Assembly (NCBI GenBank): GCA_019843655.1
Contig: JACDQD010000102.1
Span: 6,643,501-6,707,500, forward strand
Direction: 5' to 3'
DNA: 64,000 nucleotides
DNA from: Lethocerus indicus
Taxonomy: Eukaryota > Arthropoda > Insecta > Hemiptera > Belostomatidae
Shown here: one piece after another, positions 1 to 64,000 of the stretch
Layout of the letters: each line of letters opens with the position of its first letter
How positions within the stretch are numbered: position 1 is the stretch's first letter
The notes under the pieces: generated by a model
The model's database searches: none
Seen by the model: only the letters and a program-made list of their open reading frames with translations
Told to the model about the DNA's origin: nothing
Made by a program: the position numbers and the translations under genes

Positions 1-268
1 TGACAGAAAACGGCACGTTATGTTGAAATGTTTGTGACGCATTTAAAAATCCTTTATAAAATCCAATTTCAGCTCCAAACTCAGAACCCCTATGGTAGCC
101 TAAATGGTAACCTTCCCTCACACCCACACTTCTTCCTCTTACGATGCCTTCTGCGTACGCTTCATCGCTAATTCTTTCTTCACACAATACTATTTCATTG
201 AATGCATCATTAACGTCACAGTCTGAATTTAATTGTTGTGTCGAGTTATTCTTTGAAGGAGAGTGCAT
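1..268 (-). CDS. LTO1: LTO1/ORAOV1-like protein, N-terminal part (cut by window edge)
   Basis: The reverse strand from the ATG at 268 is open to the window edge (89 codons) and begins MHSPSKNNS. About residues 40-80 carry a regular glycine/acidic pattern (YAEGIVRGRSVGVREGYHLG, then GSEFGAEIGFYKGF). This matches the glycine-spaced helix of LTO1/ORAOV1. In the known family, LTO1 works with YAE1 as an adaptor that helps load an iron-sulfur cluster onto the ribosome-recycling ATPase ABCE1 in the cytosol. The identification rests on the spacing GxxxGxxxGxxxGxxxG followed by GFYKGF, so it is a family-level call. The C-terminus lies outside the window. The gene is divergent from PQBP1, with about 640 bp between the two start codons. 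Confidence 0.75.
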   Translation of the reverse strand, partial: MHSPSKNNSTQQLNSDCDVNDAFNEIVLCEERISDEAYAEGIVRGRSVGVREGYHLGYHRGSEFGAEIGFYKGFLNASQTFQHNVPFSV

Positions 269-904
269 AATAATAAAAAACAATCCAACTTTCGTTCTCT
301 ACTATGTATGACCGGGAAAGTCAGCGTTAAGAATCGATTAATTATCGATTCCATAAAATTTCGTTTTACTAATGAAATTTGAAATAAATACTTATTTGGT
401 AACGCAATCGAAGGTTTTAACAAATATAAAAATTCAATACAGAAATAGATTTAAACGGAGTGTTCCAAATAGTCATTTTATTTCTTTATACATAAAAATA
501 AATATAACTAAGTTATTAACAAGTACTATATTTTTCATAATGATATATTGCGTCGGATGGTATTAGAATCATAAAATAAATGAAAAAGGTAAACTGGCAG
601 GCATAAAAGGTATATAAAATCTAATAAATAATATTATCGATATTTTTTATTCCCTAATAACTGTAGATGTCAGTAGATGAATATACAGAACATATAATAA
701 ATAAATATTTTATACTATAATAATACTTGGCAATTCTTATATAGAATATTTTCTTAAAGAAAACATTCGTAATTACTGAAACTTCGTGATTTCACACTGT
801 TGTTGACATAGAATAATGTTCGAGGGAATTGTAACCTTCTTGTTTGTGCTTCTGCGTGTAATATATTAAAATCTGAGGATACGCAAGTATTTTTTTCATT
901 TAAT
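269..904. promoter_or_regulatory. Divergent intergenic region between LTO1-like and PQBP1
   Basis: About 640 bp of AT-rich sequence separates two start codons that point away from each other, so it must hold both promoters and both 5' UTRs. I see no clear TATA/initiator pair or coding exon in it. Short ORFs here (for example around 372-566) have no recognisable content. Confidence 0.5.
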
Positions 905-1744
905 ATGCCTCTACCGCCTGCTTTAGTAGCGAGACTTGCTAAGAGAGGTATTGTTGACGAAAACCTAGTGAAAACGAATAGTGAAAAAAAATCTAAGACA
1001 GAGACTGAAGAAGAAGTTATTGCCGAAAATTATGACAGCAATATTAGGAATTCGCGAACAGTCTTGGGGTTGAACAATAGCCAAAGTAACGAGGAAATTA
1101 CCTCTGTACAAGTAGAAAAACAATTCAAAGGTCATAGTGGTTGTCCTAACAAATGGAACATATATCATGAGTGTTCAGCATATTGTGTGAGACATTGGGG
1201 CAAAGGTGTAACTAAACCAGATGCTAAATATTTGAGAAAGCAAGGATGGTTATTAAGTAAATATCCACTATCAAACAATTGGAAAGAAGTTTATGATCCT
1301 GGGACTGGTCGACATTATTATTGGGAGATGACTAGTGATATGGTTTCTTGGCTACCTCCCGGTCACCCAAAAGCTGTTATCAGTGAATCCGCTGCCACAA
1401 TCAGAGAAGAGAGACATCTAGCTGCAACTGACATGTCAGATCACGACTCAGATAGTCAAGATGAAGAAGATGATGATACTATTGAACAGGGAACCAAGGA
1501 AGATAGTGAACCGAGGAAACAGAACGATTTAAGACCAAAATTGAGACCAAATGATTTAGACCCCATGGATCCAGCTTCCTATTCTGATGCACCTAGGGGT
1601 CGGTGGTCTGATGGGCTTGAGAAAGGAAATGAAGCAAAAACTGGTGCTGATGTAACTGCTGCTGGACCTTTGTATCAGATGCGACCTTATCCCAGTCCTG
1701 GAGCTGTATTAAGAGCCAACGCTGCCTCAAAATCCAGTCATTAA
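905..1744 (+). CDS. PQBP1: Polyglutamine-binding protein 1 (PQBP1)
   Basis: A single uninterrupted 279-codon ORF, close to the usual family length of about 265. It starts MPLPPALVARLAKRGI, the conserved PQBP1 N-terminus. Residues about 76-104 (GHSGCPNKWNIYHECSAYC) match the conserved segment before the WW domain. A WW domain lies at about 120-155 with W126, the YYW core and a final W149-LPP. An acidic stretch follows (DHDSDSQDEEDDD). The C-terminus has RPYPSPGAVLRAN, the YxxPxxxVL motif known to dock the U5 snRNP protein TXNL4A/Dim1. PQBP1 is a nuclear splicing-associated protein that also binds polyglutamine and proline-rich partners. The gene appears intronless here. An in-frame stop at 1742-1744 is followed by a polyadenylation signal at 1898. 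Confidence 0.95.
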   Translation: MPLPPALVARLAKRGIVDENLVKTNSEKKSKTETEEEVIAENYDSNIRNSRTVLGLNNSQSNEEITSVQVEKQFKGHSGCPNKWNIYHECSAYCVRHWGKGVTKPDAKYLRKQGWLLSKYPLSNNWKEVYDPGTGRHYYWEMTSDMVSWLPPGHPKAVISESAATIREERHLAATDMSDHDSDSQDEEDDDTIEQGTKEDSEPRKQNDLRPKLRPNDLDPMDPASYSDAPRGRWSDGLEKGNEAKTGADVTAAGPLYQMRPYPSPGAVLRANAASKSSH

Positions 1745-1897
1745 TTTTGTTCTCTCAACTTTATTTGATTAATTTGTATTGTTTTGTACCAATTGGGAAT
1801 ATTTTCCACTGTAAAATGAACATATCATTACTCTGTTCATTCATACTTAAATGTTTCATCTTATTTTATTTTATTTAATTGTATATTTTAACCTAAT

Positions 1898-1903
1898 AAT
1901 AAA
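1898..1903 (+). terminator. Probable PQBP1 polyadenylation signal (AATAAA)
   Basis: AATAAA lies 154 bp after the PQBP1 stop codon, in an otherwise T-rich 3' UTR. It is the first canonical hexamer after the stop. Confidence 0.5.
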
Positions 1904-4764
1904 AGGACCAATCAGGAAATATTTACTATTTCTTTCTATTATTAGATCAGTATAAAGAATGGAAGAACATTTCATTTCTATTACCTATAATTGGGTAAGT
2001 ATATCTGTACTCAATTAAATGTGCACATTATTATAATTTATGTAACCTGTTATGCGACACATTTATTTTCCTGATACTTCTATTTAATATTGCACATGTA
2101 GGTAACAAGTGGATGATTCCTATAAGGGTTAAAAAAAGTGCATAACAGAACACAAACTAATATTTGCGATATGCAAAAAAGAACACATAATAATAATAAC
2201 AGGGTTAAAAATTGTATTATCATTATTGAATCCTTGCTCAAAGACAAAAAATAAGTAGAAATCAATAATTGATACACAAAATATTTTTATCCTATGAATT
2301 TTAAAATCTTTATAATGACATATATAAATAAATGTTTTATCAATAATTAAACTCTGCGAGGGGTTGGAATACCTTAGAGTTCGTATGTTTCTGTCTCCCC
2401 TCACTGGTTTGGTGTTTTGCTAGACCGGTTTCGGCCGCTCACTATCTTCAGTAGCATTGTTAGTAACTTAGGATGCTTTTTTGGCATCCTCTTGCCTGCC
2501 ACTGTCACTTGTACTGTGGTCTAGACCACGGATAATTATACTTTATCTATATAATATTTGTCAAATGGCGTTTGCTTGCTATACATTTCCAAATGGCTGA
2601 AGTGATGTCCACCAAACTTTCAGCATGCATGCATCTCATGTCCGGTTAGGTCAAGAAACACCTTTCCGGAACCCTTTCCAAGGCTTGATGCTACAGCTAA
2701 AAAAATTAAAAACAAAAAAAATTGAACTTATTTCAACTTATTTGAATTTACTCTAAGGGAGTCAATGAAGAAAAGTCGTGCATGTTTATACAGAATATGA
2801 AAGACTAAATAAACTGTTGATATCTAGTGTTTTTACTACTAGTACTATTTTGTGTGTGACCTATACATACAACCAGCTTTTGCCTTATCAATTGTATAAA
2901 CCTTAATAATACAGGTCTAATTTCAGGGAATCAAGAAATTTTGTTCTGAAGAATGAACTACAACCACTATTCATAGAAAATATAAGATTTATTTTCCTCT
3001 ATACAAACACATTTGAATTATACCACTTCTGGTCTTTTAAAATTCTTAATAATTAATATTATACAATACACAACTTTAAAAATTATATTTACATATTGAT
3101 ACAAGAGCATGACACTTAAACTGCAAGAAGCACATGTGAGAATAACAATCTATATGTACAATATTATTTTTTATGACACAATGATGTTGGTAATAGAAAT
3201 CATAATTTAAACATATACTACAATAAAGAATTATGTAATGTAGTACGTTCTATACCAGATCACTTCTGAGCTAATGCCTATATCCATAAACAAATAGAAA
3301 TTTATCTGTAAATACATTCCTTTAATAGCGCATTGTAAGTGTTGCCTTCATGCCAGGCACATCATAGGTAAGTACACAGCTTAAGTGAGGAGTTGGGCTA
3401 TTGTAAGCTCTCAAGCCTTTCAAGCTCAAAAACCTTTGAAGAGTTTTTGTATTTCTGTCAATTTATAAATTTCAAACATCAACAAGTTTAAAAATTAATT
3501 TTAGTCATTTTTAAAAATTACAATATATCATCTAAATGACAAAAAACATCCTGTTCAATATATTTACAGCACTAACAACTATATATAATAGAACAGGTAA
3601 GGCAAGAAGAATTTAAGAAGACAAATGAGGGTGGCCACAATCCTTTTCTTTTCTAAAAAATTAAAAAATATAAAATAAGCTTACATAAAGGAGACAAGGA
3701 TTTCAAGTGACATGAGTCGATAAGTAAGGCACTTGTGTGCAAAAAATAAATGTATTCACAAATAACAAATATAAAATTCAATTAGCTTTCATTAGAATAA
3801 GAGGTGTATTTTTCATACCTCCCATTATGGAGAAAACTTAAATAATTTTTGTTTCATATACAGAAAGAAAAGAAAAATAACACAATTCAATCCCACATTA
3901 CCCAAATCAGAAACATAAAACAAACCCAAGGTAAATTTAAATATTGGCTTCAAATTTACAGACTTTAGACCTACGTGATTCTTCAAATTAGAATACACCA
4001 GGCCATAAATAACAATACAAATAATGTACAAAACAGCAATATTTACAAAGCACATTTGTTACAATTCACTGAACTACAATTTTATTTATTCAGACTTCAA
4101 GACGGAATTTTGAACTGTGGTGTATTTTTTTAGGCTTTTTTAAAATTTTTATCAGACAGAAAAATCGCTCTCCTTTATTTGAGGTAGGTAAAACAATAGT
4201 AGTTCAGGTCAAAACATCAAGGTAACTATGTATAACAAAATTATACTAATAAAATAAACAGTAGACCTAACAATATGTTTCACGGTACCAATTATATAAT
4301 AAGTAAAAAACAACTAATTTTTGTCCAATGCAATCCTAGCCCCAACCATACAATTATCTTATATATTCTCTAGGAACAAAAATTCGCATTTAAAATACGT
4401 ACAAAAATACTACAGGTAACTTTCATGTTTGATAATTAATCAATATGGTCCGTGACACTCGTTTATACTGTTAGCTTTCATATTTTAAAACTAATCCATA
4501 ATACACCTGACAGGCTCATTATCAGAAATTGGAGAATAGGCACTAAAACACAATGTGTCATGAAGTTAAACAAAGTAGATCAAAACATAAAAGCTATTAG
4601 TAAAATTACTGATTTTAAATCAGTATGATCAGCACATATAATACAATGAGTCCATGAAATATTCTTTTATGGGTCCTTTGTATAAAATGAAAAATAAAAA
4701 AAGACTGCCAAGGGTGATATTTTGAGCCTGAAGTAAGGCACATGGCCCACTGTTTCATTTTTTA
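1904..4764. other. Non-coding: PQBP1 downstream region and probable CREB 3' UTR
   Basis: No coding exon could be supported on either strand. ORFs here (for example 2129-2404 and 3825-4055 on the minus strand) are AT-rich with no family signature. The part next to the CREB stop at 4765 is probably CREB 3' UTR, since several TTTATT hexamers (AATAAA on the minus strand) occur, but its end cannot be fixed. A half copy of a foldback repeat lies at 2350-2530. Confidence 0.5.
2350..2530. repeat. Half copy of a foldback (inverted-repeat) element
   Basis: This segment contains GTTTCGGCCGCTCAC, the words TTTTGCTAGACCGG and GGTTGGAATACC, and the run CACTGTCACTTGTACTGTG. The same words in the same order appear in a palindromic element at 42551-42836. 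Only one arm and the centre are present here. This is direct internal sequence similarity; the element family is unknown to me. Confidence 0.75.
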
Positions 4765-5525
4765 CTATTCTGCTTTCTGCTGACAGTAGAGCTCTTTTAA
4801 AGACTTTAATTCATCAATGAGTGCTTTGTTCTGGTTTTCCAGAACAGCCACTCTGTTCTCCAAACATTTTATATATTCTTTTTTTTTCCTTCGACATTCC
4901 CTAGCAGCTTCTCTGAAAAAAAGATGACATTACTAACACATTAACTACCTAGAGAAGAATATTTATCAAATAATAACATTTTTATCATCTTATTAATTAT
5001 TAAAATTGATATAGATCTGCATTTTACAATAAATTAATACACCAAATTGTTAGTTGATCTACCTTAACGTCAACAAACAATATAAGAATGAACAGTACTT
5101 CGAAACTTTGTTTTACCTGTTTTTCTGAAGTCGTAACTCTCTTTTCCTTGCTTGATCTTCAGCCATTATTGTGTTCCCACTTATACTGGATTGCTGCGTA
5201 ACAACTAAAACATAAAAATTGGTCTTGATAAATGTAAACACATATATTTTGTAAACACATTTTTTAAAATGTTATGTAACATCAATTTCAAATATTAATA
5301 TTTCATTAATTATTCCCAGGCCCTCTTATTCTCAGGCCCAAATTAATAATTAAATAATATTAATTTATATTCCCTGTGTTAATAGCCAGCACTATAGTTT
5401 TAGCTGAATATAAACTTCGTGAAAAAATGCAATACTCATGTGAAAAATAATCGATATTTAACATTTAAATATATAATGAATTATTTAGTTTGAAATATGT
5501 GACGGTAATATATACTTTATGTATG

Positions 5526-5571
<46 letters not shown>

Positions 5572-8500
5572 CATATGTATATATAATATACACAATTTTA
5601 ATAAATTTGTATACCTATAGAGGGAAGAGTCGTACCTATTTCTCCAGGTACGTAGAATTCACCATCCTGTCCTTGAGTGTACTGTACAATTGTGCCCCCT
5701 GCATTACTTGTGTTTGTCATAGTTAACGTGTGTAGACCTTGTACCTCACCCTGACTTGTCAACTGGAGTGTTCCAGCCGGTATCACTGCCAAATAATAAT
5801 ATAAATATTTATAGAACATTGCTTAGATCATTTTATTGGAACAGTAATTGCAACTGTGAATTATTATCAATGAAATATGTATGTATTTAAAATAATTAAG
5901 GAAGTATTAACATGCCTATTATGACAATGAAGAGGGAAGGCTAATAATATTAGTTAGCAAATAAATCCTATTTGAAGGAGTGCTGGAACCAACTTTTTTT
6001 TTATATTTGAAAAATGATTGCTTAATGTTTTTAGCTAAATAATTAATAGATATGTAATTCAATTAATTTTTTTGTAATGTGAACTTATTTAAGATGTGTG
6101 AACATGTTTAAGATTAAGATCCAATTTTATTTCAGCCTCATTTTTGTACTTGTATGAGTTGTGCAATGCTTTTTTCAATGCAATTTATTGGATATTATTT
6201 CATGAATAACTAAACTCTTATAATCGAAAATACAACACGAAACAATGTAACATTCTGATAACACTGTTATATCTATCTATATTGATTGTATGAATAAAAA
6301 TATTAAAAGAGGTAATAAGTATTTTTTAAACTTCATAGCTGTTATCTGTGGCAAAAAATGGAACATTAACTCATTACTTTTAATTTTATAAAAATATTTT
6401 TAATAAAGATCGTGAACATAAATATATACATGTTCCAATGTTATCATAACTAACCTAAATAATCTTGTCACATAAAAATATAACATTAACTGGATAGGAG
6501 AGAAAGCAACAAAGGAAGAACAGTTACAAGAACAATTGAGAGGTGATACCAAAATCTTCTTTTAACCACATTTGCATTACGAAAAATTTAAAAATGTAAA
6601 TATTTATTATAACTGCATTTGGACAAATCACTCATTAGCAAAATTGCAATCTAAAATGCAATCAAAATATGTATATATGAACTAATTTAAAACTACTGTT
6701 TTAGTAGGTCACAAAATAATAGGTTACGGAGGAAGAGTATTTTTTAATATGATGAAACTGAAACATAATTACTTATTTAAACAAAATAGGTGAACATATT
6801 AGGCAAGTAGGGCCTCTAAACCATGTGCCTTTTTAAAAACTCATAAAAAAGGATGGAGTTTAGCTAAAGAAGGAAAGTTCTATCAAAAGGAGCAATTAAA
6901 TATCATAACTGAAGTATATAATGCTGAACCATTAAAAGAATACTAACTACTGTATTGTTAAATTAGTTTTCTGTTAGCGATGCACCATTTCAGGCTTTTA
7001 CTGTTACAAACATTCAAAGGTTCAAAATGATATCTTCTTAACATTTCAGATATGAGACATGCTGTTAGTAATTATCAAAATGAAAAATAAAACGTTTGAT
7101 GACTGTTTCCTAGTTTTAAAGAAGAATGTGAACACAAGCATGTAAGTTAAGTACTCCCTTTACTCCCCAAATGTTAATAGCTACTTAAAAAACGTTTAAA
7201 AGAACCATTATTTTTAAAAATACAGTGGCAATTAGCTGACTGACTTTTTTATTTTAATATAAACTCCTAAGGTTGGTGAGTATTCTATTCATACACTTTG
7301 TGATGACAGGTTTTAATTTCAGCAGAGATAACAAACATCAAGTAATTAATTGAAAAAATGTACAATAATAAAAGTACAGAGGATGAATTTATTGGTTATA
7401 ATGCTATATTTCTGTACATTATTACTTTTTTAAACAATAGGTAAATGATCAATTTTTATTTAAAGAAGCAGTTATTACAATCGTTTGTTTCTATTTTAAT
7501 GCAGTTAGATGTCTCATGAAGTTATTATATGTATTAAAAATCTGAGGTGTCTGATATACTGACTTAAATGTGTATTAATCTATTGATGACCACAATAGAG
7601 GCATATATTTTTACCAAAATGGATTAATAATTGAAATAAAGGAATTTAAATTTGTATTTATGCCAGTTGTATAAGGATAAACCCTGGTTAGTAATCTTCA
7701 GAAGTCATAAAGCTAATTGCCAAAGGTAAAATAAATAAATAAAAACCAAACCTTACATAAGAAACTAACAACAGTTTAAGATATATAATACCAACAACAG
7801 GGTGTCACTGAATTGAAATGAAATGTTAATAACTTACACCATTAATAAATAAATAATAAATCCTTTATTCTGAGTTCAATGAATCATTAATAAATCTGCC
7901 ATTAATAAATTATCTATACAAATGTTCACATTTTTTAGTAAAAGCAAGCCATGAAGTTGGTCAATATGAACTTATTAATAGTAAACAATCATTTCACACG
8001 TTAAAATGTAAGCCTGAAGTGGTACATGTCTAACATGAATTCCCTTTTCTCTTCAAATACACATCCTATATTAACCTGTTTGGTATTGTGTGGGAAGAGA
8101 ATGGGAAGACAACTCACTGTCCAAGTTAGAGTCACAATCCGAACCAGATGACTCGACTTTTGTCCCTGAAACCACATTGATTACACTTTTATCACAATTA
8201 ATAATACCCAATGTCAACAATATGCAATTATAACTTATTTGACATTTACAGAGGTACATAATAAGTTAATAACATTTAATGAGTTACTTTAAATCATGAT
8301 TGTAATAAGATAATCCTTAGACAAAAAAAATCCCCAGTTTGCACTGTTACATTGTCATCTGTTATATGGGCTGATTATTGGGTCCTTGCATTAATAAATC
8401 ATGAAGCAATAGATTTTCGAGATTTGTAATGAAAGGAATAACTATAAATGCTGTTACATAAAAAAATTATTAATTTGAGAAACATATCAATATCATATCA

Positions 8501-10413
8501 TGAAGAAATTATGACATAAATACTGATCATTAGAATTGTTTTCTGCCAAATTCTAATTCTGAGGGACTGTCTCTACAACACCCTACAAAAGGAAAATTAA
8601 TGTTTTATCCTATGATATAATTCTACAATAAATGAATGAATACTTTAACTTAGTTAACTCAATCTTATTAATACTTATTTTATTGGTTAAAAACATTAGA
8701 CGCATACACATAAATATGCAAGAGGAAACACCCACACACAAATAAACTTAAGACAAGCATTTGTATTTTGGAAAATTAATTTATTTTCAATGTGTCATTT
8801 TAAAACACATTGCAAATAAGAACCAATTTAATAATTTTCATTTTATCAATTCAATTCTAAAATATTTTCTATGAAAAAATGATACAATAAATAAATATTA
8901 CTAAATTGTAAACATTTCTCAATAAATAAATAAAGATCAGCAATACATAAATGTATAAGGGCTGTGGCATCAAAATGAATAAATTAACCTAATTTTAATC
9001 ACTGACAAAGTTTTACAACAATCAATAGGAATAAATAATATAGGCCATAAACAAAAAGGAGCAATACTGAAAAGGAGTACAGGCTATATAAATGATAATA
9101 ACACAAAAATGTTAACAAATAAAGTAAGAGACACTCACCACCTAGATCATTAAGAATCTTTCTGTAGGAAGGCCGTCGTGAAAGAATATCACGACGTTTC
9201 TTTGTAGAAGCATCTTCTTCATTTGATAAACTGTCATCACTACCAGCTTCTACAACCTGTGGATAAAAACAAAAATAAATAAATCAAGTTCTAAAGAATA
9301 TATTTGATTTACTATTTGTTGGACCAACCAATGAATACAAATTCTCTCAGTCTTACGAAATAATTGTGTTGCTAGGATAATACACAGCAGGAGTTAATAA
9401 ATATGATTTTTCTTTATCACCATTTCTGTTAGAACGCATGCACTAAAATGAACTTCCAAACTGAAATCAGTTGATGGTACCTCATTTTAAACCTTTACTT
9501 TTTTAAAAGCTGTATATCGGCTCAAGGTACAACTACCTGGAGAGTCTGCAATTGTCCTTGAGCTGTCTGAATGACACTGTTTGGTTTCGACACAAGTATG
9601 ACATTGCCTTTGGTCAAAACTGGCTGCAGGTTTCCTGTTGCTGTTTGTATCACACTCTGTTGATTGGCCTGGATAACAGATTGTACCTGAAATCAAATAA
9701 TTATTTCATATATTACTGCTCAGAAATGATAAATAAATCAGGGAATATTTTTATAAGATTTTATGTAATTAATTCATGATAGGGGCCGTGAGTGGGCTAC
9801 TTGGCTGAAGTTTGCCCTGAACTGTATAGGATTAGTGCATCCAATACTTCACTTGGTACTGGGTATGAAGCATGGCCAAAACTTGCCATGATATGAAATA
9901 TGGAAACAGATTTTATGATGTTGTTTTTATAATACAATAAATTTGCTGAAAGATATCTTTTTCCTCAGTTTATTCAACTTAATAACCTAGTTCACCAAAA
10001 TAATAACATAGTTAACCAATTTAACAACCTACCTAAAGTAAAAATTATTAAATTCATAAATCTTTGTAATACATTATTATGTGTGAAATGTTATAAAAAT
10101 TAGTAATTAGTCATAACTGTTACTTTTTTAATCAAATACTTGGTTTCTGATGTTACATTCTAAAAAAATGTAGAAAACATTTCTTAAACTCATATTACAT
10201 AACTAAGACCTGTTTCTTCTGGTAAAATGAACACCAAAAAATGTTATTTATACATCTATACACATATAGCATTAATGAAAAAAAAACAATGATTTGGTTA
10301 TGACTTACTGGATACGATTTATAACTTACAGAGGTGACAATGGGTAATGGTGGAGTGGCTAGTGGATCAGTAGCCGTTCCACTTGAGCCATTCTCTTCCA
10401 CCATCCCGTCCAT
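4765..10413 (-). CDS. CREB: CREB-family bZIP transcription factor
   Basis: Coding exons in transcript order: 10413-10330, 9686-9537, 9256-9139, 8165-8076, 5785-5636 (or to 5615), 5204-5117, 4912-4765. Phases join without a break and give about 275 or 282 residues. It starts MDGMVEENGSSG. The second exon is a Q-rich activation segment. The third holds the kinase-inducible domain with RRPSYRKILNDL, the PKA-site serine being in RRPS; phosphorylation there recruits CBP. Exon five has GLHTLTMTN, typical of the Q2 domain. The last two exons encode the bZIP: basic region RKRELRLQKNREAARECRRK, then KKKEYIKCLENRVAVLENQN and a leucine zipper ending ELYCQQKAE. The family binds TGACGTCA sites in the nucleus downstream of cAMP and calcium signals. 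Two possible donors for the fifth exon suggest splice isoforms. Confidence 0.95.
5537..5569. repeat. (TA)n microsatellite in CREB intron
   Basis: An almost pure AT dinucleotide run of about 33 bp, flanked by degenerate TATG repeats, just downstream of the alternative CREB donor. Confidence 0.9.
5786..8075 (-). other. CREB intron between the cassette exon and the Q2 exon
   Basis: AT-rich intron of 2.3 kb. No further exon with intact splice signals and CREB-like content was found. Confidence 0.7.
8076..8165 (-). CDS. CREB: CREB symmetrical 90-nt exon between KID and Q2
   Basis: On the minus strand TTTCAG precedes GGACAAAAG and the exon ends CAAACAG before GTTAAT. It is exactly 90 nt, phase 1 on both sides, so it can be included or skipped without changing frame. 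It encodes a serine/aspartate-rich stretch (ESSGSDCDSNLDSELSSHS) ending LPTQYQTG, which aligns in position with the IYQTSSGQY region that precedes Q2 in vertebrate CREB. The donor GTTAAT is weak, which fits regulated inclusion; that is inference. Confidence 0.7.
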
Positions 10414-10432
10414 AACACTGCACCCTCTCCCA

Positions 10433-13400
10433 CTAGAATTAAAGGATAAAAATTATATTCAAACTATGGATAATTTAAATGCTTTGTTACACAGCAATGT
10501 ATACGATTAATATAATCCACACCTGGATTCTGACATGCATGAAAGAGGTCTCTTCATTGTGAGGCTTTAGCCAATAAAATTTCAGATGTTTGGTATCATG
10601 TTATGCTTGATGAAACCCCGACAATCAATTTCATACAATAAGTGGTTTTTTCTTTGTCCCTCATGAAAATTACTTAAGACAAAATTTATGATATTATACC
10701 AAGGATGTTTCATTGTTTCAATGGAAGCAAGATATTCGTATAGCTTTAAAGCCATGCAGTTAGATATCCATCTTTAGAACATATTGTCCAAACGCCTGAT
10801 TCTACAGTCTCAAATCATTGTCTTCATTCTGTGACAAATCCAATTATGTTTTTAATGTTTCATTCTTCTTTTTTCTTTTCAGGTAACTAAATCAAGAAAT
10901 AGATCCACTATATTTGATTTAAAAGGAATAAAACATTTTCAAATTGTCAAGTATGATTTAACTGTTTATTATCAATTTTGACTATTCTTAATTTTTCATT
11001 AAAAACTAGTGTCTTACAATCACAGTACTGTACAAAATCAAACATGTATAAACTAAGGGTATAACTTTCCTAATTATTTCTAAATCCTTATTAATATATT
11101 AAAAAGGGCATAATAGAAATATCAGATGATATAGAAATATTCAGCATGACACATGCAACATCCCCACAACTGTATATTTTTCTGACAAATGAAAGAAATG
11201 AAGTTGGGTTATGTAATACAACAAAAACTTACGAATTAATGTAAATCATATTATATTTATGGATAGTTTTCAAAAATAGTGTATCCCCTATATAATTTAT
11301 ACCTTAAATAAGTAAATGAATATATTTGTTTATAAATAAATATATTTATAACTTAAGCAATGGATGAATTACAGAGGCAGGACTTCACTCCCTAAGCCTT
11401 TCACTAGTCACTTTTCTACTCTCTACATAAAAAATGAAAGGTATGGAGGATAAATAAGACAACCAGTTTTGTCTAGGGTTGAAATGAGTGTCATGATATT
11501 TAAAACCCTTATTTTCTTCAACTTTACCTATATAAAAAAAGTCTGGAAAGTAATATGAATAATTGAAAGATTTTATAAAATTACAACTTGTCTCAAAAGG
11601 GATGATGAACCATTAAACTGGGAACACCAATTGTGTCAACACGACTGACTAATATGGACTATTAATATATTCAGCAATGGCATTGAATCAGTCAGATTTA
11701 ATGTAAAATTATAAATGAAAAATAATGTTAATACAAAAATTCCCAATGTATATTTTTTAACACACATTGAGAATGATTATTATTTATGCAATTATGAAAA
11801 ATTAATTTGAACTGACATAATGAAAACAAAACTAATGTTTAAGTAACTTACGAGTAAATGTCCATTATTTTTCATCATTTGGATACACTAAGACATTTCA
11901 CAATATTTCTCTTTAACAGGTTTTCAAGTGTTGGTATATAACCTTCCAAGTCTGTTGAGAATCAGTATCAACTTTTTGAAATAAACTAAATAAGTTCAAG
12001 GAGTCATCATATATTATGGATGTTAAAGTATGCAACAGAAGCATGAAATTATAATATTCACAACCAATACAGTAAATGATTTCAATAGTTAGTTGATTCT
12101 GCCCTGAAGGTTGCTCACTTGATAACCTTGTACAGGCACAGTTGCTTATCACTTCAAGTGTACTAATACACACAATCATATTACACATCTGATGAGGAAC
12201 TACACAAATTAATCAACACATTTTTAGTTTGGCTATTTTAAACATTACTTTAAAAACAATAATTAAATAAATCATATTTAAAAGTTAATACTTTTTTAAA
12301 CCATAATATAATCACCATTATATTATAAACCAATTGTAATATAAATAACCATTCATTATATTTAACTCTCAAACTGAAAGTAAGTGAAGAAAAAATATTA
12401 AAAAGAAAAAATATCGTAAAGTTCATATTCCCTAATAATATTTACTCTGTAAAAACATGTACTTAACATTTTCAACACAGTTCAATAAAAAATAACTTAA
12501 ACTGTGAGGTAAATAAACTTGATTACATTAATATTTATTAGAAAAATATATATATAAATATATTCTGTAAAATATAGCACTGGTCAAATATAACAAAAAA
12601 GGTCATGAGAATTTAACTTTACTTCAATGGCAAATTGCTTTGACTGATCTTATCAACAATTTATTAATGATACAACAGAAATTAGTTAAAAATCAAATGC
12701 AGATTAAAATTTCATAGATTTGTAGATTTTAAGAACAATATTTAATTATCAATGATATGATAGATTCCAATTTTATTTTTAAAATGCGTTTTTATGTAAC
12801 AATGTGGTATCACAGAACTACTGGAGATCATTGGCTTTGCAAGTAATTAAATCTAGGACCACACGACAATAATCATGAAACAATATTGTTGTAATGCTAC
12901 TTTACTCTATGTTACTTAGGTATCATATTTTAATAACAGACAAATATGACAGAGAAAAATATTTTAATGTTTTACAAGATTTACAGTAAATATTCACTGA
13001 AAGCAAACCTATGGTATACAAGAGAAAGGCCTATCATTTTCTATTTCTGATAATCCTTCCTCAAAGGAAATAACTTAAAATTGGTTATTGGATACAGACT
13101 CAAGGTAACAACTTTATTTAATTTTGAGCAATTACTGGAATTTGCATCTTGACTGATGCAGTCATACATTAGATATCAGAAAACAATTCAGGAGATCCAA
13201 TGCGATGTACACTAAATTTCATGGAGCAAACATTCATTGGGCTAATATAGAAATCAAATAAATATATGTTTAACTACCTCAGTAAGGTTTACTTTTCAGT
13301 TCTAAATTTGGGGTTAGTATATATCTAAAGAATTTGTGACAGGATTTAAAATGCATTTCATGTTTAATATTTAACACTATTTTCTCAAGTTAAAATCAGG

Positions 13401-14020
13401 CCAAATATTATTTTATTATAACTTGGTAGTGTCCAGTTTACAAGAGTGATTACAATGTGGAAATACGCTCAAAAAGAGAACACACACAAGAAGTCACAGC
13501 TTCCTTCATTCTGGGAAAATAAAACGGGGAATCCCAGCCCATATGGCGAATGTAAGGCACGCGAATCAGGAAACATGTTTTTCAACGAAGGAAACCATTA
13601 CAGACTATGAACGGTAACGGCTTCAACAGACTCTACTGCACATTGTAATCGGGTAGAAATAGAAGCTACTCTACAGATAACTACCGTGCAATAACCTATC
13701 ACCCAACACAAGGTCACTGTGCCTAACACTGGTTAGGGTAAATAACGGACAATTTTATTTAGTAATAATACTAAGACATTGAAGAGGAGGAGAGGAGTAG
13801 GTGGGGGGAGGTAGACGGAGCGCGACACATCTCGGTAGAACGCCCGCACCTTTTTTTCCCATTTCTAAATATACACTCGCGCCGCCATGATCAGTTCACC
13901 TCCGCCAGTCCGGAGGTAAAACGTTCAAACGGGGTAATGTGCAGACGGGGTAGACCCGGCGCCGAAAGTGAGAGACGCAAGATCCATCACCCGGGACGGT
14001 CCGTCCCCTCGAATACTTAC
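10433..14020 (-). other. CREB first intron
   Basis: About 3.6 kb of AT-rich sequence between the proposed non-coding first exon and the acceptor (CTAG on the plus strand at 10433-10436) in front of the ATG-bearing exon. ORFs such as 11913-12188 lack splice context and family signatures. Sequence becomes more GC- and CpG-rich from about 13.5 kb, approaching the promoter. Confidence 0.6.
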
Positions 14021-14500
14021 CGGTTACGTATTGCTAGTGTGTCACAGTTCCCTGCAAGCTGACTGGGTAACCAGTTAAATACGTAGTAGCCACGTCAAAG
14101 TTTCGAACGCTTCGTCACGGACAGACTGAGCATCGGCCCGCTGCAACAGCGCCACCAACCGGCCCACTATCGCGCACATACATCCCTCCTCCCGCCACCG
14201 CACTTTACCATTCAAATATACACACTTTTCTTTATTTTTTCCTCTATTGCTAGTAACGTAATGACCGGCACTCCGCCTACTCTGGGACTCATCGCCTTTA
14301 AATTTTTCCCTTTGTTACACTGTGTATTTAGTTTTACAAATATATTATCCACAAAGCCGTATTTTCCTGATCATTTCCCAGAAAAGAATACCGGATTCTG
14401 AACGCTAGCGGGAACCGCGAGGTCACCGTAAGTTGAATGAAATGTGGACGGGAACTTTAATAACGTACAGACCTTTCAACAGTGTAGCTTACAAAATGCT
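14021..14500 (-). promoter_or_regulatory. CREB: Probable CREB non-coding first exon and promoter
   Basis: A consensus donor on the minus strand (CCGGTAAGTATT, plus positions about 14012-14022) ends a GC/CpG-rich stretch, the only one in this part of the window. This fits a 5' UTR exon spliced to the CREB start exon at 10432. Two CGTCA half-sites (14093-14097 and 14113-14117), the core recognised by CREB, lie within or near this exon. The transcription start is not determinable by eye. Confidence 0.5.
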
Positions 14501-16648
14501 GCCGTTACCATTGGACTAACATGGCACTGTACCATATCACTTAATGTGTTCTAACCCATCTTATTCATTTTATTAGTTATTTTATTCTGAGCATTTATAA
14601 ATTATAAAATGCATCTTTCTTACGATAAAAAGAAGAAAGAAAGAAAGTAGGCACGTAATTACTGGATCATTATGTATCTCATTAAATTTGTATTGAATAA
14701 AAAATTTAAATATAAATTACTGTTTTTTAAGTTATTTAATTTGTAATTCATTGGCTAGTGATAAATTAGGGGTACATTATGGGGGTAATAATATATAAAA
14801 ATCTATATAACATGAGGGGGGTAATAATAATAATAATTAAATTTCGAATTGCTCTGGGGATAACCTGTAGTGAATTGGCGACTTTAGGCGTCAGTCGATT
14901 CTTGGCTGAGTAAGTTAGATGATGTAATCGTCGGTGACTCATCCTGCACTGTCTTAAAGCTCTAGAACTTAGGCTGACATTCTATCCATACATACTTATA
15001 TTGAGCCCTGTCACAGAGGACCAACGTTATCTGGAAGTATTGTTTCAGTAAAATTGAAAGTTAGACTTCGTAAACGGCTGATAAAAAATTTATATATAAA
15101 CGCTGAAAGCAAAAGTGTTCAGATATAACTTTTTTAAATACAATGCTTGTACAACTGAACATGAAACTATTACTTTGTAATTAATATTTATATTGAGAAT
15201 CAATTATTCGAGTTTTGCAAATAACTCGTAAGTAAATTCGCTGGTTCGAGCATAACGGCGGAAAAGTATTTGCGTCTAATAAATGAAAAACAAAAATCCC
15301 AGGATGAATATAAAAATATGTGATTGGAGCTGCAATGATAATGTGAGGCGAAAAAAATTAAGCGCCATTCTTTTCAGTTGTGTTCCTCCGCTTTTCTCAT
15401 CTTATGAAGACTTCTTCCAGAAGAAGTAAATTATTATTCCTTCTGCTTCCTCTTCCTGGTTTTTCTAGCCCAATAGCAGAATATCTCTAAAATTATCCTC
15501 CTTATGATGAAGTACAGTAATCAACTATTCAACTTGACCATTTATTCTTGTTCGCTTTGAGAAAAACCCACCTGACAATGGCTTAAAACGCTAAAATAAT
15601 GGCTTCAGCTTCAAATAACATTTGAATACCCACTATACCAGCGGCTATCACCACGCTAATGATCCCAGTCCTCAGCCCACATGTACATCTGTGACATATA
15701 TCTACATCCTCCGTTTACTTGATGTTAACTGATAAATTTGAAGTTAATAAACTGGGTATAAGCCCAGTGGGTTCATACCCACAGTAGTATATAGTACAGC
15801 AGACTGGGTGCTGTTACTTTTAACATTGTCCATATATGTACAGGTAGTCCAACTTACAAACTTTTAAAACGAAAATGAAAAATTAGATGTCAATACATGG
15901 ATATCGTAGAAATCAGGTGGACTGTTTTCAGAGACGTAATGGTGACTCTGCGTCCATCTTAGTAGAGATAGGTTTTCCTCATTCGATTTAGGTAAGTCTT
16001 AAGATCACGAAAGGAATAACGCCAGTGGGTAGACTAGCCAGAGAATTGAATGATTCACTTCAGAAGCCAGTAACACCGTTACCTGTTTCATCAAATTTTA
16101 TTTATTATAAATAATACATAAATTATAAATGTTTTAATACCATTCGCATTATATTATATTTACACGTACATACCTTTATACACAAACATACATAAATGTT
16201 TACCATACTGAACAATATTATCATATTTATTAACTGTTCCATATTTTAAATAATAATTCATTGGGAATGAATTGTTCCTAGCATAGTTCAGTGTTCCTAG
16301 AACCGCCATTGATAACTTTGCTACGTCCTCCATCGTAAATGTTCGGGTGTCAGATTTAGCTCTAAGGAGTATTTATGAGAAAAGAATAAAATTATAGTAT
16401 AACATTCATGGGGGGTTGATTCAAGTCAAACTTATCAAGCGTTTTCAAAAGCGATATCAATAAGTTAGGAAACCAGTCTTTTGAGAACACGGGGATTCGA
16501 TACAAAACTCATTGTCATTTTGATTTATTTGCCGCGAAATACTTTTTATCGCTTCCCGAATAAAAAGGTATACGCTCTTGGAGGTAAATTCAGAAACGTA
16601 CAATGTAAAACTGAAGGAGGAAGGAGCGTTGTTCATATAAATGTGGGA

Positions 16649-16723
16649 CACGTGGATGGGGAAGGTGGCTGACGTCATAGATTGACGTCACCTTCTCCCC
16701 ACTAGGGCCAACCGCTGACGTAA
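16649..16723. promoter_or_regulatory. Clustered cAMP-response elements plus E-box
   Basis: Within 75 bp there are a CACGTG E-box (16649-16654), two perfect palindromic CRE sites TGACGTCA (16670-16677 and 16683-16690) and a CRE-like TGACGTAA (16716-16723). The two perfect sites sit in an imperfect hairpin: GGGGAAGGTG before them and CCTTCTCCCC after them. Full CREs in AT-rich DNA are rare by chance. The nearest gene in transcription direction is CREB, whose first exon is about 2.5 kb away, so autoregulation is a reasonable inference. Confidence 0.6.
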
Positions 16724-16879
16724 TCTTCTCGGCACGTTCCCCAGACGACTCACCTCCTTCCTTTCTTCTCCAAGTATTTATTTTATTTTCCTCCTCGGCG
16801 TCTTTTTTCCTGTCTGTTTTGAAATATATATATATGTGTGTGTGTGTGTGTAAAATCAGAGTGAAGAATACACTATTTT

Positions 16880-17300
16880 AATTAAACATATTTCCTCCAG
16901 GGTATAATGAATCCCGTCGAAATAAAAAAATATGCAATCCGGACTACCCGTGTCCGTCGAATTATGATTAAACAACCTTCTGTTTTTTGTCATTTGATTT
17001 TAGGCGCAATTTGGGATTTCCCCGTTATGCGCACGAACCTTATGAACCCCCCCAGATGTTCTGAGATTTTCCCTGTATTTAGAAACCACCCGAGTGGGCT
17101 CCACTGAAAGGGGCCCTCTTAGATGTTGTCTGCTTCCGACGTTTCGGAACTCTTACTGGTTCCATCATCAGGGTCCGACTTAGGGCCGACCCTTACAACT
17201 TTACACGGGAAAAGTAATGCTGGAAGTCCATTCCAGTCGTAATTTGCCGTCGTAATGGACAGCCTTTGCTGTCCATGGGTTAAACCGCGATCCAGATAAC
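16880..17300. repeat. Probable interspersed repeat
   Basis: Base composition is higher in GC than the surroundings. The segment contains TTCCGACGTTTCGGAA-type words and CCATCATCAGGG, motifs often seen in the tails of dispersed insect elements. No second copy occurs in this window, so this is inference from composition and motif style only. Confidence 0.35.
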
Positions 17301-20300
17301 AAAGCAGGCCAAGAAAGGTAAACTGAGAAGCGTGATTCAGAGGAAAAATGTTTCTTAAATTGTATGTGGTATTTTTTAGCGTAATAAATATCTAAAAATA
17401 ATCTTATATTTGATGTAATTAAGCTGCTGAGCTGTTAATCCGGATTTTGTAAGGAAGCTTACTTTACTTTAATAGTAAAAGTAAGTCGCTTAAGAGAATG
17501 GGTCAAAATAACAGCCTCACCTGCAAATGTTGGAAGCGACTTCATAAAATATGTACAAGACCCTTGGAGTAAAAAGAGTTTTGAATTGCATTCAGCCCCA
17601 AGGGAAGAACCACTTTCAGTAGAAAAATACAGGAATGTTCTTGTTCTCGGTGTTCTGTAATCTCGAATTCGACACCGAATAAAGAAAACAATATTATTTA
17701 TAGATGGAATTAGTTTCTTTCGAAAATGTTATCAGGCGATATTGGTTAATGCTGACACAAGTTATAATAGAGAAAGAAAACATTTTAATCATTAAAATGT
17801 ATTTAAATCACATTGAAATAATAAGTCAGATTAGCCAGTAAACTTATCTTCATCTTCATCAGTAGTTATTATCCGCCACTACCTAATCAAAAATCACTGA
17901 TGCATGGGTCTGACACATCCACAACCCGAGCTCAGAATCACCGCAATATCACAGAACAACTACTCTTACCCTAGCATTATATAACACCCACACAAAGACA
18001 TGTATAATACAGGGAGCAGGGCCTAAGTTCCTGACTAATAGTCCTGCCAAGATATATGAAGGCGCTGCAAGTTAGCAGCCCCTCCACTTACCGAATCAAC
18101 ATTGACGCGCCAAAATAAACGAATACATATTGACACCTAACAGTAAAACCCTAGAAAGCAGGTATCAAAAAATTCGGATTTCTAGTTTCTACCAACACCA
18201 TAACAATGTGCAAACTGTGGTCTGGTACATAGGCGAAAACTCTGCCAACAGCTGACCTAGTGACAAACTGTAAAACAGTACACAACAGGAAATGCCCGCA
18301 GTCAATAAGAGCCATTAACTGTGGTGAGATACCCTCAACCAGAGGGAATGCAGAAAAATTACAGAAATTAAACAAATACATTCTTACAGAGAGGTTTCTT
18401 ACTTACATACAAAGAGGCAAACAAAAATACAAAATGACTTCAACAGCAAAGACCAAAACATATACTACTAAACTGAGCTCAATGACATCACCCCACTACC
18501 ACAAGGAACAAAAAAATCACATAAACCACAATCCTATGAGAAAAAATCTGAATACAATGGAAAATTAAGGGTCTCTAAATGACAAAAATTCCTAATAATA
18601 TCAATTATTTTGTTTTCAAATTAAAAACAAAGATTATGGATTTGTTAGTATGAATATGCACCTTAGTAAATATTAATAACAGAAATATATACTAAGAATT
18701 TTTGAAAATAATATATCTACTGGTTTCTGATGTCATAATTAATATAATTTCACCAATAACACAGGGAGTGAGAAGACAATATTAATGTAATACTTGATTG
18801 GCTAGGTATTTTGTGCAGAGTGCTATCAGCAGCTTAAACTGGTAAGCACCTAACTATATTACTAATGGAATGACAATTGAGAAGCCAAAATGTGAATAAC
18901 ACAGGACTAAATATGACATGTGAGTAAAGGTCCAAATTGCATGAAGGATTACATACTTCTACGCTTTTACAGGCCTTAGAACATTACTTAAATAAACCAA
19001 TTTAGAATTAAAATAAAATGCATCTTATTCATTTGTCAAATACCTGTAATTAATATCTGGATTCAGAACATTTGAATGGAGGAATGTATTTAAGAAACTA
19101 GCACCAATGCAATTTTTTTTATAACAAAAAATATTAAAACTGATATTATTAACACTTAGATAATGTGTTAAATATGATTAGGTTATAATTAATATATTTG
19201 TAGGGTGAAACTATTTAATTATAGATTACATTTGAAAAAACAACTGACATATTTTTTCTCATTTTTATATGGGTGGAATTAGCAACTATGGGTGTTAACA
19301 ATAATACATATTAATAATAGACATATTTCATTAAGTTAATACTATAACTGAGGTTCTTGGCTATCTAATGAATGTAAAAATGCAGGTAACATTCTACTCC
19401 ATAAAGGTAATTTAATTATTATTCATTTTATAATGGCATTTCAATATAACATATAACTGCTCACATTTGATGGGTACAAGTTTAAAAAGAATTATGGTTT
19501 ACTGCACTATATGTAATATATTCTCAATAAAATAGAAATAATAAATCAATAAATTCAAGTGTTGTGGATATTTATAAATTACATAATTTAAGCTTGATAC
19601 TATCCAACGTCTGGGAAAAAAACACTACAGCCAAATTTGATCAATGAATAAATGAGGAATATTTTCATAGGCAAAACATATATAAATGTAAGTTCATAGA
19701 ATACATTATGAAGGATATGTAGTTTATGGTAAATTACATAAATGTTTAAAATATTTATTCAAGTGATAATGGAGAACTGAGACTACTGAAAATGACAGGT
19801 GTCATTTACAGAATACTACATTCATGGTAATAACATTGTTTCTTCAGTGTAATAATAAAAGCATACATATACAACAAATAACTATTTTGTTGTTTTTCAA
19901 TAATATAATATGCTGACATAACTGTGAATACTGATGTAATGAAATATCTAGTGAACACTATGAACACACTTTAATATAACAACTTTCACAACAAAATCTT
20001 ACATCATCAATACAGAGCATAAATAATACAGTTTACACATTTACATTGAATACACTATTTACAAAAAATCCCCAATAAATCAATTTACAGTACTTTAATA
20101 AGTGCATTTAAAAAATTTACAGAAATTACTAAGTTAGCTAGTGCTAAGTGAAGATTTTCCTGTCTATATATTTACATATAATACAAATGATTCTTTGCTG
20201 ACATCAGTATTATGTAATATAATGACATACAAATTGTATGCAATGCCATTAATAATTTAAAGGCAACATGACACATTAAATAATACACATTTTCCGAATA

Positions 20301-20646
20301 TCCAATACTGCTTGTCAGAAAATAAATGCACAAATATCTCACTAAAGTTCAAAAGACTTGCAATATCATCCAATAACAATAAACAAACTATACTCTATTA
20401 CAATATACGGAATGTATGCAATCAATAAACAGTTTAACTATGATGGTACCATTTTTACTACACTCAACTCCTCTTAATCTGAAAAAAAATGTCAGTTGTT
20501 AAAATTACAAAAATAGGATAATGTCCGAATAAAGCTATATTTGTAATTAATAGCATGTTTTTATTATACATTCTTGACTTATTAGTTAAAAATATGTTTT
20601 TAGAATCTATTTTTTGAACACCGACAATACTATTTAGTAACTTACT

Positions 20647-22536
20647 TTATTCAGAGACGTTGACAGATATAGTTTTGCCTTTTGGATCATCAAATCTGTC
20701 CATTGTGCGAATATCCATAAGCATTGTCATTGCCCATGTGAATATTAATGCCAATATGAAAGTGACAAAAAGTGCAGACCATATGGGAATTGTGAAGAAT
20801 GTATCTGTGTCCTGTGCTTCACTGAACCTAGTACTATATGCCCAGGGTTGTGTCTATAAAAACAATAAATGGTTTTATTTTTATAAATAGATAAATATAT
20901 ATCTTTACACAAATACATCGACAGATTTTTGTTTTTAATACTAAGTTATCAAAATTTCCATTGAGTTTGGTAAGCCTGTTTCATTCCTGTATAATCAATT
21001 CTTTTTTTAATTCAAAAAGATAGTGAATAACATTATGTTTACCTGTAAGTTTTTGAAAACAAGTCTAATTGGTCCATTTGTGAACTCAACAGGTCCAGTG
21101 CTTTTAAATGATTTATTCATTGGTGCAGAAATGTCTGTGTTCGCCTTAAGCATTATTTTTTCAGCACCTTTATCATATTCAACTTCTCTTAACTGCCATG
21201 ATTTTTCAGATTTCTCAAATCGAAAGCGTAAAGTCAATTTCTTGTTTCCTACCAAATGGCTGGTAGTAACCCTGAGCAATAACTCACGTTGATCTGGGCG
21301 CTGAAACAGTAAATCAACATCAATATATAGTTCAATGAAAAGTATAAACTATATATGAACTATATAAAATAGAGCAAATAAATATGATGATGTATAAAGA
21401 ACAAATAAATTATATGAAGAATTTTGTTAGAATTAAATCATTCAATAATTCTGTTATTTACTTGAATTGTATGAAAATTAATATATATATTATTGATCAC
21501 ATTTATAATAAAAGCTAAGGATGTTAAACCAAGGATATAGATATATACTTGAAGGAAAGACAATTAACTAATGATCAATAAAATAAGATATTAAAAAATG
21601 GCTACATGTTTAGCAATAAGCAAGTGGGTGTGGTCTTTACCTCCTATTTAATACTAGCATTTATTTAAGGAATGAAAAACACATTTCAGGTCACTGTTTC
21701 TTACTTCTCATAAGAAATAAGAAAAGTTAAACTAACTGTTAATTCTATATCTAAAAAAAGTCTGAATTATAACACAGAATGCTACTTACAACTTCATACG
21801 ATTTATTTTCAAGGGGATATGTTTCATTTCCATCAATCAATATTGGGTATTTTGAAGAATATAAAAGAGCAATATTTTCTGAATTCAATAAATACTCGGA
21901 TGTTGAATTATCATCTTCAATATCTCTCCTCACTCGGTTAATTTCTGGTTCTACCCACGAGCTCTGTTTTCCAGTGAATACTGCTACTATATGACTATGT
22001 TTAGCCAATAATTGGCTGTATATTTCAGCAATATTCCCATCGTGCCTTCTTAACATGTCTGGCCTGTCTTCATTGCTTAGAGGATCTTTAAGTTTGACTT
22101 CTAGAATGACACCTGGTTTATTAGGCAATCCAGATCCATCAAACTTCTTCCATTGATAGTTCTGTCCAACCTCTAATTCTTTTAGAGAACTCAATGGGTC
22201 ATCTACTGAAGGAATGAATTCTATTTTGGCAGACATACTTGTGATATTTTGCAACTGAGGGAAGGATCCATGGTGCTGATCGTCCTGCCAGCTGAAATCC
22301 TCGACACTCAAGCTTTCCTCAAGGAAAACTGCAATTAGTGGTTTAAGAACATGTACCTTTTTCACTAAATGATTTGAAAACTCATCGGTGTCAAGTTGCA
22401 TCAATGCAGGAACGGTATCCTCCTTTTCGCTAATAGCGCTTGATTCCCATATTAACACAGGAACACTACAAGAGCAGGTAGATAATATAGAAAGAAGGAA
22501 AATACATTTGTAATAATTACACCCCGAAAAAGCCAT
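20647..22536 (-). CDS. ATP6AP1: V-ATPase accessory subunit S1 (ATP6AP1 / Ac45)
   Basis: Three coding exons, 22536-21790, 21300-21043 and 20853-20647, all joined in phase 0, give 403 residues. A signal peptide begins MAFSGCNYYKCIFLLS. A furin-type cleavage site RVRRD lies at about residues 201-205, as in the family. The middle exon forms the beta-rich luminal domain. The last exon has the single membrane helix (IWSALFVTFILALIFTWAMT) followed by the short conserved tail MLMDIRTMDRFDDPKGK. Ac45 is a V-ATPase V0 assembly and targeting subunit of endomembranes and secretory granules. Drosophila VhaAC45 has a similar length; human ATP6AP1 is longer (about 470). The gene is divergent from the Mud/NuMA-like gene with 536 bp between start codons. 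Confidence 0.92.
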
Positions 22537-23072
22537 ATTTTTCGATCATATGTCACCAAAAGTAGGAGTGACCTGCACAGAACACTCCAAGGCCTTCTAC
22601 GTTCCGAAATATCAAAATGTCTCAATCTCTTTACACTGTTGGTAGTATTATTAATGCTATTGTACATTTCATTACATACGAAATAAATCGAAATTCGAAA
22701 TTTAAGGATTTAAAGGAAGTAGAAGGTTTAAGAGATGTTTATTATTATTATTATTATTGAACGATGTACACATGTTTTTATCTGGGTATATTAACTATAT
22801 TTTATACATTTTTAAGTATTGGACAATAGAATATTATTACTACTATAAAATTAATTTTTTATTTTATGAATACAAGAAATTATATTACATAGTACATTGC
22901 GCCAATGCCATTAACGAATGGCGACGTAACGGCTTTCCCTCTCAACAATCTCAACGGTTAATTCTGTCTGAATTTTCGGTTGTCAGTGGTTTATAGAACG
23001 ATATGTGACTAGAGGTACCATTTTAGACTGAAATAAAATACGTGAGTTATTTGCCTTCATTTAGATTGAAAA
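22537..23072. promoter_or_regulatory. Divergent promoter region, ATP6AP1 / Mud-like
   Basis: The interval between the two outward-facing start codons is 536 bp, including a (TTA)n run near 22738-22757. No coding exon is visible. It must contain both 5' UTRs and presumably a bidirectional promoter. Confidence 0.5.
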
Positions 23073-25290
23073 ATGAAAGTAGGCGACTGGCAGAACGTTA
23101 TTATTTCTTGGGTATGTTTATATTTTGATATGAATGTTTATCCTTATAACAATAATTGTTTTATACTTCAAAATTGTGCTTCAATTATCTTCCATTACAT
23201 TTAGTATTTAACGGGTTATTGTGCATTTAAATCATTTATTTGTGAAACTTCAATTATCTAAATTTCAGTTATTTTCTGACATAACCATTGTTTAATGATT
23301 TTTATTAGTACATGAATAATATGTACTACATCAGTTTCTTTAAATTATATGAGTTTCAGAATGGCGTGGCTGAGTCAATGCACATATCCTCTTATTTGTT
23401 ACATTCATTTAGTTTCCAACATAATGAATTACGTTGTCATAATTTTCAGGTAAATGCTTTAAGATTAATTGATGAACCCATATCTGATATACTAGATCTT
23501 CTTGATGGATTATTTTTCAGGAAGCTTTTGGATCAATTGTAAGTTTTTTGTAGTAAAAAAGAAATATAGTGAATTGAGCCAGTAGAGTACTAATGAATAG
23601 AATTATAGCTAAATATTATTTTAATAATTTACAGAGGTAATGAAGAAAATTCACTCAATACAGAAAAAGAAAAATGCAGCGTACTTGAACAAGTTGAAGT
23701 TTTCCTCAGAAGTTTGTATTTTTTTGTTTAATAAATCCATTTCCAATTATATATTAAATGCATAATATGTATGGTATAATAATGTAGTATTATTTTATTT
23801 AATTACTGGACTTACTAGTTACAATAATGCCAAGCATAAATAGTTTAATAATGACATTTTAATGCCTTAAATTTATAACATTCATGGTTTGTAATGTTTG
23901 TCATATTTTTTTTCTAGTAATCTTATTACTTTTTTCCTAGGTGAATACCCAGAATATAAGTATTTTTCGTGGGACAGTGATTGTGTGACTCTTATTGCTT
24001 CAGTATTGCTTGCTCATGCTTCTTTGGTCACAAAAGACTCTGGTCATCTCCATACACCTCTTTATTCATTAACACATATAACGCAATGTGTAATACAATC
24101 ATTTTTGGAGAGTTTCTTGGAACTTCCAAAACCTTCGATCACACCAAGTCTCATATTGCAGTATATTCTAAATATAGGTAAGTGTTTTTCTTGGTACTAA
24201 AGCCTTGTATCATTAATTTCAATTGTTTTAGCATATTAAAGGAAATGGAGAGTATTTGTTAAACTTTTGTTAATGATATATCACATATTAAGAAGATTAT
24301 CTTATAGTTTTACATTGCTATAATATCACAGGAATATTCCTTTTCATAAACATTTATTGCATTTATTTTAATAAACTGTTCATGTGCAAAAGTGCCACCA
24401 TTGGGTGACTTCTTTTATCTTACCTATCATGTCAATCCTCATTACTGTCATATCATAAATTGTACCTATTACCAATGTAGGTTGATTATACAAAATAAAA
24501 ATGATAAAAAAAATTTTAATAAAAATTTAATTTGATTTTTTTGGCACTGTAGCTTGAATGAATTCTTTTAAATATAATTGAGATCAGATACATAATATTT
24601 GTTAATCACCTTTCTTCAATTGTTATTTATCTTTAAATAAGTCACTGAATATTTGTTTCATTTTATTAAATTAGTTTTATATAAAGGTTTGAACAATGAT
24701 ATTTCCTACATATATGTATGCATTATACGTGATAACATAGATGTTGGCTTTAGGAGGTTTTTAATTGCATAAATAATGGTATAATTTCTTCAAAAGTGGT
24801 AAAGACTTTTTTGTCAATTTTTTTAATATAACAGAACATTATTTCTAAATGGAAAAACTCACACTAATAAGACAGAGCAGTAATAATTACAACAAATAAT
24901 ATTTTTGTTATAGATAACGAAATGGAAGAAAAGCCAGATATTAAATCATTGGACGTATTATCACCTCATGTACAGGTATTAAAATATTGATTTCAGCATA
25001 GGTAGACCACTTTTCTCAATGTTAGGTGTAAAAGTTGTTTGTTATTATTCTAAATTCATTTCTACACAGAAGTATTAATAAATAATATTTAATGTTTGTA
25101 TGTTCTGTAGCTTGTACAACATTGTATAATAATTTTTATAAAATTCTTTTTTAGTCTCCATTTTATTTGGGAAAGAGACCTTCATCATCAGAACTTCATG
25201 CTCTCAGGAATAAAGTTGATCTACTTACATATGAGAAATCTCATCTAATAGAAGACCTGGAAACTGCAAAATTTGATATTTCTAACTTAC
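23073..25290 (+). CDS. mud: Mud-like head: globular N-terminal domain and start of coiled coil
   Basis: Six exons in phase encode about 213 residues. MKVGDWQNVIISW joins to VNALRLIDEPISDILDLLDG and FFRKLLDQL, then SEYPEYKYFSWDSDCVTLIA and helical leucine-rich segments up to LQYILNI. This matches the layout of the NuMA N-terminal Hook/CH-like fold, which in vertebrates contacts dynein-dynactin. The sixth exon (SPFYLGKRPSSSELHALRNK) starts the heptad region. Confidence 0.7.
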
Positions 25291-28200
25291 GTACGTATGT
25301 GTATGTGTGTACAACCATGTGCACATACATGTGTATTTAACCAACTATATATACATATACAATACGGATAAGGAATGTTATTATAAACTATTAGTATACC
25401 ATACATTATTTCTTCACAGTCATCCTGTTAATTTATTAGCTGAAGCAGACCAAAAGGTGTTGCAAGCTAGTATTGTAGGATTCCACTGTGTTTAATTTAA
25501 ATCCAGTGTTAAATGTTTTTGAATTTTCTGTAGTACATTAAATTTTTGTACATTGCATGTTGTTTGTTTAAAACTATATGAAATTTGAGGGTAATTATAA
25601 CTACAGTTCTTTGTATTATATTTATTTGCTATAATAATTATATAAAATTAGACTTTTATAACAAATACAATGGAATAGGTCAAAATGTCTCTGAAATTCC
25701 AACTGATCATTGGATATGTAGTCGTGAGAGTGTGTATTTGGGAGGGCAATGTGAATGATTTTAGATTCTTTTATTTTAGATTTGTTCATTTTAGATATAT
25801 TTGTGTGTGAATGTATTTTTAAAATTTGTTTAAACATTATTTGTATTATTTTTACCTATATTTATGAATTACCCTATAATATCTGTTTTTTGTTGCATGT
25901 AGGAAGTGAACTAAACAGGAAAGATCAAGAAATTCTGAAACTGGGTAATGAGCTATTTATGAAAGAGTGTGAAACTAAAGTTGGGGGTGGAAGGAGAGAA
26001 AAGAGAAGATCAACTGGTGGGGGTGGGTCATCAGGAATTGCAATAGTTTTGGCGAGGGAAAGGAAGAAACATAAAGAAGAGATTGAAACAATGGAGAAAT
26101 GCAACTCTGACCTTAGGACTGAATTGACTATAATTAAGAGGAATAATTCAGATCTTCAATCTAACGTATGTACAAATTCTCTGTTATTTAAATACAGCAT
26201 TTAGTACACATACATGTGTTGGGATTAGGGGTTTAAGGAGTTATCTATATTCATACTGTGTCCTGTTATTGATAATAGAATATCTTGATAGAAGATACCT
26301 TTTTCTAAAATTTTGTTCAGGATTCTGAGCTGTCCTCAGTGAATAAAGCTAGATTAAACTTAGATATTATCAATTAGGGAATATCAAACATTTATACATG
26401 TATTTCATGTGCTTGTTTGTCTGTGTGTAATTTGGGTGTGTACAAATGTACTTTACAGACTATTAGTTTTCACATTTTAGCTACTTAGCTCTACTAAAAT
26501 GAATGAAACTATAATTGAAAACATCAATTGTTTTAACCTGTTATTATCAGTCAAGCATTATTTGAAGTTAAAAAATAAATATTTTTCATTGACAAAAAAC
26601 ATTAATTTTTCAGTGTTCACACCTGATTTTCATGAGGCTGTGTTATTTGTTTGTAGGTTTGAGATATGAATATATATGATAAATTATTAGTTCACAAATT
26701 TTATGATAAATAGCTCTACAACCTGGTTCAGGGAACTTCTGTGTTGAGAGTTTATTGTTAACATGTTAAAATCATAGTTATCACCCCTTTCTAAAATGAA
26801 TGAAACCAGAAAATAAATATCTTGGATGAAACTTGAAAGATTCAGGAATTTCTTTATAACATTTCAAAGTAATCAATATCTTATAGATATCTTCTCTGGA
26901 GAAAGAAACTGACCGTTGGAGGTTAAAGGCAGAAGAAAATGGTAACAGACATCTGTTAATGATGTCCAGGGTTACCGAACTGGAAGGAGTTGTTGCTTCA
27001 CTCAAACAAACTTGTGAGGTATGTCAGTTATTATTATTGTCAGTATTAGTACTAAATATTAATTTTATCATTTTTAATTTAATTAATACCCAGCATTCCT
27101 CCTCTGAAGTAACTAATTAATAAATTATTGTTCTGTTGCAATGTGTATTAGCATTGTATTATAAATTATTTCATAACTAATAGGAACAGAGACAGTTGAT
27201 TGAAGAAAAGAATTCAAAAGATATGAATGACAGTTCAAATCTTACAGAAGAAATCTTGACTGAAACAATGGCATCTGTTGTTGAACTACAATTCTCTGAA
27301 TTACAACAGCAATATGCTATACAGGTACTTATTTCTTCATACTGTTAATGTAAAATTATTTATTTTTCTACATTTATTTTCTTTCCTTTAATTCTAGGTA
27401 AATCTAGTTATAAGTGTTGTAAATACTGTTATGAAATTTAAGGTTTAAATTAAATCGTGATACAGGTGTCAGAATGTTAGTTGTATTATTTTGTTCCATA
27501 TTATTTCAATCTTAATAATATTAATTATTAGACATTTTTTTTCAGAGAAATGAACTTGTAAAAAGTAGACAAGTGCATCAAGAAGCATTAAGTAAGATAG
27601 ATTCATTGTTGTCATTAATTAATGATAAAGATAGTGATATTAAGGATCTTAAAATTCAACTCTCAGAATTGCAACAGCTGTATGATATCCAGGTATTTAG
27701 TTTGTAGTACAATATTGTAAATTATTAATATTAAGTCTATTTCGTCTGACAACAAATAGAGGTGTCCTCTTTCATGGGGCTTTAAAATCGCACTGTAGTG
27801 CAAATACGTTTATTGTATATTACTATTATTAGTTTCATATTGTATTTTTATGATGTGTCATTTTTTATATTAATCTTTGTATATAAACTTCACTGTAATT
27901 TATTTTCAGACAAATGAATTTTTAAATGAAAGAAAATTGTATCAAGAAGCATTAAGGAATGTTGACTCTTTAAATAAAATAATTAATAATAAAGATGGTG
28001 AAATTAAGGGTGTAAATAATCAATTCTCAAAATTACAGGAATTGTATGATGTTCAGGTATTGATTTCTCTAGAATATTATTATATATTACTACTATTAGT
28101 TTCAAATAGTTTTATATCTCATATTGCATTCATCTTTTAATGTATTTAATATACAGTAATTTATTTCCAGACCAATGAACTTTTAAATGAAAGAAAATTG

Positions 28201-31200
28201 TATCAAGAAGCATTAAGCAATGTTGACTCTTTAAATAAAATAATTAATGATAAAGATGGTGTAATTAAGGACATTAAAAATCAATTCTCAGAATTACAGG
28301 AATTGTATCATGTTCAGGTAATGAAATTTCTAAGAAGATGATTGTATATTATTATTATTAGTGTCATGTATTTTCATGATGTCTCATCTTATATTAATCT
28401 TTGAATTTATTTCATATACTGTAATTTATTTTCAGACAAATGAACTTTTAAGTGAAAGGAAATTGTATCAAGAAGCTATAAGGAATGTCGACTCTTTAAA
28501 TAAAATAATTAATGATAAGGATGGTGAAATTAAGGGAGTGCATAATCAATTCTCAAAATTACAGGAATTGTATGATGTTCAGGTATTAATTTTTTAAGAA
28601 AATTATTGTATGTTAATATTATTAGTTTCAAATACTTTTATGATGTCTCATATTGCATTCATCTTTGTATTTAATATACAGTAATTTATTTCCAGACCAA
28701 TGAACTTTTAAATGAAAGAAAATTGTATCAAGAAGCATTAAGCAATGTTGACTCTTTAAATAAAATAATTAATGATAATGATGGTGAAATTAAGGACATC
28801 AAAAGTCAATTCTCAGAATTACAGGAATTGTATCATGTTCAAGTAATGAAATTTCTAAGAAAATGATTGTATATTATTATTATTAGTGTCATGTATTTTC
28901 ATGATGTCTCATCTTATATTAATCTTTGAATGTATTTAATATACTGTGATTTATTTTCAGACAAATGAACTTCTGAGTGAAAGGAAATTGTCTCAAGAAG
29001 CTATAAGGAATGTCGACTCTTTAAATAAAATAATTAATGATAAGGATGGTGAAATTAAGGGAGTGCATAATCAATTCTCAACATTACAGGAATTGTATGA
29101 TGTTCAGGTATTAATTTTTTAAGAAAATTATTGTATGTTACTATTATTAGTTTCAAATAGTTTTATGATGTCTCATATTGCATTCATCTTTGAATGTATT
29201 TAATATACTGTAATTTATTTCCAGACAAATGAACTTTTGAGTGAAAGAAAATTGTATCAAGATGCATTAAGCAATGTTGACTCTTTAAATAAAATAATTA
29301 ATGATAATGATGGTGTAATTAAGGACATTAAAAATCAATTCTGTGAATTAAGGAAATTGTATGATATTCAGGTAGTGAAATTTCTAAGAAGATGATTGTA
29401 TATTATTATTATTGGTGTCATGTATTTTCATGATGTCTCATCTTATATTAATCTTTGAATGTATTTAATATACTGTGATTTATTTTCAGACAAATGAACT
29501 TTTGAGTGAAAGAAAATTGTATCAAGAAGCTATAAGGAATGTTGACTCTTTAAATAACATAATTAATAATAAGGATGGTGAAATTAGGGACATTAAAAAT
29601 CAATTCTCAGAATTACAGGAATTGTATCATGATCAGGTAATGAAGATTATTGTATATTACTATTAGTTTCAAATAGTTTTATGATGTCTCATATTGTATA
29701 ATCTTTGAATGTATTTAATATACTGTAATTTATTTTCAGACAAATGAACTTTTGAGTGAAAGAAAATTGTATCAAGATGCATTAAGCAATGTTGACTCTT
29801 TAAATAAAATAATTAATGATAAAGACGGTGAAATTAAGGGTGTGAAAAATCAATTCTCAGAATTACAACAATTGTACAATTGTCAGGTAATGAAGATTAT
29901 TGTATATTACTACTATTAGTTTCAAATAGTTTTATGATATCTCATATTGTATAATCTTTGAATATATTTAATTTCACGGTAATTTATTTCCAGACAAATG
30001 AACTTTTAAGTGAAAGAAAATTGTATCAAGAAGCACTAAGCAATGTTGACTCTTTAAATAAAATAATTAATGATAAGGATGGTGAAATTAAGGACATTAA
30101 AAATCAATTCTCAGAATTACAGGAATTGTATCATGTTCAGGTAATGGAATTTCTAAGAAAATGATTGTATATTATTATTAGTGTCATGTATTTTGTTGAT
30201 GTTTCATATTGCATTAATCTTTGAATGTATTTAATATACTGTAATTTATTTTCAGACAAATGAACTTTTGAGTGAAAGAAAATTGTATCAAGATGCATTA
30301 AGCAATGTTGACTCTTTAAATAAAATAATTAATGATAAAGACGGTGAAATTAAGGGTGTGAAAAATCAATTCTCAGAATTACAACAATTGTACAATTGTC
30401 AGGTAATGAAGATTATTGTATATTACTACTATTAGTTTCAAATAGTTTTATGATATCTCATATTGTATAATCTTTGAATATATTTAATTTCACGGTAATT
30501 TATTTTCAGACAAATGACCATTTGAGTGAAAGGAAATTGTATCACGAAGCACTGACCATTGTTGACTCGTTAAATAAAATAATTAATGATAAGGATGGTG
30601 AAATTAAGGGTGTGAATAATCAATTCTCAGAATTACAGCAACTGTATCATGTTCAGGTATTGATTTCTCTTGAATATTATTGTATAGTACTACTATTAGT
30701 TTCAAATAGTTTTATGATATATCTTATTGTATAATCTTTGAATGTATTTAATATACTGTAATTTATTTTCAGACAAATGAACTTTTGAGTGAAAGAAAAT
30801 TGTATCAAGAAGCACTGACCAATGTTGACTCGTTAAATAAAATAATTAATGATAAGGATGGTGAAATTAAGGACATTAAAATTCAATTCTCAGAATTACA
30901 GGAATTGTACAATGGTCAGGTAATGAAGATTATTGTATATTACTACTATTAGTTTCAAATAGTTTTGTGATATCTCATATTATATAATCTTTGAATATAT
31001 TTAATTTCACTGTAATGTATTTTCAGACAAATGAACTTTTGAGTGAAAGAAAATTGTATCAAGATGCATTAAGCAATGTTGACTCTTTAAATAAAATAAT
31101 TAATGATAAAGACGGTGAAATTAAGGGTGTGAAAAATCAATTCTCAGAATTACAACAATTGTACAATTGTCAGGTAATGAAGATTATTGTATATTACTAC

Positions 31201-34200
31201 TATTAGTTTCAAATAGTTTTATGATATCTCATATTGTATAATCTTTGAATATATTTAATTTCACGGTAATTTATTTCCAGACAAATGAACTCTTCCAGAG
31301 CCAGACAAATGAACTTTTGAGTGAAAGAAAATTGTATCAAGAAGCACAAACCAATGTTGACTCTTTAAATAAAATAATTAATGATAAGGATGGTGAAATT
31401 AAGGACAGAATTACAGGAATTGGTTGGTACAATTAGTTTCACTTTGAATGTATTTAATATACTGTAATTTATTTTCAGACAAATGAACTTTTAGTGAAAG
31501 AAAATTGTATCAAGAAGCATGTTGACTCTTTAAATAAAATAATTAATGATATGGTGAAATTAAGGGTAATCAATGGAATACTATTATTAGTTTCAAATAG
31601 TTTTATGATTTCTCATATTGTATAATCTTTGAATATATTTAATTTCACGGTAATTTATTTCCAGACAAATGAACTTTTGAGTGAAAGAAAATTGTATCAA
31701 GAAGCACAAACCAATGTTGACTCTTTAAATAAAATAATTAAGGATCAGGATGGTGAAATTAAGGACATCAAAAATCAATTTTCAGAATTACAGGAATTGT
31801 ATCATGTACAGGTAATGAAATTTCTAAGAAGATGATTGTATATTATTATTATTAGTGTCATGTATTTTCATGATGTTTCATATTGCATTAATCTTTGAAT
31901 GTATTTAATATACTGTAATTTATTTTCAGACAAATGAACTTTTAAGTGAAAGAAAATTGTATCAAGAAGCTATAAGGAATGTTGACTCTTTAAATAACCT
32001 AATTAAGAATAAGGATGGTGAAATTAAGGGAGTGAATAATCAATTCTCAAAACTGCAGGAATTTTATGATGTTCAGGTATTAATTTTTTAAGAAAATTAT
32101 TGTATGTTACTATTATTAGTTTCAAATAGTTTTATGATGTCTCATATTGCATTCATCTTTGAATGTATTTAATATACTGTAATTTATTTCCAGACAAATG
32201 AACTTTTGAGTGAAAGAAAATTGTATCAAGAAGCACAAACCAATGTTGACTCTTTAAATAAAATAATTAATGATAAAGATGGTGTAATTAAGGACATCAA
32301 AAATCAATTTTCAGAATTACAGGAATTGTATCATGCACAGGTAATGAAATTTCTAAGAAGATGATTGTATATTATTATTATTAGTGTCATGTATTTTCAT
32401 GATGTTTCATATTGCATTAATCTTTGAATGTATTTAATATACTGTAATTTATTTCCAGACAAATGAACTTTTGAGTGAAAGAAAATTGTATCAAGAAGCA
32501 CTGACCAATGTTGACTCTTTAAATAACATAATTAATAATAAGGATGGTGGAATTAAGGACATTAAAAATCAATTCTCAAAATTACAGGAATTGTATGATG
32601 TTCAGGTATTGATTTCTCTAGAATATTATTGTATATTACTACTATTAGTTTCAAATAGTTTTATATCTCATATTGTATAATCTTTGAATGTATTTAATAT
32701 ACAGTAATTTATTTCAGACAAATGAACTTTTAAATGAAAGAAATTGTATCAAGAAGCATTAAGCAATGTTGACTCTTTAAATAAAATAATTAATGATAAA
32801 GATGGTGTAATTGAGGACATTGAAATCAAATTCAGAATTACAGGAATTGTATCATGTTCAGGTAATGAAATTTCTAAGAAGATGATTGTATATTATTATT
32901 ATTAGTGTCATGTATTTTCATGATGTTTCATATTGCATTAATCTTTGAATGTATTTAATATACTGTAATTTATTTCCAGACAAATGAACTTTTGAGTGAA
33001 AGAAAATTGTATCAAGAAGCACTGACCAATGTTGACTCTTTAAATAACATAATTAATAATAAGGATGGTGGAATTAAGGACATTAAAAATCAATTCTCAA
33101 AATTACAGGAATTGTATGATGTTCAGGTATTGATTTCTCTAGAATATTATTGTATATTACTACTATTAGTTTCAAATAGTTTTATATCTCATATTGTATA
33201 ATCTTTGAATGTATTTAATATACAGTAATTTATTTCCAGACCAATGAACTTTTAAATGAAAGGAAATTGCATCAAGAAGCATTAAGCAATGTTGACTCTT
33301 TAAATAAAATAATTAATGATAAAGATGGTGTAATTGAGGACATTAAAAATCAATTCTCAGAATTACAGGAATTGTATCATGTTCAGGTAATGAAATTTCT
33401 AAGAAGATGATTGTATATTATTATTAGTGTCATGTATTTTCATGATGTTTCATATTGCATTAATCTTTGACTGTATTTAATATACTGTAATTTATTTTCA
33501 GGCAAATGATCTTTTAAATGAAAGAAAACTGTATCAAGTAGCATTAAGCAAAGTAGACTCTTTAGCTGAATTGTCTAATGGTAAGGATAGTGAAATTAAG
33601 GATGTGAGACATCAATTGTCAGAATTGCAAGAACTGTATGAAGTTCAGGTAGAAATTGTTTTAGAAGTTTATTGTATATTATTATTATTATTATTAATTT
33701 CTTCTATCTGTTTCTGTTCAATGGAAATGTTTCATATTTATAAGGACCTATTTTGGGATTATTTTAATCAATTCTGACAATTACGAGGGTAATAGATGTG
33801 GAAAGATAATTATCATTTATTTTATTTTTCATATAGATTGCTTTGACTCGATTATATTGTTATGTGGTATTTGATATGTCGTTATGTGTATGGAGAAGGT
33901 TTACCTAAATTAGTATTATTTTTATTATTCATAATTTATTATCATATATTGTAATAACTTTGCATGTACCTTCATTTAAAGTAGTTATGTTTTATTATTT
34001 GCTGCATTGGTATTAATTATATCTATTTTAGTATTCTTTAAGTATTTTTATTATGTATATTAATCGTATAATATCTTTATTTATCAAACAATTTCAGAGA
34101 AATTCACTTTTAAACAAAAGCAGAGAGTATAATAAAGCATTAAGCAAAATAGATTTATTATCTAAGTTGAGTACTGATAAGGAGTCTGAAAATAATGATG

Positions 34201-37200
34201 TTGCAATACAATTGTCAGAATTGCAAAGACAATATGATGCTCAGGTATTTATTTTGTAGCATAATACTGTGAATTGTTATTAGTGTTTTCATTTCTGCAT
34301 ATCCTCTCATTTGAGTAATGGATTTTTTATGTACATCATGTGACTGGAATACTAATGTATAATAATCTTGCTTAATGGGCAATTTAATTAATGGGCTTTT
34401 TTCAGACTATTCAACTTGTAACAGAAAAACAAGTATATCAAGAAGCATTAAACAAAATAGATGCATTATCCTTGATGATTAATGGTAGGGATGATGAAAT
34501 TAAGAATTTAAAAAATGAAATAGAAAGTTTAACTTTTGCAATATCTAAAAAAGAAACTGATATAGAGAATTTAAGAAGTGATGTGAAATATCCTTCGAAT
34601 GATATGGTGGTCAAAATAAAACATGACACGCAAAATAATATGACTGACATTTTATATGATGTATACAAATGGAAGCTTAAATTTATAGATGTAAGCAATG
34701 ATAACAAGGGAATATTAAATCTTTTGAATGCCCTTGAACATGAATTAACACTGAAGAAAGAAATAGTATTTGAATCAGAGGGTACCTTTAATGAACATAG
34801 TACTGTCAGTGAAAGTATGAATGAAAACAACCAAGTCTTCAAGGAGAATAAAGTGGGTGAATTATTAATGACAATTGAAAAACTAACATGTGAAAGGCGT
34901 ACTTTAGAGGAAGACAGATCTGAAATAGAAAAGAAATTTGCTTCATTATCTTGTTCTCATATTGAAAAAGAAAAGAAAATTGATGACCTCAATTTGAGGC
35001 TTCAACAACTTACTAAGGAGAGTGAGGAAAAGACCTGTCAGTTGGATAAAGTTTATGCGGAATTAGATGAACTTAAATTAGATGTGTTAAGAAAGGAAAC
35101 TGAGTTAGCTAGTCAAATTTACAAAGTTAATAGTTTGAAGGAAGAACTTTCACACCAATCCAATGTACTGTCAGAATTGATGCAGAATGTACAAATGTTT
35201 GAACATGAAAAAGTTATTCTGGAGAAGAGGATAGATATAATGGGCACTCAACTTCAAGAATTGAATAGGTACTTGTTCTAGCAATGTTCTATACCCGTTC
35301 TAATTTCAAATGACAAATTTTTGTTACACACTCTATGGTAACAATCAATCTGTTAGCGTATGAATTATGATAACTTATGTTAGATCAATAGACTGAATAT
35401 TAAACCATGTTTTCAGCTTGAAAGAAAAACTGTCAACCTTGGAATCTAAATGCTCATACACAGAGACCTTGCTAAAAGAAGAGAAAGAAAAAGTTACACT
35501 ACTTATTTGTCAGGCTACTGATGAAGACAAAATTAGGAGTGGATTCTATCTAAAAATTGGCTCCTTGGAAAAACATTTAGTATGTTTAAAACATATTTTA
35601 ATTATTTTATTTGAAATTAATTTCTTTTTTTTGTATCTTTGCATTATCCTTTTTCGGGTGCATGTTTTTGACGATTGTGTTTTCATTCATAATTAACTGC
35701 TGTATTTGATGATGATAGGAACAGACCCAGTTGACAGAGGAACAGTATTCAAAAGATATGAATGACAGTACTAGCTCAAGCCTTGCAGACCGGGGCTTGA
35801 CAGATTCTGCAGCTTCTGTTACCAAACAGCAAGGGCCAGAATGGCAACAGCAATATGATGCTCAGGTTATTACTTATTAATAGCATTATTATTATCCCTT
35901 TGTTTCTTCCGTTTGAGTTTTATTTAAGTTTAGAAGTTGAACTTCTCATTTATATGTATTTTATAATTTATTATTCTTTATTTTGTAATCACACATCCAC
36001 TTCTGTTATTATAAGAGCTGTTGTGTGGTAACTGGTAAATATCTATTTCCCTTCTGAGAGCTTCCCAAGGATGTCTCTGGCAGATCTGGCCTTATCCAAA
36101 GCAAATACTTTTATGATTAATGTGGGCATGGGTAAACTAATCAATATCAAATTAAAAAATTGAGCTTTTTCAAACTCATTTTAAATTTCTGTAGTGAGCA
36201 CAATTACATTATGTACAGTTTCGGATTATACAGTTAGGACTTGTTTAATTGGCTATGGTGCACGGATTTCATAAAAATATATTTCCACTACTGTATGATA
36301 TGATATGCATGATAGTTATATTTGGTTAAGTGTAGACCTGTGTGGAGTTATAGGAAGTTTTCACATTTTAATATATTTATCTATAATGTTTGTGTTAAAG
36401 GTCTATCATTAGTATATATTATTAATTGATATCATAGGTGTTAACTCTTTATAAAATAAATGAATCCAAAAGATGGATTGGACTTGGAGAATCAACGCAT
36501 TTATATATGATGCTACAAAATAATCAGTATCTATTACAGGTATCTTCTTTGAAGAAAGAGACAGAAACTTGGAGATTGAAAGCAGAAGAAAATGAAGACA
36601 AACTTTGGTTTATGGTGTCCAAGATTTTTGAACTTGAAGAACTTGTTTCTCTCAAACAAACCTATGAGGTAAGCTATATCCTTAAAATTCAGTAAATTGT
36701 ATTAAATTCAATTAACTTTATCATAAATTACATTACTGTTGCATCATTTTTATTTGAAGTAACATCCTGTAAACCCTTAATATGGCTGTTCACTTCAGAA
36801 TCATATTTTTTTGTAAGGTTTAAATTTTAAAGGTTCATATTTTTCAAGTAAGTATTATATAAGTACAAATAAAAGATGTTTGTTCTTTCACTATATCCTT
36901 TTTACAGTTCTGTAAGTCCTAATTATTAATTACATTTTATAAACAACAGGAAAAGAAACTAATGGTAGAAGAAAATAATTCTAAAGATATGAATAACAGT
37001 TCCAACATTGCGGGAGTGGACTTGACAGAAAAGATTGTAAATAATGTTGATTTACAACAGCAATATTTCAATCAGGTATTTATTTTACCTACTAATAATA
37101 TTGTACATTATTATTTCAATTCTTTATTATCAGGTATTTATTGTGTTTGCTATCATTTCTTCCATCTGTCATTTCTGAGGCAATTGTATATTTGTTATGG

Positions 37201-40200
37201 ATATTTCAGTTTTTTAAATATTTCTTTGTTGATAGTACTGTTTATAAGGCATAATTTAATAATGTATTATTATTTATTGAAATTCCTGTTAATTTAATTA
37301 ATCCAAATGATATTTTTCAGACAAACAAATCTTTAAAATATAGAAAAATGTATCAAGAGTCATTAAACAAAATAGATGCAGTATCATTAGTGATTAATGA
37401 TAAGGATAATGAAATTAACCTTCATGATAAGAATAATGAAGTTAAGACAGCTTCAGCGAGTATTAATCTTGATATGTACAATGAGGAGACTGAGAAACAT
37501 GAATTAAGAGGTAATGTATAAAAACAGTGAGAGCTCCAATATTATGAGAAATTTGAAAGATTTGTAATTCAGAATCAGCATTATTTTGTAGAGCAAAAGA
37601 GTATAAAATAAACTAAACATGATATTATTATTATTCATTATTTAACCTTTGCGCTCGAGCAATAGGTCTCTTTCAGAATCACTATCTATTATTCGTCAAG
37701 CCAAACCTAAATAAACATTGTTATCGTTCGATTTATCGAATTGATCTGAGTGGTGCCTGAGAGACATCTCTCAAGTGCAAAGGAATATGAGACACCATTA
37801 CTTGTGTTTAATATTAAGAAACATTTGTATGGTATGGGTAATTTTTATTCTGACTCTTATATTTAAACCTAATTTGAGTACTATCAGGAAATTAATTTCT
37901 ATAAAACATATTGTTTATCATACACAAGTATGATTTATTAGTTCTCAGTTATACTTGAGTCATTTTGAATGTTTTAGATTCCGCATTTTGAAGGTTTGTT
38001 CAAAGGCTCATTTATGTATTCTTCTATATCTGTTTTTTGGTTGCATGCAGGAAGCGAGATAAACAGGAAAGATCAAGAAATTCTGGACCTGGGTAATGAG
38101 TTATTTATGACACAGTGTGAGAGTATGGTTGGAGGTGAAGCAAAGGAAAAGAGAAGAGCAAATGGTGATGATGGGTCATCAGGAGAGGCAATAGCATTGG
38201 TGAATGAAAGGAAGAAGCATAAAGAGAAGGTAGAAACCATGGAGAAGTGGAATTCTGATCTTAGTACAAAATTGACTATAATTAAAAGGAATAATTCAAA
38301 TCTATCTTCAGAATTGTCTACGTTTTCTAAACATAGTTTGTAATATATAAATTTACTCAATCCAAATTATTTTTTCAGGCAAATGAACTTGTAAAAGACA
38401 GGCAAATGTACCAAGATGCATTAAACACAATTGATTCATTATCGATGTTGATTAGTGTTAAAGACAACGAAATTAAGAATGTTAAATTACAACTATCAAA
38501 ATTGCAACAGCAACATGCTATTCAGGTATTTATTTTGTTATAATATTTTAAATTATTATTTCACTTCCTCATCACTGTTGTCCGAGAGAATTTTATATTT
38601 TATGCGTATGAAATATTTATAAATATGTGCAAAGTGATACCTATTTCAGTTTGTTGTTTATATTATTTCAATAATTAAATATTATTTATTCTAGAAAATC
38701 AAAACTGTTAAAGATAGACAACTGTATCAAGAAGCTGTAGACAAAATTGATTCATTATTGATATTAATTAATGAAAAGGATGATGAAATAAAGAATGTCA
38801 AACATGAATTAGAAAGTTTGACTTTTGCAGTGTCTAAAGAAGAAACTGAGAAACAGAAATTAAGACACGATATAACAATTGCTGAAGCAACTCTTTTAGA
38901 AATTGTAAGCAGGATAAGAGATCTACATTTCAGAATTAGTTCCATAGTTTCAGCTCAGAACGATAAAATAAACAAAAAAGATTTGGTAGAACATGTAGAA
39001 GAAATGACATTATTATTTTTGATTGGTACTATTAAGAAACATTTGAATGACATAGTACTTGAGGTAGAAGATGGCCAAAATAATATGAGTGACATTTTAT
39101 ATGATGTATACAAGTGGAAGCATAAATTTATGGATGTAAGCAATGATAACAAGGGTATATTAAATCTTTTGAATGCCCTTGAACATGAATTAACACTGAA
39201 GAAAGAAATAGTATTTGAATCAGAGGGTACCTTTAATGAACATAGTACTGTCAGTGAAAGTATGAATGAAAACAACCAAGTCTTCAAGGAGAATAAAGTG
39301 GGTGAATTATTAATGACAATTGAAAAACTAACATGTGAAATGCGTACTTTAGAGGAAGACAGATCTGAAATCAAAAAGAAATTTGCTTCATTATCTTGTT
39401 CTCATATTGAAAAAGAAAAGAAAATTGATGACCTTAATTTGAGGCTTCAACAACTTACTAAGGAGAGTGAGGAAAAGACCTGTCAGTTGGATAAAGTTTA
39501 TGCGGAATTAGATGAACTTAAATTAGATGTGTTAAGAAAGGAAACTGAGTTAGCTAGTCAAGTTTGCAAAGTGAATAGTTTGAAGGAAGAACTTTTACAC
39601 CAATCCAATGTACTATCAGAATTGATGCAGAATGTACAAATGTTTGAACATGAAAAAGTTATTCTGGAGAAGAGGATAGATATAATGGGCACTCAGCTTC
39701 AAGAAGTAGATAGGTATTTACTAGATTTTCTATTTCTGCTACCTAATTATCATCCCAACTATTGTTATAGTGTTTGAGATTATTACTTTACCAGTGGAAC
39801 ATGTGGACATTTCACAGAATAAAGTAAAACATGATGAGATAGTAGAATAAAATAGAAAATTATTTAATACTTTACTAAAAATTATATATCTTCTATATAC
39901 ATTGTGTAAACGAATGAAATGGAAGTAGAATTTTAATATAAATTAGTCATAAATCAGCCACAGTTCCCAGTTGCACAGTTGCCATAAGGTCTTGTCTCTT
40001 ATTGATTTATGTTAAAATGTTTCCAGCCTGAAGGAAGAACTATCAACTCTGAAATCTAAATACTTACATGTGGAGACTTTGTTAAAAGAAGAAAAAGAAA
40101 AAATTACACTTATTAATTGTCAGGCAACTGATGAAGACAAAATTAGAAGTGGATTCTATAGAAAACTTGATTCAATGGAAAAGAAATTGGTGTGTGTAAA

Positions 40201-43200
40201 ACTGCTCTTTTCTATTTTTTGCCTTTAGACTGTTTTCTCATAATATAATTATTTTCTGCTAAAACAATTATTTGTCTTAGAAAATGGAGTTTGAAGAACA
40301 TTTGCAAGAAGTTACAAAGGAATATGTTGACAAAATTGAACAGTATAAAGAGAAGGTATTTTATAATTGGTTTTATTGGAATTTTTAAATTTGTCTTTAT
40401 TTGTGTATCCATTCACACAACCCAATCCTTCCCCACAACCTTTACCATGGCACTTTTTTGACACCATCCTCCAGGGTCACTATACTATAGCTTTATATTT
40501 TTCTCTATTGCTTGAAAATATTTATATATTAATATATGTGAATATATATTTATATTGAAAAAATATAATATAAATACTTAAAGGTACTCAAAGATCAAAT
40601 GCATATTGAAGAATTGAGTTCACAATTATGGGAAGCAAGTGATAAGTTTCTGGTTTGTCAACAGCAAGTAGAATCACTAAGGGGTCAATTAGACAAAGTA
40701 AGAGTTCAAAATCAACTTTTGCTAAATGACTTAGCTCATCAAGTAAGTTAGTTTCATATCAACAATAATAAATTTTGTTGTACATTGTCAAGTAAAGAAA
40801 TATGTTTTTAAGATTTATTTCTATATTCATTGATTCTCAATTTTCTAATCTCAATATGATTTTTACTGTAGAACTTGATGTCGGCACAACAGAGGAGCAT
40901 GTCTTTGCAGCATATTTCGTGAGTAACCTATTAATTTACCAATAATTACTGGTTTATAGATGTTACATGTATCTATAAATTCATTTGTAAAATTAACTTT
41001 AAACATTACTAACTATAATTTATTATGCTAAAAAAATGATTGGAAAAAGATGTTATTTACATATTCTGGTATATAAATTCTGAACAACAGTTATAATGCA
41101 TTTTTAACATAAAGTTCAAGTGGTGCTGGTGTGGATAATTTGGGTTGTGAAGAATTATTAGACGATATCATGATTGAGAAGAGGACTGCGATTACTCCTC
41201 ATATTGGAGTCTCCAAACCAAAGTTTTCACTTTTATCAGGTGTAGTAGAAGTATACTTAATAATAAGTGCAATAAAAAAAGTACTTCTCATTAAATAAAA
41301 ATATGTTAATAAAATAATTGTAATTTAGTAAGATGTGATTCTATGAAAAATGTTCAGGGGTCTAAGAATTAATGAATTCACATAATAAGACATTATCTGG
41401 AAATTTATCACCTATTTGTGTTGCATTTAGGAAATAGTCAATTTCTTTTTCATTACTGCTTGAAATAGTGAATATTTTAATGAAATATTACTTCACTCAA
41501 AGATTATAATTAATTAATTATAACATGACTTGTTTTTAATGTGAAACTATGATTTATTGGTATGAACTTTGTTGCAGTTAAATTCTAATTTATGTTTTGT
41601 ATTTTCTTCTGGTCATTTGTTTTTATCCGATGTATTATCTTGGTTTAATCAACATAAAATGATTTATGCATTTGATTAGGTAAAGTATTCCCAACTGCTG
41701 ATGAAGAAGAAGTATTTGATGAAAGATGTCTTGCGGACCTCAAAGCTGGAATATGCCGAATCCCGCGCATTGGATCTAATAAGCGTTCCTCTTGTCCACC
41801 ATTACCAAAGGTGTGGATTTGTGGAATTAAAGCTTTATTTTGTCTTATTTCTGAAATATTTGTTTGTTTGTGAAACAATATATTGTTTTTCAGGTTGCAA
41901 AAAAAGTAAATAAGGTTAATGACACTGAATGTCTGATTCCTGCAGATAAACCAAAGAAACATAAATTACAGGTGACATTTTTGTTCAAATAATTATTTAA
42001 TTACGCATGAAAATTTGTTTAAATTTGTGTCATTTGCATTTATCATTTGTGCATGATAACCAGTTTTGATGCATGTTTCTCATTGGTACATTATATACAT
42101 ATGCTTTAAAAAAATGTTATCACCCCAGAAAAATAGTCCTTTGTTGAATAAGCACAGTTTTTAATAATAACATTAACAGTTTTATTATTTTAGTTTATTA
42201 GTTAATTTCTTAGCACACAATTGAACTGAACACAATAGTTTGGCTGCACAGTACATAGTCCTGTCATCTCGAAAAATGCATTATGTGATGTCTTAGTGTA
42301 CTTTAATATATTTATAGTGGTGTGGGTTGTTTACAGATAGTGTACAGAAAGCCAGGACCTCCTACTCCTTGTAAGAATTCAGGCAGACTCTCTCTTCAGG
42401 TGAATATCTGTTATAAATAGGGACAATAGATATATTTCACATTTATTTCTTGTAGATATAAATGTGCATGAATGAATACGATAGAAAGATGCTTCAGCAC
42501 AAGTTCCATTTTTACAAAATTTGTTTACACATGATTAGTTACTTGATGGATTTAGGTATACCTTAGATTTTGTGTTTTATTGTCTCCTCTCGCTGGTTTG
42601 CCTTTTGCTAGGCTGGTTTCGGCTGCTTATAATCTTCAGTTGCGATATTAGTCACTTTGGCACTTAGAATGTTTTTTGGGCATTCTCACTGCACTGTCAC
42701 TGTCACTTGTACTGTGATGACTAACACCGCTACTGAAGATGGCGAGTAGCCGAAACCGGCCTAGCAAAAGACCAAACTAGCGAAAGGAGACAGAAACACA
42801 CGAAATCTAAGGTATTCCAACACCTCGCAAACTACAAAACAGTTATTCTAAACGACTTAGGTATAGTACAATGTAGTTATATGGCATCATGCATATTGGG
42901 ATGAGTAGTGAATTGAACATCTGCAACATTTTTTCAGTCTGTTGGTTGTGTTTTACTTCGTCCGTTTTCTGTAATTGTGATTTATCTAGATATACCCTAA
43001 AATGTACAAATTGTATTTCAAGCTAAATTTATTTATTATTCTACAAATTTTATTGTGTTAGTGTTTAATGTTGTTTTTATTTATTACAATTTCCCCTAAC
43101 TGTATTAATGTTAATAATATTAATGTTTTATCTTTAATTATTGATTTATATTAGTCTTACAACTGAAAAAATGGGGATTCACATAAGAATGGTGGAATAA

Positions 43201-43384
43201 AAAAAATAAAATACTAATAAATATTATTACAATTATAAGAGAATTATTATGTGTTTCAGGGTAATGCCCAATTACCTGGAGGATCTAGTTCAAGTACAGA
43301 TAAAAAGCAACCAAGCACTCCTCAGAGGAAAATCAAGAGTCTTTTCAGTTCTAAACACAAAGTACAACAGGTGCTTTATACATT

Positions 43385-43451
<67 letters not shown>

Positions 43452-43583
43452 TAGATATGCATTTCTATTTTAGACCTTAATTCAATTATTTGATTTTAGG
43501 ACACACCACATTTGACACCACGTAACAGAAGATTGAGTTTTTTCCAGAGAAAATTTGGAAATCGTGAAAATGTTCCACCTTGA
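23073..43583 (+). CDS. mud: Giant coiled-coil protein, NuMA/Mud-like
   Basis: About 50 exons giving roughly 2,800 residues if all intact exons are used. Head exons: 23073-23111, 23450-23538, 23635-23711, 23941-24177, 24914-24975, 25155-25290. Then 25903-26165, 26887-27018, 27184-27324, the tandem array 27546-34244, and 34406-35268, 35417-35579, 35719-35865, 36540-36668, 36950-37075, 37321-37510, 38051-38229, 38379-38525, 38695-39713. Tail: 40027-40189, 40281-40355, 40584-40742, 40872-40918, 41115-41239, 41680-41810, 41894-41971, 42337-42399, 43260-43370, 43500-43583. The head reads ISWVNALRLIDEPISDIL, like the globular N-terminus of NuMA; a long coiled coil and a basic Ser/Thr-Pro tail follow. 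NuMA/Mud tethers dynein at the cell cortex and spindle poles through LGN/Pins. The family call rests on the head, overall architecture and tail. Another large coiled-coil scaffold remains possible. Confidence 0.75.
25903..27324 (+). CDS. mud: Mud-like module 1 (exons B, C, D)
   Basis: Exon B 25903-26165 (SELNRKDQEILKLGNELFMK..., with a G/K/R-rich insert), exon C 26887-27018 (ISSLEKETDRWRLKAEENGN) and exon D 27184-27324 (NSKDMNDSSN... LQQQYAIQ). Each has a diverged second copy further downstream: B at 38051, C at 36540, D at 35719 and 36950. This shows a multi-exon segment was duplicated within the gene. Confidence 0.75.
31281..31424 (+). pseudogene. Damaged array exon 15
   Basis: Starts after TTTCCAG like its neighbours but contains a small internal duplication of the exon start (a second ACAAATGAAC at 31305). 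Later a 17-nt deletion removes the segment that normally encodes IKNQFS. The frame shifts, no normal CAG|GTA donor remains, and the following intron is also truncated. Probably non-functional, or skipped in the mRNA. Confidence 0.75.
31479..31565 (+). pseudogene. Damaged array exon 16
   Basis: Has a good acceptor and starts TNELL-like, then deletions of 1, 8 and 4 nt and loss of the 3' half. A possible donor at AGG|GTAATC would leave an 87-nt in-frame remnant encoding KHVDSLNKIIND. It could be a shortened exon or a decayed copy. Confidence 0.65.
32718..32861 (+). pseudogene. Damaged array exon 21 (frameshift and stop)
   Basis: Compared with its near-twin exon 23 (33240-33386), this copy lacks one C in the acceptor tract, one A in the GAAAGAAAATT run, and two further bases near the 3' end. 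Length is 144 nt. The first deletion shifts frame and brings a TAA after about 14 codons. All changes are small deletions near homopolymers, so an assembly error is as likely as real decay. Confidence 0.75.
34406..35268 (+). CDS. mud: Mud-like long coiled-coil exon F (first copy)
   Basis: An 863-nt exon (phase 0 in, phase 2 out) ending GAATAG|GTACTT. Its first ~49 residues (TIQLVTEKQVYQEALNKIDA...) are a diverged array unit. The rest is continuous coiled coil with segments such as DVYKWKLKFIDVSNDNKG and LEEDRSEIEKKFASL. Positions from about 34641 to 35268 match 39086-39713 at a constant offset of 4,445 with no indel, though the preceding part is diverged and shorter than in the second copy. 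Confidence 0.8.
35417..38525 (+). CDS. mud: Mud-like module 2 (duplicated exons G, D', C', D'', E', B', E'')
   Basis: Exons 35417-35579, 35719-35865, 36540-36668, 36950-37075, 37321-37510, 38051-38229 (donor uncertain) and 38379-38525. They are diverged copies of the exons upstream of and inside the array: 36540 repeats the TWRLKAEEN motif, 36950 repeats NSKDMNNSSN, 38051 repeats GSEINRKDQEILDLGNELFM, and 38379 is a full 147-nt array-type exon standing alone. The exon at 38051 reads into a TAA at 38341 with no phase-0 donor at the place homologous to module 1. An earlier AAG|GTAGAA at 38229/38230 would keep the frame. Confidence 0.65.
38695..39713 (+). CDS. mud: Mud-like long coiled-coil exon F' (second copy)
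   Basis: A 1,019-nt exon (phase 0 in, phase 2 out), 339 full codons. It begins KIKTVKDRQLYQEAVDKIDS, an array-like unit, and continues as coiled coil. It carries about 52 residues (around RIRDLHFRISSIVSAQND and EMTLLFLIGTIKKHL) missing in the first copy. The last ~630 bp are nearly identical to the first copy. Both copies end with a similar donor and are followed by homologous 163-nt exons (35417 and 40027). Confidence 0.8.
40027..43583 (+). CDS. mud: Mud-like C-terminal tail exons
   Basis: Ten exons in continuous frame. Coiled coil ends around QVESLRGQLDKVRVQNQLLL (40584-40742). The tail then becomes Ser/Pro/Lys-rich. Exon 41680-41810 has EEEVFDERCLADLKAGICRI and SNKRSSCPPLPK, similar in position and style to the conserved NuMA block that reads NRIAELQQRN...CPPHLK. 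Exon 42337-42399 has RKPGPPTPCKNS, exon 43260-43370 has QPSTPQRKIKSLFSS, and the last exon ends TPRNRRLSFFQRKFGNRENV. TPCK and TPQR fit the CDK consensus S/T-P-x-K/R, consistent with mitotic control. The stop is at 43581-43583 and AATAAA at 43592. Confidence 0.75.
42551..42836. repeat. Foldback (inverted-repeat) element in a Mud-like intron
   Basis: Two arms of about 85-100 bp are reverse complements: left CTTTTGCTAGGCTGG... and TTTCGGCTGC; right GTAGCCGAAACCGGCCTAG and CAAAAGACC. The centre contains CACTGTCACTTGTACTGTG. The half copy at 2350-2530 shares arm and centre. It behaves like a non-autonomous mobile repeat (MITE or foldback type). It lies in the intron between 42399 and 43260. No protein is encoded. 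Confidence 0.85.
43390..43447. repeat. (CA)n(TA)n microsatellite in a Mud-like intron
   Basis: A CA run followed by about 48 bp of pure TA, right after the exon ending at 43370. Confidence 0.9.
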
Positions 43584-43591
43584 ATAACATA

Positions 43592-43597
43592 AATAAA
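43592..43597 (+). terminator. Mud-like polyadenylation signal
   Basis: AATAAA 9 bp after the stop codon, and further AT-rich candidates follow (for example near 43931). Confidence 0.45.
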
Positions 43598-44793
43598 TGT
43601 TTTGTGTATATATATATAAATAGATTGGACCCGTTAATCTTTATTTTTCTCTTTTAAAGCTTTTCTCATGTTCCTGCAAGTTTAACCAATGAAAAAATTG
43701 TATATTGTGGTTTTAATTTAATAATTTCTTCAAAATGGGGATGAAGCACTGCATCCCTTTTTGTCCTTTTTATATAAATTGTCTTACATCTTGTATGTAA
43801 CATGTGAAAAATTGTTAATATTTTGACTGTTTATATTGTATTGTGATATGTGTATTTTTACTTTATAATTTAAAAAATTGTATTTAATTAAATGTATACT
43901 GTTAATACTTTGTTACACTAATTAAATGAAAATAAATTAATGGAATTAAAATTGCTTAATCTAATGTCAAGAAATTAATTTTCTCATAGTCACAGCCAAA
44001 AATTTCATTTTCATATTTGAGTTATTTATTATTATTTTAACTGAATGTGCTTATATCAAAATAAACGATGATACACTATATGCTTCTAATTAAATGTCAT
44101 CATATTTGATTCTGATTTTATTTTGTTTAATTTACAATAATAAATGGTATCATTACAATGATCAATTATTTGACCAAAACTATAAATAGCATTCTTATTA
44201 GTTCACTCAAAATTCAGTTTGTATGACCTACACGCCTACATTACATTAAATAAATCAACATTTTTAATATAATATATTTTCGTACTTTATTAGTTATATT
44301 ATATTTATAAATAAAGATTTAAGATCGCCATCGGCACGTTATCCTTCACCCCATTATATACTAAGTGGAAAGAAAGTCGTAGTTTCCCTTTTTTCGATAT
44401 ATGTGGAACTTGATCTAGGAAACGCAAATATCTTTAATACTCTTTAATTTCCATTTTGTTCATTTTACTGAAAGTGTTCGGCATTAGTGATTTTACGTTT
44501 AATGCTGCAAACCTAAAGTAGATAGTGTGGTGTTGGTAGTTAAAAACGTAATTAATGCAAATTACTTCTCTTGGAACAAAATGTAATTATTTTGTACAGG
44601 AAGGTTTGTTCAGGATTTTTTGTTTTTGTTTTAAGAAAATAGACATTATTCACGGTTATGTCCGACTCTTGTGAATATATAATGTATTGCGAATAATATT
44701 GTATTCATAGGTGTTAGTTATTCCCTTCCCCCCTTAGGTATAACCTTCCCTGAATCGACGTTCTGTAGGTTTCTTTTATGTTTATATGTTAGA
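43598..44793. other. Intergenic: Mud-like 3' end to DNA ligase IV start
   Basis: About 1.2 kb, AT-rich, with no coding exon recognised. The part from about 44330 is less AT-rich and likely includes the ligase IV promoter and 5' UTR. Confidence 0.6.
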
Positions 44794-47454
44794 ATGGAAC
44801 ATTTAAATGATTGCCAAAGTTTTAAGTTTAGTGAGTTTTGTGAGTTGTGTGAAAGTATATGTTCAGCTACCAATAAGAAGCAGAGAGCGACATTAATGAA
44901 AAAGTTTATTGATTCTTTTAACAAGGCTAATCCTGAGTGTAATTTTTTCCCCATATTGAGGCTTTTGCTACCACAACTAGAAAGGGAACGCGGCCCGTAT
45001 GGATTAAAAGAGCACAATTTAGCAAAACTCTATATAAGGACCTTATGTCTGCCAAAAGATGGAAGTGATGCAAATAAGTTAATGAATTATCGGGCCCCTG
45101 GAGCTGCTGGGAGTGCAGCAGGTGATTTTGGCGAAGTTGTTTATTGGGTTTTACGAAATCGATGTGGGGACAATTCTCATTACACAATTGGAGAGATTAA
45201 TAGCCATTTAGATAATATTGCAATGAAGCATTCTGCTCATGATCCTAGAGGAGTGGATTATGAGTTTGTTACTATGCAAAACAGTATGTCTGCCCAGGAG
45301 CAAAAATGGCTTGTAAGGATTATCCTAAAGGATATGGTTTTAAATTTGGGCACAAAGCATATTCTGTCAATGTATCATCCTGATGCACAAGAGCTGTATG
45401 ATCTTTCTAACAGTCTTCTGAAAGTTTGTACTGAGCTAAAAGACCCCCTAAAACCACTACATGAATTGGAAATAAGGATATTCCAACCATTCCGACCAAT
45501 GTTATCAGACCGTTGTGATATACAAGAATTAGCCTTTAAGGGTACATACTACTTGGAAACAAAATTAGATGGAGAACGGTTTCAGTTACATTATAGTGAG
45601 AGGAAGTTCAAATATTTTTCAAGAAATGGATATGATAATACAAACAATTTTGGTGAAGATTCAGAAAGTGGATATTTAAGTCGACTTATACAGCGCCAAT
45701 TATTGCATACTGTTGACAGTTGCATATTAGATGGGGAAATGATGGTATGGCATACTGGAAAACATTGTTTTGTATGCAAAGGACAGAACACTGATGTTAA
45801 ATTAATCCGTACAGGAAATAAACAACCATGCTTTTGTGTTTTTGATGTATTAATGTATAATGGTACAGTATTAACTAACAAACCACTCTCAGACAGATTA
45901 ATAATTTTAAAGAAAATATTCACTCCTTTGGAAGGAACCTTAATGCATACACCAAGGTCAGTAGTTAAGAATAGTGATGATGTATTGAAGGCAATTAATG
46001 AAGCAATTGATAACAAAGAAGAAGGAGTAGTATTGAAAGATCCTTTCTCAATCTATAAACCAAATGCAAGGAAAGCTGGTTGGTATAAAATAAAACCAGA
46101 ATATTCGGAAGGAGCAATGGTTGATTTGGATGTTTTAATAATTGGTGGATATTATGGTGAAGGAAAAAAAAGGAGTTGCATTAGTCATTTCTTGTTAGGT
46201 CTAAAAGTTACAAGTGAAGCAGATTCTCAAATTAAATTTGAGTCACTCTGTCGTGTAGGCTCTGGTTACACACTTGAGGAACTTGCTGAGCTCAATGAAA
46301 AGCTACAATTGAACTGGGTTAAATTCATTCCCAGTAAAATTCCTTCATTTTTACTTATTGGCAAAGAAAAACCTGATTTATGGATACATCCTGAAAAATC
46401 ATATATCCTGCAAGTGAAAGCTACAGAGGTTGTTCCTAGTGAATTTTTTTATGGTGGTTATACCTTACGATTTGTGAGAGTAGAAAAAGTAAGATATGAT
46501 AAGTCCTGGCATGACTGCCTTACCACTCACGAATTTGAAGAAATTCGCAAAAGATATTCTGGAAAACTCACTGCAGGACATATAATGAAAAGGAATTTTA
46601 ACAGAAAAAGGAAATTGCAGCAAATTGTGCCTCATATTATTAAGAAAGATTTTTCTAATATTGAAAAAATATCGTCTATTTTTGAAGGAAAAGAAATGTG
46701 TGTTTTAAGTGGGACAGAAACACTGTCTAAGAATCAGTTAGAGGAAATTATAGTACAAAATGGTGGTTCTGTTACTGATAGACTAAGCTCTAAAACATTT
46801 TGTGTTATTGTAGGGAATGTTGGTATTGACATTCGTGCTAAAAATATTATTAATGCCAAGAAACACAATGTTGTTTATTGTTCTTGGATTGAAAAATGTG
46901 TAAAGTCATCATGTTTTATAAAGTGGACACCTCATGATGTTGTAAGTGCCACATTTAAAATGAGTAGTAAATTTTCTGAAAACTATGATATATTTGGTGA
47001 TAGTTACACTGAATTTACATCAGAAGAAACTCTTAATAAAGTTCTTGCTAAAGCTAAAGCCACAATAGATTCTGAGGTAGATTTGAAACTTGATGAAATG
47101 AGAGAGATGGATTTCACCTTATTTAATGGGCCAAGTCCTTATTCAATATTTCGCTGTTGTAGAGCTTATTTTGACATGTTCGAAGATATTGGAAATTCTA
47201 GTTCAAAAAAGAGTATATTTCTAATTTCAGAATCCCTCTTATTTACTTTCTTGGGAGGGATAATTGTTTCAGAAATAACTTCAGCAACAACTCATGTTAT
47301 AATTCATTCTTCCCACACAGGAAACCTAAGTCATTTGAAGGAGTTACAGGAAGGTTTGGATAAATCATTTTGTCTAATTACTCATGAATGGGTCCTTCGG
47401 TGTTGGGAAGCCCGAGAGAAATTAAATGAGATCAATTTTATACCTAAAATATAA
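44794..47454 (+). CDS. LIG4: DNA ligase IV
   Basis: A single intronless ORF of 886 residues, close to the usual length of about 910. The N-terminal DNA-binding domain spans about 1-240 (LLLPQLERERGPYGLKE). The nucleotidyltransferase motif I is at about 255-262, TKLDGERFQ, with the AMP-accepting lysine K257. Motif III-like VFDVLMYNG, motif IV EEGVVLKDP and motif V GWYKIKPEY follow in order. Two BRCT domains lie at about 625-715 (FEGKEMCVLSG... YCSWIEKC) and 775-880 (HEWVLRCWE), with the XRCC4-binding linker between. The enzyme seals breaks in non-homologous end joining in the nucleus with XRCC4 and Ku. The start MEHLNDCQSF matches the family N-terminus and has no better upstream ATG. Human LIG4 is also encoded in one exon. 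Confidence 0.97.
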   Translation: MEHLNDCQSFKFSEFCELCESICSATNKKQRATLMKKFIDSFNKANPECNFFPILRLLLPQLERERGPYGLKEHNLAKLYIRTLCLPKDGSDANKLMNYRAPGAAGSAAGDFGEVVYWVLRNRCGDNSHYTIGEINSHLDNIAMKHSAHDPRGVDYEFVTMQNSMSAQEQKWLVRIILKDMVLNLGTKHILSMYHPDAQELYDLSNSLLKVCTELKDPLKPLHELEIRIFQPFRPMLSDRCDIQELAFKGTYYLETKLDGERFQLHYSERKFKYFSRNGYDNTNNFGEDSESGYLSRLIQRQLLHTVDSCILDGEMMVWHTGKHCFVCKGQNTDVKLIRTGNKQPCFCVFDVLMYNGTVLTNKPLSDRLIILKKIFTPLEGTLMHTPRSVVKNSDDVLKAINEAIDNKEEGVVLKDPFSIYKPNARKAGWYKIKPEYSEGAMVDLDVLIIGGYYGEGKKRSCISHFLLGLKVTSEADSQIKFESLCRVGSGYTLEELAELNEKLQLNWVKFIPSKIPSFLLIGKEKPDLWIHPEKSYILQVKATEVVPSEFFYGGYTLRFVRVEKVRYDKSWHDCLTTHEFEEIRKRYSGKLTAGHIMKRNFNRKRKLQQIVPHIIKKDFSNIEKISSIFEGKEMCVLSGTETLSKNQLEEIIVQNGGSVTDRLSSKTFCVIVGNVGIDIRAKNIINAKKHNVVYCSWIEKCVKSSCFIKWTPHDVVSATFKMSSKFSENYDIFGDSYTEFTSEETLNKVLAKAKATIDSEVDLKLDEMREMDFTLFNGPSPYSIFRCCRAYFDMFEDIGNSSSKKSIFLISESLLFTFLGGIIVSEITSATTHVIIHSSHTGNLSHLKELQEGLDKSFCLITHEWVLRCWEAREKLNEINFIPKI

Positions 47455-47491
47455 AGGTTTTGTAAATAGAATTATATCTTTTACATATGTG

Positions 47492-47536
<45 letters not shown>

Positions 47537-49061
47537 TTTATTGTGTATTTTTTCTTTTTAACATATGTGAACTGTAACTTAAAATGTGATCATCACCATA
47601 GTTTTTACTAATGTCTGGTACAGTAGTTTCTTCTCACTTGGTGATAAACATTTGGTTGTTTGAGTAAAGTAATGTCTCATGAACTTTTTCTGCAAAATTA
47701 TTCATTCATTTTATTGGCTCAACATTACTTTGTTATAAAATGTAATATATAATTGCGGGTAGAAGTAACAGAAAATTAATTGATGTATGCCTGTAGAAAT
47801 ATAAAATTTAAATAAATTGTACATATAATGGTGATGGATGTTATGATTTCCTTGATGTACGATTTCTTGAGCTGTTACTGATTTATAGGAATCTAACATG
47901 GCCCAGGTGGTTATATGAATTTAGTCATGGATTATTGTATTATAATTGGTCTGTATTTTTGTTTTTATTTTAGTCTAGGATGCAGTTACAGGGTAATATG
48001 TGGCCTTATTAATTATTTACCCAAGAGTTTTATGTTGTATATAATGATATTCATTATAGAAGAAGGTGTAAACATTGTATTTATTAAGTTTCAATGTTAA
48101 TGTTCATATTTTGAAATATTAATAATTAAAATTTGTGCCCAATTGAGAATAGGAAATAAAAGAATAATTATTATTTTATGGGCCTGGCTTCCTTCACAAT
48201 CATTCTCCACAGCTGCAATTCTTTGCCCCTGACCTGCACCATGGCACTCCTAAGTTTTTTTCTTTCTTTTTAATACAGGAAACGTTTTAGAAGTACCTTG
48301 CCACATGACTTGGCAGTGTTGGATTCTCCATTTTGGCATACTGATTAAAACTCCATTTCAGCCTCTATGTGCTACTACGGAAATATCCATGGATTTGGTT
48401 CATGGTAGCAGGTCACCGGTGAGTGTGTATTTCTCCAATCAGTCCCTACGTATGTATAACTTCCAAACTATGGCATAAGGGCAGATTCATACCGTTGACC
48501 TTTCTTGAAATTAATTGAGAGCACTCTGGAACACAAAACTTCTTACACCCCAGTCATTTGTTTCCAGCTGCTATTCTCACTTCTGTCACTTTTGCTACCC
48601 ACAGTGGAATCTAGGCATATAAATTGCTTGTGTGGAAAGCATTTCTGTCCAGTATCTCTTATCTCTCTTCTGTCAGTACCCCTCAATGACCTCATATACA
48701 TAGATTTGACCTCATTTATTTCAGGCTTAGTTTCTGTTGTTCTAGTTATTATGTTGTGTTGATTGATTTAAATTTTGTTTGCAACAGCATTGAATTGGTG
48801 AATGCTTCTTGAAAAGCATTTAATGAGGTGAAAATTTGTATTTGATCTAAAGTATGTGCTTTATCAATTAATAATGTTATGACTGTTTTTCATTTTTATT
48901 GCCTTCTTCAGGAACTATACTGAATCTGTGATATTAAAACAAATTGGGGAAAGAAAAGGGTATTATATCGTAGAAGATGTAGGAAATATTTTTTTAATTT
49001 TCAACTTGTATATTATTAAACATATGTAAATAAAATATAAAATTTGTTGATGTCTGAATAA
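47455..49061. other. Intergenic: convergent 3' ends of LIG4 and CRAL-TRIO gene
   Basis: A TA microsatellite lies at about 47495-47529 in the LIG4 3' UTR, with AATAAA at 47811. The block at about 48180-48760 is less AT-rich than its surroundings and may be an old interspersed repeat; its ORF (48505-48762) shows nothing recognisable. TTTATT at 48894-48899 would be an AATAAA for the minus-strand gene. Confidence 0.5.
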
Positions 49062-50148
49062 TTATTTTTTCCAATTTTGCATTTTATACTTCTCATCTTC
49101 TTCATACCAGCTTTGTGCCTCTGTAACTGTCCTTTTCCAGTGTTCTGTGATATATGAAAATATGAATGAATTTACAGATAATTATGGTTTAACAATTAAA
49201 TTAGTGCTGTAATAAGTGTTGAGATGATTTTATAACTTGCAAAAATTCAAACCAGGACCTGTGTTATAACATATTTGGGTTAAAATTTATTTATTCTTTC
49301 TTGACAGGACATCATCTCAGATTATTTGTGATGCTATCATCATGAAGTTAAATTTTCTTCTTAAGTAAAGAATAGTCTTTATTTTGGTTATTGACATGTG
49401 GTACTGGTTTAAACTGTAAATAAAGGTATTTTTCTTAGTTTAATAAAAAGTGTGAATACATTCCATACCTATTAGGTTTTCTAGACAACTTTCTGTGCCA
49501 CCATACTCTATTGGTAATATATCTTTTGATATGTTTTTGTGTAATGATTCCAAGTTGTATCCATGTACATGGACCTAAAATAAAATTATTTATTTCATCA
49601 ATTCTGTGAGTGACTTATTAAAGTTCAATGTTACCAAAGTTCTGTTTATTAGAAATATTGTTTTATATTTTTTTATTAATCCCATAATTTACACAAATTA
49701 ACATTAAATAATAATCATCCTTTTTTATATAATTGTTATATCATACACGCTCACAACCATAGAAACAGGACTTAACATGAGATTAAGAAGGTAACTTTAT
49801 GTGATGTAAATTTACAGTAATTATATGTATGTTATTATTAATAATAACAGTACATTTAGAACAATTTTAAAAACAACTTGTGGTTTCTTACCCTCTGTTT
49901 TAGTTTGGCTTTCATAAATTGTTTGAATATGTTGAGTACTACATTGATATATGGTGGAGAATTTACAAAATCCAGGGACTTTACTCTTACTGGATAGCAA
50001 TCCTGGAATATATTAATAATGATTTAAATATGATTCATGAGTGATGACTGCTTTTTATTACTAAAGTTATTAAAATTATTTATTATGTGTGAGTTTAAAC
50101 ATTATAACTTTGTTTGCAAAAGTATAAGTTTGATGCACATCATTGCAC

Positions 50149-50199
<51 letters not shown>

Positions 50200-52188
50200 T
50201 TGATATAACTAAGTACTTCTTTTATGGTTAATTTACTTACTTGCCATGAATGGACCGCATTTCTGATCATTGTAACTGTTAGTTGCCTGGCATGGGCGAG
50301 GGTAACACCATGCAAGTCAAATATCGCACAGACTCCGAATACTGAGGTGTATTCATTACAATTTAAAACCAAATCCAGAACCATATTTCCAATCTTAAAT
50401 ACATCGTCTTGTTGGTGGTGTGCTGGGTCATGGGCAGCAATCCTTATTATCACCACAAGTCTACCACCTTGGTCTTGTCTCAATAATGGTATAAAAACAC
50501 TTTTAAAGGAAGAAAACAAACAATAGTTATGAGTTAAAGTCAATAATTATTTTTCTCTTGCTAGTTACTACACCAAATTTATTTTAAGCCAAAACTTCAA
50601 CTGCCTTAAACAATTATTTGGGATAACAATTTACATTCCATATTGTGTTCTCATAAAATATTCTTTTCCAGTTGTTAATAAGTTTTATTCTTAATATAAA
50701 TATTAATTAGCCTTCTTGGAGATGAATATTCAAAAATTGCTGATATACTTTTACCCAATGTTTAACAATTCTTGTAATTGTGGTAATGTAGGATTCCTGT
50801 TGCTGAACCATTGTGGTACTAGCCCTCTCAATTCATAAAAACACTTTATCTTTTTTTTAGTTTCTTCAAAATCATATTTACATGCCCTTAAGAACCGTAC
50901 AATGTTCCATTCATCTGAAACATTAAGTGGAAATTTTCTTGTGAAGTGATGTCAGTATTTTTGGGCCTATGATTTCGCCTACTGCCACTCGTAATTGATT
51001 TCTATGCACCTAGTCATCCCAAGAGAAAGGGATTTGCGTGCAGTCCCTGGGCGCCTCCTTCTGGGCTGAAACTTCCAATGGGACAGTAACCCTAAGGTTT
51101 GTAGTTTTATGACTTAATACTATTGAGAGGTGATGTACGTTTATCTGTATTCTAACCCATTTAACTAGTTTATAAACACGTTAACATAAGAAAATTAGTT
51201 CTGCGAGGTTACACACTTTTTCCCTCCTAGATCGCGTTAACCCATACAGGACGCATCGCGAGCTGAGGTTTGGATCACGGGTGTTTCCATACCTGAAAAC
51301 GTTTGGAGTGCATCGTGTATATTTCCATCATACACACAGCTATAGAATTTATTTATTAATTTCATTCCGCTTGGCGTGTCTTAGGCTTTTGCTTATGGCC
51401 GCTCATTAAGCTTTATTTCATAGAATTCTGGTGTGTATATTTTTTTGTAAGTAGAGGGCAGTTAATGTGAGTTCCTGTGTGTTAACGACTGTGTTTTGCT
51501 GTGAGGGCACTAATCTCTTAGTGGAAAACAAAATATCGTAATAGTAAAGATTGGTCTAAACGCACGAACAAAGATGGAGAACTACCATTTAACAGAAGAG
51601 ATACTAACTTCAGCCATACAATTTGCGGTAAGACCAAAATAACTAGTTCTTTTATTTAGTTCGCTTTGGTTGACTCAGGGGATTAGAGCACCAAGATCAT
51701 AGCTGCTCCAGACGTTTATTCACGCTCAAATCACTCTGCTATATTAACGCTATTTACATCGCTGTATCATCGGATGGAAACCATCCAGAAGTTGCAATGC
51801 GGTCATTACTCTGGAGACATGCACATTATATTCGGAAAAAATATTCAAACAAAAATGTTACGCAACATTATAAGGGTTACAACAATCTCAGTCTATATAG
51901 GGTGCTTACTAGAACATTGTCTAATGACAAGATATACATTACTAAAATAGATGTGCCGTTTCTCAATGCGATTTAATGATTACGTTTTTGTCAATAAACA
52001 GCCAAAGAGAGCCAAATATTCTTGCTGAAAAACTTATATTACGTACCAGTTTTAGCGTTCAGATGTGATTCTATCTCCAACCACTGTCTAATATGTGCGA
52101 CACCATCTTTTCTTGACACCTCGGTCTCTTTCAGAGTTTCGCGAATTTCATCCCTGGCTCTTTTATCTAAGGCGCAGACATTGTTCAT
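49062..52188 (-). CDS. CRAL-TRIO domain lipid-transfer protein (alpha-TTP/clavesin-like)
   Basis: Six coding exons: 52188-52047, 50914-50755, 50499-50241, 50002-49892, 49574-49469, 49144-49062. All phases join, giving 286 residues. The N-terminal helical region (ALDKRARDEIRETLKETEVS, then DEWNIVRFLRACKYDFEETK) is the CRAL-TRIO N domain. The lipid-binding domain includes GGRLVVIIRIAAHDP, VFGVCAIFDLHGVTLAHARQ, YPVRVKSLDFVNSPPYINVV and FKQFMKAKLKQRVHVHG. The end, LPIEYGGT... followed by WKRTVTEAQSWYEEDEKYKM, is typical of insect family members. Such proteins bind a hydrophobic ligand (retinal, tocopherol, phosphoinositide) in the cytosol. The family is expanded in insects, so the ligand cannot be named. 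The first intron is 1.1 kb. Confidence 0.92.
50157..50193. repeat. (TA)n microsatellite in CRAL-TRIO intron
   Basis: About 37 bp of pure TA, 48 bp downstream of the donor of the third coding exon. Confidence 0.9.
51574..51627 (+). other. Orphan first-exon-like ORF inside CRAL-TRIO intron 1 (antisense)
   Basis: An AAGATGG start context opens an 18-codon frame (MENYHLTEEILTSAIQFA) that ends exactly at a donor, GCG|GTAAGA. The 5' flank is less AT-rich than the intron around it, as a promoter/5' UTR might be. I could not find a downstream exon in the window that continues it. It may start an unrelated gene or lncRNA, or be chance. Confidence 0.3.
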
Positions 52189-53486
52189 AATCTAAAATAC
52201 AATTCGTCAAAGTACACTGGTATGCGGGAACAAAGAGAACGATTATTTTTTATAGGCATCCAGATAAGAGAGATGAATCATTATTCAAACAATGGGGGAT
52301 TTATCTAATCCTTATTGTCACCTGTTCAAATCACTTACTGGCCTTTTTATATTACACAGTCCTTTGCATTTTACTGCATATATAATAAAATGATTATTAA
52401 ACGCATGTCTAGAATAAATTAGGATAATCAGGTGATGCATCAATGATATTTCTTCCTATACAGTATGGAAATAGTAATGTATCTAGTATTAGTGATGAAC
52501 TAATATGATGATGCGCAACATTCTGGGTTCACCATTTGAAAGGAGATATCATTAGTCATTACCTCTAATGAACAAAGCACAACACAGTCAAGGGCGATAG
52601 TGTGTTTATGGCTTTAAGCGAACTGTTACATTTGTTTAACTATTATTATACATTGGTAATTTCCTAGATGCCGGGGTATATTTCAGTAAACATATTGTTA
52701 AATTAGCTCATTAAAAACGTGGATTGTTAAATTAGTATTAGGTGATAATAAAAAAGTAAACCTTGAAAAAAGCAAAATTTCTATTTTCGTAAGATTATGG
52801 TGCAACTAAATGCCATGGTTAATTGTATTTTATTACTATTAAGAAGGAACAATTACGGTAAACAAAAAATGCTCTTATTCTTTGTGATTCCTCTTGTTTA
52901 ATTGAAACCATTAAGTCCATAAGTAGCTATTCTTACTTTTTAAAGCAGCGCTATTTTCAAAATCTGAATATTATTAACCGAAAACTTATGAATATATTCA
53001 GTCAAAACGTTGCCTAGTCTCATTCTTATTGACGAAATCTTAAATTGATTATTTGCTTATTTTGTTGTCTTGATCGGTGTCATAATTATTACTCTTGACA
53101 GCAGTCGATTATCTTTTCTATAATATGCTTAATGACATAACCTGCTACTTAATTTAAATGCTGCTTGATTTAAAACCTGCTACTTGTTGAAAACGTATAG
53201 TTCTAGTAACAGCCAGATACTACAATGGCCTTCGTCAGAGTCAGAATTGTCACTGCCGTCAATATCTTATACCGTTTGACTAATCTGCACGATTGAAACA
53301 GTTCCTGGTACAAAGTCCGTTTTTTAGTTTTGGTAAGAAAAGAACAGTCGACCTTGAAAATCATGAGATCGACGTTAACATAATTTGATACATTTGTTCC
53401 TTATATCACATAATTGTCTGAGTAATAAAAAAAGGTGGTTCCAATTTCCCAAACGCTACTTTTTTTCAAAATTAAAGAAAGATAGA

Positions 53487-53545
53487 ATGTTGAGACGCTT
53501 GAATACTTTCCTCATTTTCGTTCCACTTCTCTGGGGTGTTTTCAG
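53487..53545 (+). other. Orphan signal-peptide-like exon
   Basis: ATG opens MLRRLNTFLIFVPLLWGVF, basic then hydrophobic like a secretion signal, and ends at a perfect donor AG|GTAAGT (phase 2). It cannot join the Boss-like exon at 57160, which needs phase 1. No acceptor exon was found downstream. May be chance. Confidence 0.25.
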
Positions 53546-55559
53546 GTAAGTTTTTACGATTAAAAAAATCTATCATAATTATTTCAATAGTGAATAATTA
53601 TTAAGAGAAAACTTACCACGGTCGTGTCCACGTTTGGTGCAATCATAACAATGAGGGAGAGCAGACAGAGCAGAACCGATGTGAAACGTCACATACTGAA
53701 ATGGAGCCCCAGAGACCTGTCTTATCTCGACGAATGTGTTGTTTACATCACAGTGCCATCTACCGTCCGAGTCCATAAACCCAAACTGGTATTTCCTACG
53801 CTATCTAAAAACCTGCCCAACCAAATAACAATTGTAGCGTGTACCATTTCTTTTCCCCTATGAGCAGGCCTAATGTGCTTCTTTCTCTTTTGAGATAAAT
53901 TGGACATCACTTTCAGCCTCATGACCGAACGCATTTTTATCAATATCGACAAATCCGATTATTCTAACGTAAATAAAAAAATGTCGGTGTCGTTTGTTTA
54001 GTGTTTAATTTTCTTTTGGTCGTTTTCAGTTTATATTCGCATTATCAGTTTAACTGTTATTGTTTTTCGTTACGTTGAATTGGTAACCCAACAACGCCCC
54101 GCTTTGCACAAAAAAACGAATTATATTCCACTATTGGTTTATTTATACTTGTGGGACAATCCTTGGGAGTATGTCAGTTTATATCGAGTATAAACATTGG
54201 AAACATGTAAACTAACCATGACAGTATTGTACGGTTTTATGTGGAGTTTCGGCTTTGAAGAGGTCATGTTTAAAATTCTATTATTATATTGAACTGGGTC
54301 GAGTAATTAGGGGTCGATTGTTAAACAAAGTATTGCAGGAGGTGCTAAAAGCTTCGACCAAGGTATGAAAAAATAGTCTGCGAATTGTCTCTAGTCGCCA
54401 CAGTAGTCTATTGTTGTTTATTTTATTCCATTTCTGTTAACAGTAGTTTGATTTGAACGAATATTCAATATCGACATTCCGCATTCGCTGTGCACTTCAG
54501 AAGGTTATATTAATGTAAGATATAAAACTTTTATAAAAATCTTTTTTATTATAGAAAGAATCTGCGAGGTGTATTTGTTATTGCTTGCAATTTTATAGAC
54601 TATTTAGTGTTGATACAGTTATACACATATTATGCCTGTTGTAACAAGTAGGCATAGTTTGTGCTGTAGTAATATGTGAGAAGCCCCTTAAAATCTATAA
54701 TCCATTTATGACTCGATAAAGGCAGCATCGCGCTCCCTGTGCTGGCCAATATCCCCTCAAGAATCTATTAAATTAGAACAAGTACGATAAAAGTACTAAT
54801 AATAATTAATAATTACATAAGACTAATCTTATGCATGGCATTGACTGAAGCAAACGTGCAGATTTTCCTATTCGCATTTCTTTTCAAATATATCTCATTT
54901 TTATAAGTGCATTAGGTGGAAATTTAAATACGTTAATAATACAATAATACCTTGACAGTCCGGTAAACATGAATACACATGCTAAACATTTAAAATGTTC
55001 CTAATAGGCGATTTCGTTGAAAGCTCAAATGTAGATATATCGTTAGTGCTTTCTTTTTTATCGAGTACTTTTTCTTTTTTATGTAGATCGTTTGATAAAA
55101 TAGACAAAACAAGAGCACTGATTTATTAGTCGGTCCACAATAATCGAAAACTTATTATCATTGACAAGAACAACAAAACATATGTATGATCCAAGTTTAA
55201 GATAAAGAAATAAAGAACGATATGGGTACTCTAATGTTACTAAAAACCTTGTTCACTGTCATGAAAAAAAATAATGAGGAATGAGCTCCTTCTTACTCGG
55301 AGGAAGCGAATAATGCAACAAATTCATTTTTTTTTATTAATTCGCACTCGCTATAAACTCACTGAAAATATCTACTCCGGCTCGTGAGAAAAGGTTGGAG
55401 CAGTACGTCCTTAATCATTTTAAGTTCGAAGACGTGATCACCGTATGTTAGAAACTCTTCAGTAGTTGTGCAACAAGGTCTAAATGGACAGGGATCAACT
55501 CGTGGTCCATTTTTCCCGTGATATTTAAACAGTCTTAATTCTACGAAACTAAGTAAGAG

Positions 55560-55970
55560 TCAGCATAGAGGGGAGGTTTTTTGTTGTGGCAACGGGGAGA
55601 CCAGTGTAGCGTTACCGCACACCTGGTTCTCCAAATCGATAATAGTTTACCTCGTGCCAGCCCTACCTTAAGAATGCTAGTCCCTTGAAAACGATCGGCA
55701 TTTCATCCTTGCCTTATGTCAGTGAGTGACCATTTTTTTCTACGGTGCCACTCTATCCGCGGTCTTTATTGCGGTGTACGCGGACCCGGTCCCAGTGGTG
55801 GAAGCCTTAGTCGGGAGGCGGCAGGGCTTAGGGGTAGTGACTTAAGGGACGATTGACCTAATTGTAGAACGTGAGTATAGAGCGAGGAGCGGTAGGGCCG
55901 GGGTTGCGTGGGGTTGGTGGGGGGCCGAGGGTGGCACCGATAGCCGCCACCGTGCTCTGACCTTTTAGTA
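55560..55970 (+). promoter_or_regulatory. CpG-rich block upstream of the Boss-like receptor
   Basis: The most GC-rich stretch in the right half of the window (words such as GCGGACCCGG and GGGCCGAGGG), ending about 170 bp before the proposed start codon. Position and composition suggest promoter or 5' UTR. No TATA box is evident. Confidence 0.45.
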
Positions 55971-56141
55971 TTGTTTCAAACGTCGATCTGCCAATATTGT
56001 TTCTTCCATTCGCAGTTAAAATGATGAGTCTCCGTGCACTCGATACGACCGGGGATTTATCGGCGTTGAAATTCCGGCCTCAATGTATGCTACAAGCCAC
56101 GATATGAGTGCCCAGTGCCAATATTTTGGAATACCGCACAA

Positions 56142-56355
56142 ATGAGGTGTACTGGAAAAAAGAGCGGTTTGAATTTGACCGATAAAATGTATTTGGTCGG
56201 TGTCAACATGCTGTGCATGGTTCTGATCTCTTCTGGTCAGCACCTCTGTGACACTTCGAATTCTGTTTTTAGAATTCCTGGTGATGTTGTTGTGTTAGGT
56301 AAGATATTTAAAAGCAAAATTGTATTTTTTCATCTTGACAATATTGTGTGTGTAT

Positions 56356-56406
<51 letters not shown>

Positions 56407-56642
56407 CATAAAATGCCTGCACATCCTATATTCAAAATAGTTAGATAGGCAATATTAAATTAATTTTTATTGTTAAATTCTGGAAAAATAAATAGACTAG
56501 AAAGTTATTTAGTGGATTTTAGATTTTTAGAATGGGAAGGTGAGGTATAATTCATAATAAAATTATGGTTAAAAATATTTGATAAATGTTGTTGTGAAAT
56601 GAAAACATGTTTCAATTTATATTTTTGTATTAAATTCTCAAA

Positions 56643-56693
<51 letters not shown>

Positions 56694-59600
56694 ACATTTT
56701 CATAAAATAATTAAACTCTTATTGTACTGTGAATATTATAACTGAATAATATTTCAATTCATATTTATGAATAGTATTGATTTAAATCAGAAATGTTAAG
56801 GAAATATTTATTCCTTTTTGTAAAATATTATAATTATACCACTAATTATTGTAATAATTATTATTATAATATAGTTTTTAGTTCATAATATTAACACGCT
56901 TAATATCCACATAAAACTGCCAAGTGGTTTTGTCAAGAATATATATATGACTTCCAAATAACAGTCTAAAATAAACGTTTTTAGAGAATCCTTTTTTGAA
57001 TTCTAATACTTCAAAATGTATATTTCAAAATCCTTGTAAAATAAAAATGTTATTGATTATAAAATAAAATATAAATCACAAGGAAATTCTTATTTGGAAA
57101 ACACCACTTGTAGAACTATTGATATTCAGTTTTGTACTAACAAAATTTTATCTTTTAAGGATTTTTTGGTGGTCATTCAGGGGCAAATTGTACTCTAGTC
57201 GAACCATCTGGGCAGCAATTGATGCAATCAACCGTATCTGCTGTGGAAGCCATTAGAAATAGCAATTACCTTTCTGGCATTAGTATAGGTAAATAATAAC
57301 TCCCAGCATTAAACATTTACTTAAAACTTTGATCTTTATGAAATCTTCAATTGTCCTTATGACAAATATATATGAATTGATTTTTACTCTACAGCACAAA
57401 ATTTAGGACTCTTTCTTATTTGTGACAATAGCAGTTTTGTTATGAATTTGAATTACACAGGGAATATCTGAATTTAATATTGTTGTTGAATCAGTTTCCT
57501 TGTTATCCACATGGAAGAACATTTGATTTTGTTATTATAATAGAAAAAGTATTGTATTGTAATTCATATTAGGCTACATTCATAAAATAACATTGGTTAT
57601 ATATTTAAAGGTAGTATAGTACGCAAAATGTACCTTATCGACATTCAAAATGTGAACTTTTCTGTACATAACAGCTACAAATGCATAATTGTGCATAATA
57701 AATAGTTTAAAAAATGTAAACCATTACATATTATAGCAGATTAATCTGCTAATTTACATATGTAATTTACTAATAAACACAGATTTATTTTGCTACAGGC
57801 TTGTCCTTGTATGACACATGTTCACAACCAGAAATGGCTAAAAATCTTTAGTCTCTGCAATGGTGGATTCAGAATGTAAGCAGGAATATATCCTAGGTAA
57901 GTAAAATAATCTTTTTTAAAGGATTTTAATTATATATTGTACTTATACTAAATGGAACTAGTTTTCTGGTCAATTTCTCAACCCCCCTTTACAGTCATCT
58001 GCAAATTTTATTAGTGAGCTGATGTACATGTTTAATTCTTATGTTAGAATTTTTTATTTTAAGTTAAGCTAATCCAAGTAAAGTCAATTAATTATTTTAT
58101 GCTATTTGAAAATAGGAGGGTTATCAATGGAGGAGACAGGGGAACAAGTTGAGGAACTTTCAAACAGTTTGGGACTCCCAGTGACACGGCTAAGTTCTAC
58201 AATGAATGAGACACTACTAGTGACTTTTGCAGCGGAAGTTGTCCTTAGTTTACATTGGAACCCTATCAATTATATTATATCAAATGATGTGAATGTTTTA
58301 AACAAATTTCAAGAAGTTGCTGGTCAGCTGGATATTTGTATTTATCAAACTTTAGGATTTCATGAACTGTAAGCACATGTCTAAAAAGAATTTGTGTGAA
58401 GATTTCAGTTGATACAAATGTAGGATCCTTTTCAGTTTGTGTCAATGCTTAATTGTAAGATAGTAAAATAAAATATATCCACTTACAGTTATGCTTCCTA
58501 CTTTAATATACGTATTGATTTATTTTTAATTTGATTTTTAAGGGACAAAATGAAAGGAAATGGGACTGCTGTAGTGCTAGCAGATATGTCTGATATAAGA
58601 AATTCATTTACAATTCTAATTAAGATGAATCTTCTCCTAGTTCCATTAAATGGAAACTATGAGCAGATACCAGGTTTGGAAATTGATTTATATACTACTG
58701 TAGTCTTATTAACAACTAAACATTCATACAAAATAACTATTTATAAAACTGTTGTTGATATGCACCCTGTTGTTACAGAAATGGTAACTGGAAATAAAAG
58801 AATATTCATGCTTATACCTACAATCCTAACAACTGCAACATTAGGAAATCCTTATAATGTGTCAGAAGAGGACGATCATCATGACAGTGGTATTGATGAA
58901 TTAAGGCGGTCTAAAGCAACAATTAAAGAGATGCAAGTGCTGTCTGATATTTTAAACATGATTCGGCTCTTCAAGACCAAGCTGTTAAACAATTGCCCTA
59001 CTGATACAGAATGGAGTGTTTGTCCAGAATTACCTAAGATAGACAGTAATGTGACTCAAAGAGTAGACATCACTCAAAGTGCATCTAGTGTTATGAACGC
59101 TCTCAAATTCCTCTCAGTGGATACCAAAGATTTTGAAAGTTTCGTTCTTATGGAACATAAAACATATGGCCCCGAGAAAGTTGGTGGAGTACAAATAATC
59201 AAACAAAGTTGGAATGTCTACCTGGAATCTAATATTACAATAGATGAAATAAAATTATGCAAAAAGGATAATGACAGTGCTACTGCTGAAACATTCGACT
59301 GTACTGACTGCATAAACAAGGCATACATGCAGAAAGGGAGATATGGTGATAGGAGTTTTATCCAGGAGTTAGGTTCAGCTGTAATTTTGAAAGATGATGC
59401 TTGGGTGGCTGCACTACTCTCAATATCCTCTGTGGGTGTGCTCTGTTGTCTTGCAATTGCAACATTCATAACTGTCAGAGTTTGCAAAAAGGATATTCTC
59501 GAAGGCAACCCTGGTTTCTCATTCCTCATGCTACTCTCTTTAATATTTATGTATGCCTCGGTCCTTCCGTTTTCCATAACTATTAATGATGATCACCATT

Positions 59601-60861
59601 ACTATACAGGAATAGTGTGTGGTGCTCGAGTTTTCTGTACTAGCCTCAGTTACTCATTGGTATTTTCTGTTATGTTGGCTAGAAGTTTAGTTTTGGCATC
59701 TTGTGATCAGGATGGAGGCCTCATGAGCCATATCAATGGTTATCTTCAGACTACCCTTTGCTTCTTCATAGCTTTAGTTCAGGTAGGTCATTTTTATGCT
59801 TAAGGGGGTTATCAATTTTATCTTTTAGTTTTAAAAATATTATTTAACATTTTCATTTAGATTAAAACTATTTCGAATTTGTTGTAATGAATGCGGTAAT
59901 TGTTCTTTTAGGTGGCATTAACACTTCAGTTCTGGGCTGTTAACTGGGTGCTGTTAAGCAAGGAACAATGCGTCTCAATGAGTCATGGTAGACTGTTCCT
60001 ACTACTTTTGTCATACGACGGTTTCCTTCTTCTGCTTCTTATTCTAGTGAGCCCTCTCATTATCAGATCAAAAAGAAACTACAGAGAGGGAGCGTACTTC
60101 ACAGTAGCCTCAGTGATTTGCCTAGTTGTGTGGGTGGGTTGGTGCTGCGCCTATTGTTTGGCACCTCCTCACTGGTCTGACGCCTCAGTCTCTTGCGGCC
60201 TAGTTGCTACTGCCACTGCTGTACTAGTCTCTGTATTTATACCTCGCACCTACCTCATGCTCTCGGGCATTGTACGAGATCATCTAGTGAGCACTTTACC
60301 CTCACTTGCTCACACAGCATCCACCAGTATTGTGGATGTAAACTACAGGTTGAATTAAATATTTAAGTATATAATTAATACATAATAATTGTATATGTTG
60401 CATCATCAAAATGTTGTTATTTGATTAGGTTATTCTTTGACCTAAGACAGCTCTGATGAGCTGCATGAAGCTATTAGTACTTAATGGAAATATTAAACTT
60501 TTTTAGTTTATGAAATTCTTGACACTAACCCAAGGTATTTTTTTTAAATCGTCCGATTACAAATTCATTATCATAATTGTTTGAAAAACATTATGGACTC
60601 ATGTATGATGATTCAAATATTTTATCACTATAAGAATGTAGTTTTTATTAATGCTATAATAACAATTAATATTTCAGATCTACTCAGGCCCTCTATGATT
60701 CTGTAGCTACATCACGTGGTCACATAAACCCAAATTTTTATTCGGATAGGCCAACAACTCCTTCAACATCAAGAATGGAGAGTTGTACAGCTAAAGTTCC
60801 AGACAGTACATACGAGAGATATGATACTCCTCCATCACCTCAGAATATCACTAGGTTTTGA
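56142..60861 (+). CDS. boss: Class C seven-transmembrane receptor, Bride of sevenless-like
   Basis: Seven exons: 56142-56298, 57160-57288, 57799-57896, 58116-58368, 58543-59782, 59912-60348, 60678-60861. About 832 residues if the one-base gap in exon 3 is bridged; Drosophila Boss is 896. A signal peptide starts at M1 or, better placed, at the ATG at 56187 (MYLVGVNMLCMVLISSG). The ectodomain of about 500 residues has class C ligand-domain marks: GFFGGHSG, GLSLYDTCSQPEMA and GGLSMEETGEQ. Seven helices span about 500-755, with VRVCKKDILEGNPGFSFLML between helices 1 and 2, a characteristic Boss-like loop. A cytoplasmic tail of about 75 residues is Ser/Thr/Pro-rich. Boss is the photoreceptor-R8 ligand of Sevenless and a glucose-responsive receptor in flies. 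A different class C receptor cannot be excluded. AATAAA lies at 60903. Confidence 0.75.
56357..56402. repeat. (TA)n microsatellite in Boss-like intron 1
   Basis: About 46 bp of TA. A second pure TA run of similar size lies in the same intron at 56646-56691. Confidence 0.9.
56646..56691. repeat. (TA)n microsatellite in Boss-like intron 1
   Basis: About 46 bp of pure TA, the second run in this intron. Confidence 0.9.
57799..57896 (+). CDS. boss: Boss-like exon 3 with apparent one-base deletion
   Basis: Acceptor CTACAG and donor CTAG|GTAAGT are good. The exon is 98 nt, but phase 1 on both sides requires 99. The frame entering it gives GLSLYDTCSQPEMAKN and then hits TAG. The frame leaving it gives SLVSAMVDSECKQEYILG and joins perfectly to GGLSMEETG. 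The switch falls at a five-A run (57840-57844), so one A appears missing. Confidence 0.8.
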
Positions 60862-60902
60862 CAAGACTGTATCTTGGATTGAATCCAAGAATTTAATTTT
60901 GT

Positions 60903-60908
60903 AATAAA
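60903..60908 (+). terminator. Boss-like polyadenylation signal
   Basis: AATAAA 42 bp after the stop codon, followed by T-rich sequence. Confidence 0.5.
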
Positions 60909-63900
60909 ACTGGGTTCCATTTTAGACAAGTAGCAATATTTCTCTTTCATTTAATATTAGAGACTAGAAGAAGCAAAAACTAATTTTCATGTTATTTATT
61001 ACAACAGACAATAAAACAGGAATCTATGTTATGTATTAGTAGTCAACAAATCTTACTGATTTTTCATGTATAACCTCTATGATTTACAAACTTAATATCA
61101 ACTAGTTAAGTGTCACTGTACATTTCCTGCAAATATTTTACCATTCTTAAATTGTGAGCAACCATATTAAAATAAAGAATTAGAAACACATTACATATGT
61201 CGTCAACACAAACGTATGCAACACACTATTGAAATATCTCTTTTCATTTCTTTACATAGAAACAAAATTCAAAAAAATTTAAAGATTTGTTTTACCACCT
61301 AGCTTTAGAAGAAGTAACTAGGTATATTTATATTGAGGGTTTTTGATAAAATAATTCAATCAACCAATTCAAGATAAATCACCTAATTAAATAATAAATG
61401 AAAGTTAGCAGTGTTTAGTGACATATTGTACACCAATAAATGATTCTGATTAATGTTAAGTATAAATATAGGGTATATGATTAAAATACTTTGTTTTCTA
61501 GTAAGTTATTAGACTGAACTAACTGGATGTTGTTCATAATTTTAAATTGCTAAAATACCATAATTAGTCAGTTTATCGAATCAAATAGATAATTGAAAGA
61601 CATGAAATTATTATTATAGGGCAATTACAAATTACCTTCTTGAAAAATGATGCATTAACGTACTGATTATAACATTGGGTACAATTTATCATGTAATAGA
61701 ACACACAAAAAAACATGTGTAATGAAATATATGTAATTAATTAATATTAAGATTATATACAACACATACTTTTTTACAAATCAACATCTAAAACTAGTCA
61801 TACAATAAATGTTTCTATGACATTAAACATTAATTATAACAATTATTAAGCTTTATAGGCATCTAGAAGAACAAATGGTAAATGTTTAATTCTTGACAAT
61901 AATAAATATGCACATAAATAAACTTTATCAAGGCTTCCTAAAATAAGAATATTTCAAAAATACAAAGAACTTCAATGACAATATTAGATATTAGTGTATT
62001 TCTTAAATACAAATATTCAAATATATTTGGATAATATAAGCAGCATACATAACATGAATGTGTGTGTATGTATGTGTGCATGCGTGTAATTTTAATGATA
62101 TAATTCTCATATCATAATTCTATTATATTTTTTAAATTTATGAACATATTAATATCCAAATAATATTTTTCATTTACATGACAAATGTGGGTCTATATTT
62201 GTAACAATTGTAGCATAATTAAGATGTCATACTATATCAAAATATGTGAATAAAATGTAAATTTGTTCTTTTCTATAAATATAATTTTTATTAACTTATA
62301 ATGGATAATTTACGAAATAAAAATATTGAATAAATTCAAGGCTAATATATTTGTAGGCCGTTAATGTTTTAGTATTTTTACAAAATTTTATTTATAAATA
62401 TAACTCTTTGTATATATCCGGAAAGACCAAACACTAACAGGCAATACAGCTTTAAAAAATACTTATCCATGCCTACTGTTAAAATTTAAGAGAAATGTTA
62501 TTAATTTAAAAAAATAAATATTGTTCAGGTTACTGCGAATGTAATTTATATGAACAGATATAACGGTAAATAAAACACTGGAGAATGATATGACAGGCAA
62601 TATTTCATTAATAGTTATTTGAAGCCCAAAATACTTTGCTAGTTTTGGAGCAAAATTTAGTACAATCTATTATGCAGATCAACTGAAGACATATTTGCCT
62701 ATCTGAATTTTCCTCACATATGTTTTAATATCAATAATTTTGTACTTTCTACATTATGATCTTTAATTTTTAATATACTACAATTAAATCATAATTAAAA
62801 ATGAAATTTTCTATAATTAATAAAAATAGATCTCTTTAAATAAGAAAGACAATGTTTCTACAACCAGCATCTAAATTTATCTTTGGTTCACATAATTATG
62901 CACAAAGCATTTCAACATTAGTGTCAAATATGTCTTCTGTTACTCTTATTCAAATGTTAGTCAAGGATTTTTTTCATAGTTGAAGGAACCATGAGAACAC
63001 ATAATGAGGAAGTAGATATGTGACAATTACATTTTAATTATTCCTACATGTTTTAAAAATATTTTGAATGAATTTCCTTTGTTACTGTACTAAGGCAACA
63101 TAAATTTAGCACACAGACATAAAGAAATGCCAAAACTTAAAAATTATTTCATATAAAGAATTATGTACTTATATAAAAATGGTGTTAATCACCCTGTGTA
63201 TAAATTCAATCAGTGAACATCAAGCCTTTTTCCATACCATGTATGAAATTCATTATAGCAGGGCCATTTTGTATTAAAATATTTCATATTTGCTGAAGTG
63301 TTCAATAAGTACATAAATATTAAGTACAAAGAAATAATCTATTTATAAAATATATTTTACTTTTACTGCCTTACATTTCACGTTTAAATCAAATTACAGA
63401 TATCAACAATTAACATAGTATAAACAAATAATAAAATATAGATTAAATAAAAATAAATAGAAATAATAGTTACATTTACTTTAAATTAATAAAGTAAATA
63501 AACTAAATAATAAACAGTTAAAATAATAACAAAATTATCATGGATTTATTAATGCAATTTGGGACAACAGCTGAACAATGAAATACAAGCCAATTAACAA
63601 TGTGATATTTTTGAGTTTACAGTCTAATTTTCTACAAGAAAACATTTTCAGAATCTGTAAACCAAAAATATAAATAATAATTTTCATTATCCAAATAAAC
63701 AATTTATTTCCATGTGAATAAACTATATGCGTAAAGCAACATGTACAACAATGTTCCTGCAACATTTATAAATAATACTTGTTGTGAAAAAGTGGTAAAA
63801 CAACTGTGGGAAAAAATGGTTTAGCAAAAGTGATCATGGAACCATAATTAATAATAGAGCAAGAACTAGAACTATAGCAAATGTATTTTAAACTTTAATG

Positions 63901-64000
63901 TCAACTGACAAAATATTTTATTATAAATCAGTATAACAATCATACAAATATAATAACATAATGACTTCTCATAATCTATCCTCAATGATAACTGAATTAA
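60909..64000. other. AT-rich region with no recognised gene
   Basis: Very AT-rich throughout. The only sizeable ORF (63538-63765, minus) has no family signature. It could be 3' UTR or intron of a gene beyond the right edge, but nothing in the sequence proves this. Confidence 0.5.

Follow-up and report, generated by a model that had tools for sequence, protein, structure and literature searches.

A heptad-exact tandem exon array in a NuMA-like gene of the true bug Lethocerus indicus

A NuMA-like gene beside DNA ligase IV

The window analysed here is a 64,000-nt stretch of the Lethocerus indicus genome (contig JACDQD010000102.1, positions 6,643,501 to 6,707,500). On its plus strand, an array of similar exons (27546-34244) sits inside one consistent gene model of 50 exons (23073-43583), which encodes 2802 aa when three damaged array copies are left out. 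The translation of the model has a single, terminal stop, frames and phases join throughout, and the chosen splice sites are GT-AG. For the exon at 38051 the donor had to be guessed, with no phase-0 GT seen at the spot homologous to the donor of its paralogue. The neighbouring gene is a single-exon DNA ligase IV (44683-47454), whose best match is from Ranatra chinensis (58% identity, query coverage 89%); Ranatra belongs to the Nepomorpha within the Heteroptera. Many of the next named matches are from Hemiptera at 45-51%, and Cimex, also a heteropteran, matches at 37%. The matches point most probably to a true bug close to the water scorpions. Scanning the window for Rfam families and tRNAs gave no matches; the DNA ligase IV region had no match in a phage collection either, which is uninformative.

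Exons 1-4 of the model (23073-24177, plus strand) encode a hook-domain-like N-terminus. Over residues 1-155, HOOK_N_NuMA (PF21670) is the sole Pfam family that reaches E ≤ 0.1; the match (E 1.1e-4, 22.4 bits) falls below the curated cutoff of 27 and spans only positions 5-65 of the 152-position profile. The best PDB sequence match of the N-terminus is human NuMA (6qja, E 0.032). Three coiled-coil exons (25903-26165, 26887-27018 and 27184-27324) precede the array, and the 3' end of the last of them resembles, by eye, the end of an array exon. The array is followed by exon 34406-35268, whose first 49 codons are array-type both by nhmmer and in the gene model. Farther downstream are a single diverged array-type exon (37321-37510), a single 147-nt array-type exon (38379-38525, nhmmer E 1.1e-8), and a long exon (38695-39713) that starts with an array-type segment and is a paralogue of 34406-35268. 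The 3' exons (40027-43583) encode the end of the coiled coil and a basic, non-helical tail. A long coiled coil occupies the centre of the protein, as judged from heptads and a predicted helix for the array exon and by eye only for the other rod exons.

The last 213 aa of the model match no Pfam family at E ≤ 5, and a search of all three plus-strand frames of 39701-44600 with a pattern for the LGN-binding/NLM motif gave no match. The gene model may lack an exon. Isoforms without the C-terminal LGN/Pins-binding region are described for fly and human (PMC4300151). The NuMA-type N-terminus agrees with the originally predicted Mud/NuMA-like identity, but the name rests on a hook match that scores below the Pfam cutoff. 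Because the hook match lies below the cutoff and the tail shows neither a Pfam match nor this motif, we call the gene, judging from its sequence, NuMA-like rather than a proven Mud orthologue. Homologue searches over word-based, capped candidate lists, which are of limited sensitivity, found one match among the 7985 candidates scored for the first 1812 residues, with an unrelated domain make-up, and none among the 4886 for the ORF at 38695-39777; neither search found a relative carrying such an array.

Twenty-five copies of a 147-nt exon

Using one copy as query on the plus strand, nhmmer identified 25 consecutive copies of the exon between 27546 and 34244, none with an E-value above 3.5e-7. 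In all, 30 matches reached E ≤ 10: these copies, the start of exon 34406 and four matches farther 3', namely 36438, which is not significant (E 7.9), 37330 in the diverged exon (E 0.034), 38382 and 38707. Base-level annotation confirms the originally predicted composition of 22 intact and three damaged copies to the base: the intact ones are exactly 147 nt long, preceded by AG and followed by GT, open, and in phase 0 at both ends. Intact copies are copy 1 (27546-27692), copies 2-14 (27910-31173; starts at 27910, 28171, 28436, 28696, 28961, 29225, 29490, 29740, 29994, 30256, 30510, 30773 and 31027), copies 17-20 (31665-32605; starts at 31665, 31930, 32194 and 32459), copies 22-24 (32980-33648; starts at 32980, 33240 and 33502) and copy 25 (34098-34244). 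The damaged ones are copies 15 (31305-31478), 16 (31479-31664) and 21 (32718-32861). Tandem Repeats Finder independently reports the same stretch, with periods of 254 (13.4 copies, score 4538) and 265 (8.0 copies, score 2940). A chance repeat is therefore ruled out, given these calls together with the nhmmer array and the base-level annotation, and the array is a genuine, unusual gene structure. The copy number of 25 is the count in the assembly and is good only as far as the assembly is.

Exon length is fixed at 147 nt in the 22 intact copies, whereas the 17 introns between intact neighbours from copy 2 to copy 24 have eight different lengths. These introns measure 103-118 nt (the first estimate was about 105-120 bp for most introns of the array); longer introns follow copy 1 (217 nt) and copy 24 (449 nt). 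Among the intact copies there are 19 distinct exon sequences and as many distinct peptides.

Each intact exon comprises 49 codons, or exactly seven heptads. Across the 22 intact exons, heptad position a is hydrophobic in 95% of cells and d in 57%, compared with 2-45% in the remaining registers, of which g is the highest. The 3.5-residue periodicity of the consensus was equalled by one of 5000 shuffles. From an alignment of 23 exons (the 22 array exons and the exon at 38379), AlphaFold2 predicted one helix spanning residues 2-48 with a mean pLDDT of 95.2, for a single folded exon and not for a dimeric rod. The heptad pattern and the predicted helix agree with the earlier proposal that the array exons encode rod segments. 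The register, judged by eye, continues into exon 34406. Since the unit consists of whole codons and whole heptads with phase-0 ends, as it does in 22 of the 25 copies (147 nt, 49 aa, seven heptads, phase-symmetric), the gain, loss or skipping of a copy keeps both frame and register.

Growth of the array and state of its copies

Within the interior of the array (copies 2-23), exons share 83-100% identity. DNA identity to the interior is lower for the edge copies, at 72-80% for copy 1, 76-81% for copy 24 and 64-71% for copy 25, the most diverged. Mean unit identity peaks at lag 2 (90.8%, n=14), with 83.3-87.8% for all remaining lags up to 12, and therefore two-unit blocks were copied. The relationships among the copies follow alternating blocks of two units. 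Exons 9, 11 and 14 have the same sequence, and so do exons 20 and 22; units 20 and 22 show zero substitutions. Diverged edges and a homogenised interior would fit unequal crossing over. We propose that one ancestral seven-heptad exon was copied together with its downstream intron, mostly as two-unit blocks, with unequal crossing over within the rod-coding part of the NuMA-like gene as the probable amplifying process. The remaining rod is likewise built by duplication, with three pairs of similar segments outside the array: 25860-26155 and 38010-38303 (82%), 34631-35274 and 39076-39719 in the two paralogous long exons (97.05% over 644 nt), and 35397-35592 and 40009-40202 (80%).

Several measures bear on whether the copies are used. 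Splice scores, trained on exons chosen by GT-AG within this same analysis, are 8.79 for array donors versus 7.25 for 26 others, and 6.71 for array acceptors versus 6.17 for 27 others. Exons are no more alike than introns, with pairwise differences per base of 10.8% and 10.3%, respectively. The dN/dS ratio is 0.33 (NG86, 171 pairs); when omega is calibrated on the substitution spectrum of the introns themselves, the estimate is 0.50 (bootstrap range 0.26-1.09). As this range includes 1, the case for selection rests on the constant exon length and the absence of stops made by substitution. None of these stops was found, whereas the 69 or more changes among 19 core exons would be expected to yield about 6.5 without selection (Poisson 0.0014), in a count that covered copies selected as intact and excluded the three damaged ones.

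Relative to their nearest units, copies 15 and 16 are rich in indels and poor in substitutions. Copy 15 has 3 substitutions and 7 indel events, and copy 16 has 3 substitutions and 8 deletion events, giving 6 substitutions and 15 indel events (14 of them deletions), compared with 149 substitutions and 30 indel events in 18 intact units aligned with identical gap costs, whose leniency also generates false indels. Copy 16 opens with 87 nt in phase 0 (31479-31565) before GTAATC. The many deletions and few substitutions in these two copies suggest consensus errors rather than old pseudo-exons. This reading is less clear for copy 21, which has 6 substitutions and 4 indel events; it is 144 nt long and retains both splice sites, with four in-frame stops inside. 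If real, the damaged copies must be skipped, as the protein would otherwise be truncated, and in copy 21, spliced via its intact sites, the stops would end translation.

Splicing of the array and comparison with known systems

We consider cumulative inclusion to be the most likely mode, with confidence somewhat better than even, for a heptad cassette that probably multiplied through unequal crossing over. All or most intact copies would be spliced serially into one mRNA. The rise of a coiled coil is 0.1485 nm per residue. Serial inclusion would add about 22 x 49 = 1078 residues, roughly 160 nm, to the rod, and would place this extended rod between a dynein-binding-type hook domain and the basic tail of a protein that presumably has a NuMA-like function. 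Each copy gained, lost or skipped would change rod length by a step of about 7.3 nm, with frame and register kept.

The original prediction left the choice between exclusive and cumulative use open. Seven-heptad cassettes, ordinary splice scores and introns longer than 100 nt favour the cumulative mode. Mutually exclusive arrays usually require competing pairing, a frame conflict or introns too short for splicing; here we found no discrete pairing and no frame break, and introns of 103-118 nt suffice for ordinary splicing. To assess pairing, duplex energies with the array introns were computed for four candidate docking introns, with 60 dinucleotide shuffles each, evaluated on every third intron, and with a set of 63 non-array intron pieces as a control. 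Intron 34245-34405 pairs better than 58 of its own 60 shuffles and intron 27693-27909 better than 56 of 60. However, the pairing of 34245-34405 is diffuse along whole introns and within 1 sd of the non-array pieces (-38.8 versus -33.0, sd 6.2), and the other three candidates lie within 0.5 sd of this control. Discrete docking/selector pairing was not found for any of the four candidates, and competing RNA structure is unconvincing. Ordinary splice scores, sufficient intron length and no discrete pairing thus leave Dscam-like exclusivity unsupported. That each transcript takes a single copy is very unlikely, even though such clusters typically consist of tandem homologous exons that share length and phase (PMC6071210). 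Multiple copies can be included with frame and register intact, and selecting one from a set of similar 49-aa rod pieces would add little diversity, with 19 distinct peptides in 22 copies.

Tissue- or stage-specific skipping of subsets, which would yield many rod lengths per allele, is a possibility that we regard as doubtful. Symmetric phase-0 exons permit any subset, and the three damaged copies would need skipping if real, but array splice sites are no weaker than those of the rest of the gene, and no regulatory element was identified. Splice isoforms of Drosophila Mud and human NuMA are described as differing functionally, yet at the C-terminus and not in rod copy number (PMC4300151). Less likely still is a partial assembly artefact, in which the array is real and errors of assembly or consensus account for the number of copies, their order and the damaged ones. 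The indel-rich, substitution-poor copies 15 and 16 are what such errors would produce, and a two-unit alignment around units 20 and 22, themselves free of substitutions, places the differences mainly in and around copy 21. Against this, most interior copies can be told apart (the 22 intact copies have 19 distinct exon sequences) and the surrounding gene is coherent; such errors would shift the count by a few and the array would remain. It is hardly credible that the array is for the most part skipped, as a by-product undergoing decay, with the working protein joining 27324 to about 34406. Three of 25 copies are damaged and both flanking exons are in phase 0, as this would have it, but frame, length and splice sites are kept in 22 of 25, which is unexpected for a neutral tract with variable introns.

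Rod length could conceivably vary through splicing or copy number, as originally suggested. We tentatively raise the idea, which we think improbable as it stands, of a length-adjustable cortical force arm: in this bug lineage, the length of a NuMA-type rod would be set in seven-heptad steps of about 7.3 nm through germline copy number, and potentially also through splicing, such that arm length might differ among individuals, species or tissues. A natural allele series with exact, register-keeping steps would allow a direct test of whether NuMA rod length matters, and it would also illustrate how long coiled coils are built by tandem exon duplication with the register intact.

Among the matches listed in the open-licence literature, none was seen to describe such an exon array for NuMA or Mud. 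Like NuMA, Mud and LIN-5, the modelled protein combines a hook-like N-terminus (its best Pfam match, below the curated cutoff, and best PDB match) with a long coiled coil and a basic tail. Unlike them, its rod is partly encoded by tandem exons of equal length, the model reaches 2802 aa, and the LGN-binding/NLM motif was not found. For comparison, a review gives human NuMA 2115 aa and a rod of about 207 nm (PMC8047419), and a table lists NuMA coiled coils of 1487 aa in human and 1774 aa in zebrafish (PMC5082667). The array shares with Dscam-type clusters many tandem homologous exons of equal phase and short introns (PMC6071210). It differs from them in that its exons are whole heptad blocks, fit for serial inclusion, and in that discrete docking/selector pairing was not found. 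Serial arrays of structural-repeat exons occur in nebulin, in titin PEVK and among fibrillar collagen exons. As in these genes, the exons of the array are phase-symmetric and each encodes whole structural repeats, which would here too be joined serially. In contrast to them, the array lies in a gene for a putative mitotic scaffold, its neighbouring copies are very similar, each exon holds exactly seven heptads, and there are signs of recent two-unit duplication. The best interpretation of the array is a serial, heptad-exact set of rod exons in a true-bug NuMA-like gene.

Possible recent duplication or gene conversion between long rod exons

Two paralogous rod exons of the NuMA-like gene share segments (34631-35274 and 39076-39719) that are 97% identical over 644 bp, whereas identity in the paralogous stretches flanking them is only about 80%, a difference that points to gene conversion or a recent duplication inside the gene.

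Diverged rod exons

More diverged copies of rod exons occupy 35719-37510, and are apparently leftovers of another internal duplication. Those at 35719 and 36950 resemble the exon at 27184, that at 36540 resembles the exon at 26887, and that at 37321 is similar to the exons of the tandem array. The stretch 38051-38343 is a paralogue of exon 25903-26165, but where that exon has its donor it offers no phase-0 splice site and reads on into a stop; the donor at 38229 in our gene model is a guess.

Neighbouring genes

A single-exon DNA ligase IV gene (44683-47454, + strand; Pfam DNA ligase domains and BRCT) lies closely downstream of the NuMA-like gene. The window also encodes V-ATPase accessory subunit S1 (21007-22545, - strand; Pfam VAS1_LD at 21007-21348), a 310-aa ORF (812-1744, + strand) with a weak, below-cutoff WW-domain match (E 6e-4) that may be PQBP1-like, and a two-exon class C GPCR (58535-60358, + strand; Pfam 7tm_3) that may be bride-of-sevenless-like.
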